Assembly (NCBI RefSeq): GCF_037971845.1
Contig: NZ_CP150227.1
Coordinates: 6,386,001 to 6,450,000 of the forward strand
Direction: 5' to 3'
DNA: 64,000 bases
Origin: Paenibacillus sp. FSL R5-0766
GTDB taxonomy: Bacteria; Bacillota; Bacilli; Paenibacillales; Paenibacillaceae
Translations under genes and position numbers: made by a program
In this document: piece by piece, positions 1 to 64,000 of the stretch
Layout of the letters: each line of letters opens with the position of its first letter
Numbering within the stretch: the stretch's first letter is position 1
The notes under the pieces: generated by a model
What the model was told of the DNA's origin: nothing
The model's input: only the letters and a program-made list of their open reading frames with translations
The model's database searches: none

Positions 1-360
1 GATGATTGTACTGATCATGTTAGGCATGAAGAACAGCGTCCGAAAGAGCCCTTTGCTGCGCGTTCGTGACTCAATCAACACGGCCAGCAGCAAGGCAATT
101 CCATTTTGCAGAATCAGCATAAATATTACATATTTCATCGTGAACCACAGGGAGTTCAGAAAGTCAGGATCTTCTTTGAACAATTCCACAAAGTTGCCCA
201 GACCGATAAAGCTGTAATCCCGATTGAGTCCGTTCCAATCCGTCAGACTATAGAACATGCCACTAAACGTGGGATACAGCAGGAAAATCGCATAGATGAC
301 AAAGGCAGGCGCAGTGAACGCGAGCAGTGACAGATACTTCTTGAACACATTCGTAGCCAT
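1..360 (-). CDS. Sugar ABC transporter permease, MalF type (3' part cut by window edge)
   Basis: This is the N-terminal 120 codons of an inner-membrane permease for carbohydrate uptake; the rest lies left of position 1. The protein begins MATNVFKKYLSLLAFTAPAF and carries the usual first membrane helix, followed by a periplasm-side segment with GLGNFVEL, which resembles the YxGLxNF motif of MalF/UgpA-type permeases. A second hydrophobic helix and the start of the transmembrane permease domain (TLFFMPNMIS) follow. The start at 360 is preceded by a GGGGGAG ribosome-binding site on the minus strand. It lies 181 bp downstream of the binding-protein gene in the same direction, so the two should belong to one import operon with a second permease beyond the edge. 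Substrate cannot be told from this fragment. Confidence 0.88.
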   Translation of the reverse strand, partial: MATNVFKKYLSLLAFTAPAFVIYAIFLLYPTFSGMFYSLTDWNGLNRDYSFIGLGNFVELFKEDPDFLNSLWFTMKYVIFMLILQNGIALLLAVLIESRTRSKGLFRTLFFMPNMISTII

Positions 361-541
361 TGGTTCTCCCCCTTTTCACTCGAAGCGGATGATCGTAAAC
401 GAGGGAACAAAGAACGTTCTGCCTGCCATATCATCTGCTTGGAGACTGCGACGAAACAAAGTACCGCTAATTTGTTGACAAAACTCCCAAAACCGTTGAG
501 ATATTGCCAACAAAAGCAGGTACTAAATTTCTCACAACTCC

Positions 542-1822
542 CTACTTGTTGACTTTGTTGTAGGATTTCCACGCCTTGTCGAGCGCATCGATAACCTGCT
601 GTTGATTTAATTGCCCAGAGTAGTAACCTTGCAACGCTTTGCCTGACTCGTCTTTCACCGCTTGAGGGAGGGATGGGTCCTCATAAGCTTTACCTTCACT
701 CACATATTTCTGAGCATCGTCTACCCACGGGAAGCTCTTGAAGTCATGGATCTTGGCAATCGGATTAAATTTGAGTGCTTCGAAGAATGCACTTGAATCC
801 TTGTCATCGAGAATGTAGTTCACGAAATCGAGTGCCACTTCTTTGTTTTTGCTAGATGATGATACTGCAAGTGAAGTGGAGGTGCTCAGATTGATTTTGG
901 TATCATCCGGATTGTCATTGATCGGCATGGGTGCTACACCAAAGTTCAAGTCCGGGTTGGACTTCAGAATGGTTTCGGCAAACCATGGTCCCTGAATCCA
1001 CATCGCGGCGCTTCCTGAAGCGAAGGCTGCTGAACCATCATCTCCGCCCACTTCCAGCGCTTTGTCCGTTCCATTGGCATTGACGAGATCGAAGATATCA
1101 AACAACGCTTTCATATCGGAGAAGGAGCCCTGATCCTGATTCATCTTCTCCACGAAGTCTTTGTGCTCAGACTGAGTTAATGCACCCACGGTAAGTGGCA
1201 GGAATAATTGCGGAATCCAGGCTTCTTTGTAGGACAGTTCAAACGGTGTAATGTTGGCTGCTTTGAGTTTCTCCACGACCGCTTTCATTTCCGTTAACGT
1301 CGTTGGCACTTCCAGCCCTTGCTCTTCAAAAATATCTTTATTGTACAGATAGCCCCATGATACTGTTTCCAATGGAACAGCTACGATTTTGCCCTCCGCA
1401 TCCGTTATGGAAGGTTTAACCGAATCCAGCAGCTTATCGACAAAAGGTTGGCCCGACAGGTCTTCCAGATAACCAGCTTTGCTGAATGGTGGAATCTCAT
1501 TGACTGCATGCAAGGCGAACACATCCGGTGCATCATTAGAGGCGAGTCGTGTCTTCAGTATCTGAGGGGCATTGTCCGCAGGCGGCATCTCCAGTTGCAC
1601 GTTCACTTCAATGTTTTTCTCTGCTTTCTCCTTGGCTTTGAACTGTTCTATATATTTATCGTAGTGTTCTTTCAGCCGAGGTTGTGCAACGAATACTTTG
1701 AGTGATACCGTGCTGCCTGACGCCGATTCCTCCTGCCCATTTTCCGTTCCTGCATTGGAACCGCAACCTGCGAGCAGAACACTGACCAGTACCGCACTTG
1801 CTACGCTTTTCCATACTTTCAT
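542..1822 (-). CDS. Sugar ABC transporter substrate-binding lipoprotein
   Basis: A 426-aa family 1 extracellular solute-binding protein that should capture a sugar or oligosaccharide outside the cell and deliver it to the permease encoded next (1-360). The N-terminus is a lipoprotein signal peptide with the lipobox LLAGCG, so Cys20 would be lipidated. The mature part shows typical family motifs such as WGYLYNKDIFEEQGLEVP and the late SAAMWIQGPWFAE segment. The start at 1822 has GGGAGG seven bases upstream. The YesM/YesN-type kinase and regulator genes lie just upstream in the same direction, the standard Paenibacillus arrangement in which the two-component system senses the sugar and controls the transporter. 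The specific sugar is unknown; a GH42 beta-galactosidase further upstream hints at a galactoside. Confidence 0.93.
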   Translation of the reverse strand: MKVWKSVASAVLVSVLLAGCGSNAGTENGQEESASGSTVSLKVFVAQPRLKEHYDKYIEQFKAKEKAEKNIEVNVQLEMPPADNAPQILKTRLASNDAPDVFALHAVNEIPPFSKAGYLEDLSGQPFVDKLLDSVKPSITDAEGKIVAVPLETVSWGYLYNKDIFEEQGLEVPTTLTEMKAVVEKLKAANITPFELSYKEAWIPQLFLPLTVGALTQSEHKDFVEKMNQDQGSFSDMKALFDIFDLVNANGTDKALEVGGDDGSAAFASGSAAMWIQGPWFAETILKSNPDLNFGVAPMPINDNPDDTKINLSTSTSLAVSSSSKNKEVALDFVNYILDDKDSSAFFEALKFNPIAKIHDFKSFPWVDDAQKYVSEGKAYEDPSLPQAVKDESGKALQGYYSGQLNQQQVIDALDKAWKSYNKVNK

Positions 1823-1884
1823 CTCTTATGACCTCCCGGTGTGTAACTGGTTTGTCTTTCATAGGCTCATTATATATCAGAAAA

Positions 1885-1898
1885 TGAAAGCGCTTCAT
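1885..1898. promoter_or_regulatory. cre-like site (possible CcpA operator)
   Basis: The 14-mer TGAAAGCGCTTCAT is close to the Firmicute catabolite-responsive element consensus (TGWAARCGYTWNCW), with one mismatch near the end. It lies about 60 bp upstream of the binding-protein start, in the gap between the response regulator and the transporter genes, where CcpA repression by preferred sugars would be expected. This is a sequence match only. Confidence 0.5.
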
Positions 1899-1969
1899 TG
1901 GACAAAATTAGACTTGTGTATTGGATTATTTTAAACCTTAATCCTGCCGCAAATGCTCTATCAAACGAC

Positions 1970-3079
1970 TCATTCCGTGCTACTGGCTGAATTGCCTGAC
2001 ATACGAGCCTGTCCCTTCCGCATCTCCCCTGGAGATATTCCGAAATGCTTCTTAAACACTCGATAGAAGTAGGACACATCCTCATAACCCGCCATCTCGG
2101 CAATATGCTTGAACGGAATCTGTTCGTCCATCACCCATTCCTTCGCTCGCGTCATACGTAATTGGACAACATAGTCGGTCACGTTCACCTCATACTCTTT
2201 CTTGAATACCTTGCTGAGATATTCCTTACTAACAAAAAAGATCTGGGCGAGCTGCTCCAGCGTAATCATCTCCATACAGTGTTGCTGAATGTATTGCTTC
2301 ACTTCGTCGAGGTTCAGCTTGTTCTTAAATTTGCGCTGCGCAATCAGCTGCTCCAAAGCCTGATAGTATGGAGTCGAAATCCATGTGATCGTGGATTCGA
2401 TGGAAGCCAGTGCAGCCGCAGGAGGTAGCGCCGTTGCTTCGGGCCGCTCGTACAGGCCATTGGAGACGCACAACTCATCCAACAAAGCCTGTAGTTCATG
2501 AGCCACCCTTCCAAGCTGCCGAGGTCTGTTAATCTCGCATCGTTCCAGCTTCTGCTGCAATTGTTGGAACCACTCACGCAGACTCTGAACGTTCAGGTCA
2601 TTAAACCGCAAGCGAGCCTGCTGCTGAAACAGGGAGAACTCACCTGCGAACGTAGAAGGATACGATTCCCATGATTCAGGCGCTGATTCAACCTTTTCCA
2701 ACTCTTTTGCACATTTAGCAAGTACACCATTCAGTTCATCCGGATTCACCGGTTTGAGCAGATAATCTGCAGCCCGATGGCGGATTGCATGTTTTGCATA
2801 ATTGAAGTCGTCATATCCGCTCACCACGATCACCTTGATCTGTGGGTACTGTCCGCTCAGCGTCTGTAGCAGCTCCACACCGTCTGTACCGGGCATGCGC
2901 ATATCCGTAATGATAATGTGAGGCTGATGCTGCTTGACCAGTTGTATGGCCTGCTCACCATCCTCTGCCTCACCTGAAACGGTCATGCCAAGTTCATTCC
3001 AATCTCCGAGGTTGCGTAAAATATCCCGGTTCCACGGTTCATCGTCCACCAGCAGCACTCTGTACATTTCCTTGTTCAC
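1970..3079 (-). CDS. Response regulator, YesN type (receiver plus AraC HTH)
   Basis: A 369-aa cytoplasmic response regulator. Residues 5-120 form a CheY-like receiver with the acidic pair VDDE near the start and the phosphoacceptor Asp59 in IITDMRMPG. A linker follows, then an AraC-type double helix-turn-helix at about 255-355 ending in the family signature (MAGYEDVSYFYRVFKKHFG). It should be phosphorylated by the kinase encoded immediately upstream, with which it overlaps by four bases (GTGA), and then activate the sugar transporter genes downstream. The GTG start at 3079 is preferred over ATG 12 bases later because AGGAGG sits nine bases upstream of it. Confidence 0.94.
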   Translation of the reverse strand: MNKEMYRVLLVDDEPWNRDILRNLGDWNELGMTVSGEAEDGEQAIQLVKQHQPHIIITDMRMPGTDGVELLQTLSGQYPQIKVIVVSGYDDFNYAKHAIRHRAADYLLKPVNPDELNGVLAKCAKELEKVESAPESWESYPSTFAGEFSLFQQQARLRFNDLNVQSLREWFQQLQQKLERCEINRPRQLGRVAHELQALLDELCVSNGLYERPEATALPPAAALASIESTITWISTPYYQALEQLIAQRKFKNKLNLDEVKQYIQQHCMEMITLEQLAQIFFVSKEYLSKVFKKEYEVNVTDYVVQLRMTRAKEWVMDEQIPFKHIAEMAGYEDVSYFYRVFKKHFGISPGEMRKGQARMSGNSASSTE

Positions 3080-4866
3080 AAGGCTTCGCCTCCTCTATTG
3101 CAGGGAATTCGTACCGTAACGCTTGTCCCCTGTCCGTATTCACTTTCCATGCTCATCCCATATTCAGGTCCAAAATGCATTACCATTCGTGAGGCCGCAT
3201 TGACCAGTCCAATACTTGTGCCTGAACTCCACACCCGATCTGCCTGCCGGGTAAGCCGCTCCAGTCTGGACTGCATCTCCGTTAGTTTCTCAGTATCCAT
3301 ACCCACGCCGTTATCACAAATTCGAATGGTTACATCTGTAGGTTCACAGACGACCTCAATGCCCAGCTTCCATTCGCCCTGTTTCTTCTCCAGACCATGC
3401 AAAAATGCATTCTCCACAATCGGTTGCAAAGACAACTTGGGAATATAACACGCCCGAAGTTCTCCTGTAATCTCCAGTGTATATTCAAGCCTGCCGGCAA
3501 AACGTTGCTTCTGAATCAGCATATAATGCTCCAACTGATCGAGTTCAGACTGTAGAGGCACAAGTCCATCCGGCGCTCGCACAATATAACGAAACATCTC
3601 GCTCAAGGCTCGAATGACTTTGTAACTGTCTGCCGGTTTTTGCGAGTAGACCATGCCGCCAATCATCTGCAACGTGTTTTGCAGGAAATGCGGATGGATC
3701 TGGGATTGCAGTGCTTTGAGCTCAGCCGTCTGCTTCTCCAGATTCATCAGGTAGTTGTCGCGAATATGTTCCCGAATACGATTAGCCATACCGTGCAGAT
3801 TTTTCTCCAGCAGACCAATCTCATCCACCCGGCCGCTTCGTACCACTTCCCTGTCCTTGATCAGCTGGATACCCTTCATGGAATTCGCCAGTCTGACAAT
3901 GGGTTTCGATGTACGCCAGGCTACGAGCGCAGCTAGTCCCACAGAAATAACGGTTGCCAGGCCACCCACAACCAATCCGTATTTCATCGTTTCCAAGGCA
4001 CTTTCATTAATGACATGGGCAGGTACAATCTTGATCACACGCAGTCCTGACGGCTCAATGGAATGAAAGAATACGTATTCCTTGGCTGTACGGATAAACC
4101 CCGAACTTTCTTTTGTACCGGCCAATTTCTCTAGTGCTTCCGCAGACGGCTGAATCTCTTGGTTTGGTTGATAGACCGGACTACCCGCGCTATCGGCAAT
4201 GTATACTGCATAGTCTCCCCGGCTATCCAGCAGCTCCAGGGTCTGGTTGAACTCAGCCCACTTGATCTCCAGACTGATGGCGCCGATCTGTGCCTGATCC
4301 TCGAAGCGGTTCATGCTGCGGGTCATGTGAAACTTTTGTGGATCGTCCGGATCATTAATAATTGTAAAATCTTTATGTTGTGCAAAAAGCTCATGATACC
4401 CTTCCGGTATTTCCGATACCGCCTTGATGCGAGAATCCATGGAGTTGAAGGTGAACAGGGTGTCCAATTCTTTCAGATAGAGTTCAACGCCAAATACATA
4501 ATTGCCAGCAGAATAGTATACACTGTTCAGCATATTAAACATGGCCTTCTGTTCGTCGAATCGGCTGGCTGCCGGTGCTTCCTGGTTCAACGCCAGATAT
4601 TGATGCAATTCGTCACTGATCTGAATCGAATAGATAATATTGTTCATGCGAGCGAACTGTTCACCCAGATAGATGGAGGCCCAATTCATATTGGCTTGGT
4701 TGGTCTCCATAATCTCCTCTTCCATGGAAGAGCGGGTATTCTCGGCTGCCATGGCGGTCATGGCAATGACGGGCACAACGGCCAGCAGCGTCATGGTAAG
4801 AATCAATTTATTGCGAATGCTGCGTTTGAAAGGATCTATCAGCTTCCGATAACATTCGGTAAACAC
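3076..4866 (-). CDS. Sensor histidine kinase, YesM type
   Basis: A 596-aa membrane histidine kinase of the HPK7/LytS-like YesM family. A transmembrane helix at about 19-41 is followed by a large extracellular sensor region (about 42-280), a second helix (about 285-310) and a HAMP-like linker. The dimerisation/phosphoacceptor segment has His in QIHPHFLQNTLQ near residue 392, and the HATPase domain shows the N-box LQPIVENAFLHGL and G-box DNGVGMD. It begins at a GTG with AGGAG ten bases upstream and overlaps the response-regulator gene by four bases, so the two are translationally coupled. It probably detects an extracellular sugar, alone or with the nearby binding protein. The ligand is unknown. 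Confidence 0.94.
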   Translation of the reverse strand: MFTECYRKLIDPFKRSIRNKLILTMTLLAVVPVIAMTAMAAENTRSSMEEEIMETNQANMNWASIYLGEQFARMNNIIYSIQISDELHQYLALNQEAPAASRFDEQKAMFNMLNSVYYSAGNYVFGVELYLKELDTLFTFNSMDSRIKAVSEIPEGYHELFAQHKDFTIINDPDDPQKFHMTRSMNRFEDQAQIGAISLEIKWAEFNQTLELLDSRGDYAVYIADSAGSPVYQPNQEIQPSAEALEKLAGTKESSGFIRTAKEYVFFHSIEPSGLRVIKIVPAHVINESALETMKYGLVVGGLATVISVGLAALVAWRTSKPIVRLANSMKGIQLIKDREVVRSGRVDEIGLLEKNLHGMANRIREHIRDNYLMNLEKQTAELKALQSQIHPHFLQNTLQMIGGMVYSQKPADSYKVIRALSEMFRYIVRAPDGLVPLQSELDQLEHYMLIQKQRFAGRLEYTLEITGELRACYIPKLSLQPIVENAFLHGLEKKQGEWKLGIEVVCEPTDVTIRICDNGVGMDTEKLTEMQSRLERLTRQADRVWSSGTSIGLVNAASRMVMHFGPEYGMSMESEYGQGTSVTVRIPCNRGGEAL

Positions 4867-4893
4867 AGTGCATCCACTCCTGAGCTAAAATAG

Positions 4894-4926
4894 ACAAACG
4901 CCCCAGCATGGAAGCTGAGGGCGCTT
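4894..4926 (-). terminator. Rho-independent terminator candidate downstream of the GH42 gene
   Basis: CGCCCCAGC and GCTGAGGGCG pair around a short loop, and on the minus strand the hairpin is followed by a T-rich stretch. It sits between the GH42 stop and the kinase start, so it would end GH42 transcription before the two-component genes. Confidence 0.55.
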
Positions 4927-4954
4927 TGGTCTTTATATTCGTTTGGAAATGTTA

Positions 4955-5131
4955 CAACTAATGCTATTTACACGGACACTTCGATGACAGAACAACCTTC
5001 GATCGCTGTTATCCCCAGATTTTTTCTGATTCCCTTTTTGAAAAGGGAAAATCCGGGGATAAAGGCGCACGCTTCGCTTCGTTAGGTTATTTCTGTCATC
5101 TCCGTTTTTGTGTAAATTTATAGTTCAACAT
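4955..5131. repeat. MITE-like palindromic repeat, family A, copy 1 (short form)
   Basis: This copy shows the family layout: TTACAC, GATGACAGAA, GATCGCTGTTATCCCC, a central stem with arms ending in TTCCCTTTTTGAAAAGGGAA, CCGGGGATAAAGGCG, TTCTGTC and GTGTAA. The two halves are reverse complements, so the element can fold into one long hairpin. The outer inverted repeats seen in copies 3 and 4 are decayed here (only GTTCAA remains on the right). Ends are approximate. Confidence 0.8.
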
Positions 5132-5146
5132 CCATTGCCTACTCTA

Positions 5147-7150
5147 TTATTGTTCGACAATCCGTATGCCCCATGGTTCCAGTTCGATCTTCTCTCCCGC
5201 AGCAATCGGGGTTCCTGCCAGAAGTTCAGTTCCTTTTCCATAAGCATTTACGAAGGATGTTGCCTCATCTGCATAATTGAAATAATAGCGAATCGTGTTC
5301 CCTTGATCGTTCACACCTGTCTTTACAATGATAGGGAAAGCCAGCTCCTGATCGGCTCCCCATACACCCGCTTCCTTCATGACACGTTCCAACACCTTAC
5401 GGATCACCGCTGAACTGGTGTAACAGCCGACATAGGTGGCTTTGCCTTTTCCATAGGTATTCTGGGTAATTGCCGCATATTCACCCCAATGTGGATGATC
5501 ATACCAAGCGAGTACTTCAGCCGTTGTCGGCGTAATTAACTCCATCCAGGTGTAGATCTGGTTCTGTTCTTCACCAACCTTGAATGGATCATCGCGCAGT
5601 GACACATGTTTCGGCTCTACAAAAAGGTTATAGCTGATCCCGCATGCTTCACTAATTAGGCCGGGCTGGCGAGAAGAGCGTACCTTGATATGCTCATTTG
5701 CAAATCCACTTTTGAACGAGTAGACGATATATCCACCATCCTGTACGAATTGATTTAATTTTTCCAACAATGCATCCGAAGCAGCATACAGAGCAGGTAC
5801 AACGAGCACGTCATATTCCGCATAACTCTCAACCGATGGGTCGATGAGGTCACAGCCAATGTTCATTTTATACAATTCATCGTACATCCAGCGCACCACG
5901 TCATTGTAGTTCTTGTCACTGGTGAAGTTAAACCCAAACCACTTGATGGATGTCAGTGCCTCATTGCTAAACAGCACGGCTACCCGATTCTTTTTCTTCA
6001 GATTCACAAGCTTTGGACTGAGACGGGCAAAATCCCTGCCAATGGTCTTCGCTTCGTTGTACACCGGATTCGGTTCAAAGTCATGACTGAGCAATCCTTT
6101 CCAGTACGTCTCAAACGAATTGTGCAACGAGTGCCAGTGCCAGTAAGCGACCATGTTCGCTCCTGATGCCAGATGACTGAATGCCTGCAAACGCAGCTGT
6201 CCCGGATAGGGAACCCAATGCCAGAAAGCCTGCGCTTCGGTCTCCAGTACCAGATAATTCGATTGTTTGGTCGAACGCGCCACATCCCCGCCGAATGAAA
6301 TTTCAATACCGGTCAGATCATTCTGGGAAGGATGGTAGATGTCCACACTGGTGATGTCAAAAGGTTTCGATGCGGCAAAATGATCCACATCTCCTTGAAT
6401 GCCGTAGGAATATCCACGCCAATCGAAGTCAAAATTCTGGGTAACAAACTGTCCTTCCTGTTTGTATTCATTCACGATCCCCACCTGCCAAGCCAAAAAG
6501 TTGGTTACCAGCAGACGCTGGAACTTGGCAAATTCAGCACCCAGACTGCCGTTGATCGTTCCTACAACAGACGGGAAGTCCTCCCAGCTATTGATCCGAT
6601 TGCTCCAGTAATCGAGGCCAAATTCCTTGTTGAGCTCATCCAGGGAGCTGAACTTGTTCCGCATGTATTTGACGAATTGCAGTTGTACATTATCTCCGGC
6701 CGTATTGTAATGCTTCGTCTCGTTATCTGTCTGATAACCGATGACCGCTGGATGTGTGCTTACCCGAGAGATTAGCTTCCGGATGATCCGCTCGGCATAG
6801 AATAGATAGGTTGGGTGTGTAATATCCATGATCTGCCTTGCGCCGTATTTACCAGGTCCCTGTGAGGTGGTAGCCAGCACGTCCGGATGTTCCTTTACCA
6901 TCCACGTTGGAACAGCATACGTTGGTGTCCCGACGATAACCTGAATTCCCGCTTCATGCATGGCATCCAGCACACGATCTACAGAAGAAAAGTCAAATAC
7001 ACCATTCTGCGGTTCATGAGTACTCCAGGTTGATTCTGCAATACGGACCACGTTGATCCCTGCATCCTTCATCATCTGAATGTCCTTGTCCAATCTTTCG
7101 TAAGGCATATATTCATCATAGTAAGCTACACCATATAATAATTTGTCCAT
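5147..7150 (-). CDS. Beta-galactosidase, glycoside hydrolase family 42
   Basis: A 667-aa cytoplasmic GH42 enzyme expected to release terminal beta-D-galactose from short galactosides by a retaining mechanism. The N-terminal half is a TIM barrel (YGVAYYDEYMPYERLDKDI). The acid/base Glu is in YQTDNETK (Asn143-Glu144), and the nucleophile is most likely Glu303 in VLETEAQAF. A trimerisation/glutaminase-like domain follows (about 390-590), then a small beta domain. Length is normal for the family. It has no signal peptide, so its substrate must be imported, plausibly by the adjacent ABC transporter. The start has AAGGAG eight bases upstream. A divergent AraC regulator at 7396 probably controls it. 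Confidence 0.93.
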   Translation of the reverse strand: MDKLLYGVAYYDEYMPYERLDKDIQMMKDAGINVVRIAESTWSTHEPQNGVFDFSSVDRVLDAMHEAGIQVIVGTPTYAVPTWMVKEHPDVLATTSQGPGKYGARQIMDITHPTYLFYAERIIRKLISRVSTHPAVIGYQTDNETKHYNTAGDNVQLQFVKYMRNKFSSLDELNKEFGLDYWSNRINSWEDFPSVVGTINGSLGAEFAKFQRLLVTNFLAWQVGIVNEYKQEGQFVTQNFDFDWRGYSYGIQGDVDHFAASKPFDITSVDIYHPSQNDLTGIEISFGGDVARSTKQSNYLVLETEAQAFWHWVPYPGQLRLQAFSHLASGANMVAYWHWHSLHNSFETYWKGLLSHDFEPNPVYNEAKTIGRDFARLSPKLVNLKKKNRVAVLFSNEALTSIKWFGFNFTSDKNYNDVVRWMYDELYKMNIGCDLIDPSVESYAEYDVLVVPALYAASDALLEKLNQFVQDGGYIVYSFKSGFANEHIKVRSSRQPGLISEACGISYNLFVEPKHVSLRDDPFKVGEEQNQIYTWMELITPTTAEVLAWYDHPHWGEYAAITQNTYGKGKATYVGCYTSSAVIRKVLERVMKEAGVWGADQELAFPIIVKTGVNDQGNTIRYYFNYADEATSFVNAYGKGTELLAGTPIAAGEKIELEPWGIRIVEQ

Positions 7151-7395
7151 GATTTAATCTCCTTTTTAAGTGGAAAATATAATGTTCTTGACGTGTGCAA
7201 GAGTTGACATATTCCAATCTATAATGGTAGCGTTTACATTATTATCGTTTGAAGAACTTCTATTGTTCATCAACCACTTCAAACGCTGATGTGTTCCATG
7301 GATTATCCATACTTGCGTTAAACTGATTATAATGAAGTATACTACGGGTGCCGATTGTATAAGGCAAGTTATTTTTACCCTTTTCCGAGGTGAAT

Positions 7396-8370
7396 ATGAT
7401 GGATATCCGATCACAGCTCCGAGAAATGCCTCACCATACGCTGGCCCACTGGCTGCCTATTATCGACTGTAACATCAAATTCTATGGTGCGCACAGCCAA
7501 CAAGTACCCTATGGATGGGCGATGCCGGAAGAATCACATCCGGGCTTTGAGATTATGTTGATCATCGAAGGTACGCAGGAGAGTGTGATTCATGGTTATA
7601 CCTATACCGTGGAGGAAGGTTCCATTCTTCTCATTCCTCCCGGGTTCAAACATACAAATCAATGTGTATCCACGGAAGGCATGACTTATTTTAGCGCTCA
7701 CTTTAATGTGGATGATCCGGTCTTCACCCTGAAGCTGATGTCACAGCACAGCCGAATCTACGCAGCAGGTACGGCAGATAATAGGAAGATGCGCGTTGTG
7801 CTGGAGAGCTGGATGGGCATGATTAACATATCTGAGGCCTACACGTCCACTGACAAAATGATCATGCAGGCCCGCATGTTTGAACTGTTCGCCCTGTTGT
7901 CCCAAGCCGCTGACAATGAACCGGAATCCACAACTTCCGTTGCTGCTTCACATGCACCAGCTCCAACAGCCATGCATTATGCGGGAGCTATAGCGGAGGC
8001 AATCAAGCAAGCATTCCATGCCCAGCTTCGAACCAAGGAAAGCAGTGTATCCACGGTCAAAGTAGAGCAGATTATATCCTCGTTTGGCATCAGCCCGGGA
8101 TATGGTCTACAGGTCTTTCGCAAAGTGTACGGGCGATCACCCAGGGCTTACCTTTCCAGCTTGAAGTTGCAGGAGGCCAAAGTGCTGATCGAACAGCCTG
8201 AGCTGTCGCTCGGGGAAATTGCGTGGAAGCTCGGCTACACCCATCTGTCCCATTTCAGCAGACAATTCAAACGTTGGACAGGCCAGAGCCCGCTTCAATA
8301 CCGCAACCATCATGCAGATGAATCAGCTGATCCTGTATCCTATAGATCTGATTCAAGTCCGGAATCTTGA
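7396..8370 (+). CDS. AraC-family transcriptional regulator (cupin sensor plus HTH)
   Basis: A 324-aa one-component regulator. The N-terminal half is a cupin-like ligand-binding domain (about 30-150; the stretch with HPGFEIMLIIEG, then EGSILLIPPGFKH). The C-terminal about 100 residues form the AraC double helix-turn-helix with the signature IAWKLGYTHLSHFSRQFKRW. Transcribed divergently from the GH42 gene with a 245-bp shared control region, it probably activates that gene in response to a sugar. A GTG at 7390 overlaps the GAGGTG ribosome-binding site, so ATG 7396 or 7399 is the better start. Its last 31 bases overlap the convergent mobA gene. Confidence 0.92.
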   Translation: MMDIRSQLREMPHHTLAHWLPIIDCNIKFYGAHSQQVPYGWAMPEESHPGFEIMLIIEGTQESVIHGYTYTVEEGSILLIPPGFKHTNQCVSTEGMTYFSAHFNVDDPVFTLKLMSQHSRIYAAGTADNRKMRVVLESWMGMINISEAYTSTDKMIMQARMFELFALLSQAADNEPESTTSVAASHAPAPTAMHYAGAIAEAIKQAFHAQLRTKESSVSTVKVEQIISSFGISPGYGLQVFRKVYGRSPRAYLSSLKLQEAKVLIEQPELSLGEIAWKLGYTHLSHFSRQFKRWTGQSPLQYRNHHADESADPVSYRSDSSPES

Positions 8371-8969
8371 TTGTGTATACGCTCATATTCTTCCGGCGTG
8401 TTCATATTACTCATTTGCATCGCTACTTGATGAACGCCAGCTCTCTCAAGCTCTTCCGCATCGACATAACAGCAACCGATCTCTTCAAGCCATCGCATGA
8501 CTCGAAGATGATCCTGCATCAGGCGCTGCTCCAGATCAGGGAGCACTCGTATGTGGTAAGCCCCTGCAAGAGGGTGGACATGTCCATCCACGCGTGGAAC
8601 GATAGCAGAATAAGAGTTATGCGACTCGACCAGTTTTTTTATTCCATCAAAGAAAGACGTTTGCAGGAGCGGCATATCGCAGGCACATACCAGATTCCAG
8701 TCTGTATCGGAAGCTTCCAGCGCCGCGTGGAGACCGGCGAGTGGCCCCTTCCCCGGATAGTGATCCTGAACGCAGTCGTAGCCCATCGCACTGTAGGTTG
8801 TCACATTGGGTCCGGCAGCCACGATGATACGGGATACTGCGGGTCTCATGGCCTTTGTGACATGTTGAAGTACAAGGGAACCATTCAGTTCCAGCATGGC
8901 CTTGTTGGTCCCCATGCGGCTGGATAAACCTCCTGCCAATATGATGCCTGTCCATTCACGCGTATTCAT
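8340..8969 (-). CDS. mobA: Molybdenum cofactor guanylyltransferase MobA
   Basis: A 209-aa nucleotidyltransferase that attaches GMP to molybdopterin to make the bis-MGD form of the molybdenum cofactor. The N-terminal nucleotide-binding motif is intact (IILAGGLSSRMGTNKAML, residues 9-26), followed by a Rossmann-like fold with ACDMPLL, the metal-binding Asp segment typical of the family. Start is supported by GGGAGG seven bases upstream. No other cofactor-synthesis genes are adjacent, but a molybdopterin oxidoreductase that would need this cofactor is encoded at 37131-39194. The 3' end overlaps the convergent AraC gene by 31 bp. Confidence 0.94.
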   Translation of the reverse strand: MNTREWTGIILAGGLSSRMGTNKAMLELNGSLVLQHVTKAMRPAVSRIIVAAGPNVTTYSAMGYDCVQDHYPGKGPLAGLHAALEASDTDWNLVCACDMPLLQTSFFDGIKKLVESHNSYSAIVPRVDGHVHPLAGAYHIRVLPDLEQRLMQDHLRVMRWLEEIGCCYVDAEELERAGVHQVAMQMSNMNTPEEYERIHNQDSGLESDL

Positions 8970-9095
8970 GTTGTTATCCTCCCTCAGATCACAATATGTG
9001 TTTGACTACATCAATTTCAAAACGTTCGCTATGCATTGAATCCCCTTTCAACAAATGATACATTGAACAATATGCATTTGAAAGGAATGGCTTAA

Positions 9096-10325
9096 TTGGA
9101 CAGACCTGCACCTTCAAGAGGCAATCCCTCATTGGTTTCTCTGAAACTATATAACTTTTTCATATATGGAGCCATCTCGATCTTCGCCGGATTCCTGCAG
9201 TTGTATCTGCAAGAGATTGGTATGACCAAACTGGAGATTGGCAGTCTCATGGCGATTGGACCCTTTGTATCCTTGTTTGCCAACCCGTTCTGGGGTTTCT
9301 GGAGCGATAAATCTCGCAACATTCGCATCATTCTGATGATTATGATGGGAGGCACATTTGTACTCGCCCAGGGTGTATTCTATGCGCCCACATATACGTG
9401 GATCTATGTAGCTATGATTTTCTTTTATTTTTTTCAAAGTCCATTATTTGCTCAAACGAACAGTCTGATTCTCGGATATATCGATGGTACAAACCAGAAA
9501 TTTGGATCATTCCGGCTCTGGGGTTCACTCGGTTGGGCGCTGACTGCCGTCGCAGCCGGACCGCTCATTGACCGTTTTGGCATCGGCAGTGTATCCATTA
9601 TATTTGCGTGCATGATTGCCACCGCCTTTGTATTATCCGTATTTCTACCCAGACAGCCGATCGCTTCGGATACACCTGTGGTTACTTTTCGGCGGTTTGG
9701 CAAAGTCATGTTCAATCCGTATTTTATGGCATTTATCGGCCTGGGTGTACTCGTATCGGTGCCTAATGCCATGAACAGTACGTTTATGTCACTATACATA
9801 GTAGAAATGGGTGGTGACAAACAGATGGTCGGCTGGGCCATCTTCACCTCATCCATTCTCGAAGTCGGCGTATTCCTGTTGCTCGATCGCTTACTCAAAC
9901 GCAAAATGAGCATGCTCCTGGCATCTCTCATTTTGATCAGTGTGCTGTTTGCACTTCGCTGGCAGCTCATGGCACTGGCTAACAACCCACTGGAGATTGT
10001 ATTCATTCAGTTAATGCACTCCATTACGTTTGGTGGATACTTCTATGTGGGTACACAGCTGACCATGCTGTTTATTCCAAGACCTTATCGTTCCTCCGGT
10101 CAAGCGGTGTATACGATGGCCTGGGGCGGTCTCTCCGGCGTCATTGCCGGTCTGTTCGGCGGCTGGTTGTTCCAGAGCTTCGGTGCAGAAATCATGTATA
10201 GCATTGGCGTATTCTTCTCGCTCATCGGCGCTGTTGGATTTAGCATCATGTGGTTATCGAATCGACGTAACGGCTATCAGCCGGTTGTATTGACGGAGAT
10301 GGGTAATATGGATGAGGACAGATAA
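9096..10325 (+). CDS. MFS transporter (MFS_1-like, 12 helices)
   Basis: A 409-aa major facilitator superfamily transporter with about 12 hydrophobic helices and the motif A-like loop GFWSDKSRNIRI between helices 2 and 3. It resembles the PPP/NupG-like 'MFS_1_like' branch. No ATG lies near the N-terminus; the TTG at 9096 has AAAGGA nine bases upstream and gives a normal N-terminus (MDRPAPSRGNPSLVSLKLYN). It is monocistronic: mobA diverges upstream, and a repeat element and glnS converge downstream. Substrate is unknown. Confidence 0.88.
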   Translation: MDRPAPSRGNPSLVSLKLYNFFIYGAISIFAGFLQLYLQEIGMTKLEIGSLMAIGPFVSLFANPFWGFWSDKSRNIRIILMIMMGGTFVLAQGVFYAPTYTWIYVAMIFFYFFQSPLFAQTNSLILGYIDGTNQKFGSFRLWGSLGWALTAVAAGPLIDRFGIGSVSIIFACMIATAFVLSVFLPRQPIASDTPVVTFRRFGKVMFNPYFMAFIGLGVLVSVPNAMNSTFMSLYIVEMGGDKQMVGWAIFTSSILEVGVFLLLDRLLKRKMSMLLASLILISVLFALRWQLMALANNPLEIVFIQLMHSITFGGYFYVGTQLTMLFIPRPYRSSGQAVYTMAWGGLSGVIAGLFGGWLFQSFGAEIMYSIGVFFSLIGAVGFSIMWLSNRRNGYQPVVLTEMGNMDEDR

Positions 10326-10533
10326 TCTTTTGTTTGAAAAAGTTGAAAGAGATTTCCACTGGAGCACTCCGATGACAGAAGAATCTTTCGATCGCTGTTA
10401 TCCCCGAATTTTCTTGATTTCCTTTTCAAAGGGTAAAATCCGGGGATAAAGGCGACCGCTCCGCTTCTCCAGCTTTCTTCTGTCCTCTCCGTTATGGTGT
10501 AAATAAAACGTTCAAACATTCAGACAAAAGATT
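10324..10533. repeat. MITE-like palindromic repeat, family A, copy 2 (short form)
   Basis: The core (GATGACAGAAG, GATCGCTGTTATCCCC, CCGGGGATAAAGGCG, TTCTGTCCTCTCC, GTGTAAA) matches the other copies. Its outer arms differ from the TATATAAATTGAAC ends of copies 3 and 4 but still form an inverted repeat, AATCTTTTGT at the left and ACAAAAGATT at the right. It begins at the MFS stop codon and may also act as its transcription terminator. Confidence 0.78.
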
Positions 10534-10554
10534 AATCATAGGTGCAGTAAAGAG

Positions 10555-10595
10555 AAAGGCGTCTCCATGGGTTGTTGTCCTGGAGACGCCTTTTA
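10555..10595 (-). terminator. Rho-independent terminator for glnS
   Basis: AAAGGCGTCTCCA and TGGAGACGCCTTTT form a perfect 11-12 bp stem around a 13-base loop, flanked by A- and T-rich stretches on either side. It lies between the convergent MFS and glnS genes and could work in both directions. Confidence 0.88.
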
Positions 10596-10659
10596 CATTT
10601 ATAAATTTAAGTCTTTATAGCTCTAACTTGTAGCATTGATCCTACGCCTTGACTTTACT

Positions 10660-12432
10660 TTACGCCTTCGGCAGTTGGAATGAGCTTTTCAGGGATACGA
10701 CCCGGTTAAATACCGGACGTCCTGGTTCGGAGTGTTTTGGATCTACACTAAAGTAACCGTGACGGAAGAATTGGAATTTATCCTGAGCGTTCGCTTCTTT
10801 CATCTCTTGTTCCACAAACCCATTAACAATCTCAAGGGAGTTCGGGTTCAATTGATCCAGGAACGTTTTCTCCGGTTGCTCTTCCACAACCTCAGCTTCA
10901 GCCCCAGCTACTGCCACTTCGACCTCTGCTTCTGGTGCTTCATCCAGGATCAACGGCTCGTACAGACGGAATTCAGCAGGTACCGCTTGAGTCGCTTCTA
11001 CCCAGTGGATTGTTCCTTTGACTTTACGGCCAGTGAAGCCACTGCCGCTCTTCGTCTCTACATCATAGGTACAATGAATCTCAGTTACATTACCTTCTGC
11101 ATCTTTGATCACATCGTTACATTTGATGAAGTATGCATGTTTCAGACGAACTTCGTTGCCAGGGAACAAACGGAAATATTTGTTTGGCGGATTTTCCATG
11201 AAATCGTCTTGTTCAATATAAATCTCACGGGAGAACGGAATTTGGCGATTACCCATCTCCGGGTTCTCCACATTGTTCTCAGCTTCAAGCCATTCCACTT
11301 GCCCTTCAGGGTAGTTGGTAATAACCACTTTGAGCGGATGCAGCACAGCCATCGTGCGTGGAGCTTTCAGTTTCAAATCTTCACGTACAAAGTGCTCCAG
11401 CGTTTGCAGGTCGATAACTCCATAGTTTTTGGAAATGCCTGTCTCATATACAAAATCACGAATAGCTTCCGGTGTATAACCCCGGCGGCGCAGACCCGAA
11501 ATTGTCGGCATGCGTGGATCATCCCATCCATCCACATGGCCTTCGTCTACGAGCAGTTTCAGCTTCCGCTTGCTTGTCACCATCTGGGACAGATTCAGGC
11601 GGCCAAATTCGTACTGATGTGGTTGGCTCTCCATCTCACACTCGGCAATAACCCAATCGTAGAATGGACGTTGATCCTCGAACTCCAGGGAGCAGAGGGA
11701 ATGCGTTACACCTTCAATGGCATCTTCGAGCGGGTGAGCAAAGGCGTACATCGGATAGATACACCATTTGTCGCCCGTGTTATGATGATGTGCATGTGAA
11801 ATCCGGTAAATAACCGGATCGCGCAGATTGATATTTGGTGCAGACATATCGATCTTGGCACGCAGCACTTTCTCTCCGTTCTTGAATTCACCTGCACGCA
11901 TACGTGTGAACAGGTCTAGATTCTCTTCCACCGAACGATCACGGTACGGGCTGTTCTTACCCGGCTCCGTTAGCGTTCCGCGCATTTCACGGATTTCGTC
12001 GGCGCTTTGGTCGTCGATGTAGGCTTTACCTTTTTTAATCAACAAGACAGCACGGTTGTACATCTCGTCAAAATAATCCGAGGCAAAACGTTTCTCGTTC
12101 CACTCGTATCCGAGCCATTTCACGTCTTCCTGAATCGATTGAACGTACTCTACATCTTCCTTGACCGGGTTCGTGTCATCAAAGCGCAGATTCGTTTTGC
12201 CGCCAAATTCGCCGCCCAGCGTAAAGTTAATCCAGATCGCCTTGGCATGGCCGATATGCAGATAACCGTTCGGTTCCGGAGGAAAACGGGTAATAACTTC
12301 CTGGACTTTCCCAGACCGGAGATCTTCGGTAATAATATTTTTGATAAAGTTAGGTGGGGTTGTACGATTGTCCACAGGTATCAAACCTTTCATGAATTGA
12401 TTGGAACTTTCAGTAATTGCAACGCGTTTCAT
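10660..12432 (-). CDS. glnS: Glutaminyl-tRNA synthetase
   Basis: A 590-aa class I aminoacyl-tRNA synthetase that charges tRNA-Gln directly. The HIGH motif appears as [13 protein letters not shown] (about 51-63) and the KMSKS counterpart as [11 protein letters not shown] (about 284-294), followed by the two beta-barrel anticodon-binding domains. An Ala/Glu/Val-rich stretch (about 496-520) in the last barrel looks like a low-complexity insertion compared with E. coli GlnRS. Most Firmicutes use GatCAB amidation for Gln-tRNA, so a stand-alone GlnRS is a mark of Paenibacillus-type genomes and probably an old lateral gain. No T-box leader is visible upstream. The start has AAAGG nine bases upstream. 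Confidence 0.96.
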
Positions 12433-12562
12433 TTAAATATACCTTTAACGGGGGAGGAGTTCAATAAAGAACGGCACCAAAGTCAGGATAAGCCGTGCAT
12501 AAATAGGCCCTAAACCATTTTGACGGGTTCGCTCGAATCATGTAGCATGATAGTAAAAGTAC

Positions 12563-12733
12563 GTGTTCAAAAAGTCTGGTTTTCAGTACCGAGAAGATGG
12601 AATGAAGATAGAAATGGAGTAGCGGAGCGTAGGAAAACTACGTGAGCAACGGACATTTCGGCTGAATTTCATCTTCGATGCTGATGATGCCGTAAGGCAT
12701 TATTCGTAATCAAAAGCGGACTTTTTGAACAAC
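12563..12733. repeat. MITE-like element, family B
   Basis: A 171-bp stretch bounded by imperfect 21-22 bp terminal inverted repeats: GTTCAAAAAGTCTGG on the left and CGGACTTTTTGAAC on the right. The interior has further inverted segments (GAAGATGGAATG against TTTCATCTTC) and no coding capacity. It sits 31 bp upstream of the DUF2164 gene. Sequences ending in GTTCAAAAAGTC are common in Paenibacillus intergenic regions (recalled, not searched). Confidence 0.65.
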
Positions 12734-12764
12734 TCCTAAAAACAAATTAAAGGGAGGGTTTCCC

Positions 12765-13028
12765 ATTCCAACGAACTCGCTTAAACTGACCAAAGAACAG
12801 CAGGATGAAGCCATTCGCACCATCCAGTCGTATTTCGAAGAGGAACGTGGCGAAGAACTGGGTGATCTGGCCGCTTGGGGTGTCCTCGACCTGTTCATGA
12901 CACAGCTCGCTCCCTACATATATAATCAGGCACTCCGTGACGCACGCACAACGGTCAATCAACGCATGGCCTCAATGGAAGAAGACCTGTTTGCACTGGA
13001 GCAAAAGTTACCCAAGACTTCCCGTTAA
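12765..13028 (+). CDS. DUF2164 family protein with a probable ATT start codon
   Basis: An 87-aa cytoplasmic protein of unknown function. Its body matches the DUF2164 pattern: LTKEQQDEAIRTIQSYFEEE, ERGEELGDLAAWGVLDLF, then YIYNQALRDA. In this frame there is no ATG, GTG or TTG between an in-frame stop at 12726 and the core of the domain. The first plausible initiator is ATT at 12765, seven bases after a strong AGGGAGG (12751-12757). Starting at the next ATG would remove most of the conserved domain. ATT is a rare start used by infC in many bacteria to keep expression low or autoregulated. The GNAT gene follows 32 bp downstream and may be co-transcribed. Confidence 0.8.
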   Translation: MPTNSLKLTKEQQDEAIRTIQSYFEEERGEELGDLAAWGVLDLFMTQLAPYIYNQALRDARTTVNQRMASMEEDLFALEQKLPKTSR

Positions 13029-13060
13029 TCACTAATTTATAAAGAAAGAAGGTTGCATTC

Positions 13061-13609
13061 ATGTTTACCTATTCATTGGATGAATATACCGAACTTCGGC
13101 CACTGGCCATGGAACATACCAAACCGCTGTTCGAACTGACAGATCGCTCGCGGGATCAACTGAGACATTGGTTGCCGTGGGTGGATCATGTGACAGAAGT
13201 GGAACACACCTCGAACTTCATTACCAACGCGTTAAAACAAGGTGCCGAGAATGGCGGATTCACCGCCGGAGTATGGTCAAAAGGGGATCTAGCCGGCGTC
13301 ATTGGATTCCACGAAATTAACTGGACCAACCGCTCGGTAAGCATCGGATATTGGCTTGGAAAAGGCTTTGAGGGTCAAGGCTTGATGACAAGCGCTTGTC
13401 GCGTTCTGGTTGATTATGCTCTGGTGAACCTGGACCTGAATCGCGTCGAGATTCGCTCGGCAACGAATAACAAACGGAGTCGCGCTATCCCTGAAAGACT
13501 CGGATTTGTTCTCGAGGGTGTCATTCGTCAGGCAGAGAAACTGCCTAAAGGTTACGTGAACCATGCGGTGTACGGCATGCTTCAGCATGAATGGGAACTC
13601 TTGCGCTAA
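13061..13609 (+). CDS. GNAT acetyltransferase, RimJ/RimL-like
   Basis: A 182-aa GNAT-fold N-acetyltransferase. The acetyl-CoA binding segment is GYWLGKGFEGQGLMTSACRV (about 107-126), and the family's late motif NKRSRAIPERLGFVLEGV is present, which is typical of RimJ/RimL and YdaF proteins that acetylate ribosomal protein N-termini or small amines. The start has AGAAAGAAGG upstream. Preceded by the DUF2164 gene with a 32-bp gap and followed by a clear terminator. Substrate is not predictable from sequence. Confidence 0.9.
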   Translation: MFTYSLDEYTELRPLAMEHTKPLFELTDRSRDQLRHWLPWVDHVTEVEHTSNFITNALKQGAENGGFTAGVWSKGDLAGVIGFHEINWTNRSVSIGYWLGKGFEGQGLMTSACRVLVDYALVNLDLNRVEIRSATNNKRSRAIPERLGFVLEGVIRQAEKLPKGYVNHAVYGMLQHEWELLR

Positions 13610-13663
13610 TTCGCCTACATAATGAATCGGGAGTGATCTCTCCCAACATAATGGATCAACACG

Positions 13664-13705
13664 AATACCCTCGATCTCCACGTAATGTGGTGACAGAGGG
13701 TATTT
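13664..13705. terminator. Bidirectional rho-independent terminator
   Basis: AATACCCTC pairs with GAGGGTATT (with an inner CCAC/GTGG stem), followed by TTATTG. It lies between the convergent GNAT and SDR genes and can serve both. Confidence 0.8.
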
Positions 13706-13722
13706 TATTGTATCCATGACTT

Positions 13723-14511
13723 TTATAGTGCTCGGACCATACCACCATCCACGATCAATGAGGTTCCGGTAATGTACGTATTGGCTCCGGATAACAGGAA
13801 TACAACCGCTTTGGCAAACTCCTCTGGTTGACCATAACGGCCCAGTGGAATCTCTTTACGGAATTGGTCAGATACCTCTTCCTCACTGATTCCATTCTGC
13901 TCAGCCCGTGCTGCATCCAGCTCACGTATACGGTCTGTTGCAATACGTCCTGGCGCCACCGTGTTGATCAAAATTCCGTATGGAGCCAGCTCCTGGGATA
14001 ACGTCTTCGCCAATCCAAACACGCCAGTACGGAACGTGTTGGACAGCACCAGACCCGGAATCGGCTGCTTCACCGAAGTTGAAGCGATATTGACAATGTG
14101 TCCTCCGCTTTCTTTCATATAAGGAAGAGCACCGCGAATCAGCCTTACATAACTGAGTACATTTAATTCAAATGCACGTTCCCAATCTTCATCCGTCAGT
14201 GACTCAAATGAACCCGATGGCGGGCCACCCGAATTGTTCACCAGAATATCAATCTGTCCGAACATTTCTGCTGTCTTGTGAATCAGAGCCTCAATATCTT
14301 CCTTGCGTGTCACATCGGTTGCACAATATTCCACACGTCCGCCACCGCCAAGCGCCAGAAGCTCCTGCTTCACTGCTGCGAGCTTTTCTTCGCTCCGGCT
14401 GGCGAGCATGACGTCAGCACCTTCTGCTGCCAATTGAGCGGCAACCGCTTTGCCCAGCCCGCGACTGGAAGCCAGCACCAGTGCTTTTTTACCCCGAAGT
14501 CCCATATCCAT
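13723..14511 (-). CDS. Short-chain dehydrogenase/reductase (SDR)
   Basis: A 262-aa classical SDR, a Rossmann-fold NAD(P)H-dependent oxidoreductase of the 3-oxoacyl-ACP reductase-like type. The cofactor loop is ASSRGLGKAVA (about 14-24; the usual TGxxxGIG has Ala-Ser-Ser in place of Thr-Gly). NNSGGP follows at about 91-96, the catalytic Ser is in NIASTSVKQP, and the end is the common GGMVRAL tail. The catalytic YxxxK is not obvious: the expected position reads SNTFRTG, so the Tyr appears to be replaced by Phe and the Lys is absent, as in some divergent SDRs. Start has GAGGAGG upstream. The next gene upstream is a GNAT in the same direction with a 24-bp gap. Confidence 0.9.
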   Translation of the reverse strand: MDMGLRGKKALVLASSRGLGKAVAAQLAAEGADVMLASRSEEKLAAVKQELLALGGGGRVEYCATDVTRKEDIEALIHKTAEMFGQIDILVNNSGGPPSGSFESLTDEDWERAFELNVLSYVRLIRGALPYMKESGGHIVNIASTSVKQPIPGLVLSNTFRTGVFGLAKTLSQELAPYGILINTVAPGRIATDRIRELDAARAEQNGISEEEVSDQFRKEIPLGRYGQPEEFAKAVVFLLSGANTYITGTSLIVDGGMVRAL

Positions 14512-14535
14512 CGTTGTTCCTCCTCAGCTACCTTT

Positions 14536-15036
14536 TTATCTGGTCTGGATAAAATAACCCATAAGAATATCATCCACATACTTGCCGCCGATATAAAACT
14601 CGGATACCAGCCTGCCTTCTGTCACAAATCCACACTGGGTATAAAACGTAATCGCTCCCGGATTGCTGGAGAGTACGCGCAACCTGAGCTTGCGAACGCC
14701 TTGTTGGGCCGCATGCTGCTTGATGGCATCCATCAAAGCTGTAGCTATGCCACAACGCCGATCATGAGGATGAACCGCAATATGAATCTCGTAGACATGA
14801 CGGTTGACGGGCATACCTGTGGCTGGATTAAAGCCCACATAACCACATACCCGCTCTCCCTGCACCGCAATCAATTGACTGCCTGGCGGGCAATGCTGCA
14901 GATATTGTTGTCTGGAACGCCATTGCATAGGTGCAGGAGAGGTGTATTTGTCCCATACCAGGGCATCCAACTCCATTAGCTGGGCTGCATCTTTAATCTC
15001 GGATGGACGAATCGTAAATGTATGGCTGGTAAGCAT
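14536..15036 (-). CDS. GNAT N-acetyltransferase
   Basis: A 166-aa single-domain GNAT acetyltransferase. The acetyl-CoA binding motif is HDRRCGIATALMDAIKQHA (about 91-109), preceded by the beta4 strand YEIHIAVHP and followed by LRLRVLSSNPGAITFYTQCGF, the segment typical of small-molecule or protein N-acetyltransferases. Probably co-transcribed with the SDR gene 24 bp downstream. The divergent MerR-fusion gene lies 267 bp upstream. Substrate unknown. Confidence 0.9.
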   Translation of the reverse strand: MLTSHTFTIRPSEIKDAAQLMELDALVWDKYTSPAPMQWRSRQQYLQHCPPGSQLIAVQGERVCGYVGFNPATGMPVNRHVYEIHIAVHPHDRRCGIATALMDAIKQHAAQQGVRKLRLRVLSSNPGAITFYTQCGFVTEGRLVSEFYIGGKYVDDILMGYFIQTR

Positions 15037-15250
15037 AATGATTCAACCTTTCGTGCTATAGTCGACAACGCTGTGCGTTACAACGTCGGGAAAGTTAAGA
15101 GAGTTCAGAACGTTGAGAAACTTAGGAATAGGAAGACATTGTTCGTTTACTCCACTATTTAAGTTTTTTGTTCTATATATTGTAGCATAGCCTCAGCTTT
15201 GACTAAAATTCCACTCGGTATTGAACCTTTTCGCAAAATGAAATAAACAC

Positions 15251-15281
15251 TTAACCTTGCCGTAACGTCATGCTTTATACT
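15251..15281 (+). promoter_or_regulatory. MerR-type promoter with operator in a 19-bp spacer
   Basis: TTAACC at 15251-15256 and TATACT at 15276-15281 are separated by 19 bp, the over-long spacer that MerR-family activators correct by twisting the DNA. The spacer holds TTGCCGTAACGTCATG, a near-palindrome close to the CCTTGACGTAACGTCAAGG operator of several MerR proteins. It lies 22 bp upstream of the MerR gene and implies autoregulation. Confidence 0.7.
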
Positions 15282-15302
15282 GATTCGATAAGGAGGGGAT
15301 GC

Positions 15303-16502
15303 ATGATGAATATCAAAGAGGCAGCAAGCAGGCTTGGTATATCGGCGAGAGCCATTCGTTTTTATGAAGAAAAAGGATTAATTCTACCCGCCAAACAGTC
15401 CAGTAACGGTTATCGTACCTATACGGAGAATGATATCTGGCGGCTTCAGACCATTGCTGCACTGCGTGAGATTGGCATGTCGCTACAGGATATTACACAT
15501 GCGCTCGGAGAGATTGATCAAGGGAATCAGCAGCGGCTGGAAGAATATCTGGAGCTGCAACAGGCCGTCATGTATGCCCAGTGGATTGAGCTCAAACGTA
15601 TGATGGATACAACCCAGCGCATGATTGACCTGAATCGTCAGGACGGCCCGTTGGATGTCAGCCATCTGCACGATCTCGCGGACAGTGCCCGTCGCCTGCG
15701 CGAAGCCCGGCAGAACTGGCATGATCGGTGGAATTATGATACGCAGGCAGCCATCCATGATCAGCGAGTGGAGGCGGCAGGCAGAGGCAGTATTGGACAT
15801 CCCAATTCAGAGGACAATCATCATTCGGACAACGCCTCCCCTGTAAGCGATGAGAATGAAGTTGCACATCCACACCAGGATGCAGATCATTCCACGCAGA
15901 GCGACTCCAATGATACGGTACAGTCTTCCTTTTATCTGTATCATAACTATGACGAAGCGCTCGAACAGACAGCTCATTGGATCTCTCCCGCCCTTGGTGA
16001 GAAAGGACTGGATATTGGTACAGGCACAGGTAATCTGGCTGGGAAACTGCTACAGCACGGCGCAGACATGACTGCAATCGACCAATCCCGGGAGATGCTA
16101 CGCAGATGTCGTACCAAATATCCCAAGATGCATGTGAAACTTGGTAATTTTCTGGCGCTGCCTTTTACCGATCATTCCTTCGATTTTGTCGTATCCAGCT
16201 TTGCCATCCATCATCTGAGTCCAGACCAGCAAGGACTGGCCTTACAGGAGATGCAGCGGGTATTAACCTCGCGCGGACGTATCGGTCTAACCGATCTGAT
16301 GTTTGTTGATGCGACTCACCGTGATTCCTATATTCGACAGGCAGAGACCACAGGACACGAGGAACAGCTGCGCGCCTTGCGCGAACGTCACTTCCCTCTG
16401 CTCAGTGAGCTATGCGGCTGGCTGGAGCAACAGGGCTACGTAACCAAGCATGTGCGGCATAATGAGCTGTTGCATACGTTGCTGGCAGTTCCACTGCGGT
16501 AA
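15303..16502 (+). CDS. MerR-family regulator fused to a SAM-dependent methyltransferase
   Basis: A 399-aa two-domain protein. Residues 1-70 are a MerR winged helix with the signature AASRLGISARAIRFYEEKGL, followed by a dimerisation helix to about 115. Residues about 150-205 are a linker rich in His, Asp, Ser and Asn. Residues about 210-399 form a class I methyltransferase with motif I LDIGTGTGNLAG, the acidic loop TAIDQSREML and the post-motif FVVSSFAIHHLSPDQQ. An effector methylated by the protein could also be the signal, but that is inference. The ATG at 15303 is chosen because AAGGAGGGG precedes it and the upstream ATG at 15270 lies inside the promoter. Confidence 0.9.
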   Translation: MMNIKEAASRLGISARAIRFYEEKGLILPAKQSSNGYRTYTENDIWRLQTIAALREIGMSLQDITHALGEIDQGNQQRLEEYLELQQAVMYAQWIELKRMMDTTQRMIDLNRQDGPLDVSHLHDLADSARRLREARQNWHDRWNYDTQAAIHDQRVEAAGRGSIGHPNSEDNHHSDNASPVSDENEVAHPHQDADHSTQSDSNDTVQSSFYLYHNYDEALEQTAHWISPALGEKGLDIGTGTGNLAGKLLQHGADMTAIDQSREMLRRCRTKYPKMHVKLGNFLALPFTDHSFDFVVSSFAIHHLSPDQQGLALQEMQRVLTSRGRIGLTDLMFVDATHRDSYIRQAETTGHEEQLRALRERHFPLLSELCGWLEQQGYVTKHVRHNELLHTLLAVPLR

Positions 16503-16525
16503 CAATCGTAAGAGCATATGGCAAA

Positions 16526-16562
16526 AAGGCCATCCCGCCTTTGAATAAAGGAGGATGACCTT
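16526..16562. terminator. Bidirectional terminator between MerR-fusion and GH94 genes
   Basis: AAGGCCATCC...CTTT pairs with AAAG...GGATGACCTT around a 5-base loop, between two convergent genes. Confidence 0.65.
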
Positions 16563-16583
16563 GGTGTACATCATGCTGTGAGA

Positions 16584-19500
16584 TTACATATAGATATCAA
16601 CGACCGTACGCTCAGTTGCACTGCGTGCTTGTCTGAACTCATCAAGCGAGATGCAGACCCCACCCTGACGGTAACGGTTCGCTGTACGCTCGGTACGAAT
16701 GTCCTTACCGTTCACCGCTACACGGCTCACAGCACCTTCGTTCAAGTGATAGATAAACGTCACCGGCTCACCCGCATACTCAAATTCGAATTGCATGCCG
16801 TTCAGCTCAGCTGGCAATACCGGGTCAATGACCAGATCGCCGCCCTCTTGACGAATGCCAAGTGCATTGGAGATCAGCTGGTTCATGTAGATTCCAGGGC
16901 CGCTGGAGTAGATTCTCCATCCGCCTTTCACTTGTACAGTCCCTTTACGAAGCTGGTCAAAATGCTCCTGTGCCTCGTAACGCGTATTAAACTTACCGTC
17001 TGAACTACTGAAGTATGAGTTCGCTTGGCGAATCTCCGCGTTAGGTACAACCTCGCCGATACCAACCGGGTTGATCATCGCAAGACCATTCCACACCTGA
17101 TCTGTCTTCCCGAGCTTCGCCATCGCTTCCACATAACGGATATGAGCATGAACATATTGCAAACCAATCTCACGTCCGAAGTTAGACGCTTGCTCTGCAC
17201 GTTTGAAGTGTGTGCTTACACCACCAGCATATTGAGCTGGACGATTCATCAGACGCACGCCATCCGGGCACAAGAACTGTTCACGGATCAATGCGTAATG
17301 AGACTCTGCTTGCTCCGCATTCAGCAACTCACCAATCATGCTGCGCGTCATTGGCAACAGGCGATATTGAATGCCTGTCTCTGTGTCCGTTGGATGAAGC
17401 ATCAGCTTCGCTTGGTCGGCTTCTTCCATGTATACAAAGCCTGGAATCACATCTGTGCCCAGCATGTAACGGTTAAAGTCCTCACGGATGCCTTGAGCCA
17501 GCACGTCAAGCTCCTGTGCAAAGTCCGCATCCTTGAATTTCAGCGCTTGCGAGAGCACGTTCACGGACTGATACGTCAATGCCACAGTCCAACTGCTCAC
17601 CATGTATTGCTTGAGCTGTGCATTGGCTGGTTGGAGCGTATCATCCCAGTCGCCATCTCCGTAGGAAGACAGGAACGTATCGTGCAGGAAGTGCGAACGG
17701 ATATATTCGATCTCTTTTTTCGCGTGATCCAGCACCGTTGCCGTCTCTTCCGTGAACCCGAAGCTATGCTTCACGGTATAAGGTACTTTCTCATCCAGGA
17801 TTGCATAGTCGCGAGTCGCTGTCAGGTAGTCCGCCAATACTTTCAACGGCCATACGATGATATCGCCATGACTTTCTTCCTGTTGAATCGCAAAGTATTT
17901 ATCAAACATGAACCATTGCGGCCAGTTGCCATCATCTTCATATTGGTGGGTATAAACCATTTTGATGATATCGCGAACTTGCTCATATTTTTGCGTTGCC
18001 ATAAAGTACTCCACCGGACCTTGGCACACATCCCGTGTACCCCAAGCCGCGCCGCCATACTGCTCCAAACCGTGAGGCACAGAGTAGTGAACCAGCATGT
18101 TGTGGGTGTACCACCAAGCCAGCGCATTTACTTTGAACAGATCCTCTGCACTCTGACCTTCTCCACGGGACAAACGGAACCCGTTCATCACACCTGCGAA
18201 GAACTCGCGGTATGCCTGCACTTCCTCTTCAAACGTCAGGCTTGAACCTGCTACCACTCCGCTGTCCGCTTGACCTTCCAATACCCCTTGTACCTTCAGC
18301 GTCCATTCAGCACTTGCTTCCAGACTAAGCGTAACCAGTGATGCGGAACCACTGCGGATACCACTTGCCAGCAACGTTTCGTCCCCTACATTCACAGCTG
18401 CGCCGTCCACCGACATGCGGTATTGCAGATCTGGGTACGTCCCTGCACTAATCGCTTGTGGATCAGCCTTGAAGATCAAAGTATCGCCATCCTGCGTCAT
18501 ATGCAACGGATACTCGTATTCATTCACATTCATCGTAATCTGGTTTGTTACCAGGTAACGGTATGCTATGCCACTTGTGGAGCGTACGTTCATGCTCACT
18601 TCGGTGGTGTGTGCCCCTGTGTAGTTCGTCACGATGATCGTATCGGATGCCGTTTTGTAGATCCAACGTACATAGTTGAAGCCAATCTCGAACAGGGAAG
18701 GCATCGTCAGCAGGCGATATTGTCCGTCCATTTCCACATAGATGCGTTGTCCCGCCGTTTTCGGCACGTTTAATGCATTGCGGGCATTACTGATCATTTT
18801 ATTAAAATTGGTGTTACCAATAACGAGTTGTGAGTTGAAAATACCGTACATATACGACGTTGTCGTAATAACCTGTGCTCCAAGTTGCACATTGCCACCA
18901 CTCATCAGAATGTGACCATGCGGACGCTCTACGAGCAATTCTTTTGCTTTCAGAACGATATGTTCATAGCTGCCTGTGAAGAAGGATAACAGTTCCTCAC
19001 CACTGTGCTCTTCCTGATGACGATCAGGGAACAGCTCATGAATCTCATCTTGCGTCAGATCGAGTGTTACCAGTGGTTCACCCAGGAAGGAGGACAGTTT
19101 CACCTGTTCCAACGTATCACCGTTTTCCACAGTCTGAGCCTGTACTTCATTCCATGCTGCGGTAACTTCATCCCCGAATTCCAGTGAAGAGATTCCTTCG
19201 GCATGATTAGGCTTCGCTAGTCCATAAAACACTACCTGTGCTTCTCCGTTCAGATTCAGCAGTTCAGATTGCAGCGCCGTGTAGGCAAATTCATACTGAT
19301 ACGTCTCATTCGCCAGCGTTGGTCGATTCAAGCTCTCTGGTTGATTCGTTTCCTTGTATGACAGACCGAAGAATTGGAATCCATCTGTGGAGTAACCAAC
19401 TGCTTTGGTCAGGGAACCTTGTTGCATATATGGAAATGCACCGCCCTGAGGCTGGTTTTGACGGGAACAAACGACATAGCCTTTCGCCTCATCTTCAAAC

Positions 19501-19976
19501 ACCGTATGGTCAATGTATTGTGACAGATAAGCCTCATTACTACGTACCGCACCTGGATCTGCAAGCCCAACATCCTGTCCGTATACCACATCTACGTTAT
19601 GTTGTTGTCCTGTGAGCTTCACATCCCAGAACCAGACACCTTGCGGTGTAGCCGTAAATACGACCTGATAGCCAATGCCTTTTTCGCTACCTTCCAGCTG
19701 GACTGTGCCCTCCCAGATCAACTGGTTGCTGGATTGTGCCTTGCTTGTAATCACCTTGCTGTTCGAACGTACACCGAGCAACGGGAACGAGTTGATATTC
19801 TCTCCCTCATGTACACGCAGGTACAGGTTATTCAGAGATCCATCAATCTGGTTGCTGAGCAACTGGTTCAACATCGTTGTGCCGGATGTAGCCTGGTATA
19901 GGTCGCCACTGTTCAAAAAGGTAAAGGATAACTCTCCGGCACTTAACCGGATCGGTTCATTAATCATCGTTGTCAT
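16584..19976 (-). CDS. GH94 glycoside phosphorylase-like enzyme (possible 1,2-beta-oligoglucan phosphorylase)
   Basis: An about 1130-aa protein with an N-terminal beta-sandwich (about 1-300), an extended middle region, an (alpha/alpha)6 barrel (about 590-1000) and a C-terminal beta cap, the layout of GH94 phosphorylases. The catalytic acid is expected in GDGDWDDTLQP near residue 775, matching the D-W-N/D-D motif of cellobiose phosphorylase; WGTRDVCQGPVEY is also family-typical. The length fits the long GH94 enzymes of Listeria and clostridia that phosphorolyse beta-1,2-glucooligosaccharides, better than cellobiose phosphorylase (about 810 aa). It lacks a signal peptide. ATG 19976 is chosen because AAGGAG lies eight bases upstream, while a GTG at 19985 overlaps that site. 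A LacI operator lies 27 bp upstream. Confidence 0.85.
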   Translation of the reverse strand: MTTMINEPIRLSAGELSFTFLNSGDLYQATSGTTMLNQLLSNQIDGSLNNLYLRVHEGENINSFPLLGVRSNSKVITSKAQSSNQLIWEGTVQLEGSEKGIGYQVVFTATPQGVWFWDVKLTGQQHNVDVVYGQDVGLADPGAVRSNEAYLSQYIDHTVFEDEAKGYVVCSRQNQPQGGAFPYMQQGSLTKAVGYSTDGFQFFGLSYKETNQPESLNRPTLANETYQYEFAYTALQSELLNLNGEAQVVFYGLAKPNHAEGISSLEFGDEVTAAWNEVQAQTVENGDTLEQVKLSSFLGEPLVTLDLTQDEIHELFPDRHQEEHSGEELLSFFTGSYEHIVLKAKELLVERPHGHILMSGGNVQLGAQVITTTSYMYGIFNSQLVIGNTNFNKMISNARNALNVPKTAGQRIYVEMDGQYRLLTMPSLFEIGFNYVRWIYKTASDTIIVTNYTGAHTTEVSMNVRSTSGIAYRYLVTNQITMNVNEYEYPLHMTQDGDTLIFKADPQAISAGTYPDLQYRMSVDGAAVNVGDETLLASGIRSGSASLVTLSLEASAEWTLKVQGVLEGQADSGVVAGSSLTFEEEVQAYREFFAGVMNGFRLSRGEGQSAEDLFKVNALAWWYTHNMLVHYSVPHGLEQYGGAAWGTRDVCQGPVEYFMATQKYEQVRDIIKMVYTHQYEDDGNWPQWFMFDKYFAIQQEESHGDIIVWPLKVLADYLTATRDYAILDEKVPYTVKHSFGFTEETATVLDHAKKEIEYIRSHFLHDTFLSSYGDGDWDDTLQPANAQLKQYMVSSWTVALTYQSVNVLSQALKFKDADFAQELDVLAQGIREDFNRYMLGTDVIPGFVYMEEADQAKLMLHPTDTETGIQYRLLPMTRSMIGELLNAEQAESHYALIREQFLCPDGVRLMNRPAQYAGGVSTHFKRAEQASNFGREIGLQYVHAHIRYVEAMAKLGKTDQVWNGLAMINPVGIGEVVPNAEIRQANSYFSSSDGKFNTRYEAQEHFDQLRKGTVQVKGGWRIYSSGPGIYMNQLISNALGIRQEGGDLVIDPVLPAELNGMQFEFEYAGEPVTFIYHLNEGAVSRVAVNGKDIRTERTANRYRQGGVCISLDEFRQARSATERTVVDIYM

Positions 19977-20002
19977 AAGGTTCACTCCTTGAATTAGTTA
20001 AA

Positions 20003-20018
20003 ATCGAAACGTTTCGAT
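20003..20018. promoter_or_regulatory. LacI-family operator, site 1
   Basis: The perfect 16-bp palindrome ATCGAAACGTTTCGAT sits 27 bp upstream of the GH94 start, where a bound LacI repressor would block transcription. Two more copies of its core lie upstream of the lacI gene (21453, 21627). Confidence 0.82.
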
Positions 20019-20137
20019 AAATCTGAAAAAGAATAGGGGCCTCTTCAAACCGGCCATTTACAGCCCGTCCGGACGATAACCCCATCATTAAACTTTTACT
20101 TCAGCATGCAGGCAGTTCTTTGTTGTTCAGACTCGGT

Positions 20138-21127
20138 CTAAACCGAACGTACAGAGCTGCGCTCGATCATGTTAATCGTTAACGTATATGAAGGGTCAAC
20201 CGCTTCGCCATTGAGCATCTGGAATAACAGATGTCCGGCGAGCGACCCGGCTTCATGCTTCGGCTGGCGTATCGTTGTCAGTGGTGGATTCACATATTCG
20301 GACAACTGAATATCGTCAAAACCGATCACGGAAATATCATCCGGCACCGATACACCACGCTCTTCCAATGCCTTTAGGCCGCCAATCGCCATCTCATCGT
20401 TACCGTAAAATACCGCTGAGGGAAGATCGCCTTGCATGATCATCATCTTAGTTGCGCTGTATCCGCCCTCACGTACAAAATTACCATTCAGACGCCATTT
20501 GGACTTTTCTTCAAGTCCCGCTTCCCGCATCGCTCGCAGAAACCCTTGGTAACGGAGTGCGTTGTCATACGAGTTGGATGGACCGCTGATATATGCAATC
20601 TTCTGATGTCCTGCCTGAATCAGGTGGCGGGTAGCAAGGTAACCGCCCTGCTCTCCATCTACCAGCACGTTGACCAGATGGTCACTCGACAGCTGACGAT
20701 CCATCACAATGATCGGAAAACGATGACCGGCAGATTCTACCAGAATATCATCATGAATGTTATGCGCCAGGATGATGGCTCCATCTACTCTTTTTTCACG
20801 CAAAAATCGCACTGCCGTTGAGTCCCGTCCACCCATGGAGCTGCACGCAATCAGGTCATACCCGTTCGCGAGGGCTACATCCTGTACACTACGGATCAAC
20901 TCCGAGTAATACGGGCCCGACAGATCGGTCAGGATCAAAGCGATCGTGTTTGTCCGGCTCCGTTTCAGGTCCATGGCAAAGCCGTTCTTGCGGTAATTCA
21001 GTTCTCGTGCTGCCTCAAGCACTTTAGCCTTGGTCTTGGCACTAACCTTGCTATCCCCGCTCAGCGCATAGGAAGCAGTCGAGAGTGCTACACCTGCCAG
21101 CTTTGCCACATCCTTAATCGTTGCCAT
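20138..21127 (-). CDS. LacI-family transcriptional regulator
   Basis: A 329-aa repressor with the N-terminal LacI helix-turn-helix (MATIKDVAKLAGVALSTASY), hinge helix and a periplasmic-binding-protein-like effector domain (ALILTDLSGPYYSELIRSVQ at about 58-77; IGFDDIQLSEYVNPPLTTIR near the end). It lies just upstream of GH94 in the same direction and most likely represses it and itself through the three GAAACGTTTC palindromes. Start is fixed at 21127 by AGAAGGAG eight bases upstream; the reading frame stays open further upstream only because it runs into repeat copy 3. Confidence 0.93.
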   Translation of the reverse strand: MATIKDVAKLAGVALSTASYALSGDSKVSAKTKAKVLEAARELNYRKNGFAMDLKRSRTNTIALILTDLSGPYYSELIRSVQDVALANGYDLIACSSMGGRDSTAVRFLREKRVDGAIILAHNIHDDILVESAGHRFPIIVMDRQLSSDHLVNVLVDGEQGGYLATRHLIQAGHQKIAYISGPSNSYDNALRYQGFLRAMREAGLEEKSKWRLNGNFVREGGYSATKMMIMQGDLPSAVFYGNDEMAIGGLKALEERGVSVPDDISVIGFDDIQLSEYVNPPLTTIRQPKHEAGSLAGHLLFQMLNGEAVDPSYTLTINMIERSSVRSV

Positions 21128-21152
21128 TCGACGTTCGCTCCTTCTAATACTA

Positions 21153-21343
21153 TATATAAATTGAACTACACAATATTTACACTGACCACTCCGATGACAG
21201 AACAACCTTCCGATCGCTGTTATCCCCAGATTTTTTATTTCCCTTTTATAAAGGGTAAATCCGGGGATAAAGGCGCACGCTCTGCTTCCTCAGCTTATTT
21301 CTGTCCTCTCCGTTTTGTGTAAATGTTTCGTTCAATTTATATA
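21153..21343. repeat. MITE-like palindromic repeat, family A, copy 3 (short form, intact ends)
   Basis: A 191-bp element with perfect 14-bp terminal inverted repeats, TATATAAATTGAAC at the left and GTTCAATTTATATA at the right. Inside are a second inverted pair (TTTACACTGACCACTCC against the complementary GGAGAGGACAG...GTGTAAA) and the central CCCCAGATTTTT / AAATCCGGGG hairpin. Intact ends make this a reference copy. It lies in the 5' leader region of lacI. Confidence 0.88.
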
Positions 21344-21452
21344 GAACAAATTCTAAGGTTCTCTACATTTTATACGGTACATGGTTAGAACAACCACTAA
21401 ATCCTTCATTATCGTTTATTAATCTTTATACATATCATAGCGATGGATGTCA

Positions 21453-21468
21453 ATCGAAACGTTTCGAG
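21453..21468. promoter_or_regulatory. LacI-family operator, site 2
   Basis: ATCGAAACGTTTCGAG matches site 1 at 15 of 16 positions. It lies 326 bp upstream of the lacI start, beyond repeat copy 3. Confidence 0.72.
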
Positions 21469-21626
21469 GTTTTCTCAAAAAAATCCTCGTTCCCATCCTT
21501 ATGGGGCCACGGTTGAATGCGTCCCCTTCCAATACATACCATTAGTGATGGTCATGACACGTCTTTCAATCTGGCGCTCTATAAACAGTTCGTGCCTAAT
21601 ACAATGAAACTGGCAGTAAACGCCAG

Positions 21627-21642
21627 ATTGAAACGTTTCGAC
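21627..21642. promoter_or_regulatory. LacI-family operator, site 3
   Basis: ATTGAAACGTTTCGAC keeps the GAAACGTTTC core. It lies 174 bp from site 2 and forms part of the right arm of a 13-bp inverted repeat. Confidence 0.62.
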
Positions 21643-21848
21643 ATTTTCATTATAGTCGGTGTTGATAGCGATTTCAACCACTTTATCTATTTTTCAAATA
21701 AAAAGTTGATTTGTTCAATCTGTCCATCCACGTCACTCTGTTTATAGTATATACTGCATAATAGTCGAGATCCGAGAATTACGCCAGCACACCAGGGGCA
21801 TGAGACGAATAATGCCACTGCTGACTTATGTAAGGAGACAGTTATCTA

Positions 21849-23495
21849 ATGAATATTTCCAAGCCTATTTATCATAAAAAATCGCTGTCCCGTCCCATTT
21901 CCTTGCAGAAGATTCAGTCCGTACCTGTTGCCCTCTTCAAGCTGTGCCATCTGGTGCAGCTTCACGACCGCGAGGCATTCTCCCGCATAGATGAGATGTG
22001 GAGCACTCTTCATGTGCTATACGTCATTACTGCTGGCCAGGCCAGGCTGATCAGTGCAGAGGGGAAACTGACATTAAATGCGGGCTCCGCAGTCGTTCGG
22101 CAAGCCGGAAGCCTGCTTCAGCACGAGAACAAACGCGGCTCCCTGTCGCCAGTACAGGGCATTGCTATTGCTTTTGATTCCACTGAGAATGAACAGCTGT
22201 TCTGGCCGTTCGGGATACCAGCTCCCATTGCGAGTCGTACTCTCACCGACAGGGCAGTAGAGCTGGTTCAAGCCAGTACGGCAGGCCGTGATTCCAGCCC
22301 CTTCAGGCCACATATGTTTTTCTATGAGTTACTGGATATTTTGCGGGATCATGTGGCTCATTCTGCTCATGAAGATCACTCCTGGCTTGATGCCGTGCTT
22401 AGACATATCCATCAGATGTATACCCATCCGCTGACCCGCGAACAATTGGCACGGGATGCAAATGTGAGCCCTGAGCATTTTTCACGGGAGTTCAAGAAAC
22501 ATACAGGTCTTACGTTTGTTGAATATGTGACCCGTCTCAGAATCAGGATGGCTCAAGAACATCTGTTGTTCGCGAACCCTACCCTACAGGAAATTGCACA
22601 ACTGACAGGCTACAGGGACACCTTCTATCTGAGCCGCAAATTCAAACAGATGGTTGGATCAGCACCAACACACTACCGAAAAATGCCCAAAAAGATTGTA
22701 TCTTTGACTTACAATTATACAGCCTCGCTTCTGGCATTGGGCCACACTCCTCACATGGGCGCCGTAGCCAGCTGGATGGAAGAGAAACTGGGTGAACATG
22801 GTCAGGATGGTCATGAACCATTTGAGCAACATTCCGAATATGAGCTGGTTAGACATACGGATCTGATTGCAAACGCTCAGCCCGATGTCATTGTCGGATA
22901 TGCACCGCATCCCGCTTCCGATGAACTACGTCTGATCGCACCGACTATCCTGATGCCTTTTGAGGAAATCGATTGGCAAGAGCAGCTTCTTCATTTGGGC
23001 CGAATTACCGGGCTGGAGTCGAATGCACAAGCGTTGTTAGAACGATATCATCAACTTGAGCAAGAAGCCAATCATACGTTGGACCAACAGATGGATGGAA
23101 CACGAGGGTCCGCCGTTTGCATGTTTATGATTGGAGAAGACGGGGCTTATATCTATGGTCATGGCTGGGGCAGAGCTTCTCATGTGCTGTATCAATCGCT
23201 GAGCTTCACTCCGCCGTCACGTATGGAGCAGGATGGGCAGTTACTTACGGGGTACGTTCATGTTCCGTTGTCCGAGATTCACTTGTATGCCGCAGATCAC
23301 ATGTTTGTCGCCTTCCCTGAGGAACCTGCCGAACGAGAAATGCTCGATAACCTGCTGAATCAGGAATCTTGGGGCACCCTCTCCGCCGTTCGTGAAGGAC
23401 GTGTATACGAGATTGATGCCGACATGTTCTATGGATTCGATCCCTTGTCCGTTATGGAGCAGTTGCAGCATATCATGCGTCACCTCACATCATAA
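21849..23495 (+). CDS. AraC-type regulator fused to a siderophore-binding domain (Btr-like)
   Basis: A 548-aa one-component regulator. An N-terminal sensor (about 1-165) is followed by the AraC helix-turn-helix (about 180-275; HLTFANPT-like helix pair and LTGYRDTFYLSRKFKQMVG), then a periplasmic-binding-protein type 2 fold (about 280-548; KIVSLTYNYTASLLALGHTP, then DVIVGYAPHPASDEL), the fold normally found outside the cell on ferric-siderophore receptors. The same layout is known for B. subtilis Btr, which senses bacillibactin and activates its uptake operon. The next gene encodes a matching binding lipoprotein behind a Fur box, so the protein most likely activates siderophore uptake. Start has AAGGAGA upstream. 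Confidence 0.92.
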   Translation: MNISKPIYHKKSLSRPISLQKIQSVPVALFKLCHLVQLHDREAFSRIDEMWSTLHVLYVITAGQARLISAEGKLTLNAGSAVVRQAGSLLQHENKRGSLSPVQGIAIAFDSTENEQLFWPFGIPAPIASRTLTDRAVELVQASTAGRDSSPFRPHMFFYELLDILRDHVAHSAHEDHSWLDAVLRHIHQMYTHPLTREQLARDANVSPEHFSREFKKHTGLTFVEYVTRLRIRMAQEHLLFANPTLQEIAQLTGYRDTFYLSRKFKQMVGSAPTHYRKMPKKIVSLTYNYTASLLALGHTPHMGAVASWMEEKLGEHGQDGHEPFEQHSEYELVRHTDLIANAQPDVIVGYAPHPASDELRLIAPTILMPFEEIDWQEQLLHLGRITGLESNAQALLERYHQLEQEANHTLDQQMDGTRGSAVCMFMIGEDGAYIYGHGWGRASHVLYQSLSFTPPSRMEQDGQLLTGYVHVPLSEIHLYAADHMFVAFPEEPAEREMLDNLLNQESWGTLSAVREGRVYEIDADMFYGFDPLSVMEQLQHIMRHLTS

Positions 23496-23560
23496 TTGTC
23501 CATGCAGTAGTGATCATAGTTGTCCATGTACAAATATCACATCTTCCTCTATGTTATTAA

Positions 23561-23585
23561 TGAGAATAATAATCATTATTGATTA
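23561..23585. promoter_or_regulatory. Fur box upstream of the siderophore-binding lipoprotein gene
   Basis: TGAGAATAATAATCATTATT continues into GATTA and matches the GATAATGATAATCATTATC Fur consensus at most positions. It lies 20-45 bp before the start codon, so iron-loaded Fur should block transcription of the lipoprotein and the exporter gene behind it. Confidence 0.82.
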
Positions 23586-23605
23586 TACACAGGGGGAACA
23601 AAAAT

Positions 23606-24634
23606 ATGTTTGCTGCAAAAAAACGCTTTTCCGGCTTGCTGCTTATGCTCGCCATCATTATGATTCTGGCTGCTTGTAGCAGCGGAACAGGCTCGACTGC
23701 GACTGAACAGACATCGGCAGCGGGAACCGAAACGACAACAGCCTCTACCGAGACAAACACAGACACGTCGTCCGGTTCGGATAATTCGAATGGCACACGA
23801 ATCTACAAGTCGTTAAGCGGGGATGTTGAAATTCCGGCTGAACCGAAACGAATCGTTACCGATATGTACGTAAGTGATCTGCTCGCACTGGGTGTGAAAC
23901 CCGTTGGGGCTGTTCAATATTATTTGGAAAACCCGTTCTATGCCGATCAGGTGGAGGGCATAGAGAGTATTGGTGATCGGGCGGCGGTATCCATGGAGAA
24001 GGTTATTGCCTTGAACCCGGATCTGATCATTACCTACTCTGATCAAGCCGAAGAGATTGAAAGTTATAAAAAAATCGCACCGACCGTGGTCATTCCGTAT
24101 GGTACATTCACCAATGTACATGACGAAATCCGGGGATTCGGAGAGCTGATGAACAAATCCGAAGCAGCCGAAGCTTGGCTGAAAACGTACGATGAACGGA
24201 TTGAAGCCGCTCGTGCTAAGGTGAAAACAGTCATTAAACCGGAGGAAACCTTCTCCATCCTTGAAGTATCCGACAAGAGTTATTATGGATATGGAGACAA
24301 TTTTGGTCGAGGAGGACAAGCGGTCTACAGTGCTTTGCAACTTGCCCCACTCGAAATCACCAAAAAAGAACTGATGGGTGATACCCAATGGAAAGAAATT
24401 TCGCGTGAAGTTGTTGGTGATTATGCAGGTGATCATATCTTCTTGACCGTTGGAGAGAACAATAAAAATTACAAAGGTGATGCCATCTGGCAATCCCTGC
24501 CGGCTGTGAAAAACAATCAGGTGTATGAATTATTGGAAGACCGTTACTGGTACTTCGATCCGATTGCAATTCAAGGTCAGGCTGAAGAATTCGCCGATAT
24601 GATCGTAGAACGTGCCAAGCAAAACCGTAAATAA
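23606..24634 (+). CDS. Ferric-siderophore ABC transporter binding lipoprotein (FeuA/FecB-like)
   Basis: A 342-aa lipoprotein: signal peptide with lipobox ILAACSS, a Ser/Thr/Glu-rich tether to about residue 65, then a type 2 periplasmic-binding fold (EIPAEPKRIVTDMYVSDLLA; EKVIALNPDLIITYSDQAEEI). It should bind an iron-siderophore complex on the outer face of the membrane. A Fur box and AGGGGGAA precede the ATG at 23606; the frame is open further upstream, but that would place the Fur box inside the gene. No FecCD-type permease is encoded here; the gene 78 bp downstream is an ABC exporter. The import permease must be elsewhere. Confidence 0.93.
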   Translation: MFAAKKRFSGLLLMLAIIMILAACSSGTGSTATEQTSAAGTETTTASTETNTDTSSGSDNSNGTRIYKSLSGDVEIPAEPKRIVTDMYVSDLLALGVKPVGAVQYYLENPFYADQVEGIESIGDRAAVSMEKVIALNPDLIITYSDQAEEIESYKKIAPTVVIPYGTFTNVHDEIRGFGELMNKSEAAEAWLKTYDERIEAARAKVKTVIKPEETFSILEVSDKSYYGYGDNFGRGGQAVYSALQLAPLEITKKELMGDTQWKEISREVVGDYAGDHIFLTVGENNKNYKGDAIWQSLPAVKNNQVYELLEDRYWYFDPIAIQGQAEEFADMIVERAKQNRK

Positions 24635-24712
24635 CATAAGGATGAATCCAGGTGTCCGGACAGGCTAATGATCCTGCTCGGGCATTTGTGTGATATCGAG
24701 GAGGACTTACAT

Positions 24713-26425
24713 ATGCTTCGCCGTTTTATGTCTTATTATCGTCCTTACAAAAGACTCTTTATCTTGGACTTCTCCTGTGCCATCGCTGCCGCTCTGCTGG
24801 AGCTGGCCTTTCCACTCGCCGTTAACCGGGTGGTCGATCAACTGCTTCCGGCTGGCAATTGGTCCATGATCTTAGCGGCGTGTGTTGGATTGCTCGGCAT
24901 CTACCTGCTCAGTTCCATTTTCCATTATGCAGTGACCTATTGGGGCCACAAACTTGGCATTAACATCGAATCCGATATGCGGCGTGAACTGTTCCAGCGT
25001 GTACAGAAACAGTCCTTCCGCTTCTTCGATAACAATAAGACCGGACATCTGGTCTCCCGCATGACCAACGACCTGATGGATATTGGTGAGATCGCGCATC
25101 ACGGACCCGAGGACCTGTTCATTGCCCTCATGACACTCGCCGGAGCTTTCGGGATTATGCTGGGGATCAACTGGCAGCTCGCCGTGATGACGTTCATCAT
25201 CGTTCCGCTGATGATCTACCTGTCACTGTATTTCAGTCGCAAAATGTCCAAGGCGTTCAAGCGCATGTTTGCGGATATCGCCGATTATAACGCACGGGTA
25301 GAAAATAATGTGAGCGGCATCCGTGTGGTACAAGCTTTTGCCAATGAAAAACATGAAGTAGGACGTTTCGTTGAGAACAACGAACGTTTCCGGCTTACAA
25401 AACTAATCACCTACCGTATTATGGCCTGGAACTCTTCACTCAGTTTTATCCTGATGAAATTTGTATCGCTGTTTGTACTGGTATGTGGAACCTGGTTTGT
25501 CATTCAAGGCAGTATGACCTACGGGGAATTCATCGCTTTTGTGATGCTCTCCAATGTATTCCTCGGACCGATCGAGAAGATTAACTCTGTCATCGAGACG
25601 TATCCCAAAGGCATCGCCGGATTCAGACGTTACCTGGAGCTTCTTGAAGCTGTACCGGATGTAGAAGATACACCACAGGCGAAACCGATTCCGGATGTCA
25701 AAGGAGATATTGCTTTCCATAACGTTACCTTTTCTTATGGAGAACACAAACCTACGCTGTCTCAGGTCAATCTGGATATCCAGGCAGGCCAGACGGTTGC
25801 TCTGGTTGGACCTTCGGGCGGAGGTAAAACGACGTTATGCAGTCTGATCCCACGTTTCTACGATGTGGATGCAGGACATATCTCCATCGATGGCATTCCG
25901 GTGAAGGACATGACGCTGGAATCACTGCGCTCCCATATCGGGATTGTGCAGCAGGATATTTTCCTGTTTGACGGAACAATTCGTGAAAATATTGCATACG
26001 GCAAACTGAATGCTTCCGATGAAGAAATCTGGCAAGCCATTCGCAGGGCCCAATTGGAAGAGCTGGTACAATCCCAGCCAGATGGACTCAATACCATGAT
26101 CGGTGAACGTGGCGTGAAATTGTCCGGCGGACAGAAGCAACGTTTATCCATCGCAAGAATGATCCTGAAAAACCCACCTATTCTCATTTTGGATGAAGCT
26201 ACATCCGCTCTCGATACCGAGACGGAAGCTGCCATTCAACTGGCCTTGTCCGAGCTGGCTCAGGGCCGTACGACATTGGTGATTGCCCATCGACTGGCGA
26301 CCATTAGACATGCCGATCGCATCGTGGTGGTGGAGAACGGCACCGTCGCTGAACAAGGAAGTCATGAAGAACTTCTCGCGCGTAAAGGCTCGTACAGCCG
26401 ACTGCATCAAGCCCAGTTTGGTTAA
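24713..26425 (+). CDS. ABC exporter half-transporter (TMD fused to ATPase)
   Basis: A 570-aa type IV ABC exporter subunit: six membrane helices in residues about 15-300 and an ATPase domain from about 325. The Walker A motif is GPSGGGKTT, the signature LSGGQKQRLSIARM, and Walker B ILILDEATSALD. It probably works as a homodimer in the cytoplasmic membrane. Its position behind a Fur-controlled siderophore-binding gene suggests a role in siderophore secretion or recycling, but related proteins also export drugs and lipids. The ATG at 24713 is chosen for GAGGAGG eight bases upstream; an upstream in-frame ATG has no ribosome-binding site. A terminator follows 60 bp downstream. Confidence 0.92.
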   Translation: MLRRFMSYYRPYKRLFILDFSCAIAAALLELAFPLAVNRVVDQLLPAGNWSMILAACVGLLGIYLLSSIFHYAVTYWGHKLGINIESDMRRELFQRVQKQSFRFFDNNKTGHLVSRMTNDLMDIGEIAHHGPEDLFIALMTLAGAFGIMLGINWQLAVMTFIIVPLMIYLSLYFSRKMSKAFKRMFADIADYNARVENNVSGIRVVQAFANEKHEVGRFVENNERFRLTKLITYRIMAWNSSLSFILMKFVSLFVLVCGTWFVIQGSMTYGEFIAFVMLSNVFLGPIEKINSVIETYPKGIAGFRRYLELLEAVPDVEDTPQAKPIPDVKGDIAFHNVTFSYGEHKPTLSQVNLDIQAGQTVALVGPSGGGKTTLCSLIPRFYDVDAGHISIDGIPVKDMTLESLRSHIGIVQQDIFLFDGTIRENIAYGKLNASDEEIWQAIRRAQLEELVQSQPDGLNTMIGERGVKLSGGQKQRLSIARMILKNPPILILDEATSALDTETEAAIQLALSELAQGRTTLVIAHRLATIRHADRIVVVENGTVAEQGSHEELLARKGSYSRLHQAQFG

Positions 26426-26487
26426 AGGCGAGGCTTAAAAGTGAGACCAAGTGGTTTGTAGGCTTAAATGCATGATCACAACAACAG

Positions 26488-26524
26488 AACAACCTTCCCT
26501 CTGTCCTAGAGTGAAGGTTGTTTT
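26488..26524 (+). terminator. Rho-independent terminator of the iron locus
   Basis: AACAACCTTC and GAAGGTTGTT form a perfect 10-bp stem around a 15-base loop, followed by TTATATTT. Confidence 0.88.
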
Positions 26525-26539
26525 ATATTTACTATTCGT

Positions 26540-26773
26540 TATATAAATTGAACTACATATTTACACGAGAACGCAGAGGACAGAAATAACCTGAAGAAGC
26601 GGGAGCGTTCGCCTAAAAGCTTTCTGCAAGAAAGCTACATCGGAAGCATACGCTATCCCCGGATTTTACCCTTTGAAAAAGGAAATCCAAAAAAATCTGG
26701 GGATAACAGCGATCAGAAGATTGTTCTGTCATCGAAGTGGCAAGTGTAAATGGCGTTTAGTTCAATTTATATA
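26540..26773. repeat. MITE-like palindromic repeat, family A, copy 4 (long form, intact ends)
   Basis: A 234-bp element in the opposite orientation to the other copies, with perfect 14-bp ends TATATAAATTGAAC and GTTCAATTTATATA. It carries the extra about 45-bp segment (AAAAGCTTTC...GAAAGCTACATCGG) also found in copy 5, which adds a nested hairpin. The right end stops one base from the stop codon of the next gene. Confidence 0.9.
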
Positions 26774-26774
26774 A

Positions 26775-28061
26775 CTACCTATCCAGAATGGCATTCGCCC
26801 GTTCACGAAATTCCACCGCCGCCTGCTCAGGCGTAATTTTGCCAAACAACAGGAGATCGTACAACTCACGTAACACCGCAGTGACCTCTGGCGCACCTAC
26901 GGGATCAGGCGGGTCCATCTGAGTGCTGTTATCCGCAACCCAATCGATATAATCAAACACCTGCGCCAGCTCCGGTTCAACCACCAGCTTCATCCGCTCT
27001 TTGACACTGGATGAGACGGGCACACCCCGCTCCCCTTTGAGCAGCAGATTGGCATCCAAATCATTCACAAAAAAGCTGATAAACTTGGCAGCTTCCTCCT
27101 TATGTCTGGAATTACCCGCCATGGAGAAAAACATGCCTGGCTTCAAGAACAATCCATTCTGGCTGTTTGGCCCAGGCATTGGGGAGATGGTTAAGGGTTT
27201 GCCATAACGCTGAGCGGTGCTGATAAATTGGTTGGAATACCCCCAGCTAAACAAAGCCTCTCCCAGATAAAACGGGTCGTTATCAGGCTGGCCAATATCT
27301 GATGTCCAGATATCCGGTGCAAAAATAAGCTTCTTCTCTGCGAGCTGCTGCATCCTGCCAAAGTATTCAATAAATAGCCCATCATCCTCATAACCCAACC
27401 TCTTGCCATCCTCCGCGTATAGCTTGGAACCATACTGTCTCAAGTAATACGCGAAAAACTGTTCCGGCGTAAAATAGGTTCCCAGATAGATGCCTTTCCC
27501 GAGCAATTGCTCGCCCATCCGGTCAAAATCCGCCCATGTCCACGTATCCGTTGGCAATTCAATATCATTGGCCTTTAACACTTCCGGATCATAGATGCTG
27601 AGCATGGCGTTAACCCCTAAACTGAGACCATAGGTTTTTCCATTCAGGCTACCACTCTCCAACTGTTCCTTCTCAATATCTGTCGTGTCAATCAGCCCGC
27701 TCTGCATGTACGGCGTCATATCCTCCAACAGTTGCAGCGAACTGTACTGGGACAGATAGGAGATGTCCATCTGGATAATGTCGGGCAACGCATTGCCTGC
27801 TGCATGTGGTGCAAGTTTTCTCCAGTATTCGTTGAAACTGCTATATTCGTATTCGATGTTCACATGTGGATTCAACTTCTCATACAGGTTGATAACGGCT
27901 ATCGTTGCATTGTTGCGAAACTCCCCACCCCACCAAGCGATTCGCAGCGTTATCGGCTCTTCTTCCACAATCATGCCTGGCCTTTGATCCAACTGGTTCA
28001 CGCAGCCAGGAAGAGTCAGCATAAGGCAGAGCATGCCTATCATTCGCATCCATCTTCCCAT
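26775..28061 (-). CDS. Sugar ABC transporter substrate-binding lipoprotein (second of the operon)
   Basis: A 428-aa family 1 solute-binding protein with lipobox LTLPGCVN (Cys20) and the family pattern ITLRIAWWGGEFRNNATIAV followed by PDIIQMDISYLSQY. It starts 22 bp inside the 3' end of the histidine kinase gene, so the two are translationally coupled. A binding protein coupled to a YesM-type kinase may serve as the kinase's sugar sensor rather than as a transport subunit; the operon already has its own large binding protein at 29908. AAGGAGGAG precedes the start. Confidence 0.92.
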   Translation of the reverse strand: MGRWMRMIGMLCLMLTLPGCVNQLDQRPGMIVEEEPITLRIAWWGGEFRNNATIAVINLYEKLNPHVNIEYEYSSFNEYWRKLAPHAAGNALPDIIQMDISYLSQYSSLQLLEDMTPYMQSGLIDTTDIEKEQLESGSLNGKTYGLSLGVNAMLSIYDPEVLKANDIELPTDTWTWADFDRMGEQLLGKGIYLGTYFTPEQFFAYYLRQYGSKLYAEDGKRLGYEDDGLFIEYFGRMQQLAEKKLIFAPDIWTSDIGQPDNDPFYLGEALFSWGYSNQFISTAQRYGKPLTISPMPGPNSQNGLFLKPGMFFSMAGNSRHKEEAAKFISFFVNDLDANLLLKGERGVPVSSSVKERMKLVVEPELAQVFDYIDWVADNSTQMDPPDPVGAPEVTAVLRELYDLLLFGKITPEQAAVEFRERANAILDR

Positions 28062-29815
28062 AACTTCTCCTCCTTACCTGGTGATGGGGGTGGCAGCAGC
28101 ACCGTTACTCTCGTTCCACGCCCCGGCTTGCTCTCCAGCAGAACATCATATTCTTCGCCAAAAGCCAGACGTACCCGCTCCCTGATATTCAGCAGACCAA
28201 TACCTGTTCCTCTGGTTTTCACTTCACCGCGCAGCACCTGTTCCACATATTCGGGTTCCATGCCAGGACCGTGATCCTCCACGATAAGGGCCAGCTTGCC
28301 ACCGGATATCTCGGCATACACTCGAATCAGACATGAACCAACCTGTGGTTCCAAACCATATTGAATGGCATTCTCCAATAATGGCTGTAGGGTCAACTTT
28401 GGAGTGGCACACCCCAGATAGGCAGCGGGCACATCTAAGCGGAAATCCAGTCGCTGCCGGAAACGGTAGGTCTGAATGGTGATGTAATGATTGACGATCT
28501 CCAGCTCTTCGGCAATGGTAATGATATTTTGCTTGAAGCTGATGGAGGAACGCAGCAAATATCCGAGTGATAACACCATACTGGAGATTTGCTCCTGCCT
28601 GTTCTTTTTGGCGAGCCAATGGATCGAATCCAGCGCATTATACAGAAAGTGGGGGTTGATCTGCGCCTGTAGCGCCTTGAACTCTGTTTCTTTAATGACC
28701 AGTTGGCTTGCATAATTTTCTTTGATCAATGTATTAATATGTGTAATCATCAGTCGGTACGTACGTTGTAACAATCCCAATTCATCCATGTGCTGGTGTG
28801 TTGGAATGGACAGATTGGCGTCCATATTCTCCAGATCGCCATACTGAACCTCCTTCATCTGACTGATGAGCTGCCGGATTGGCCTTGTCAGACTGCGTGC
28901 GAACACCATACCAAGTGCGAGAACAACCAGAATGGCGATAAGATAAACGACAATTAGTATATTTTTCAACCATATAATACGTTCAAAAATTTCATCATAA
29001 GAGGCCATATTATAATAAACCCAGCCGGTGTAGGCGGATTTTTTCTGGGAAAGGAATATCTCCCTCCCATCCAGATTTTTGATCTCATATCCCCCACTGC
29101 CTGAAAGTGGATTCAGCCCCGCGGACACCGCTTCCGAAAGCTGGCGATAAGGATAAACCACCTCACTGCCTGCTTTTAAAATAATGTCACTGTCCTGGCT
29201 GTCGATGCCCGCATACTCCTCAACGAGTCGCTCGATATTAATACGCAGAAACAGTATGCCTACCGGTTCCAGGGTCATCGGTTCGTAAGTTCGCACCTGA
29301 CGGACCATAACCAGCATCGGGTCATCGTCATCCGGGTATAGCCAGCGCACTGCACCATTGGCCTGCTCCGCAGCCGCAATCATCCGATCGTATTTTTCCT
29401 GGGATACGGTTAGTGTCTCGCCATATTTATTGACTCTTCCCCTGGAATCAATCAGATGAACGGACTGCACATAACGTGCAGCCCCACTGATATGCTCCCA
29501 TAACCGATCCGTGATTTTCTTTCGTTCAATAAAGCTTGAATATGCGCTATCGTCATCCAGCAACGACTTCAAGGCTCTTTGAATCTGCGTATCGGAGATC
29601 ATATTTAATGATAACGCTTCCAACTTCTGAAGTTCAACATCCACTGTAGACGAAGAAAGGTTCAGAAGTCGGGACGACTTATCAAACAGCTGTTTGTCAT
29701 AAACGGAGTACGTATAATATAAGGACCCAAACGCGAGGATGATGATAAACGCCATCATGAACATAATCATCAGAAACATTTTCATTTTGATGCTGAGTTT
29801 GCGGTAGGCTGTCAT
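28040..29815 (-). CDS. Sensor histidine kinase, YesM type
   Basis: A 591-aa membrane kinase: helix 1 at about 10-33, an extracellular Cache-like sensor (about 34-280), helix 2 (about 285-308, IVVYLIAILVVLALGMVF), HAMP, then the phosphoacceptor His in QINPHFLYNALDSIHW near residue 388 and an ATPase domain with LQPLLENAIQYGL and DHGPGM. ATG 29815 is chosen because AAAGGAG lies ten bases upstream; the ORF's earlier GTG sits before that site. It lies in the middle of an ABC-transporter operon, while the likely partner response regulator (33879) is separately transcribed five genes upstream. Confidence 0.93.
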   Translation of the reverse strand: MTAYRKLSIKMKMFLMIMFMMAFIIILAFGSLYYTYSVYDKQLFDKSSRLLNLSSSTVDVELQKLEALSLNMISDTQIQRALKSLLDDDSAYSSFIERKKITDRLWEHISGAARYVQSVHLIDSRGRVNKYGETLTVSQEKYDRMIAAAEQANGAVRWLYPDDDDPMLVMVRQVRTYEPMTLEPVGILFLRINIERLVEEYAGIDSQDSDIILKAGSEVVYPYRQLSEAVSAGLNPLSGSGGYEIKNLDGREIFLSQKKSAYTGWVYYNMASYDEIFERIIWLKNILIVVYLIAILVVLALGMVFARSLTRPIRQLISQMKEVQYGDLENMDANLSIPTHQHMDELGLLQRTYRLMITHINTLIKENYASQLVIKETEFKALQAQINPHFLYNALDSIHWLAKKNRQEQISSMVLSLGYLLRSSISFKQNIITIAEELEIVNHYITIQTYRFRQRLDFRLDVPAAYLGCATPKLTLQPLLENAIQYGLEPQVGSCLIRVYAEISGGKLALIVEDHGPGMEPEYVEQVLRGEVKTRGTGIGLLNIRERVRLAFGEEYDVLLESKPGRGTRVTVLLPPPSPGKEEKLWEDGCE

Positions 29816-29907
29816 GACCAAAGCGCTCCTTTGAACCACGTGATACTACTAGGTATATCACATACAGGAAGGTTTTCCCAAAGTTTTAGCGCTCGATTTC
29901 TCACGTA

Positions 29908-31557
29908 TTATTTGGACTGATATCGATCATAGGCCGCCTGATGAACCTCAATCGCCCGGTCAATGCCCATGCTCTTGATTGTTTCAGCCATGGTGTCAAA
30001 TTCGGTGATCGGTTTCTGTCCACTAATGATGGCCGTCATCGTCTCATTCAAATACGTATTCACCTGGCTCATAATGGACGTACTTGTGGTCACCTCATCT
30101 GTTGACAAACGAATTGGGGGAAGCGTTAATGCTGAGCTTGCTTTCATCCATTCCGCATTTGCCGCACGCTGTCCATCGTCAAATAATAATGCATCCAGAT
30201 AACGACTATCCTGATTGATTGGACCGTCCATAATGGATAAGGCATAGGAAGCCAGTGCCTGGTCATACGTTAGACCGTTCGGATTATCAATGATGGTATC
30301 TGTGAATTTGACACCTTCCCCGTCACGAACATAGCTGTCATTTTCGATACCAAAGTTGAACAGATCACTACCCTCTTCGCTATAGTTGTAGTCCATCCAC
30401 TGTACAATGTATTTCAATTTGTCTTCGTCTGCGGAAGCCGTAATGGCCTCACCATAACTAAGTACCTTATTCTCCAGATTGAAGGTAGCATAAGAAGTTC
30501 CATCCGGAGATACGGGCCATGGTACGCCGGTTACGTTAAAGTTCGGATCGGTATCTCTCATCAGATTGAAGTATTTCCCCATGCCACTGAATACACCACC
30601 CTGATATGCACCTGCCAGATTGCTGGTAACCTTATAGTCGAACGCTTTACCGTCATTGGTCATGATCTCGGGATCAATCAGCCCTTCCTTGTACCACTTG
30701 GCCATGGTCTCCAAGAAATCACGGTAGCCCGGCTGAATCGGTCCAAACTCCACCTTGTCTCCATTCATCTGGAAGCCACCAATCACGCCAAAGGCCGCTG
30801 CAAAATCATGGAGCTTGGTCAGGTTACCCGGCCCCCAGTTTCCGGTGAAAGGAAGCTCATCAGGCTTACCGTTGCCGTTAGGGTCCTGTTCCTTAAATGC
30901 CTTAAGTACCGTATACCACTCATCGATATTGGTAGGTACCTTAAGGTTCAATGCATCAAGCCAGTCCTGGCGCATAATTAAACCGGAAGTGGCATTCAGC
31001 TTCAATGCATCCAGCTTCAGCAGCGGGAACATATAGATCGTTCCATCGTCGAGTGCAATCTGCTTTTTCACATCCGGATCGGATTCAATAATCCGCTTCA
31101 AGTTTGGTGCATAACTGTCGATCAATTCATTCAACCGGATGATCCGGCCGTCCTTGATCATTTTTTCCGGTCCGCCAACGGCATCCGCCCAGTTATAATA
31201 AATGACGTCCGGTAGCTCTTTCGTGGAGATCAACAGATTGAATTGGTCACGCTGTTGTCCAAGCGGAGGATGTGTGAACTTCACTTGGATACCCGTCAGC
31301 TTCTCCTTTTCCTTATAAGCCGCCATATCGCCAAAATTGTTTAAGGAAGCTGTCAGTTTGGCATCATTGGCGCGCCAGTAGTCAATGGTAAATGGCTCAC
31401 TTGTAATCGGTAGCGGAATCTCGGTTAATGCCTGCACCGCAGGTTCTGTTCCTTCTGCTGGCTCTGCGTTACCTGGTTCATTATCACCCGTACAGCCCGC
31501 CAGTAAAGACATGGTAAGTAGCGATGACAACAAGATGGACCCCATTCTTTTTTTCAC
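29908..31557 (-). CDS. Oligosaccharide-binding lipoprotein, LipO/YtcQ type
   Basis: A 549-aa solute-binding lipoprotein of the long (about 550 aa) type that pairs with LplB and YtcP permeases. The signal peptide ends in the lipobox SLLAGCTG. The body has typical segments (IDYWRANDAKLTASLNN; DPNGNGKPDELPFTGNW, a calcium-loop-like stretch). The GTG at 31557 (protein VKKRMGSILL) is chosen because TGGAGG lies eight bases upstream; the ATG codons further 5' precede that site. Permease genes end 27 bp upstream. Substrate is probably a plant-derived oligosaccharide, by family. Confidence 0.93.
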   Translation of the reverse strand: MKKRMGSILLSSLLTMSLLAGCTGDNEPGNAEPAEGTEPAVQALTEIPLPITSEPFTIDYWRANDAKLTASLNNFGDMAAYKEKEKLTGIQVKFTHPPLGQQRDQFNLLISTKELPDVIYYNWADAVGGPEKMIKDGRIIRLNELIDSYAPNLKRIIESDPDVKKQIALDDGTIYMFPLLKLDALKLNATSGLIMRQDWLDALNLKVPTNIDEWYTVLKAFKEQDPNGNGKPDELPFTGNWGPGNLTKLHDFAAAFGVIGGFQMNGDKVEFGPIQPGYRDFLETMAKWYKEGLIDPEIMTNDGKAFDYKVTSNLAGAYQGGVFSGMGKYFNLMRDTDPNFNVTGVPWPVSPDGTSYATFNLENKVLSYGEAITASADEDKLKYIVQWMDYNYSEEGSDLFNFGIENDSYVRDGEGVKFTDTIIDNPNGLTYDQALASYALSIMDGPINQDSRYLDALLFDDGQRAANAEWMKASSALTLPPIRLSTDEVTTSTSIMSQVNTYLNETMTAIISGQKPITEFDTMAETIKSMGIDRAIEVHQAAYDRYQSK

Positions 31558-31584
31558 GTAATTCGCCTCCATAGGATACATTTT

Positions 31585-32454
31585 TTATTGTTTCACAGCA
31601 CCGATTAGAGCGCCCTGAACAAAATAACGTTGGATGAACGGATATACCAGCATAATCGGCAGCGTGGAGATAATAATGGTTGCATATTTGATGTTCTCCC
31701 CAATGGCAAAGCCGGTATCAGCGCCAGCGCCCATGGCCTCCGTACTGCTGCTGATCAAAATATCACGCATAATAATCTGGATCGGATACAACTCCTGACT
31801 GCGCAGGTAGAGCATCGGTCCGACATAATCATTCCAATGGTCAACCGCATAATACAGCATCATAACCGCCAGGATTGGCTTTGACAAAGGCAGTACAATT
31901 CGGAACAAAATCAGAAAGTCATTGGCGCCATCAAGCTTCGCCGATTCAATCAGACTGATCGGAATGCCTTCAAAGTTTGTTTTCATAATGAGGAAATAAA
32001 ACGTACTGATGGCACCCGGAATAATAAGCGCAAAACGGGTATCCACCATGCCCAGATTCTGAATTAGCAGAAAAGTTGGGATCATACCCCCGCCGAAGAA
32101 CATCGTGAACGTAATTAACTTCATCAACGTTTTTCTGCCCATCAGATCACCACGTGACAGCCCATATGCAGCCAGCGAAGTCATCAGCAGATTGATGGCA
32201 GTACCCACCACAACATAGAACAAGGTGTTCATATATCCCGTATAGATGCGAGTATCCTGAAATACCGACTTGTACGCTCCCAGCTGAAAACCTTCAGGAA
32301 TGAGCATCAGTGAACGGGAACGCAGCATCTGGTCCGGGTCGCTGATTGAAGAATTGAACACGTACAGCATCGGGTAAAAGCATAAAACCATGATCACCAA
32401 GAGCAGCAGTGTATTAAATACATCAAAAAGTCGTTCCCCTATAGACTGTTTCAT
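31585..32454 (-). CDS. Carbohydrate ABC transporter permease, YtcP type
   Basis: A 289-aa permease with six hydrophobic helices and the EAA loop (LIESAKLDGANDFLILFRIVLP), which contacts the transporter's ATPase. It is the second permease of the operon, 15 bp after the LplB-type gene, and should form the membrane channel with it. As usual for these clusters, no ATPase is encoded here; a shared MsmX-type ATPase elsewhere is expected. Confidence 0.94.
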   Translation of the reverse strand: MKQSIGERLFDVFNTLLLLVIMVLCFYPMLYVFNSSISDPDQMLRSRSLMLIPEGFQLGAYKSVFQDTRIYTGYMNTLFYVVVGTAINLLMTSLAAYGLSRGDLMGRKTLMKLITFTMFFGGGMIPTFLLIQNLGMVDTRFALIIPGAISTFYFLIMKTNFEGIPISLIESAKLDGANDFLILFRIVLPLSKPILAVMMLYYAVDHWNDYVGPMLYLRSQELYPIQIIMRDILISSSTEAMGAGADTGFAIGENIKYATIIISTLPIMLVYPFIQRYFVQGALIGAVKQ

Positions 32455-32469
32455 CGCTTCACCTTCCGA

Positions 32470-33435
32470 TTACCATAGACTGGTTGAGTTAAGCTTTCTG
32501 CTGATCGCGTTTGCGATAATGAGCAGCGCGAAATTAATGACGCCGTTAAATAGTCCGATGGCGGTTGAATACGTATAGTTCCCCTCCAAAATACCGGATC
32601 GATAAACAAAGGTGGATATGACATCCGATGTCTCATAGGTCGGTGCCGTTTGCATCAGCAATATTTTCTGAAAATCCGCGTTCATGACCGCCCCCATGCG
32701 CAGAATTAACATGATCACAATCGTTGGCATAATGCCCGGCAGTGTAATATGTAACAGCTGTCTCCAGCGGCCTGCGCCGTCAATTTTGGAAGCCTCATAC
32801 AACTGTGGATCAATCCCGCTTAGTGCTGCCAAAAAGATAATTGAGGCCCAGCCTGCTCCCTGCCATATGTTGGACAGGATGTACATCGGACGGAACATAT
32901 CCTTTTCCGCCAGAAACATAATTGGCTGCAGATCGAAAAAGTCACGAATGACGTTAAATAACCCACCGTCCAAAGATGAGAACGTTTTCAACATTCCAAC
33001 CACAACGACAACCGAGATGAAATGCGGCATATAACTAATGGTCTGTACTGCGCCTCTGAACCACTTTTTCCGGACTTCATTCAGCAGCAGTGCTAGTAGA
33101 ATCGGAGCCGGGAAACCAAACACAATACTGTAAAAACTCAAAATCAGTGTGTTCTTAATCAGTCGCCAGAAATAATAACTTTCAAAAAACATGGTGAAGT
33201 TGTCAAATCCGACCCATTCCCCTGCCAAGATTCCTTTGATCGGGTTGTAGGATTCCTGAAATGCCATCAGTAGCCCGTACATTGGCCCATAGCTGAAAAT
33301 CAGATAGTAGGCTACCACAGGAACGAGCATCAGATAAACGTATCTGTTGCGGACAAGTTCCTTTTTCACCGAACTCCATTTGCCAGCTGGCTTCAAACGC
33401 CCAGGTTCAATCCCCCGGCTTCGATTCAGCTCCAT
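32470..33435 (-). CDS. Carbohydrate ABC transporter permease, LplB type
   Basis: A 321-aa permease of the LplB family: six helices, the segment YNPIKGILAGEWVGFDNF after helix 1, and the EAA loop YEASKIDGAGRWRQLLHITL. First gene of the transport operon. ATG 33435 is chosen because GGAGG lies nine bases upstream; a GTG at 33450 overlaps that site. A terminator at 33559-33598 and repeat copy 5 separate it from the response regulator upstream, so its promoter should lie between 33436 and 33558. Confidence 0.93.
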   Translation of the reverse strand: MELNRSRGIEPGRLKPAGKWSSVKKELVRNRYVYLMLVPVVAYYLIFSYGPMYGLLMAFQESYNPIKGILAGEWVGFDNFTMFFESYYFWRLIKNTLILSFYSIVFGFPAPILLALLLNEVRKKWFRGAVQTISYMPHFISVVVVVGMLKTFSSLDGGLFNVIRDFFDLQPIMFLAEKDMFRPMYILSNIWQGAGWASIIFLAALSGIDPQLYEASKIDGAGRWRQLLHITLPGIMPTIVIMLILRMGAVMNADFQKILLMQTAPTYETSDVISTFVYRSGILEGNYTYSTAIGLFNGVINFALLIIANAISRKLNSTSLW

Positions 33436-33558
33436 CCACTCAACCTCCACTCTCGATGTTCATTCACTAACATGACACTTCTAATGATAGAAGCGAGCGC
33501 CTTTTCTTCCCATGCTCATTTCCGATAAATGGATGTTCAAAACCGAGTTCCGTCCGAC

Positions 33559-33598
33559 AAAAAAAGACCCTGCTGCCGATGAATGGCGTACAGGGCCC
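33559..33598 (-). terminator. Rho-independent terminator of the response-regulator gene
   Basis: On the minus strand GGCCCTG pairs with CAGGGTC around an inner GCC/GGC stem, followed by seven T. It ends the regulator transcript before the transport operon begins. Confidence 0.82.
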
Positions 33599-33628
33599 GA
33601 TCACAGATTAGATGTAGAGGTTGCTATC

Positions 33629-33858
33629 TATATAAATCGAGCTAAAGAATATTTACACTTGCCACTCCGATGACAGAACAACCCTCTGATCACTGTTATC
33701 CCCAGATTTTTATGATTCCCTTTTCTGAAGGGAAAATCCGGGGATAGCATATGCTTCCGATGTAGCTTTCTTTTAGAAAGCTTTTAGGCGAACGCTCCGC
33801 TTCTTCGTGTTATTTCTGTCCTCTCCGTTTTCGTGTAAATGTTTAATTCAATGCTGTA
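33629..33858. repeat. MITE-like palindromic repeat, family A, copy 5 (long form)
   Basis: About 230 bp. The left end TATATAAATCGAGC has two changes from the intact ends; the right end is more decayed. It carries the long-form insertion (GCATATGCTTCCGATGTAGC, then a TTTCTTTTAGAAA hairpin) shared with copy 4. It lies between the regulator's stop and its terminator. Confidence 0.85.
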
Positions 33859-33878
33859 GAAGCGACAGCAACGCTGTC

Positions 33879-35426
33879 TTAAGGTACTTTTTTATACTCG
33901 GAAGGGGAGAAACCCGTGTATTTCTTGAACATTTTGCTGAAATACGGCCAGTTGGCACCAAACCCTGTCTGCTCGGCAAGCGAGGATACAGTGCAGTTCC
34001 CGTTCTGATCCAGAAGCTCCAACGCTTTACGGATGCGGTAGCTTAACACATAGTTCGTAAATTTCTCACCGGTTTCTTTTTTGAACATTTTGCCGATGTA
34101 GTCTGGATTCATGTATATTTCCCCAGCGATGGACTGGAGTGTTAATGTCTCGTCCCTGTAGCGCTTCTCTACCAGCTGTTTCACACTACCTACCATCTGC
34201 GATTGTCTGGAGCGGTGTTGTTCGTAGCGGCGCAAGGTGATTTCTTTGGCGACGGCAAGCAGAAACTGTTGAAAAGAATGCAGGGTGCTGGATTCAATCA
34301 TGCCTGGCAACTGGTCCATATACCTTTTCATCTCGGCAGAGCCACTGAGTCGAATCATCTCCATAAACATCTGAATAAGATAGGACTTCGTTTGGGAGAT
34401 ATCGTACCGCAAGCTGGCAAGCAGCTGAAACATCCGGTTCAGCTCTGTTCCAACTTCCTGCCAGTGTCCGGCCTTGATTGCAGTAACCATCCGCTCCGGA
34501 TCGTATTCGAATTCAGGAAGACTGTGCTCCCCGGGAGAGTAAATATCCCGTTCCATAATAAGACTACCCTCACCGAGATAGAATCGGTAATTGAGATAAA
34601 CCAGCGTCTGCATGTACAAATGGCGTGCCTGCGAAAGATCTTCTGGCTCGCTCAGCGCAATCGTGAGATCATCATGATAATATCGGGTAAATGTGGCGCG
34701 AATCTCATCGATATTATGGAACAACTGCGTTTCAGACAACTTGTCCTCCATGATTAGTAGCACATGCCCCCCAACCGTGGCACTTAAAATTGGGTTGTGA
34801 AAAATATCTTCGGCAATGTTCTTAACCGCGAACAAGTGCAAATACTCATGATCCCCCTCAATCTCTACCAGCAACAACCGCACACGCTGATCCTGGAACT
34901 GTACATCGAATAATTCCTCGAAATACTTCCATTCCTTGACCCCGTATGTTCTGTTGGTGACCAATTCTTTCAGAAAATACTCCTTGGCATGTGGCAGTAC
35001 ACGCTCCAGATTATATTGGATCGACTGCACAAAACGCTCCTGATCGGTTAACTCTCGCTTCTCACTGACCAATTCACTGATAGCCTGTACAAGATGCTCC
35101 TCGCTGCAGGGCTTAAGCAAATAGTGCTTCACCCCATACTGCATGGCCGTTTTCGCATATTCGAACTCCGTAAAACCCGTGAGCATGATGAATGAGATAT
35201 CCTGATACTTCTCCGCCACTGCTTCAACCAGCTGTAAGCCATCCATTCCCGGCATACGAATGTCCGAGATGATAATATCCGGGCGTTGCCGCTCGATTGA
35301 AGCAAGCGCTTCCAATCCATCTTGAGCAATGCCGATCAGTTCTGTTCCTAATCGGGACCAGTTCACCACACTGGAGATCCCGTCCGAGATCATAAATTCA
35401 TCATCGACCAACAAAACCTTATACAT
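33879..35426 (-). CDS. Response regulator, YesN type
   Basis: A 515-aa response regulator: receiver at 1-120 with VDDE and phosphoacceptor Asp55 in IISDIRMPG, a long middle region (about 130-410), and an AraC helix-turn-helix at the C-terminus (about 415-512; the ending GANWPYFSKMFKKYTGFSPS). The length fits the long YesN subfamily. It should be the partner of the kinase at 28040 and activate the transport operon. ATG 35426 is chosen for AGGAGG nine bases upstream; in-frame ATGs further 5' lack such a site. Confidence 0.93.
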   Translation of the reverse strand: MYKVLLVDDEFMISDGISSVVNWSRLGTELIGIAQDGLEALASIERQRPDIIISDIRMPGMDGLQLVEAVAEKYQDISFIMLTGFTEFEYAKTAMQYGVKHYLLKPCSEEHLVQAISELVSEKRELTDQERFVQSIQYNLERVLPHAKEYFLKELVTNRTYGVKEWKYFEELFDVQFQDQRVRLLLVEIEGDHEYLHLFAVKNIAEDIFHNPILSATVGGHVLLIMEDKLSETQLFHNIDEIRATFTRYYHDDLTIALSEPEDLSQARHLYMQTLVYLNYRFYLGEGSLIMERDIYSPGEHSLPEFEYDPERMVTAIKAGHWQEVGTELNRMFQLLASLRYDISQTKSYLIQMFMEMIRLSGSAEMKRYMDQLPGMIESSTLHSFQQFLLAVAKEITLRRYEQHRSRQSQMVGSVKQLVEKRYRDETLTLQSIAGEIYMNPDYIGKMFKKETGEKFTNYVLSYRIRKALELLDQNGNCTVSSLAEQTGFGANWPYFSKMFKKYTGFSPSEYKKVP

Positions 35427-35616
35427 CGTATGCATCCTCCTGCCTTTAACCAGTTCCATTCTATTATATGGGCAATATGCACAAATAGAGGGGAGGACGT
35501 TGATTGACATGGGAATGCACTCTAACAAGTCTGATTTCTGAACATTCCTGGCTCATCTCATCGGGAAAATCATTCGCTGGCACGGCTATTGGAGTTAGTC
35601 TCTCTAAAGACAAAAC

Positions 35617-35646
35617 AACCCTCACCCCGCTACTGGGGTGAAGGTT
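35617..35646 (-). terminator. Rho-independent terminator of the MFS gene
   Basis: AACCTTCACCCC and GGGGTGAGGGTT pair on the minus strand, followed by GTTTTGTC. Confidence 0.82.
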
Positions 35647-35714
35647 AGCCTGCTTCATTTTACAATATCATCAGGGTATGGGTACGGTACAGGAAAAGAA
35701 ATTACGAAACTGCG

Positions 35715-36941
35715 TTACGTATCCATCCCATACTCCTTCACTTCACGATTACGGTTCAACACCGCGTGCAATACAAAACCAAGTACAGCAATCGCCGCTG
35801 TGCCTGTTGCCAGCCACGCTACAGGAATAAGTCCCTCTTTGTCATACATGACCCCCATCGCATAGGGGCCGATAACCCGTCCAACCGCACCGATCCCACC
35901 CGATATCCCGATGTAAAAAGGTGCCGCCCTGCCAGCATGCTCGGAGATAAATGCAGGCGTTGCAGGGGAGATCAACATCTCTCCAAACGTGGCAAGTACC
36001 ATTGCAAGCACCATGCCCGGATAGCTGTACATGGTAATCATGACAATGTAGGCCATGCCATAGAATACCGCACTCGCCGTCATCTGGGCCGTGGAGGTAC
36101 GGGCCATGGTCCGTTTCACCCAGCTGGTAAAAGGTTGGCCCACAAAGATCAGCACCCCGTTCAGGGTCCAGAGCAGACCGTACATTCTTTTTTCCATACC
36201 CTCAGAAATGATATAGGGTGACACACCTGTGTTCCAGATGGAGTTACCGAATAACAGGAAGAGCACGCCCAAGCTCATAAACAGATATAGTCGGGTATTA
36301 CCCAGCAATGCCCAGACGCCCGGCCCATCGGGGACGGTTTTCCGTTTGGTCAGATGTACTTCCCCCTGATCCGGTTCAACCCGCGACAGATAATACCAGA
36401 AGAAAATCGCAAACCCGGCTGAGGTTACCCCATTCAGTACAAAGCTGAGGTGATAGGAAAAGTCAGCCAGAAAACCACTCAGCGCCGTACCAATCGCCAC
36501 CCCGATATTGTTCGCCACATAGATAATATTGAATAATTCACCGCGTCGCTCCGCAAACCGGAAGCCAATAAAGGCTTGAATCGCTGGCAGCGACAATGAA
36601 CTGAACAGCCCAATCCAGCCCATGGCACATATAAATATGACCCAATACGCACTAATCCACGGCAACGCAAACAAACCTAACGCATTAAGCGCCAGTGAAC
36701 CAATGATCAGCTTCTTCACGCCCACCCGATGGTACAACGAACCACCAAGCAATTGTCCAAAGATGCCACCCAGGGACTGAATGAGGATCACAAAACCGGC
36801 GTTGGCCATCGTTCGTCCAAGCTCATCAAACACATACATGGTGGTCAGCGGCCACATCAAGGCACTGCCGGTTGCGTTAACCAGACTTGCTAATAAAAAT
36901 ATTCTCACTTCTTTTGGATAGTTATCCAGCCATCTCATCAT
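35715..36941 (-). CDS. MFS transporter (DHA1-like)
   Basis: A 408-aa major facilitator with about 12 helices. The motif A loop is GGSLYHRVGVKKLIIGSL (about 62-79). It starts MMRWLDNYPKEVRIFLLASL; AAGGAG lies 12 bases before the first ATG at 36941. It resembles drug/proton antiporter-type exporters, but nothing nearby points to a substrate. Monocistronic, with terminators on both sides. Confidence 0.88.
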   Translation of the reverse strand: MMRWLDNYPKEVRIFLLASLVNATGSALMWPLTTMYVFDELGRTMANAGFVILIQSLGGIFGQLLGGSLYHRVGVKKLIIGSLALNALGLFALPWISAYWVIFICAMGWIGLFSSLSLPAIQAFIGFRFAERRGELFNIIYVANNIGVAIGTALSGFLADFSYHLSFVLNGVTSAGFAIFFWYYLSRVEPDQGEVHLTKRKTVPDGPGVWALLGNTRLYLFMSLGVLFLLFGNSIWNTGVSPYIISEGMEKRMYGLLWTLNGVLIFVGQPFTSWVKRTMARTSTAQMTASAVFYGMAYIVMITMYSYPGMVLAMVLATFGEMLISPATPAFISEHAGRAAPFYIGISGGIGAVGRVIGPYAMGVMYDKEGLIPVAWLATGTAAIAVLGFVLHAVLNRNREVKEYGMDT

Positions 36942-36985
36942 CTCTAGTTCATTCTCCTTAGTACCTCTGCACAAACAAATAACCA

Positions 36986-37041
36986 TAAAAAATAGACCTT
37001 TGCCCTGACGGCATAACCATAACCAGCCAGAGCGAAGGTTT
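36986..37041 (-). terminator. Rho-independent terminator of the molybdopterin oxidoreductase gene
   Basis: On the minus strand ACCTTCGCTCTGGCTGG pairs with CCGTCAGGGCAAAGGT, followed by a T run. Confidence 0.75.
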
Positions 37042-37130
37042 TATGAAGTGTAACATCAATTGCTCTTTAATCCTGCTCAAATTCTAGCCTTTGTTCATCT
37101 TACCTCAAAAAAATTACGCCGCAAGCACAC

Positions 37131-39194
37131 TCATTGACGCTTCACTTCAACAGTGGCCGAGAAGAAGGTAGCCCCGTTCCCCATGTCCGACAACCGATTG
37201 GATGTCAGTGAATTCGCCCGCTGCTTCTTCCCGTCACCATCCCACCATAAGCCTTGGCTAATCACTGTTCCCGGCAGCATGGCTTCACTCACCTTGGCAG
37301 TCAGTTCGATGCGCCCACGATCATTCCATACGACTACTGCATCTCCATCCTCCACGTTTCTGCGGATAGCATCCTCGGGGTGCATTTGTAATAGAGGCAT
37401 CTTCTCCAAACGTTGATGTTTGGCTGAATTACCAAAGGTGGAGTTCAAGAAATTATGGTTTGGCGGCGACAGGAACATCAACGGATACGTATCGGCAGGT
37501 CCAGCCGGATGCTCCCCATCATATCCTTCAACTAGGGCACTATAGGTAGGGAGCGGCGGAAGCCCTCTCTGTTCCATCGTCTCCGAATACAATTCGATTT
37601 TGCCTGAAGGCGTGGGCAGCTGGTCCAGATATGCAGCATATGGCGTCATATCCAGCTTCACGAATCGATGTTCCTTGAGTCCCTCCAATGTGACTCCATT
37701 CATATAGGGGTTGCCCGTTCCCTGAAGTGCGTCCTCAATCATCTGTTCCGGCGTTTCTCCGAAGATCACAGGGTCATACCCCATGGCCTGTCCAAGCAGG
37801 GAAAACAGTTCGACATTACTCTTGCTCTCTCCAATCGGTGCAATTACCGGCTCTTGCAGATGAACGTACTGATGCCAATAAGAGGTGTACAGGTCTGTCG
37901 CTTCAAATGAAGACGTGGCTGGCAATACGATATCTGCATACTTCGCCGTATCCGTCATGAACAGATCATGCACAACCGTGAACAGATCCTCCCGTGCAAA
38001 ACCTCGCTCCACCCGCTCGGTATCCGGTGCCACCACCAGTGGATTGCTGCAGTAAACCATCATCGCTCGGATTGGCTGCTCTGCTTCCAGCAACGCTTCA
38101 CCAATCCGGTTCATGTTCACCACTCGCGGCTCCGGATTCTGCCGCAGCTCCGGACGTTCGAGCGCGTCGCTATTTGTGCTCGCGTAACTGTTAGTGCGAA
38201 CGGCACCGCCCCCTTGCTTCAGCCATTGCCCTGTAATGGCAGGCAGACATGCAACGCTACGCACGTTCATCCCACCGTTATCATGGTGCTGGAGGCCATT
38301 GCCGATGTGAATATGAGCTGCTTGTGCGTTGCCATATAATTCGGCCAGCTTCACAATGGTCTCCTCCGGCACGCCCGTAATGCGTGCAACGCGTTCAGGG
38401 GTGTAACTGCGGACATGATCACGCAGTGCCTCATGCCCCACCGTATACTTTTGCATAAAGGCTTCATCCGTCAGTCCCCGTTCGAACAGTACATGCATCA
38501 AGCCCAGCGCCAGTGCGCTGTCTGTGCCCGGGTACAGCGGAATAAACCAGTCGCCCCACTGAGCCGTACGATTGCGATGAACGTCAATTACGACGATCTT
38601 GGCGCCCTTCTTACGAGCTTTCTCCGCCAAAACGACCTGGTGCATATTCGTACTGACGATATTTCCGCCCCATACCAGAATGAGATCCGCATGCTCCGTA
38701 TCTTCCGGCACCGTTCCATGGTTGGCGCCCATCGTATATTTCCAGCCGGTATTTCCGGCTGCATTACAGATGGTCTGCTCCAGCATACTCGCACCTAGCG
38801 CATTGAAGAAACGCCGATCCATCCCGTCTACGCCGAGAATGCCCATGTTGCCGTAGAAGCTGTAGGGCAGGATGCTCTCCGGTCCGTAAGTCTCGGACAA
38901 TGCTGTGAATTTGGTCGTAATCTCGTAAATCGCTTCATCCCAACTGATTCGTTCGAACTTGCCTTCACCTTTGGCTCCTACACGTTTCATCGGATATTTT
39001 AGACGCTCGGGGTGATACACCCGCTCGGTCATATTTCTGACTTTATTACAGATGGCACCCTTGGTGATCGGATGATCCGGATTACCTGCCACCTTCACAA
39101 TTTTGCCGTTCTCTTTATGTAATAACAGACCACAAGTGTCCGGACAGTCGAGCGGGCACACCGCCGCAAATATACCATTCTCCTGATCGATCAT
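37131..39194 (-). CDS. Molybdopterin oxidoreductase with one [4Fe-4S] site
   Basis: A 687-aa bis-MGD enzyme of the DMSO reductase superfamily. The N-terminal iron-sulfur site has Cys13, Cys17, Cys21 and Cys49 (CPLDCPDTC ... GAICNK). The Mo-binding domains follow, with Cys in the TICNAAG segment near the usual Mo ligand, and the C-terminal dinucleotide-binding domain has SPPNHNFLNSTFGN. No twin-arginine signal is present, so it is cytoplasmic. No electron-transfer subunits are adjacent. The redox substrate is unknown; family members include formate, thiosulfate/polysulfide and nitrate enzymes. MobA (8340-8969) would supply its cofactor. GAGGGGAG precedes the start. Confidence 0.9.
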   Translation of the reverse strand: MIDQENGIFAAVCPLDCPDTCGLLLHKENGKIVKVAGNPDHPITKGAICNKVRNMTERVYHPERLKYPMKRVGAKGEGKFERISWDEAIYEITTKFTALSETYGPESILPYSFYGNMGILGVDGMDRRFFNALGASMLEQTICNAAGNTGWKYTMGANHGTVPEDTEHADLILVWGGNIVSTNMHQVVLAEKARKKGAKIVVIDVHRNRTAQWGDWFIPLYPGTDSALALGLMHVLFERGLTDEAFMQKYTVGHEALRDHVRSYTPERVARITGVPEETIVKLAELYGNAQAAHIHIGNGLQHHDNGGMNVRSVACLPAITGQWLKQGGGAVRTNSYASTNSDALERPELRQNPEPRVVNMNRIGEALLEAEQPIRAMMVYCSNPLVVAPDTERVERGFAREDLFTVVHDLFMTDTAKYADIVLPATSSFEATDLYTSYWHQYVHLQEPVIAPIGESKSNVELFSLLGQAMGYDPVIFGETPEQMIEDALQGTGNPYMNGVTLEGLKEHRFVKLDMTPYAAYLDQLPTPSGKIELYSETMEQRGLPPLPTYSALVEGYDGEHPAGPADTYPLMFLSPPNHNFLNSTFGNSAKHQRLEKMPLLQMHPEDAIRRNVEDGDAVVVWNDRGRIELTAKVSEAMLPGTVISQGLWWDGDGKKQRANSLTSNRLSDMGNGATFFSATVEVKRQ

Positions 39195-39619
39195 CGTAAG
39201 GCTCCCCTCTTTAAAAGCTATCCCTATATCATATCTTCTTCGAGGTTATCGCGTAAAGAGAACAGTATGTTTTTGCTTCATATTCACCGCTATAGCGGCT
39301 TTAAATTATTTTCAAAAAAATGTTTTTGAGTTTGATTCAATTTCAGAATTCAGGGGTAAATTAAAAATAAGGCATTAGGCTAGTGTTTCCCCACTTCCTC
39401 CTCATGCCATATCATGGACCACTCCCGAAATTCGCCATGAACAGGTTTCGTTCCCCCGAACCTTGTCATGGCGAATTTATTTTGCGTTAAACTCCAACAA
39501 GAACCCCATACAAAAAAAAGATCCCGCCCTGCTCCGTCACAGCATATTCGCCATGAACCGAGCAAGATCAGAATCGTCTTCACTTCTAATATACGTGTAT
39601 ACATACCTCGCTATGCCCG
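39195..39619. other. Intergenic region upstream of the molybdopterin oxidoreductase, with an inverted repeat
   Basis: About 425 bp without a supportable gene. It contains a strong inverted repeat at 39428-39478 (AAATTCGCCATGA against TCATGGCGAATTT, with inner TCG/CGA pairing). A third ATTCGCCATGAAC copy lies at about 39547. There is no T run after the hairpin, so an operator or attenuator is as likely as a terminator. Confidence 0.55.
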
Positions 39620-40471
39620 CTATGCTTGTTTGCTCAACATCACTCTAGCCTCCGTCTCCACAGCTTCGATCGACGTTGCTACCTCCGGTTTCACTTTTGG
39701 CTCAGCTTGGCGCAGGTACACCACCCAATAGGCTGCAGCTACAAACAGAGCACCACCAGTCAGATTCCCGAGCCATACCGGAATGAAATTCATCACATAT
39801 TGACCCCACGAATAATGTCCTTCAAAGATTGCCGCCGGGATGAGGAACATATTGGCCACAACGTGCTGGAATCCAATCGCCACAAATGCCATCGTTGGAA
39901 ACCAAATGCCCAGTACCTTGCCACTCATCGTATCGGATGCATAAGATAGCCACACGGCAAGTGCCACCAGCCAGTTACAGCCGATGCCAGAGATGAAAGC
40001 TTGCAGGAAGCCATCATGCAGCTTATGCCCAGCCATATCCACCACTTTCGCCAGATATACACCCTCTCCGGTCAGACCCAGCACATGTCCAAACGCGTAC
40101 GCGACAAACAAAGCTCCAACAAAGTTACCAATCGTCACTAAGGTTAGATTTTTCAACATGTTACCCACGGATAATTTTCGTGCAATTGTCGCAAGTGGAA
40201 CTGCCATCATGTTACCTGTCAGCAGCTCACCACCACCTATGAGTACCAAGATTAATCCAACCGGGAACACTGCTGCTCCAATCAGATTGACCAGACTCCC
40301 CCACTCTGCTGGCGCAGAAGCAATTACCCGAATATCCAATAGAAAACCCAGCGCAATAAAAGCCCCTGCCAGAAAACTAAGCACCAGTACAGAAGACACC
40401 GGATATTGAGCCTTCTTCATTCCTGTTTGCGCCGTATATTGTGCAACCTCAAGAGGTGTTTTTGCTGCCAT
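39620..40471 (-). CDS. Formate/nitrite channel (FNT family, FocA/NirC-like)
   Basis: A 283-aa pentameric-channel protein of the inner membrane with six helices and the family motif GIGCNWLVALAVWLSYAS (about 169-186), close to the Cys-Asn-Trp segment of NirC. It moves formate, nitrite or similar small anions. ATG 40471 is preferred for GAGG nine bases upstream; ATG 40480 is also possible. Its position between a molybdopterin oxidoreductase and an NADH oxidase fits anaerobic or nitrite/formate metabolism. Confidence 0.93.
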   Translation of the reverse strand: MAAKTPLEVAQYTAQTGMKKAQYPVSSVLVLSFLAGAFIALGFLLDIRVIASAPAEWGSLVNLIGAAVFPVGLILVLIGGGELLTGNMMAVPLATIARKLSVGNMLKNLTLVTIGNFVGALFVAYAFGHVLGLTGEGVYLAKVVDMAGHKLHDGFLQAFISGIGCNWLVALAVWLSYASDTMSGKVLGIWFPTMAFVAIGFQHVVANMFLIPAAIFEGHYSWGQYVMNFIPVWLGNLTGGALFVAAAYWVVYLRQAEPKVKPEVATSIEAVETEARVMLSKQA

Positions 40472-40682
40472 ATCATTCATCCTCTCCTTCATTGTTCATC
40501 ATTGGATAAAACCATCTGAAATTCATTAGTTATGCGTTGAATACCACATCCTAATTGTATCTCGGTCCTAAACATAACTTTGTGCAAATTATCACAATGT
40601 TGTTTAAAAAGATACTTAAGAGTGTCTTGGAATAGTTATGACAGCAAGAGTATAGTAAGGCCTTTTGAAGCTAAAAAATCAC

Positions 40683-40718
40683 AAAAAAGACTGACGATAT
40701 ACTCGCCAGTCTTCTTTT
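40683..40718 (-). terminator. Rho-independent terminator of the NADH oxidase gene
   Basis: On the minus strand AAGACTGGCGA pairs with TCGTCAGTCTT, followed by a T run. It separates the NADH oxidase from the FNT gene. Confidence 0.88.
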
Positions 40719-40761
40719 TCCTATATAACATGCTCTCTGTTCAATCATCTATTCTGCTTCC

Positions 40762-42123
40762 TTACACCATTGCTGGTGCTTTTACTTCTATTGGAGGCAG
40801 TGCTTGCAGACCAGCCGTGTTCAGGAAGTTCCATGGTTTGTTGTAATGCGGCTGGAAGAAAAAGTCGATGAAGGCCAGCTCATCTACGGTCATGTTATTT
40901 TGGATGCAGACCGAGATTGTATTAATCGATTGGGTCAGATCAACCTGAGACATCACCTGTGCTCCCACGATCCGACGAGTAGCCTGCTCATATACTACTT
41001 TGAGCAACAGTTTCTCAGCCGTTGGCATGAACTCCGGACGATAGCTGTCTTCCAGTACGACAGATTCCACAATCAGACCTTCGTCAGCAGCAGACATTTC
41101 CGTCATCCCTGTACCCGCGATATTTTGCTCATAAATTTTGATACCCGATGTTCCTTGTGTACCCATATACGGTGTCGTAGGACGAACCAGGTTACGGGCT
41201 ACGAGTGTACCCATCCGTACGGCGTTAGTCGCCAATGGAATGTACGCTGCTTTGCCTGTTGGGTTGTAATGAATAGCACAGCTGTCACCCGCAGCGAAGA
41301 CGTCTTTTTGACTCGTTTGCATATATTTATCCGCGATGATTGCGCCGTTTGGTAGCATATCCACTTGGCCTTTGAGCAGCTCTGTATTTGGACGGAAACC
41401 AATGCACAGAATAACCAGATCGGTTTCAAACTCTCCTTTGGACGTGATCACCTTAGTTACTTTGCCATTTTCACCAGTAAACTTCTGTACCGTTTGACCG
41501 AGAGCCAGCTTGATGCCGCGTCCAGTCAACGTATCTTCGATCGCATCTGTGAATTCAGGGTCCAGGTATTTGTTCAAAATACGGTCCACACTGTCGATCA
41601 GGGTAACTTCCTTGCCATTCATTTGGAAAGCTTCCACCAGCTCTACGCCGATATATCCTGCACCTACAACAGTAACACGTTTGGCATCTTTGGCTTTTTC
41701 AATAATCGTGTTGGAGTGATTGTAGTTTTTGCAAAGTAAAATGTTATCCATCTCGATGCCTTCAAGCTTTGGAACGACAGGCCATGAACCCGTTGTCACG
41801 ATCAGTTTGTCAAACGTATCTTCAAATTCTTCCCCGGTTTGCAGGTTTTTAGCCTGAAGGGTATGACCCTCGGCATCTACTGCTGTTACTTCATGAAGCA
41901 TCTTGGTCTCAACACCAAGCTCTGCCAGTTGATTAGGCGAAGAATAGAACAAACCGTCAGGGTCTTTTACAACCCCACCTACGTAGAGCGCAATGCCACA
42001 AGATAGGAAGGAGATATTGTCATTGCGCTCATACACCGTGATGGTAGCATCCGGGTACAATTTAGCGGTATTTACGATGGCTGCGGTCCCTGCGTGTGTA
42101 CATCCGATAACTGCGATTTTCAT
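40762..42123 (-). CDS. NADH oxidase / CoA-disulfide reductase family flavoprotein
   Basis: A 453-aa FAD enzyme of the water-forming NADH oxidase (Nox) type, which oxidises NADH with O2. The FAD-binding N-terminus is MKIAVIGCTHAGTAA, the redox Cys42 is in SFLSCGIAL, and the NADH-binding loop is VTVVGAGYIGVELVEAF (about 150-166). Single-cysteine chemistry through a sulfenic acid is known for this family. ATG 42123 has GAGGAGG nine bases upstream; the longer frame has no good site. Three FNR/Rex-like palindromes lie upstream, so expression should follow oxygen or NADH status. The related CoA-disulfide reductases cannot be excluded. Confidence 0.92.
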   Translation of the reverse strand: MKIAVIGCTHAGTAAIVNTAKLYPDATITVYERNDNISFLSCGIALYVGGVVKDPDGLFYSSPNQLAELGVETKMLHEVTAVDAEGHTLQAKNLQTGEEFEDTFDKLIVTTGSWPVVPKLEGIEMDNILLCKNYNHSNTIIEKAKDAKRVTVVGAGYIGVELVEAFQMNGKEVTLIDSVDRILNKYLDPEFTDAIEDTLTGRGIKLALGQTVQKFTGENGKVTKVITSKGEFETDLVILCIGFRPNTELLKGQVDMLPNGAIIADKYMQTSQKDVFAAGDSCAIHYNPTGKAAYIPLATNAVRMGTLVARNLVRPTTPYMGTQGTSGIKIYEQNIAGTGMTEMSAADEGLIVESVVLEDSYRPEFMPTAEKLLLKVVYEQATRRIVGAQVMSQVDLTQSINTISVCIQNNMTVDELAFIDFFFQPHYNKPWNFLNTAGLQALPPIEVKAPAMV

Positions 42124-42176
42124 TAAAAGTTCCTCCTCGAAATATATAAATGAGTTTGAATATAACGTTATTGTAG

Positions 42177-42262
42177 TTGTGAAATATTTCACTTCTTATT
42201 CGAAACTGTGTATGTGATTTATTTCACTTTATAAACTCATTATAATGTGATCTTTTTCACAT
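42177..42262. promoter_or_regulatory. Three tandem FNR/CRP- or Rex-like operators
   Basis: TTGTGAAATATTTCACTT (42177-42194), ATGTGATTTATTTCACTT (42212-42229) and ATGTGATCTTTTTCACAT (42245-42262) share the TGTGA-N6-TCAC core with centres 35 and 33 bp apart. This fits Gram-positive FNR (TGTGA-N6-TCACA), and the first also fits Rex (TTGTGAA-N4-TTCAC). They lie 54-140 bp upstream of the NADH oxidase gene. Confidence 0.75.
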
Positions 42263-42391
42263 TGCAATAGGTTGAGCAAAAAAAGTTTGTCGAAGGAGGT
42301 CATCCCCTGTATTTTTAGCCTTTTTCCCTTCATTGTATTGATTTCATTGTCCCCGGATTTGATTGAGTTTATGCTATGTAATGGCTTCCGC

Positions 42392-42433
42392 GATCCCTGG
42401 ATGAACACATAAAGTTAGAGGTGTCTAGGGATC
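42392..42433. repeat. Isolated palindrome of unknown role
   Basis: GATCCCTGGATGAACAC and GTGTCTAGGGATC form a nested inverted repeat (GATCCCT/AGGGATC outside, AACAC/GTGT inside). It lies in the 407-bp gap between the NADH oxidase and peroxidase genes and has no T run. The rest of the gap holds the FNR/Rex sites and a terminator. Confidence 0.5.
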
Positions 42434-42479
42434 CGACTCTACCTGTGAAGAGAATAAAGCTCCGTATATAAAATAATCA

Positions 42480-42520
42480 AAGAAGCCTATCCTTGCTTAT
42501 GCAAGGACAGGCTTCTTAAA
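42480..42520 (-). terminator. Rho-independent terminator of the peroxidase gene
   Basis: AAGAAGCCTATCCTTGC pairs with GCAAGGACAGGCTTCTT (one mismatch) around a 4-base loop, between the peroxidase stop and the NADH oxidase control region. Confidence 0.88.
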
Positions 42521-42530
42521 CGTTCATGTA

Positions 42531-43010
42531 TTAACCGAGTAATTTCTCGATATCTGCAATCATTGTCTCCGGAGATTCTTTCGGTTCAACACGACCTACC
42601 ACTTCACCTTCGCGGTTAACAAGGAACTTGGTGAAGTTCCATTGGATGTCGCTTGTTTCACCTACGCCAGGTTGTTGCTCCTTCAGGTATTGGAACAGGG
42701 GATGAGTGTCCTCACCATTCACATCTACCTTGGCAAACACCGGGAAATTCACACCATAGTTAATCTGGCAAAATGATTCCGCTTCCTCACTTGTACCTGG
42801 CTCCTGCCCTCCAAACTGGTTACAAGGGAAACCCAGTACAACCAAGCCTTGATCACGATAACGATCATAAAGCTTTTGCAATTCACCGTATTGCGGGGTC
42901 AGCCCACACTTGCTGGCTGTATTGGCAATGACCAATACCTTACCTTGATACAGATCCAGTGAGACTTCTTGGTTCGCGGTGGTTACCGCCTGATATGAAT
43001 ATACGGACAT
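42531..43010 (-). CDS. Glutathione peroxidase family thiol peroxidase
   Basis: A 159-aa cytoplasmic peroxidase of the Gpx/BsaA family. The peroxidatic Cys is in NTASKCGLTPQY (Cys36), and the partner Gln and Trp are in GFPCNQFGGQEPG and DIQWNFTKFLV. Bacterial members use Cys, not selenocysteine, and usually draw electrons from thioredoxin. ATG 43010 is chosen for GGGAGGA seven bases upstream. Probably monocistronic, with a terminator on each side. Confidence 0.94.
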   Translation of the reverse strand: MSVYSYQAVTTANQEVSLDLYQGKVLVIANTASKCGLTPQYGELQKLYDRYRDQGLVVLGFPCNQFGGQEPGTSEEAESFCQINYGVNFPVFAKVDVNGEDTHPLFQYLKEQQPGVGETSDIQWNFTKFLVNREGEVVGRVEPKESPETMIADIEKLLG

Positions 43011-43189
43011 GACTGATTCCTCCCATGACATATGTTGGTTTGGGCTGTTGCGAGCATGTTGGCATAACCAATGAACTCACAGCCTGTCTTATTATTATAG
43101 ACCTGATCCGATGCGATTACCAAATCCCGGGTCTACCCGTCCCCTTTGCTCCCATGCATTGCAAATCCCCCATGAATGCAAAAGAGCCG

Positions 43190-43215
43190 CGTGCAATAGC
43201 GCACAGCGGCTTCAT
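43190..43215 (-). terminator. Terminator candidate of the iron-uptake ATPase gene
   Basis: On the minus strand GAAGCCGCTGTGCGC pairs with GCACGCGGCTC, followed by a short TTTTGC. The T run is weak. Confidence 0.55.
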
Positions 43216-43249
43216 TCTATAATGTAAGGACCACATATAGCCCAATTTA

Positions 43250-44134
43250 TTAACTTCCTGTCGCTTGGACACGTGGTTCTGTCCGTCCTCCAGCATGAAC
43301 CATGGCACTGTTCATGACCAGCTGCTCTGGCGTCTTCGATTGCTGGCGTTCGCCTGCAAGAGCGTAAGGCAAGCAGAGCGGTACACCGGAACGCGGATCA
43401 ATCACGATATCTGCTTCAATGTTAAATACTTCACGAAGTACATCTGAGTTCATAACTTCCACAGGTGAACCATGAGCGATGGCTTTACCTTTTTTGATAC
43501 CAATCATGTGATGTGCGTAGCGGGAAGCATGATTCAAGTCATGCACAACCATAACAATGGTACGGTTGGCTGTGGCATTCAGTTGCTCCAGTAATTGCAA
43601 TACTTCGAGCTGGTGAGCCATATCCAGGAACGTAGTCGGCTCGTCCAGGAAAAGGATATCTGTTTCTTGTGCAAGTGCCATAGCAATCCAGGCACGTTGA
43701 CGCTGTCCACCGGACAGTTGATCAATCGGACGATCATGGAATTCAGTCATGGCTGTCACTTCGATAGCCCATTCAATCATGCGTTTGTCTTCCGCACGCA
43801 TGGAGCCAAATCCTTTTTGATAAGGAAAGCGACCATACGATACCAGTTCAGTAACGGTAAGACCTTCAGGGGCTGTTGGATTCTGTGGCAAAATCGCAAG
43901 TTGCTTGGCAACTTCACGCGTGGACTGTTTATGGATGGACTTCCCGTCGAGCAATACATTACCTGCTTTTGGAGCCATAATACGTGCCATCGTTTTCAGG
44001 ATGGTTGACTTCCCTGAACCATTGGCTCCAACAAGTGCTGTAATTTTCCCTTGGGGAATCTGAATATTCAGATCCTCTACAATTAGTCTTTCCTCATAAG
44101 CGATATCCAGCTTGGTCGTCTCCAGACGAAACAT
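43250..44134 (-). CDS. Iron-siderophore ABC transporter ATPase (FecE/YusV-like)
   Basis: A 294-aa ATPase subunit that would power a FecCD-type siderophore importer. Walker A is GANGSGKST (about 35-43), the signature LSGGQRQRAWIAMALAQ, Walker B ILFLDEPTTFLD and the switch His in VVHDLNHA. No permease or binding protein is encoded beside it, as for B. subtilis YusV, which serves several siderophore permeases. A perfect Fur box lies about 110 bp upstream. It could energise uptake of the siderophore bound by the lipoprotein at 23606 (inference). Confidence 0.93.
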   Translation of the reverse strand: MFRLETTKLDIAYEERLIVEDLNIQIPQGKITALVGANGSGKSTILKTMARIMAPKAGNVLLDGKSIHKQSTREVAKQLAILPQNPTAPEGLTVTELVSYGRFPYQKGFGSMRAEDKRMIEWAIEVTAMTEFHDRPIDQLSGGQRQRAWIAMALAQETDILFLDEPTTFLDMAHQLEVLQLLEQLNATANRTIVMVVHDLNHASRYAHHMIGIKKGKAIAHGSPVEVMNSDVLREVFNIEADIVIDPRSGVPLCLPYALAGERQQSKTPEQLVMNSAMVHAGGRTEPRVQATGS

Positions 44135-44243
44135 GCGATCATCCCTCTCTCATTTATCCCGGTTATGTAATCCGGCTATGACAACAAAAACGAAATTGTA
44201 ATTCTGTGATTTCCGACGCAAATATCTTCTACACTAAAGATAC

Positions 44244-44258
44244 TGATAATCATTATCA
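44244..44258. promoter_or_regulatory. Fur box (perfect palindrome)
   Basis: TGATAATCATTATCA is a perfect 7-1-7 palindrome matching the Bacillus Fur consensus. It lies 110 bp upstream of the iron-uptake ATPase gene. Confidence 0.9.
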
Positions 44259-44483
44259 TTTGTCAACATAAAAAACCAAATTTTCTTCTCTTTTCGTGCT
44301 TTATTTAGTCTTTCTGTAGCAGAAATCCCGCTCTTTCCCCAAGTACACATGATATCTTTTCTCATTCATTCCGCGCACTTTATCACTTCTGACTGTTTTT
44401 CAAACTCTTGAATCGCAAATTTTGTGTCTGAATTGTGAATGTGTGAGTTTTTTTCATGCGTTTGCTATATCCGCCATATCAAA

Positions 44484-44524
44484 CAAAAAAAGATGACCTT
44501 GAAATCTAAAGTTCAAGGTCATCT
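44484..44524 (-). terminator. Rho-independent terminator of the tubulin-like operon
   Basis: AGATGACCTTGAA pairs perfectly with TTCAAGGTCATCT around an 8-base loop. On the minus strand it is followed by seven T, about 105 bp past the last gene of the operon. Confidence 0.9.
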
Positions 44525-44628
44525 CACATACGCTCGTTTAATAAGGTATGAGGTCAGCATTTTTCATTATTGGATCAAAAGACACTTAATGAATCTATGC
44601 AACATGCTCAAATAATATGATTTACAGC

Positions 44629-47600
44629 TTAATTAGGCTGCGGCATCAATTGGATCACCGTCATATTGCCCTGCGTACTCTTCACACTGACAATGCTCTC
44701 GGCATCCATATTCGCTGGAAGATCGATCTGCAATCCATACGGATAGAGACGATCTACCTCTCCAATAGACATCGGTGCAGGAGTGGTCGCATCCGCATCC
44801 TGTTCATTGGATACAGATGTGTCAGGCGATGTGGAACCAGTAGCATGATCTGCATCCGTACCTTGATCCGTGTCTCCACTCGCAGCATTAGACGATGTAT
44901 TCGTTCCTGTACCCGTTGTTGTATCGGTAGCAGGATCTGGAGTGGAATCACCCGATGTTAAAGGATCGGCCTGCTGATCGCCATCCTCCGTCTGCTCTGT
45001 GTTCTCCGAGTTTCCCGCTGATGAGCCATCTGTGCTTTCTTCGGAAGTACTTCCTGAACCACCATCGGAGGTATCTTGGGTATCAGGCTCTTCATTCCGA
45101 TTAAAACTCTCCCACTTACCTGTAGCATCCAACTCCTGCGTGCTGTCATCTTTCATCGTCAATTGCAGCGGGCCTTGCTCAAACTCAGTGCTTCCCGTAT
45201 CATTCCTGAAACGGATCACCAGTTGAGCAGGTGACTCCGTACCCTCCTGTTCACTCGCAGGAATCATATAAGCAATCTGCTCCGCGAGCTGCACCTCCGG
45301 TTCAGCCGGTATGACAGGCTCCTGGGTAGATGGAGGGGATGCCGCTGGCGGCTCTACAGAATCTTTCATCCATGCATATGTACCGCCAGCAATACCAAGA
45401 ACCAGGATCAAGAGGATTAATCCGAACAGATTTTTCCTTTTACCCGTTAGCATCCGCACCAGTGGAGAGGACAATTCCGTCTTCGCACGATCATAGACCG
45501 GCTTCATTGTCTTGCTGGCTCTCACGTAATACGGTTTGAAAGCTGATTTCGACTTGAAAGCTTCACGGTCATGGGCTTTGAAATACGCCACGATGGCATC
45601 CGCATATCCTTTATGCGCATTGGAACCCCGGACAAACATTCGATGATCTCCTGACCATTCGAAGAATGGATACAGCCCTTCAGCACGACTTGCATTGGTG
45701 CGGATGAATTCAATCAGGCCAGGATAATCCAACCGATTGCTGCCGCTTCCTCCCCGATAAAAAGCCATCGGCAAAGCTTCATATGCCGCGATCCCCGGAT
45801 GAGCCTGCAGCTCTCCGGCAAGCCAGCGACGCGTCCAGCGTTGAAGTTCATTGCGCTCTGCCAGGGAAAGTGCCTCCAATGCCTCTTCTTCATTCCCCTC
45901 GCCACTAAGCCACACTCTCGCAGCCAGCATCATGTTCGTTCGAGCAGATACATCAGAGCCCTGACGTGCCGCCCAATCCCGAACCTCATTACCATGCTGC
46001 AAAATATCGACGCTTAACAACTGTTCACGGTTAACCCGATCCAGATCGAGATCCTGAATCATAAACAAGTTAATGACATAAGCGAGCTTGTCTGCAAGGC
46101 GGGTTAACTCCTCCTGATATGCCGGATCTTGACTGGCAGACGGAGATCCCCCTTTTCGATTAGGGCGGGCTGTAGCTTCAGTTTGACCAATTCGTGCCGT
46201 AATGCCTGTATCATAAGTGCCTTCCACAGATACCCTATCGAGTATGCTAACCCGTTGGAGTGCTTCATTCGCAGATTGTACCGGATTAGGCGCAGAACAT
46301 AACCGTTCACGCAGCTCATTGGCTGTCCGCTCCTGCAAGAAGCTGTAGTGGATCGCAGATGGATGGGACGTAACCCATCTTCGGATCACTTCCACAACGT
46401 TCGCTGCCGATTCCGTGCGTTTCAGCTGATTGTCCAGATAAGGCTCGAACAACAGCTTGGTAAGCGATTCATTGGCCAGCACTTTATCAAAGAAAGCCCG
46501 ATTCAGCTGCGGATCCCGATCCAGCACAGCATACAATTCCTGCACAGCACGCATACGCTTCTGGGCGCGGGCATTATTCACACCATAGATGAAATAGTCC
46601 ACAATCCGGGATTGCACCACGGGCGTGGCAACACTGAAATATTCGCCAATGCGAGCTGCGACGTCTTCTTCGGGTACGTTCTCCCGCTTCACGCTGTCCA
46701 GTTCCCTGCTGAGCAAGGTCAGGAACAGCTCGTTCAGACGGGAACGTTGCTGTAATCCACCATCCGGCTTCAAATAGGTCAGCAAGCCACTCAGGACATG
46801 ACTTTTATTATCCAGATAGAGGTCTTCCATGCCTTGTTCAAGACCATAGAACACTGCAAGTTCGCCATAGGCTTCAATGGAATGTTCCCGTCCAGGCTCC
46901 ATGCCGGATAACATTTCATCCGCAAACGTATAGAACGCATCCGCCGCCGCAGGTTCCTGCAATAAGGCCCAAGCGAATTCCGCATAAGTTAACTTCGCCA
47001 CAGATGCATCCGCATGTGTCACTCTGCCGGATACCAGATCAAAGGTGAAATCCTTCTCCGTATTCCGGTCTTTTGGACGTAACGTTCCTCGCTCTACAAA
47101 CTGGACGTGAATGCCCTTCTTGGCCTGTGGCTCCTTGGCAAACGTCATGAATCCCAGCTGCCGCCGGAATGCGTATGGTAAAACCGTGTACAGCAAACGT
47201 AACAATCCTTTGGCCCCTGCGGTCACTTCCTCTGCGGGAAGGTCCAGAGCAATGTATACTTTTCTACGTGTCGCTACAGACTGCATTACCGCATAGAGCA
47301 GGCGCTTGAACAGCACTTCGTTCATTTTCAAGGTGCTCAGCACTTGGGTTGGTGATCCTACGCCAGCATCGGTCGCCCCACCTTGTCCGCTCCTAGGTGA
47401 TATAGGCAATTCAGCAAGTGCTGGCAGAACTGTACCTTGTTCGATGTCATATGACGTGGCGAACACGGCATCCAGCCAGCCGCCTTGCTTCATCTGCTCT
47501 TCCGAACGTTCGGGAGACAAGACGTAATTATGTGCAAAAAAGGCACTGCGCAGCCCGGTGAAATCCGCAGACTGGTACACATTTTGCCCAAGGATTGTCT

Positions 47601-47847
47601 CCCCACTCTCCAGATGAAGCAGGTGAATGGAAGCCGGAAACTTCGTCTCGTCCTTCTCGCTACGGCCTGTTAGCTCCGCTGGAGCGTCATAGACACAGTA
47701 GGGGTGAAGCACTTTTTTGATAAAAGAAGGGTCCAGTCCCGGCGATGCCGCAACCGTATCAAACCCCTCTGTTGTGCGAAACACCCCGCGCCGCTCTCGG
47801 GTATACAACTGTTGTTCAATGGGCGGGGTTACGGAAGAACGCATCAT
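44629..47847 (-). CDS. Large membrane protein resembling GTPase-associated protein 1 (GAP1)
   Basis: A 1072-aa protein. Residues about 8-120 (IEQQLYTRERRGVFRTTEGF, AASPGLDPSFIKK) resemble the GAP1 N-terminal domain of families described as partners of bacterial regulatory GTPases, and about 195-330 (YIALDLPAEE, YTVLPYAFRRQLGFMTFAKE) the GAP1 middle domain; these names are recalled, not searched. A long helical region follows to about 800. A single membrane helix lies at about 806-828 (KNLFGLILLILVLGIAGG). It has Lys/Arg before it and acidic residues after it, so the last 240 residues, with a Ser/Thr/Glu/Asp-rich tether (about 930-1030), should be outside. It overlaps the GTPase gene by four bases (ATGA), strongly suggesting the two proteins act together. 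Confidence 0.72.
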   Translation of the reverse strand: MMRSSVTPPIEQQLYTRERRGVFRTTEGFDTVAASPGLDPSFIKKVLHPYCVYDAPAELTGRSEKDETKFPASIHLLHLESGETILGQNVYQSADFTGLRSAFFAHNYVLSPERSEEQMKQGGWLDAVFATSYDIEQGTVLPALAELPISPRSGQGGATDAGVGSPTQVLSTLKMNEVLFKRLLYAVMQSVATRRKVYIALDLPAEEVTAGAKGLLRLLYTVLPYAFRRQLGFMTFAKEPQAKKGIHVQFVERGTLRPKDRNTEKDFTFDLVSGRVTHADASVAKLTYAEFAWALLQEPAAADAFYTFADEMLSGMEPGREHSIEAYGELAVFYGLEQGMEDLYLDNKSHVLSGLLTYLKPDGGLQQRSRLNELFLTLLSRELDSVKRENVPEEDVAARIGEYFSVATPVVQSRIVDYFIYGVNNARAQKRMRAVQELYAVLDRDPQLNRAFFDKVLANESLTKLLFEPYLDNQLKRTESAANVVEVIRRWVTSHPSAIHYSFLQERTANELRERLCSAPNPVQSANEALQRVSILDRVSVEGTYDTGITARIGQTEATARPNRKGGSPSASQDPAYQEELTRLADKLAYVINLFMIQDLDLDRVNREQLLSVDILQHGNEVRDWAARQGSDVSARTNMMLAARVWLSGEGNEEEALEALSLAERNELQRWTRRWLAGELQAHPGIAAYEALPMAFYRGGSGSNRLDYPGLIEFIRTNASRAEGLYPFFEWSGDHRMFVRGSNAHKGYADAIVAYFKAHDREAFKSKSAFKPYYVRASKTMKPVYDRAKTELSSPLVRMLTGKRKNLFGLILLILVLGIAGGTYAWMKDSVEPPAASPPSTQEPVIPAEPEVQLAEQIAYMIPASEQEGTESPAQLVIRFRNDTGSTEFEQGPLQLTMKDDSTQELDATGKWESFNRNEEPDTQDTSDGGSGSTSEESTDGSSAGNSENTEQTEDGDQQADPLTSGDSTPDPATDTTTGTGTNTSSNAASGDTDQGTDADHATGSTSPDTSVSNEQDADATTPAPMSIGEVDRLYPYGLQIDLPANMDAESIVSVKSTQGNMTVIQLMPQPN

Positions 47848-49103
47848 CCCACTCTCCCCTCAATGTACTTCAGCTTGTACAGGAGCCACAGGAATGGTTC
47901 ATCCACGCGGATCGGGCTAACCACACCCTGCAATTTCATATCCACCGGATTGCTACCCAGCGCAGAGACTGCGAAATAGGCTGTATCTTTGAAGTACACA
48001 TCCATCGTGCCCTTGAACGGACGATCCACTTTCTCGATAAAACGCCGGATCTCCCCGTCGATATTCTCGAACTCGGTTAAGTCGAACCAATCGCGGTGCA
48101 CCATGTTGCGGAAGACATTACTGTTGGATTTGATATAATCGCCCTCTTCATCCTTGAGGGAATGCAGCATGTCGCTTTTGGTGAGCACAACCGCTGTTGG
48201 AATATTGGTCTTGGCTTTGTCCTGATACGCGATAAAATCTCCGAACATCGTCAGTACCACGTCACGTGGCTCATCGTATCGTGGTGTCCACTCTCCCGGC
48301 TCATTGCCCAGGTTAATGCGGATTTTGTCCCGAATCGAACGAATCTGAAGCGGGTCCACCATAAACAGAATACCTGCCGAGTTCTTGATGTGCTGCCCGT
48401 GAAGTCCGAGATAATCCTGCTCCACCATACCTTCACCTGCAACGTCAAAGAAAACCAGTGTCAGCGGCGCTTTATCTTCATCCTTGAACACAAACTGGAA
48501 GATAAACGGCTCCTGCAACTTTTCCTTCTGCGTGGAATCCAGCAGGTCGCCCCGTTCAAACAACGGTTCTTCATAATCCGCACGGAACCGACGGCTGATC
48601 TCCGCATTCAATGGCATGCAAGCCGCGTCAAAATGATCGGCCGTATAATGCTGCAATGTATGAATTAATGAAGTCATATAGACGGATTTCCCTACCTGGG
48701 ATGCACCAATGATGGATATGATATTGCTCGGTGCTTTACCCGCCGTAACAGGTAGCTCGTTATGACACTGCGGACACAACCGGCGGCGTGTAACTACACC
48801 GTACCGATCGTTCAGACCCATCACGATGTTATCGGAATAAATACGGTGTTCCTCCGGTACATCATGAGGTGCCAATACGGCCTCCATATCAAATACCGTG
48901 TCGAGTCCAAATCTTTCACGATACCGATTCAACTTCGCATCTTCCCCGAGTGCGTAGTCCTCATCATCATCGCGGTGATGGGCGGCGCGGAACACCACCT
49001 CTTCTGGTGAAAACTTGCTGAAACAATAAGGGCATACAATATCGTAAAACAGCGGACGTTCCTCCGGCTGTTGTCTCTTCAAAAACCGACTAAAAAAGCT
49101 CAT
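47844..49103 (-). CDS. TRAFAC-type GTPase with a split zinc ribbon
   Basis: A 419-aa cytoplasmic P-loop GTPase. CPYC (24-27) and CPQC (110-113) flank an about 80-residue insert and form a zinc ribbon. The G domain follows: Walker A GASQVGKS (133-140), G3 FFDVAGEG (about 219-226), and G4 VVLTKSD (about 305-311), the T-K-S-D form giving guanine specificity. This resembles the 'double-GTPase' family associated with GAP1 proteins (recalled). The C-terminal part has beta segments before the stop. The GTG at 49109 sits too close to AGGGGAGG, so ATG 49103 is chosen. Coupled to the GAP1-like gene by a four-base overlap. Confidence 0.85.
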   Translation of the reverse strand: MSFFSRFLKRQQPEERPLFYDIVCPYCFSKFSPEEVVFRAAHHRDDDEDYALGEDAKLNRYRERFGLDTVFDMEAVLAPHDVPEEHRIYSDNIVMGLNDRYGVVTRRRLCPQCHNELPVTAGKAPSNIISIIGASQVGKSVYMTSLIHTLQHYTADHFDAACMPLNAEISRRFRADYEEPLFERGDLLDSTQKEKLQEPFIFQFVFKDEDKAPLTLVFFDVAGEGMVEQDYLGLHGQHIKNSAGILFMVDPLQIRSIRDKIRINLGNEPGEWTPRYDEPRDVVLTMFGDFIAYQDKAKTNIPTAVVLTKSDMLHSLKDEEGDYIKSNSNVFRNMVHRDWFDLTEFENIDGEIRRFIEKVDRPFKGTMDVYFKDTAYFAVSALGSNPVDMKLQGVVSPIRVDEPFLWLLYKLKYIEGRVG

Positions 49104-49137
49104 AGCCACTCCCCTCCCCTGATCAGTCAGACTAAGG

Positions 49138-49185
49138 TGATTTACACTTGCACTACGATGACAGAGTAACCGCCCAATCGCTAGT
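49138..49185. repeat. Remnant of a family A repeat
   Basis: TTACACTTGCACTACGATGACAGA and CAATCGCT match the left half of family A; the rest is missing. It fills the gap between the GTPase gene and the orphan gene downstream of the vWA gene. Confidence 0.55.
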
Positions 49186-49193
49186 CCAACTAT

Positions 49194-49841
49194 CTAGTCT
49201 GATATAAGCCGATAGGCGGCTCCATATTTCGGTCCGTCCGTGAAGAATAATCGCACATAATCATCCTTGGCAACTTCAACGGGCGGCATCTCATTTCTTC
49301 CGGGAGCAAAATCACTCACAAAAGGGTACACCGTACCATCTTCCTTATTCAGCGGAACCCCGCCCTGTTTGCGAACATAACAGAGGGCTTCCTTTGGAAC
49401 AGGTACTTCCGCTGTGACGGTGATCAATACACTTTTTCGTTTCTGAAAAAAACCGCTCTTGTAGCGAATGGAAAAGCGGATATCCGCCTTCCCTGCGCTT
49501 GCAATCACCATGTTGTCCTCGTCTCGTTGACGGATCAGTACAGGACCCTCTTCCTCCATCTGACACACATACACGGTGTACTTGATGGCACCAAAACCTG
49601 TGATCCGATCCGTGTAACCATTGCTCGCCTTATATTCCTCTCTTGTGTACAGCTTCAGCTTGCCCTGTGCAGGCTCTTCCCCGGTACGATCATCGCTCAT
49701 CATATCCAGCTCCAGCCGTTCCACATACACAGCTTCTACCCGTTCCGGCCAGAGCCAGCGAAGTGTACAACGCCCTTCGTCCACCGCAAGTGTCAGTTTT
49801 CGAATCAAGGGTGTCGAAGGGTCTGCATCCGTAAACCGCAT
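49194..49841 (-). CDS. Small beta-rich protein of unknown family
   Basis: A 215-aa cytoplasmic protein I do not recognise. It is rich in predicted beta strands (RKLTLAVDEGRCTLRWLW, KADIRFSIRYKSGFFQKRKS, KSVLITVTAEVP, DYVRLFFTDG), with no signal peptide or membrane helix. The pattern suggests one or two beta-sandwich (fibronectin type III-like) units. ATG 49841 is chosen because GGGAGG lies nine bases upstream; the open frame extends 141 bp further, into the vWA gene, without a better site. It starts 20 bp after the vWA stop and is part of the operon. Confidence 0.68.
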   Translation of the reverse strand: MRFTDADPSTPLIRKLTLAVDEGRCTLRWLWPERVEAVYVERLELDMMSDDRTGEEPAQGKLKLYTREEYKASNGYTDRITGFGAIKYTVYVCQMEEEGPVLIRQRDEDNMVIASAGKADIRFSIRYKSGFFQKRKSVLITVTAEVPVPKEALCYVRKQGGVPLNKEDGTVYPFVSDFAPGRNEMPPVEVAKDDYVRLFFTDGPKYGAAYRLISD

Positions 49842-49860
49842 TTCCATTGACCTCCCGACG

Positions 49861-51144
49861 TTAGAATCCTTTGCTGCGTGTATCTCTTGGTCTCTGACCA
49901 AACCCTTCGGCAGAAGAAGTTCCGCCGCCAGCTTCACGACGACCTCGGCTCTTCCGCGGCGTGTTCTCCTTAATCGGAACAATCCAGGAGAAGAGGGTCA
50001 ATACGCCTGACAAGATGAGCATCGCACCCAGTCGTACGAATGTATCCCCCACGTTCGAACCGTCGAGTCCCCACTCCAGCAGAAGCCCTGCCAGTAGACC
50101 CGACACCGCACCGCCTATACCAAAGCTGAGCGCGAGATGACGGTTATCAAACACGAGTCCGAGTGACACACCCAATGCTACTCCAATCAGTAACACTGCT
50201 GCTACACGGAAAATCGCCAGATAAACGCTATGTTCCATCATGCCTGTACGCTCCGTTACCAGCGTCCGTTCATCAATCGTATCGTAGATCTGCTGGAATG
50301 CCAGATTCAGACCACCGGAATCCGGTACATCATAGTACATGCCACCCGTTTGCTGGGCAATGTTACGCAGCAAATCCGTACCCGAAGGGTCTACCAGACT
50401 AAGGCCGACTGTATTAATGGCAATCTGTTCGTTGTTATATTGGGACAAAATATCGGTCGTGTCCGCTTCACTGAAGCCATCGGATAACAAGATGACGACG
50501 GTACCGCGTTTTGGGTCCTGTTTGCCCTGAATCTGTTCCATGCCTTCCCGCAGCACGGCATCAAAATTGGTGCCGCCCGAAGTTGTGACAATGCCATCGA
50601 TTTTACTATAAACCTCATTCTTGGCCGCTTCACTATCCAGCGCAATAAACGGCTGTAATAACTGCGGTTGGTCATCAAACGTAATGACAGCTACCTGTTT
50701 GTCGCTCTCCATTTGGCTGATTAGTGTCTTGGCTGCTTCAAAGCGTCCGTTATCCGGATCTGTATCATTCATGCTACCCGAGTTGTCGATCATTAGTACG
50801 ATATCTTTTACTTGCTTCGCACCGCCCGGATTGATCTGGTACAACAATTGCAGGGCGAGTCCAACAACAAACAATAAAGCCAGTGTTGCCGGAACAAGCA
50901 ATTTCCACGACAGTCCCAGATACCGGAGCTTCCATGAAGCACCATTCAGCTTGGGTGAGATCATCTCTGCGATCAAACAGAACAACCCAACGCTCAGCGC
51001 CAGTACGCCAAAGTATAATCCCATCAGCAACAGACGCGGCATCTCCCCAAGCCATTGACGCAGCATGATTTCTCCTGCCGCAAAGCCCACTGCCCCGCCA
51101 ATCAGGCTGAACAGGACCAGGAGAAGATTGATTTTTCGCTGCAT
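49861..51144 (-). CDS. Polytopic membrane protein with a vWA domain
   Basis: A 427-aa membrane protein. Three helices at about 5-103, then a von Willebrand factor A domain (about 110-290) with the MIDAS motif DNSGSM (120-125), TSGGTNFDAV and ILLSDGFSEADT, then three helices (about 310-400) and a basic cytoplasmic tail (RKSRGRR). An N-terminus starting MQRK and the basic tail, with three helices on each side, place the vWA domain outside. A metal-dependent adhesion-type interaction with a protein or polymer is inferred. ATG 51144 is preferred over two earlier ATGs in the same frame, which overlap the GGAAAGG site. Confidence 0.85.
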   Translation of the reverse strand: MQRKINLLLVLFSLIGGAVGFAAGEIMLRQWLGEMPRLLLMGLYFGVLALSVGLFCLIAEMISPKLNGASWKLRYLGLSWKLLVPATLALLFVVGLALQLLYQINPGGAKQVKDIVLMIDNSGSMNDTDPDNGRFEAAKTLISQMESDKQVAVITFDDQPQLLQPFIALDSEAAKNEVYSKIDGIVTTSGGTNFDAVLREGMEQIQGKQDPKRGTVVILLSDGFSEADTTDILSQYNNEQIAINTVGLSLVDPSGTDLLRNIAQQTGGMYYDVPDSGGLNLAFQQIYDTIDERTLVTERTGMMEHSVYLAIFRVAAVLLIGVALGVSLGLVFDNRHLALSFGIGGAVSGLLAGLLLEWGLDGSNVGDTFVRLGAMLILSGVLTLFSWIVPIKENTPRKSRGRREAGGGTSSAEGFGQRPRDTRSKGF

Positions 51145-51229
51145 GTCTACATGCATCCTTTCCATACCAGCCCTAAGCAGGCTGAGTTAATACAAGATTG
51201 AGGCAGGGTGTCATGACAACGTCGGCGTC

Positions 51230-53677
51230 TTAACGAATGGGTGACAACTTGTCCGCCAGACCTGCGGGGTGAAGTTCATAGCCATTCTCCGTGTACGAGT
51301 CATAATATACCTTGCCGTTCCGATACACCATAAGATCCTCCAGATGGAAACCGCCCATCAGATTCAGTTTCTCCACACCACTGCTGCGTTCTTCGTACAC
51401 CACACCCAACTTGTAGATGCGTGACGTCTCTTCGGCATGTGCCGCATAGTCCATGAAAGCACTATGATGGTCGCCAAAGAAGTACTTTTCTTCATACCGA
51501 TGTTCCTGCGTATAATCGAATACCCGTACCCGAACAACAGCCTGATCCTCCAGCGTGTGGTACAACCTGCGGAACAGATCATCCTGGGTCAATACGTCTT
51601 TGTCTCCGTAGGCAATCGTTACATTGGCCCTTTGCAACAGCTCTTCTTCAAATGGCAATTGCAACGGCTCGGCCGTAAGCAGCAACGAGTGACATACCTC
51701 CATCAGCCGTTTCAGCAAACGATCATCGCCTTCTGTGGCGAGCCGGTTCATGTCTCCCATGTAACGGTCCTCAAACCATACATCCCGTCCGCGCTTGGCT
51801 TCCAGGTCGATGATTAGCTCTTCTGTCACTTTGCCGTAGTACTCCATCACGTTCTGGCCGATGTATTCATCCGCAGCAGCGATACTTTGGGCAGCTGTCT
51901 CGCGCAGTGTGCGTTCCAGCGCTTCAAGTGCTGCTGTGACGTGACGACTGAAACGATGAAGTTCTTCCATCTCCGTATCGTAGATACGCAGCAGATGTAA
52001 TTCATTTTCCAGTCGCAGTAATTCCACTTTCGGTACATACACTCGCTCCAGCATACAGTCAATCAGATTGCGTACATTCTGTTTATCACGGAACAACGCT
52101 CGTTTGAACGACTGATCTTCCACTTGCTCTTGCTGACGTTGCTCCAACAGAGCACGTGCCGATTCAAGCTGCATCGATTTATCCCGAATCAGTCCGAGCA
52201 GCGCTTCACGTACACTGCCAGGCTCACTGTCACTCCAGGCAGCCCACTGGAAGTAACCAACCTCGGGATGCTCCGCGCGGGAATGTTCAGCCTGACGGCG
52301 CAGGGAACCGCTAGAGCTGCGCTCGCGCACACGCTCTTCGACAAGACGGACAACGTTATCGCGGAAGTACGCTTCAGCTCCTTGTCCAAACAACGCTCTC
52401 TCCGCTTCACGAAGTGAGAGCGGCTTCAGATCGGAGAAACTGACGTTATGCGTCATGATGCCGCTCATGCCACTAACCAGATCTTCGTCAGGTAACAGAC
52501 CTTCGACTTTGCGTTCCACCGAGGGCGCGTCCAGTCCGAAGAAAGCGAGCTTGTCCTTAATGCTCCAATCCGGCTCTTGCCGCATGCGTGCGAGCAGATA
52601 CCGATACAGGTGATATACAACCGCTAGTGCAATCGGCTTGTTTGGCCGCCTGATCTCGGCAAAACCCGCGCTTGCATAACCGTGCTGATCAGAGGTGGTA
52701 CGAATATTGTTTTTAAAGGATGTATTGTTGTACGTGTTCGCTCCCGTGCTTGAAACGGTACCCGAGTGATCTGTACCCTGCTTCCTGTTCTTCAGCAGGC
52801 AGATGCGGCAGATGATCTCGGCATTTTCGATCCAGCCACCGGGAACGCCGGTTCCGCGCTCATTTTTGTCGGACAACAGATATACTAGATCAAACAACGG
52901 TGACGCGGGATGTGTAACCGGAATGGAGATCCCATCCTCCGTCACCAGCAGTTTACCGCTGAACGTGTAGTCCAGCGACTGCATATAATCCAGTTCCCGC
53001 AGAAAAGCGAGACCTGCTGCGCTGGCATACCCGAAGGAATCCACCTGTTCCATCTCGCTGACCAATACATGCAGATCCGTCTGCACCGACTTGAAGGCTT
53101 GGGACAAAATGGTCTCCGTCAGCTTGGTGAGCTCTGGCAACAATACATTCAACGGATCATCCGCCCTGGTTACCACCGTAACGTAAATCCGATCAAATGA
53201 CGAGTATAACCGTCCATATTCGGCAATCCGGTTACTGACCCGACGAAGCGTACGATTCAGGTCAAAGAGCACCTGATCCGATTCGTGGAAACTGCGGTGT
53301 ACATCCTTACGCCGTGTTTTGGATGGTCGCTCTGTCTGCCCAGCGGACAGAGGCAAGCGGTGAAGAGTCACCTGACCGTCATCGGACGAGCCAACATTCC
53401 TCGTTTCAACCGGATGCTCTTTCTGATCTTCTGTCCCGATCTGAACGTAGACTACACCGTCTCCGTTATCCCATTTCAGCTGATTGATCTCCTGCACAGC
53501 AGACACGGCAGGTGCAACCAGATCACCCACAAACAGGAACAGCGCCGGGTAATGGATACTGCTGCGTCCATCACCCAGGCTGCCTTGACGCTCCTGCTCT
53601 ATTGCATACTGCGCTGCATACTTCTCCAGATCACGCTTCAGGGTATTGTTCGAATTGAACTCCATCCCGGCCGCCAT
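51230..53677 (-). CDS. Pseudo-tubulin: diverged paralog of the adjacent tubulin-like GTPase
   Basis: An 815-aa cytoplasmic protein that aligns with the tubulin-like protein encoded upstream. Residues 222-275 (LAFLRELDYMQSLD; PLFDLVYLLSDKNERG) match residues 250-300 of that protein (YAALKELDYWMNVD; PPFNLCHLISATNTEG). At the GTP-binding loops the glycine-rich sequences are lost: ALFLFVGDLVAPAV stands where the partner has ILIIGLGGTGIDAL, and VVTRADDPLNVLLPELTKL where it has LLTGLSGGTGSGCFLD. It should therefore not bind GTP in the usual way and probably forms a heterodimer or cap. The C-terminal 400 residues are largely helical. Its start ATG is one base past the tubulin stop (TAAGATG), so the two are coupled. 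Confidence 0.78.
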   Translation of the reverse strand: MAAGMEFNSNNTLKRDLEKYAAQYAIEQERQGSLGDGRSSIHYPALFLFVGDLVAPAVSAVQEINQLKWDNGDGVVYVQIGTEDQKEHPVETRNVGSSDDGQVTLHRLPLSAGQTERPSKTRRKDVHRSFHESDQVLFDLNRTLRRVSNRIAEYGRLYSSFDRIYVTVVTRADDPLNVLLPELTKLTETILSQAFKSVQTDLHVLVSEMEQVDSFGYASAAGLAFLRELDYMQSLDYTFSGKLLVTEDGISIPVTHPASPLFDLVYLLSDKNERGTGVPGGWIENAEIICRICLLKNRKQGTDHSGTVSSTGANTYNNTSFKNNIRTTSDQHGYASAGFAEIRRPNKPIALAVVYHLYRYLLARMRQEPDWSIKDKLAFFGLDAPSVERKVEGLLPDEDLVSGMSGIMTHNVSFSDLKPLSLREAERALFGQGAEAYFRDNVVRLVEERVRERSSSGSLRRQAEHSRAEHPEVGYFQWAAWSDSEPGSVREALLGLIRDKSMQLESARALLEQRQQEQVEDQSFKRALFRDKQNVRNLIDCMLERVYVPKVELLRLENELHLLRIYDTEMEELHRFSRHVTAALEALERTLRETAAQSIAAADEYIGQNVMEYYGKVTEELIIDLEAKRGRDVWFEDRYMGDMNRLATEGDDRLLKRLMEVCHSLLLTAEPLQLPFEEELLQRANVTIAYGDKDVLTQDDLFRRLYHTLEDQAVVRVRVFDYTQEHRYEEKYFFGDHHSAFMDYAAHAEETSRIYKLGVVYEERSSGVEKLNLMGGFHLEDLMVYRNGKVYYDSYTENGYELHPAGLADKLSPIR

Positions 53678-53678
53678 C

Positions 53679-56600
53679 TTACTTCAGCCTTCTGCGAATG
53701 TCGTTCAGCTTGGACGACATCGTTCTGTAGAACTGATAGATGTCTTCTCCGTTAGCCAGTTCTACCCGCTCGTATTCGAGACGATCGCGCGATTCCATGA
53801 ACAGCGCAGCCAGATCATCCAGCTTCGTCAGCAGTGGGGTGATATCCTCTGAAGCGGTTAGATCGTTATCTCGGCGGGAGGCTTTGCGCAGCAATGTACT
53901 GCGATCCTTCTCAACCAGACCGCGGAAGTTGTCAAACACTTCATACTCGGCAAAGTTACGGCTCTTCATCAGGTTAGCGAATGGCTCCCATGCATCTTCT
54001 TCCGGGTCACGGTCATAGACGTAGAGCGCGCCTTTTTTGACGATGGTGTCGGTATATAACGCTTCGATGAAGCGATCATACCACTGCTCTTCGTCCTGGT
54101 ACTGGGCAAGAATGCCTTCGAGTTCGGCGACTTTGGCCGAGATGGCATTCATCTTTGCCAGTTCCTCACGTACACGCGCGATCAGCTGCGGGGAGCGTAC
54201 CAGGTTTTCTTTGGCCATATCTTCATTAATACTGCCGAAAATATCCTTAACTCCCACACGTGGCAACCCTTCGGATTGCAGACGTTTCAGCTCGATCACC
54301 GCCCGCTTCACTTCGCCGAGGTTCGGCGTTGTGGACGTGAGACGCATGTCGTAGGCTCCCAGTTTGGCAGACAGATCAAACGCTTCTGTTGTCACAATCG
54401 CATACCGGTTGCTTGTATTCTCATCAATGGATTTGGCTGTCACAATGTTGTATCCAAGCGCCTGCTCGAATTCGTTACGCACACGGGCGTTATACTGCTT
54501 CACGCGGGCGTTCTCGTACACATCTCCCCATGATTTCTCTGGAATCGGAGACGGCAGATAGGTCCAGTTGTTTTTCTCCGTTTGCACCAAGTGACGACCA
54601 ATGCCTTCTTTGTCCAAAATGGTACGTTCATAACTTTCCTCATAAACTTTGAGCGGTGTATAGACAAAAAGCGGTACCCCGTTGCGGGTGTTCAGCCAGA
54701 ATATCCGGTTACGCACTTCACTTTCCTTGACGGTAAAATGAGATTTGCCTACCGCATTGTTCTGATAATTGCGAATCCCTTTCAAAATGCCTGGCGCCTG
54801 TGCCGGTACCGATACAAATCCCCATGAAGGGAAATGCAGACTGCCTGTACTGTTGCTCAGATTGAACACCGGAACAGCCTCATCATCCAGCTTGCCAGCA
54901 ATGAAACGTTCCACGAATTTCTCAACCGACTCATCCTGACCGTACTTGATCACCAGGAAATCTTCCATGGAACGGGTAATCAGATCACCGAATTTCTCAC
55001 TCAGGAAGTCAGAGATGGAGCTGACGATATCAATCTCGTTTTCTTTCACCCACTGGCTGGAGTTTTCCAGCAATTCACGGGAGAAGTCACGGATCAGATC
55101 ATCTGTATCACGTTTATCCAACAGCCCGTCCACCACACTGACGATATCCGGCACACTTACAACGTTCCAATAATATGTTTTGTTGCCTTTGTGATCGGCT
55201 TGTTCTTCGCCGCGTGTCAGCAGGTCACCGTTCTTGGCGAATATCGAGCTAAGGGCGTTCAGCGTTTCGGTAAATACGTTATAAATGCGGCTGTTCTCCT
55301 GGTTCAGCAACTCATACAGATCTTCATAGAACTCGATCATCTGATCGTTGCGTTCCACGTCGGCGTGCAGCCAGTACTCATGAATTTTTGCTTCAATATA
55401 AGCATTCTTTTTCTTCTCTTTGGAGACAAAAGCACTCTTTGCATCGCCCAGCTTCTCTTCGGACTGCTCCTGAGCTGCTTCAATATCACGCGGAATGCGG
55501 AAGGCATTCTCACGCAGCGTTTCGATGTACGACTGAATCATCTTCAGTACACAGAAACCTTTTTCCGTATAAATCAGACGAGAGACATAGAACGGACCTT
55601 GTTCGGGATGCAAAAACATACGCCGGATCTGTTCGGTGAACTGACCCGCAATCTCACCCGGCAGTTGTTTCTTCGCCTTGATATATTCTTCACGGGCACG
55701 GGCCAGGAAGTTCTGCTCCAGTTCGGTGTCCATATTCACAACCTGTGATTTCACCACGTTGCCATAGGATAAACGCTCGCTGTTCTGATACCCAGGCAGC
55801 GGCTCTGGCACGCGAGCTTCAAAGGACTTGACCACACTTTCGAGATCAATGCCCAGCTTGCGGGCGAACTTCTCGGTATCCTCCTGGTTCGGTGCTTTGG
55901 AGAACATGGTGTTCATTTTGTCGAACATGCGATACGCCAGATACGTGGTCATCTCTTCAATTGGCAGTACAGCCGAAGATGCACCGATGATGTTGTAATC
56001 ATAGTTAGCCGGGTACACCTTGTTCATCTGTGCAATGTTGGTCCGGATGTTGCTGATATAGTCATGGATCGCAAACTCCTCACCCGACTGCTTCTCCTCA
56101 CTTGCCATGAAGTTGGTAATGTTCTCGGCAGTGACGTTCATGCAGTAATCGTAGGCGTTCTCCAGCAATTTGCCTTCGGTATTGGTTGCAGAGATCAGAT
56201 GACACAGGTTAAATGGTGGCAGTGGTGAGTTGACTGTTAAAATATTGCCGTACTTCTGTGTAAACCGCTCACCGCGGCTATCCACGTTCATCCAGTAATC
56301 CAGCTCTTTGAGCGCAGCATATCCGTTTTTACGAATGTATTCACGAGTGTGTTCGCTCAAGCTTTTGTTGGACAGGTTCACGTCTGGCGTGAACAGATAG
56401 CCCAGCGTATTCACGCGGTCAATCCCGGCAGAGCCGTGATCCCGTTCGATAATGCCGCGCACGATATAGGAAATATCGAGGAAACAGCCGCTGCCTGTTC
56501 CGCCGGACAGACCTGTCAGCAGGAACACCATCAGTTTTTTGTTGGTGCCTACGGATAAGGTTTTGATCTTTTTATCGATGGCCTGTACGACCTGATTAAT

Positions 56601-57068
56601 CTTGGTGAACAGGAGCAGACGTCCAGCCTGACGTACACCTGCGGCGCCGTTCATACCATCCGTGATGCTCAGTTCGGGAGACAGCCAGTCCGTAATGTAC
56701 GGTTCAAGCACGCTGCGGTTCTGTAGAAGTCCGCCAATCTCGGCATTGGACAGCAATACGAATTCATTGATCGGATCAAGTCCGATCCCTTTATACTTTT
56801 TGGCACGATCCTGTTCGTTTGTCTCAAAAGCCAGAAACTCCACATTGTCCGGCTTGTCCATTTTTTTCTTGGATACCGGGTCCTGTGGCAGCTTGAAACG
56901 ACGGTTGATCTGATATTTGAGGCGCAGCAACGCATCAATTCCCGTTCCTCCCAGACCGATAATCAGAATGGGGTTATCAATTGTATCAACTCTGATCTTC
57001 TCACTGACAATACCTCCGCCAAGTGATACATCCAGTTGCTGAATATGTTCTCTAACAATCGGTTTCAT
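53679..57068 (-). CDS. Tubulin/FtsZ-like GTPase, long form (Tubulin_2-like)
   Basis: An 1129-aa cytoplasmic protein whose N-terminal third has the tubulin/FtsZ fold signatures: a glycine-rich first loop ILIIGLGGTGIDAL (35-48), a nucleotide-site strand EFLAFETNEQD (77-87), and the tubulin signature loop LLTGLSGGTGSGCFLD (183-198). A GTPase that polymerises or switches between states is expected by fold. The large remaining part (about 450-1129) is mostly helical with coiled-coil stretches and has no match I recognise. FtsZ (about 380 aa) and TubZ lack it. AAGGAGG lies eight bases before the start. The gene is followed at once by its pseudo-tubulin paralog. Repeat copy 6 lies in the leader. Confidence 0.85.
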   Translation of the reverse strand: MKPIVREHIQQLDVSLGGGIVSEKIRVDTIDNPILIIGLGGTGIDALLRLKYQINRRFKLPQDPVSKKKMDKPDNVEFLAFETNEQDRAKKYKGIGLDPINEFVLLSNAEIGGLLQNRSVLEPYITDWLSPELSITDGMNGAAGVRQAGRLLLFTKINQVVQAIDKKIKTLSVGTNKKLMVFLLTGLSGGTGSGCFLDISYIVRGIIERDHGSAGIDRVNTLGYLFTPDVNLSNKSLSEHTREYIRKNGYAALKELDYWMNVDSRGERFTQKYGNILTVNSPLPPFNLCHLISATNTEGKLLENAYDYCMNVTAENITNFMASEEKQSGEEFAIHDYISNIRTNIAQMNKVYPANYDYNIIGASSAVLPIEEMTTYLAYRMFDKMNTMFSKAPNQEDTEKFARKLGIDLESVVKSFEARVPEPLPGYQNSERLSYGNVVKSQVVNMDTELEQNFLARAREEYIKAKKQLPGEIAGQFTEQIRRMFLHPEQGPFYVSRLIYTEKGFCVLKMIQSYIETLRENAFRIPRDIEAAQEQSEEKLGDAKSAFVSKEKKKNAYIEAKIHEYWLHADVERNDQMIEFYEDLYELLNQENSRIYNVFTETLNALSSIFAKNGDLLTRGEEQADHKGNKTYYWNVVSVPDIVSVVDGLLDKRDTDDLIRDFSRELLENSSQWVKENEIDIVSSISDFLSEKFGDLITRSMEDFLVIKYGQDESVEKFVERFIAGKLDDEAVPVFNLSNSTGSLHFPSWGFVSVPAQAPGILKGIRNYQNNAVGKSHFTVKESEVRNRIFWLNTRNGVPLFVYTPLKVYEESYERTILDKEGIGRHLVQTEKNNWTYLPSPIPEKSWGDVYENARVKQYNARVRNEFEQALGYNIVTAKSIDENTSNRYAIVTTEAFDLSAKLGAYDMRLTSTTPNLGEVKRAVIELKRLQSEGLPRVGVKDIFGSINEDMAKENLVRSPQLIARVREELAKMNAISAKVAELEGILAQYQDEEQWYDRFIEALYTDTIVKKGALYVYDRDPEEDAWEPFANLMKSRNFAEYEVFDNFRGLVEKDRSTLLRKASRRDNDLTASEDITPLLTKLDDLAALFMESRDRLEYERVELANGEDIYQFYRTMSSKLNDIRRRLK

Positions 57069-57109
57069 TCCATGTCCTCCTTAGATTAACGCAGTCGGAA
57101 CTACAACAT

Positions 57110-57265
57110 GATTACACTTGCCACTCCGATGACAGAACAACCTTCCGATCGCTGTTATCCCCAGATTTTTTGATTCTCTTTTTCATAGGTGAAAATCTGG
57201 GGATAAAGGCGAACGCTTCGCTTCTCCAGCTTTTTTCTGTCCTCTGCGTTCTCGTGTAAACGGTT
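57110..57265. repeat. MITE-like palindromic repeat, family A, copy 6 (short form)
   Basis: The core is well kept (TTACACTTGCCACTCCGATG, GATCGCTGTTATCCCC, TCTGGGGATAAAGGCG, CTGTCCTCTGCG, GTGTAAA), but the outer 14-bp ends are lost. It sits between the vWA gene and the tubulin gene of the same operon, about 40 bp before the tubulin start. Confidence 0.82.
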
Positions 57266-57292
57266 AGATCCAACTTCTATTGGCAATCATTT

Positions 57293-59086
57293 TTACACCA
57301 GGTACTCAATCAAAATGGTCTTGTCCGCCTGTTGCAGCGGGATGCTCAGTCGGTCACCGTTCTTCAGTTCAACGCCTGAGCTTGCATCGACTGCACGACC
57401 GGATTTCTCCAGCGTACCGCCTGCGGTGTTACGGATTATAATTCGATCCCCATTGCTGGGCGTAAATACGTATTTTTCGGTTTCCTTCAGCTCAGGGTCC
57501 AGTTGCAACAACTGATGCAGATGGAATCTGCCCCGGAAGGATACCAGCTTTTTATATTGCGGATATGATTTATCTCCCGTGTTCTCATCACGAATCTCCA
57601 CGACCATCTGGCCTACAAAACCTCGATTTTTTCGTTTCAGCCAGCCCAGCAGGAACCATGCACCAACACCGACCACAATCAGAGCTACAACACCCAGGAT
57701 GACAGGCAACCAAGGAAACGGCTTGTCCTGTTCACCGCCAGACGTTGTTGGTTGAGATCCACTTCCAGCTGCTCCGCTCGCGTTGATCGTGATTGGCTCA
57801 CTTTCACGGTAGAAGCTGTCTTCTTCCGCACGGATGACTAATTCATAGTTATGATTGTCTGGTACTTCAAACGTTCCGGCAAAACCAGAACCTGTGTTTT
57901 CCAGCGGTTGTTCCTCGCTTTTACCTGTATCTACATCTTTCACAACCAGCGTGGCCTTCATATCTGTATACAGATCATTATCCTGAAGCGGCTGACCGCC
58001 ATTCTCCAGTTTGGCTGCAAGATCAACCTTGTCTCCTTTGGTATAGGACTTGGTCTTAATTGGGTCCACAACGAGCTGAAGATCGTAGTTGAACAACAGG
58101 TTGATATCGATGCTGTCTTTCGGAGCCCCTTTTACCCGAAGTTTCCAGTCTCCCTCTTGGGGTTTCAACAGCTTCACGAGTGAATAACTCTTCGAAGTCG
58201 AGAGCTTGGCTGCATCCGAGTTCATATCCACGGCTTGTCCGGAAGGGTCCGTCAATTGCACTTCCACCGGCTTCGAGGATATGATCGAAATATTTGCTTC
58301 CAATACACTGTCGTTCGGTACATTCACGGTAACTTCCTGATAACTGCCGTTTCCCGTTACAGAGGGCAGCTTGACCACATTCAGTTTGGCATGATCGGCG
58401 AAGATCTCACTCAGAATCTGTGGCAGATCATCCGGCGTATCGGTAATGAATGACTTGCCTCCGGTCTGCTGAGCCAGGTCTGCGAGTGCATTCTTGTTCA
58501 GCTTGCCATCCGCGTTCAGTCCAATCGTATACACCGGAATGCCCTGATCCTGTGCTTCCTTCACGGCTTTTGCCAGGTCAGCATCAGATTGTGCCTGTGT
58601 ACGGCCTTTGGTTTTGTTAAAGTCATTGTTACCATCCGCCAGCAGCACGATCATCGGCGAGTGGGATGGGTCTGCACCATGATTCAGTATGTTCACGGCT
58701 TCGGCGACACCAACTGAGACATCGGTATATGGCCCCCGGCCGAGCTGATCAATAAAATCCTTCAGGCTGCTCTTGTCCGTATCGGACTGAATCGTAAGCA
58801 TAGCCTTTTCCCGCTCCACCTGATCGGTATAAGCGACAATCCCTACCTTGTCCCCCTGGACGGGCAGCATATCAATAAACATTTTCATGGCTTCATTACT
58901 GATCTTGTCACGGTCACTTGTATTCATCGAGTTACTTACATCGGCTACAAGTACCGCATCGATTCCGCTTGTCTGTGCCTGAGCCGCTGCAGCTTGTGGC
59001 AGCAACGCTTGAGGTAACAGTAGCGTTAGAATTGCCAGCAGAACCATCGTTCCACTGAGCCAGCGTATTTTGCGTGTCCGCAGCAT
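57293..59086 (-). CDS. Single-pass vWA surface protein with an FHA-like cytoplasmic domain
   Basis: A 597-aa membrane protein. A signal peptide (LLAILTLLLPQALLPQ, ending AAA-AQ) is followed by a vWA domain (about 38-230) with MIDAS DVSNSMN (49-55) and VLLADGNNDF, then two Ig-like beta regions (about 240-425), a Ser/Gly tether, one membrane helix (about 457-478, LGVVALIVVGVGAWFLLGW) and a cytoplasmic beta domain of about 110 residues. That last part (GDRIIIRNTAGG, VELKNGDRLSIPL) resembles a forkhead-associated domain, which would bind phosphothreonine, though the FHA Ser/His pair is not obvious. First gene of the operon. ATG 59086 has GAAGGAG eight bases upstream. Confidence 0.85.
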   Translation of the reverse strand: MLRTRKIRWLSGTMVLLAILTLLLPQALLPQAAAAQAQTSGIDAVLVADVSNSMNTSDRDKISNEAMKMFIDMLPVQGDKVGIVAYTDQVEREKAMLTIQSDTDKSSLKDFIDQLGRGPYTDVSVGVAEAVNILNHGADPSHSPMIVLLADGNNDFNKTKGRTQAQSDADLAKAVKEAQDQGIPVYTIGLNADGKLNKNALADLAQQTGGKSFITDTPDDLPQILSEIFADHAKLNVVKLPSVTGNGSYQEVTVNVPNDSVLEANISIISSKPVEVQLTDPSGQAVDMNSDAAKLSTSKSYSLVKLLKPQEGDWKLRVKGAPKDSIDINLLFNYDLQLVVDPIKTKSYTKGDKVDLAAKLENGGQPLQDNDLYTDMKATLVVKDVDTGKSEEQPLENTGSGFAGTFEVPDNHNYELVIRAEEDSFYRESEPITINASGAAGSGSQPTTSGGEQDKPFPWLPVILGVVALIVVGVGAWFLLGWLKRKNRGFVGQMVVEIRDENTGDKSYPQYKKLVSFRGRFHLHQLLQLDPELKETEKYVFTPSNGDRIIIRNTAGGTLEKSGRAVDASSGVELKNGDRLSIPLQQADKTILIEYLV

Positions 59087-59348
59087 TGGGTGTACTCCTT
59101 CACGTTTGAGATTAAAATGGGAATAGTTTATTATAGGCGTCAAGCCTTAAGGAAATCTTAACAGTCTGCTAATAAATTCTGAAAAGCACCCCTATCTTGA
59201 GTTACAGTTTTGTAATGACTGACAAAAATCGACGATTTCACGCCTGCAACTGGCACAAAAGTACCAACTATGGAAATATGATATAGTTATTGCCAGCAAA
59301 CTGCAATATAACAGCGCTTGATTACCAAGCTATAGAAGGGAACGGATT

Positions 59349-59492
59349 ATGGTTACATACGGATGCCTCGCCATATTGTTTCTTTTTGTCATGATAAAGG
59401 GTTTTGCACTCCACCTTCATCGGCGGAAACCGGTCTCCCGCGAAGAGACGGATCGTACCCTCTACACTATTCTGAATGGTGAGCGTGATTGA
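59349..59492 (+). CDS. 47-aa single-pass membrane peptide
   Basis: A small open frame with a good ribosome-binding site (AAGGGA, seven bases before the ATG). The peptide starts MVTYGCLAILFLFVMIKGFA, one membrane helix, followed by the basic HLHRRKP and a charged tail (SREETDRTLYTILNGERD). This predicts the N-terminus outside and the tail inside. It ends two bases before the start of the next gene, so it should be co-translated with it. I do not recognise a family. Confidence 0.65.
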   Translation: MVTYGCLAILFLFVMIKGFALHLHRRKPVSREETDRTLYTILNGERD

Positions 59493-59494
59493 GC

Positions 59495-60427
59495 ATGAGT
59501 ACTAAACTAGTTGTATCCATAAGACCATTTCATCGAACGACCTATGCCTATGAAAAGTTGCAAGTCTGCTCACGTTGTGGACAGTACACCTGCCTGTGGG
59601 AAGAGGAGTGCACGGCCTGTGGCCGGGGTACCCTGAACTCCGTTCAGTCGAAGGCGACTTCCCGTGTGAAACGCCGCATTGCACGCGACCTGTTCATTAC
59701 CATATTGTTCGGTGCTGCTGCCACCTATTTCGGTGAGACCATAGATCAGACCATGGCGGCAGCCAGCGTTTCCCTGCTGCTTCTGGCCTTACTCATCTTC
59801 ATGCAGAAACGTTCGTTCGAGGTAGAACAGCAGCGCGAGTTGAAGCGCACGTTGCAACAGGATGAGGAACTCATCCGCCAGGGTATTAACCGCAACTGGG
59901 CTCTGGTCGCCGAAGCTCGAAAGCAGGATGAAGCACTTGCCTATGAGATGCTCCGCGAGATCGGCTCACTCGTCTACAATGACCGGATTCGACTGCAGCA
60001 GGTTGCGCTGTTACAATCCTTTGTCCTGCGCAGTGATATGGATCTGCAGCTCAAGCCCTTGCTACTACGCAGTTTCGAGCGGCTGCTCGCTGAATATATC
60101 GGTGAGATCGCACGACTTAAGCCGGATTTGATCCGTGAAGATGCGATTCGTTATATCGCAACCTATGAAGTGAATATTTTACAGCTCCACAATGGAATTC
60201 AGATACTTACAGCCGTAGCTGCTGCTGCCGTGCGCAAGAGCAAATATATTGAGTTATTCCCTAGTCTTATTACCCGCTACGCCCGCTTTATGCCCAAGGA
60301 TCGCTTCATGAGACTTTATCACACGATTGAACGCTATCCGAGCAAGGCACGAGGGGGATTGGCGGAGTCGGTAGGCCGGGTGTATAACGAGAAATATCGG
60401 GATCAATACGCAGATGTTCAGCTGTAG
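59495..60427 (+). CDS. Zinc-ribbon membrane protein of unknown function
   Basis: A 310-aa protein. CSRCG (about 25-29) and CTACG (about 40-44) form an N-terminal zinc ribbon. Two membrane helices follow (about 67-85 and 89-107, FITILFGAAATYFG and VSLLLLALLIFM). The rest, about 200 residues, is helical and probably cytoplasmic (EDAIRYIATYEVNILQLHNG; RLYHTIERYPSKARGG). ATG 59495 is two bases after the 47-aa peptide's stop; TTG 59489 is an alternative. It is divergent from the tubulin operon with a 408-bp gap from vWA start to this start. The zinc ribbon echoes the one in the GTPase and suggests it belongs to the same system (inference). Confidence 0.78.
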   Translation: MSTKLVVSIRPFHRTTYAYEKLQVCSRCGQYTCLWEEECTACGRGTLNSVQSKATSRVKRRIARDLFITILFGAAATYFGETIDQTMAAASVSLLLLALLIFMQKRSFEVEQQRELKRTLQQDEELIRQGINRNWALVAEARKQDEALAYEMLREIGSLVYNDRIRLQQVALLQSFVLRSDMDLQLKPLLLRSFERLLAEYIGEIARLKPDLIREDAIRYIATYEVNILQLHNGIQILTAVAAAAVRKSKYIELFPSLITRYARFMPKDRFMRLYHTIERYPSKARGGLAESVGRVYNEKYRDQYADVQL

Positions 60428-60568
60428 GGATGATATATTGAGAAAGAAAAACGTAGTTTAGTGCAAACTCACTCCCTGTATATAGACGAATACAATATCA
60501 TCCACCCCTGCATGCGAGTCAGCACCACAGATCGAAGGTTATGATTCTAATGATATAAGAATTAATCC
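60428..60568. other. Intergenic region after the zinc-ribbon gene
   Basis: No gene or repeat is visible here. The 490-bp gap to the helicase stop is otherwise taken up by the terminator hairpins at 60569 and 60773 with plain DNA between them. Confidence 0.5.
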
Positions 60569-60607
60569 AAAAACACCCCATCCTTAGGTCTAGGATGAGG
60601 TGTTTTT
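60569..60607 (+). terminator. Rho-independent terminator of the zinc-ribbon gene
   Basis: AAAAACACCCCATCCT pairs with AGGATGAGGTGTTTTT (one mismatch). Strong in both directions. Confidence 0.9.
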
Positions 60608-60772
60608 GAATTTTATGGCAGTCTGCCAAGTGCTATGCGAAGTACACGGACAGAAAGAAAAACCAGATAGGGAATACCTAAATGGCATCTTCCATGGACC
60701 AAGCAGGCGCGCAAGCAGGCACTCGCAGATGACAAAAAGAATAAGCGGAAATGAGCATCTGTCCTGGTGAAA

Positions 60773-60840
60773 AAGGGCCGCGACGTGGTTCCGTCGCGAC
60801 CCTTGATCTGAGGGTTCGGTACATTTGTACCCGAACCCTC
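60773..60840 (-). terminator. Double hairpin terminator of the DEAD-box helicase gene
   Basis: Two GC-rich hairpins lie back to back: GAGGGTTCGG/CCGAACCCTC (60810-60840) and AAGGG..GCGACG/CGTCGC..CCCTT (60773-60803). On the minus strand the second ends in CCCTTTTTC. Confidence 0.82.
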
Positions 60841-60919
60841 TCATATGTGCCATGCCAATCACTCTGGCATGGCATGGTGCCTGCGCAATTGCGGCTACAT
60901 CGCCGCTTGCGCCAAGGCT

Positions 60920-62527
60920 TTACCGTCCGCGACGAGAATCGCGACGGTCACCCTTCGCCGGTCCGCGTCCTGCGGATTCCGGACGGCGAGAGCCTTCGCT
61001 GCTGCGCCCGGAGGTGCGCTTGTCGGCGCTACGGCCAGCCCAGCCGCTGCTAGCTGCACCGCGTCCGCCTTGGCCCGCTGCTCCGCGACTGCTGTCGCTG
61101 CTGCGCGCCGAACCACGACCTGCGCTGCGCTCGTCGCCACTGCGACCCGCACCGCGTCCACCTTGACCTGCTGCTCCGCGACTGCTGTCGCTACTGCGGC
61201 CACCGCTACGACCACCACTGCGTCCGCCTTCACTGCGTCCACCTTCGCCGCCGCGGGAACCACGCCCCCCACGTCCGCCATCTCTGCGATCGTTACGGCC
61301 TGCACCGCGACGGGCACTGCCAGTTCCGGAAGAGCGTCCGCCTGAACGTTCGTCATCCCCTTGACTGTTGATGGAACGTCTAGCTGCTCCAGTTGAAGCA
61401 ATTGGACCTTCGCTTGTCCACTGGATACGGGACAGCTTCTGGTCGATTCCTTGTTCAATACGTGCAAGTTCCGGTCTGTCGTGCTCTGTTGCAAACGTTA
61501 CAGCAAGACCTGTACCGCCTGCACGGCCCGTACGGCCAATCCGGTGGATATAACTTTCCGCATCATGCGGCATATCGTAGTTAAATACATGCGTAACGCC
61601 TTCAACATCAAGTCCACGTGCAGCTACATCTGTAGCAACGAGTACTTGCAGTTTGGCATCGCGGAACGCTTTCATTACGTTCTCACGCTTGGATTGGGAC
61701 AGATCTCCATGAAGTTCATCACTTGCATAACCTGCTTCACGCAGATCTTGGTTCAGCTTGGATGCACGACGCTTGGTCCGGCAGAAAATAATCGCCAAGT
61801 ATGGGCGATACGTATCAATCATGCCGCGAAGCGCTTCAAGCTTACCGCGATCCGTGCATTCCAGTACTTGCTGGCGAATTTGTTTGATCGGGATAACAGA
61901 TTGGGAAGACACTTTTACATCTTCCGGATCTTTCATGTAGGTCTTCGCCAGGTTGCGAATGCCCTTAGGCATCGTTGCTGAGAACAGCATTGTCTGACGT
62001 TTGTGTGGAAGCTCACTAAGAATCGTCTCCACATCGTCCAGGAAGCCCATGTGCAGCATTTGGTCGGCTTCATCCAGCACCAGTTTTTTCACATTATCAA
62101 GCTTCAACGTGCCACGGCGCAGGTGATCCAGCAGACGCCCGGGTGTGCCAATAACGATCTGGGTTCCGTTCTGCAATTTACGCAGTTGCTTGTCCACATC
62201 CTGCCCGCCGTATACGGCAAGCACATGCAGTTTATCGTCGTTTGCCGTGAGTTTCTTCGCTTCTTCCGTAATTTGCAGCGCAAGCTCACGCGTAGGCGCA
62301 ATAATCAACGCTTGCGGCGAACGGTCGGATACGTTAATTTTCTGAATAATCGGCAGCAAAAATGCCAGCGTTTTCCCTGTTCCTGTCTGTGCCTCAGCGA
62401 TAATATCGCGTCCACCCAGCAGTACCGGAATCGAACGCTCCTGTACCGGAGTCGGCACGGCGATGCCCTGATGTTTCAGGATTTCGCACCATTCCGGGCG
62501 AATGCCCAGTTGTTCAAAGTTTGCCAA
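60920..62527 (-). CDS. DEAD-box RNA helicase with an Arg/Gly-rich tail (CshA/DeaD-like)
   Basis: A 535-aa ATP-dependent RNA helicase for ribosome assembly, mRNA turnover or cold adaptation. The core is complete: Q motif region PVQERSIPVLL, AQTGTGKT (motif I), LDEAD (II), SAT (III) and HRIGRTGRAG (VI). From about residue 385 the tail is almost only Arg, Gly, Ser, Asp and Glu, with near-repeats such as SSDSSRGAAGQGGRGA occurring twice, giving RGG-type RNA binding and a likely tendency to condense. The start is TTG 62527 (MANFEQLGI), with AGAGGTG six bases upstream. The long antisense and shifted frames across the tail are composition artefacts. Confidence 0.93.
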   Translation of the reverse strand: MANFEQLGIRPEWCEILKHQGIAVPTPVQERSIPVLLGGRDIIAEAQTGTGKTLAFLLPIIQKINVSDRSPQALIIAPTRELALQITEEAKKLTANDDKLHVLAVYGGQDVDKQLRKLQNGTQIVIGTPGRLLDHLRRGTLKLDNVKKLVLDEADQMLHMGFLDDVETILSELPHKRQTMLFSATMPKGIRNLAKTYMKDPEDVKVSSQSVIPIKQIRQQVLECTDRGKLEALRGMIDTYRPYLAIIFCRTKRRASKLNQDLREAGYASDELHGDLSQSKRENVMKAFRDAKLQVLVATDVAARGLDVEGVTHVFNYDMPHDAESYIHRIGRTGRAGGTGLAVTFATEHDRPELARIEQGIDQKLSRIQWTSEGPIASTGAARRSINSQGDDERSGGRSSGTGSARRGAGRNDRRDGGRGGRGSRGGEGGRSEGGRSGGRSGGRSSDSSRGAAGQGGRGAGRSGDERSAGRGSARSSDSSRGAAGQGGRGAASSGWAGRSADKRTSGRSSEGSRRPESAGRGPAKGDRRDSRRGR

Positions 62528-62825
62528 TCGTTACACCTCTGTATATTCATTTAGATAAGTCCATTTCATAATGACTCAGTATCAGTATCTGCCATCAAGA
62601 CTAGTTTTCCTTATATCAATCATGATTATGAAATGAATTTTTTAAAAAGCAATCCACTCGTTGCTCTTCTTCTCCATACCCTGTAGTTTACACGTTAGTC
62701 AAGCAAAACAAAAGGGGATACAGCGTTACCCACCCAACTTGTAGCACAAAATTCCAAGATCAGCGTAACTTGTATCGACCAAGTGAGTTTGAGGTTGGTT
62801 TATTAACCTAGCATGCCTCAGGCTC
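62528..62825. other. Leader/promoter region of the helicase gene
   Basis: About 300 bp without a gene, AT-rich near the helicase start. DEAD-box helicase genes often have long cold-regulated leaders; I see no specific motif to support that here. Confidence 0.4.
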
Positions 62826-62882
62826 TAATAAAAATCAGCGACGCCCTCACCCCGATTTCCGGAAAAAGTGCGCCGCTGATTA
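62826..62882 (-). terminator. Rho-independent terminator of the SulP gene
   Basis: On the minus strand AATCAGCGGCG pairs with CGTCGCTGATT, followed by TTTATTAG. The loop is long (about 28 bases). Confidence 0.75.
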
Positions 62883-62934
62883 AAAAGTATCTTTTTATGT
62901 TATCTATTCGTTGTCTAATTCGTCCAAAACCAAG

Positions 62935-64000
62935 TTACGAACCGTGCCCTCCAGCTGTGGCAAATCCACTCCGTTCAAGAATGCGAGTGCTCTCTTCGTT
63001 CAACCCGCGCAGGTGCACGGTTTTGCCCAGCTTTGCGTATTTGAATTTCACTTTGCCAATAGCCACAACCGCCGTATTGTCCCAGATATGTGAACCTCCG
63101 AAATCAATCGTGATTTCCTTCGGATCAGCTTCTGCATCGAACTCGTCCACAAACCGGGACGAAGAACCGAAGAAGAACGGTCCGTGAACCCGATATACTT
63201 TCTGTCCTTGCTCCTGGCTCGCCTGTACGCGGATCTTGGTCTGTTTCCAGCCAAAATGCAGCACACTGAGCACAACGCCGACCATGACCCCGATCGACAG
63301 ATCGTGGGTATAGACCACAATCGCCACCGTCACGATCATGACAAAGGCTTCCGCCCGAGGCACACGGGCAATATTTTTGATGGAACTCCAGTCGAATGTT
63401 CCGATACACACCATAAACATTACACCGACGAGCGCACCCATCGGTACCTGTTTCACCACTCCGCTGAGCAGCAACAACAGGATCGCGAGAAACGCACCTG
63501 CGGTAAACGTGGATAATCTTCCGCGTCCGCCAGACTTCACATTAATCACCGATTGCCCAATCATGGCACACCCAGCCATACCACCGAACAAACCATTAAT
63601 GAAGTTGGCAATCCCCTGACCGCGTACTTCGCGGTTTTTACTGCTCTTGGTCTCCGTCATCTCATCCACAATGGTAGCGGTCAGGAGAGATTCCAGCAAA
63701 CCGACGAGTGCCAGAGTGAATGAATAGGGCAGTAGAATCATCAGCGTGTCCCAAGTCCATGCAATATTAGGCAAGTGGAACATCGGCAATGTACTGGTCA
63801 GGTTCCCCATATCGCCGACAGTCTTCACATCCAGATTTAACATCGCCGTAATGATCGTCATCACGATAATGGCAATCAGCGGAGCCGGTGCGGCTTTGAA
63901 AAACCTTGGCAAAATATAAACGATCGCCAGCGTACCTGCCACCATCGCATACATGATCCAATTCGCTCCCGTGAAATGGGTTAACTGCGCCATAAAGATT
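62935..64000 (-). CDS. SulP-family anion transporter with STAS domain (5' part cut by window edge)
   Basis: The C-terminal about 355 residues of a SulP secondary transporter (sulfate, bicarbonate or other anions). The frame stays open to the edge (...IFMAQLTHFTGANWIMYAMV), so ATG 63993 is internal; full-length relatives have about 480-500 residues. Several membrane helices are followed by a cytoplasmic STAS domain from about position 63200 leftward (VYRVHGPFFFGSSSRFVDEF; ITIDFGGSHIWDNTAVVAIG). The GMAGCAMIGQSVINVKSGGRGRLS stretch (positions about 63520-63595) is the conserved SulP core. A terminator follows. Substrate unknown. Confidence 0.92.
   Translation of the reverse strand, partial: IFMAQLTHFTGANWIMYAMVAGTLAIVYILPRFFKAAPAPLIAIIVMTIITAMLNLDVKTVGDMGNLTSTLPMFHLPNIAWTWDTLMILLPYSFTLALVGLLESLLTATIVDEMTETKSSKNREVRGQGIANFINGLFGGMAGCAMIGQSVINVKSGGRGRLSTFTAGAFLAILLLLLSGVVKQVPMGALVGVMFMVCIGTFDWSSIKNIARVPRAEAFVMIVTVAIVVYTHDLSIGVMVGVVLSVLHFGWKQTKIRVQASQEQGQKVYRVHGPFFFGSSSRFVDEFDAEADPKEITIDFGGSHIWDNTAVVAIGKVKFKYAKLGKTVHLRGLNEESTRILERSGFATAGGHGS

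Follow-up and report, generated by a model that had tools for sequence, protein, structure and literature searches.

A nine-gene Paenibacillus locus of the tubulin theme described in Firmicutes for GAP1-N2/DO-GTPase systems, with a possible role at the envelope

The closest described relatives of the locus reported here are the GAP1-N2/DO-GTPase systems, for which Kaur et al. 2020 (PMC7159879, section 29) set out a Firmicutes tubulin theme–two tubulin genes, two vWA genes, and a GAP1 (GTPase-associated protein 1) gene with a polar tail–and give an FN3 component for GAP1-N2 systems. A conflict role is predicted for the tubulin-theme layout, the conflict class resting, in the parts of that paper bearing on it, on kinship and a link with the multicellular habit. 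The tubulin family was named FtsZl1 by Makarova and Koonin 2010 (PMC2875224); in the sections on this family, analysis of its gene context with vWA and GTPase genes led to a prediction of membrane remodelling, filament-forming elements were not recognisable, and a printed reviewer objected on localisation. Gammaproteobacterial DO-GTPases also occur in phage-shock envelope-stress operons, with a membrane-stress role predicted in the relevant part of PMC11237479. There are two printed predictions, membrane remodelling (2010) and conflict (2020), and the evolutionary data given below bear on both; no laboratory test of the system was found in open PMC papers, which leave out most subscription journals.

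In the window, a 64,000-nucleotide stretch of the Paenibacillus sp. FSL R5-0766 genome, the locus occupies positions 44629..60427 and comprises nine genes, seven packed on the minus strand and a divergent pair on the plus strand; the ORFs confirm the original prediction, and gene starts were refined with orthologues. From the GAP1 gene to the ZnR-TM gene, the gaps in coordinate order are -4, 90, 19, 85, 1, 224, 262 and 2 bp. The system had been thought undescribed, but its layout is in PMC7159879 and its tubulin family has had a name since 2010; nor is the likeness to the Aravind-group systems one 'in parts only', as the locus belongs to their GTPase-centric class and not to the MoxR-vWA systems. 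The latter, in the part of PMC7159879 devoted to them, likewise have vWA proteins beside a nucleotide switch, but they have MoxR, whereas the locus is without it and its switch is a GTPase. Common to the tubulin theme and the locus are a zinc-ribbon DO-GTPase adjoining GAP1-N2, an FN3 protein, a highly polar C-terminal extension of GAP1, two tubulin-domain genes (the second a tentative assignment here), and two vWA genes, one multi-TM with its vWA domain predicted outside. Most of the set was already known from sequence in 2020, and FtsZl1 in 2010; new here are the membership of the divergent pair, the fixed nine-gene set, its linkage in Bacilli, the evolutionary data and a TTAA box. We favor, at somewhat below an even chance, the reading that the system is the Firmicutes tubulin theme in the form of a fixed nine-gene module with an envelope role.

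The GAP1 gene product (44629..47847, minus strand) matches PF20013 GAP1-N2 (1.6e-41) and PF20014 GAP1-M (1.5e-25) in Pfam, followed by a further part; hydropathy places one TM helix at aa 807–825, and the 247-aa C-terminal tail after this helix is acidic and polar in composition (19% D/E, 3% K/R and 44% S/T/N/Q/G). The DO-GTPase gene (47844..49103, minus), which overlaps the GAP1 gene by 4 bp, encodes a TRAFAC-type GTPase that matches PF19993 DO-GTPase2 just above the cut-off (8.9e-7; 29.2 against 27 bits). Its G motifs are well kept in the 41 orthologues, with GxxxxGKS in all, DVAGE in 40, TKSD in 34 and AKSD in seven. The N-terminal zinc ribbons that characterize the DO-GTPases of GAP1-N2 systems are present as CxxC pairs preceding the G domain, CPYC or CPFC in 41/41 and, at the second pair, four commonest forms that account for 37/41. 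The product of 49194..49841 (minus), the 'orphan beta protein' of the original prediction, is of FN3 type and without a TM; it gave no match to sequence profiles, and its structure model and fold matches indicate two FN3-like domains, the first clear and the second less certain.

The 1129-aa tubulin-like GTPase (53679..57068, minus) matches PF13809 Tubulin_2 at 8.1e-76 and has conserved loops: SGGTGSG is found in each of the five commonest forms of the T4 loop, which together account for 38 of the 41 orthologues, and LGGTGIDAL is present in 41/41. The gene is single copy and nearly always encodes 1129 aa. Like the Tubulin_2 proteins treated as FtsZl1 in PMC2875224, it joins an N-terminal FtsZ-like GTPase core with a GTP-binding loop to a long C-terminal part, and the FtsZl1 neighborhoods described in those sections also include vWA and divergent GTPase genes, Brevibacillus brevis being in the alignment; the family is broader, however, its members from other phyla having kinases or OmpA-like proteins as neighbors, and neither the GAP1 nor the second tubulin of the locus is named in those sections. 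The adjoining gene (51230..53677, minus) may encode a second, degenerate tubulin-like protein. It matches Tubulin_2 at 0.0027, below the Pfam cut-off, hhalign of its family against the tubulin family gives P 0.0018 at a probability of only 14.6%, and neither the GGTGSG loop nor the GGTG loop of the tubulin-like GTPase is seen in its sequence; in another family, three proteins of similar length adjoining the tubulin match Tubulin_2 (2.1e-5, 2.8e-5 and 9.7e-5). Kinship with Tubulin/FtsZ speaks for a system accessory to cell division or DNA partition, but an ordinary FtsZ is encoded elsewhere, no centromere-binding protein was matched by Pfam among the nine proteins, and occurrence is patchy, and we hold this to be the least probable of the readings considered.

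The vWA/6TM protein (49861..51144, minus) has six predicted TM helices, with the vWA domain (VWA, 3.4e-18, Pfam) between TM3 and TM4 and predicted outside. Its MIDAS motif DxSxSM is present in 40/41 aligned sequences; in the remaining locus, L049, the gene is broken into two ORFs of 172 aa and 250 aa and the aligned entry is a fragment of it. This fragment was used in both the motif alignment and the dN/dS calculation. The SP-vWA-TM protein (57293..59086, minus) is composed of a signal peptide-like N-terminus, a vWA domain (VWA, 8e-15), beta domains, a TM (aa 462–480), and beyond it a conserved domain of ~115 aa predicted to be cytosolic; its six commonest MIDAS forms, all DxSxSM, account for 38/41. 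In the tubulin theme of PMC7159879 the other vWA protein is fused to YtkA, whereas here YtkA gave no Pfam match at E<=10, the region checked giving beta-type matches to GBD_Hemicentin (3.6e-7) and MG2 (3.6e-5). Another secreted Paenibacillus vWA protein is CmoA of Paenibacillus sp. NAIST15-1, whose mutant is immobile on hard agar (PMC5072692); from the description of the protein in that paper, its 1,064 aa and eight IPT/TIG domains are unlike the nine proteins of the locus and rule it out as one of the nine genes.

Family matches and predicted TMs bear out the original view that the system spans the membrane and that its parts were correctly named. A general membrane-remodelling or vesicle machine on an FtsZ-like polymer, with no outside sensor, would agree with the FtsZl1 gene context in the family sections of PMC2875224 and with the conservation of the membrane parts in the present loci; we consider it unlikely, as the two vWA proteins predicted outside and the outer GAP1 tail imply an outside input that it would hardly explain, and the reviewer's localisation objection printed with those sections also counts against it. 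The predicted outward-facing, adhesion-type domains might serve a contact-dependent predation or export apparatus, but neither the nine proteins nor the genes added in three loci matched any family of effectors, channels or secretion ATPases, and this is very improbable.

The nine genes have the same order and orientation in 41/41 Paenibacillaceae loci from ten genera, and this arrangement is therefore beyond chance, as expected for the single system originally proposed; in two other families eight of the nine genes keep it, in 12/12 loci. The same 41/41 arrangement makes the divergent membrane pair a part of the system; the section 29 text of PMC7159879 does not name this pair. The pair consists of a 47-aa single-TM peptide (59349..59492, plus) and the ZnR-TM protein (59495..60427, plus), in which a zinc ribbon is followed by a TM hairpin and a helical cytosolic domain. 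The peptide has a counterpart in 41/41 loci, those of L052 and L064 being weak matches (E above 1e-3). It is fused to the ZnR-TM protein in L051, and its gene start was miscalled for L069 in the 41-locus gene-order data. All nine genes are present in 75 of 80 named loci; four of the five incomplete ones are cut by contig ends, and in L105 no gene for the 47-aa peptide was found. Two of the 80 (L145 and L155), both cut, did not pass the order test, the match for the absent six-TM vWA gene falling inside the other vWA gene. Of 299 Bacilli genomes, 42 have a strong Tubulin_2 match, and exactly these 42 have a strong GAP1-N2 match, whereas among 14 control genomes outside Bacilli Tubulin_2 is found in three and GAP1-N2 in one; regular co-occurrence of the tubulin gene with its neighbors holds within Bacilli and breaks down outside. 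The fixed nine-gene set is a minimal unit for deletion and tagging.

In the conflict reading of Kaur et al., an antiphage or anti-competitor system has GAP1, FN3 and vWA proteins that sense invasion and tubulins that act, once assembled, as NTP-dependent effectors. Besides their classification by kinship and habit, this reading is favored by patchy presence (51/60 in the genus and 95/197 in the family), which suggests a dispensable function, as for a defence locus, and by GAP1, which diverges at 5.2 times the FtsZ rate and is the fastest of eight genes measured. It would also lead one to expect variable parts, and PMC7159879, where it discusses components, stresses their variability across systems, but such parts are scarce here: the nine-gene set does not vary among the loci seen, and among the 37 gaps of at least 300 bp examined across the 41 loci, added genes lie inside the cluster in only three loci, all of one genus and with an oxidoreductase gene, one also having a transposase-like pair, and none matching an effector-like family. 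A gene set so nearly constant speaks against an arms-race system. The best PADLOC match among the nine proteins is only E 0.022, and the two flanking genes checked in the window encode a DEAD-box helicase and an ABC ATPase. As originally noted, the nine proteins matched neither a MoxR AAA+ ATPase nor a toxin family. A conflict role has been published for the layout, contrary to the original statement that the cluster has no assigned function, although that role is a prediction only, and we regard it as possible but doubtful.

Purifying selection acts on the nine genes (dN/dS 0 to 0.262 over all genes, and at most 0.045 for the GTPase and tubulin), and they are inherited vertically at least within genera: the tubulin and FtsZ trees have 16 of 29 splits in common, including recent clades, whereas none of 500 shuffles gave more than 2. 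Both features speak against a conflict system, and with extra genes in so few clusters this pattern is more in keeping with an envelope machine than with a hypervariable conflict system. The envelope reading is further supported by the constant gene order, the completeness of most loci, the all-or-none occurrence in Bacilli, the single-copy tubulin gene, the kept TMs and MIDAS motifs, the fusion of the divergent pair, and the phage-shock DO-GTPases in the operons described in PMC11237479. Counting against it, with the patchiness, are the fast divergence of GAP1, the added genes, the broken vWA gene, the lack of recognisable filament elements in the FtsZl1 sections of PMC2875224, a promoter box that is lineage-limited and unenriched, and weak Mantel correlations with FtsZ distances (rho 0.21 for the tubulin, 13/999 permutations as high; 0.04 for GAP1, 348/999).

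For the envelope module we infer that the two vWA proteins, whose metal sites are intact, face outside, towards wall or surface ligands that they may sense or bind, SP-vWA-TM contributing a cytosolic tail and the six-TM protein sitting in the membrane. GAP1 would be a membrane-anchored hub with its polar tail outside, and together with the FN3 protein would link the state of the vWA proteins to the DO-GTPase. This switch would control whether the tubulin-like GTPase and its degenerate partner polymerise at the membrane, and ZnR-TM and the 47-aa peptide would form an accessory membrane subunit. Under stress, the output may be an envelope that is locally reinforced or remodelled. There is a slim chance that the module forms an integrin-cytoskeleton-like link, with outward vWA adhesion domains, a GTPase switch and an inner tubulin-type polymer; surface contact or wall strain would then evoke a cytoskeletal response, and a conserved physiological machine would so far have been misfiled among conflict systems.

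A promoter-like region of the seven-gene operon (59130..59161, minus) was recognized from its sequence, with a TTAA-N7-TTAA box, an 11-bp direct repeat (59147–59161), and TATAAT 11 bp on (59130–59135). The box is upstream of the operon in some lineages, is missing from the 12 loci of other families, and is not enriched genome-wide (4 matches against 6 for a reversed-pattern control). The 224-bp gap between the tubulin-like and SP-vWA-TM genes (57069..57292, no strand) holds a copy of a dispersed palindromic repeat with arms at 57146–57169 and 57192–57215, which is no part of the system.

The nine-gene cluster, put forward in the original prediction as a candidate undescribed system, is for the most part already covered by Kaur et al. 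2020 (PMC7159879) and, for the tubulin family, by Makarova and Koonin 2010 (PMC2875224). In the GAP1-N2 section of Kaur et al., the largest theme (~52% of GAP1-N2 neighbourhoods) is built around tubulins, and its Firmicutes version has a pair of tubulin genes with a coiled coil at the C-terminus. Of the vWA genes in that version, also two, one carries YtkA and the other is multi-TM with the vWA domain outside, and its GAP1 has a highly polar extension; an FN3-repeat protein is also listed as a component of GAP1-N2 systems. The window has the two tubulin genes, the two vWA genes, one of them multi-TM with vWA predicted outside, the polar GAP1 extension, and a counterpart of the FN3-repeat protein, but YtkA has no Pfam match on the window vWA protein, and the divergent pair, coding for a 47-aa peptide and a zinc-ribbon membrane (ZnR-TM) protein, is not mentioned in the text of section 29 of that paper. 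The tubulin family owes the name FtsZl1 to Makarova and Koonin, who suggested that it acts in membrane remodelling with vWA and GTPase partners. No laboratory experiment on the system was found in a literature search of open PMC papers.

The tubulin-like gene is present in 51 of 60 genomes of the genus, and in 95 of 197 genomes and 10 of 19 genera of the Paenibacillaceae, with one copy per genome and a length of nearly always 1129 aa. It appears in pieces in the G057 and G059 assemblies, reflecting either real loss or assembly error. All nine genes have a single order and orientation in 41/41 loci–the window and 40 picked for spread among tubulin-carrying genomes–with the GAP1 gene extending past the end of the fetched sequence in three. 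A further set of named loci, the best 80 among 304 relatives, shares genomes with the 40 and is not independent of them; 75 of these 80 have all nine genes, contig ends cut four others, and L105 has no detected 47-aa gene. Beyond the family, where 12 loci were fetched out of 16 matches, eight genes are in the conserved order and orientation in all 12, and the 47-aa gene is detected in 8/12, some matches being weak.

The predicted co-occurrence of the tubulin with its neighbours holds within Bacilli, where GAP1-N2 is present in 42 of 299 genomes, the identical 42 with strong Tubulin_2 matches (E < 1e-70), on a shared contig and 8–10 kb apart. The sample is rich in relatives from the genus and family of the window, which supply 26 of these 42. 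The co-occurrence does not extend outside Bacilli, where tubulin without GAP1-N2 exists (Tubulin_2 matches in three of 14 control genomes, GAP1-N2 in one). Tubulin_2 matches 47/299 Bacilli genomes altogether, five of them only weakly (1.9e-6 to 3.1e-4), in open frames of 284–462 aa that are perhaps other tubulin relatives.

Among ten locus pairs, dN/dS is 0 to 0.045 for the GTPase and tubulin, 0.081 to 0.237 for GAP1, and at most 0.262 across all genes; these ratios are rough, because many dS values exceed 1 and GAP1 and the pseudo-tubulin each lack a value for one pair. Median distances relative to FtsZ are 1.5 (GTPase), 1.6 (tubulin), 5.2 (GAP1) and 3.4–4.8 (five other genes, the 47-aa gene being left out). 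Mantel correlations with FtsZ distances are weak and speak against simple co-divergence (tubulin, rho 0.21, 13/999 permutations as high; GTPase, 0.15, 61/999; GAP1, 0.04, 348/999). When trees of tubulin and of FtsZ are compared for 32 genomes, they have 16 of 29 splits in common (no more than two in 500 shuffles), and since these are recent clades, the cluster is inherited vertically, at least within genera; its deeper descent may include losses or transfers, which would account for the patchy presence.

Beyond what is established for the cluster–its domains, linkage, selection, and a peptide/ZnR-TM fusion–we infer that the two vWA proteins may form an outward-facing sensor pair, with the GTPase and GAP1 as a putative hub and a tubulin-type assembly that would be bound at the membrane. 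Kaur et al. read such sets as conflict systems, resting this on variable components; patchy presence and fast GAP1 divergence keep that reading in play for the nine genes, but as a rather unlikely one, for gene content inside these Bacilli clusters varies almost not at all. We therefore prefer an envelope role, also because other DO-GTPases are located in envelope-stress operons according to the relevant part of a 2024 paper (PMC11237479).

The fusion is in L051, a homologous locus with a single 376-aa ORF (15846–16976) that joins the 47-aa peptide to the ZnR-TM protein. This speaks strongly for the tiny gene being genuine and acting with the adjoining ZnR-TM gene; L105 is apparently from the same genome. 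In three of the 41 loci, all from one genus (L065, 4820–6187; L066, 3098–4459; L067, 14584–15945), a pyridine nucleotide-disulphide oxidoreductase gene on the operon strand separates the FN3 gene from the six-TM vWA gene; it was not found in the remaining 38, the 12 extra-family loci or the 80 named loci. L066 also has a transposase-like pair (DDE_3 and HTH_32; 6212–7335) in the gap from the six-TM vWA gene to the second tubulin gene. L049, from genome G020, has its six-TM vWA gene broken into 172-aa and 250-aa ORFs, by either real loss or sequence error. Public records label homologues of the FN3 protein (P0061 and others) 'beta-mannanase', perhaps a propagated misannotation, with no backing from fold or family searches. 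Spacer lengths between cluster genes differ widely among the 41 loci; the two flanking genes that were checked, both at the window, code for a DEAD-box helicase and an ABC ATPase. A dispersed palindromic repeat (window 57146–57219) has an 18-base core with 31 exact genomic sites, versus none for the reversed control, and seems to shift position around this operon, since L090, L092 and partly L094 carry related sequence in their vWA-to-47-aa gap, where the window has none.

Upstream of the operon's first vWA gene is a TTAA-N7-TTAA box (11 bp apart), with TATAAT 11 bp further on. Chosen by eye from the same sequences before a test that was thus not blind, the box occurs in 16 of the 41 loci, versus 0 to 3 loci for each alternative spacing from 5 to 23 and a mean of 0.82 (maximum 4) in 200 shuffles. 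It is in 7 of 22 clade representatives, a count reached in 0/500 shuffles, and upstream of seven other cluster genes in 0 or 1 of the 22; it is in 0/12 loci of other families, and the pattern has no genome-wide enrichment (4 versus 6 for a control). We take the 11-bp direct repeat to be like OmpR-family boxes, and a regulator of this family may act on it, PhoP being a guess. At window positions 59087–59190, upstream of the operon, 96 of 104 bases are invariant in 18 aligned close-relative sequences (window included), even though comparisons of the window with other close relatives often give coding dS values of ~1 or higher.
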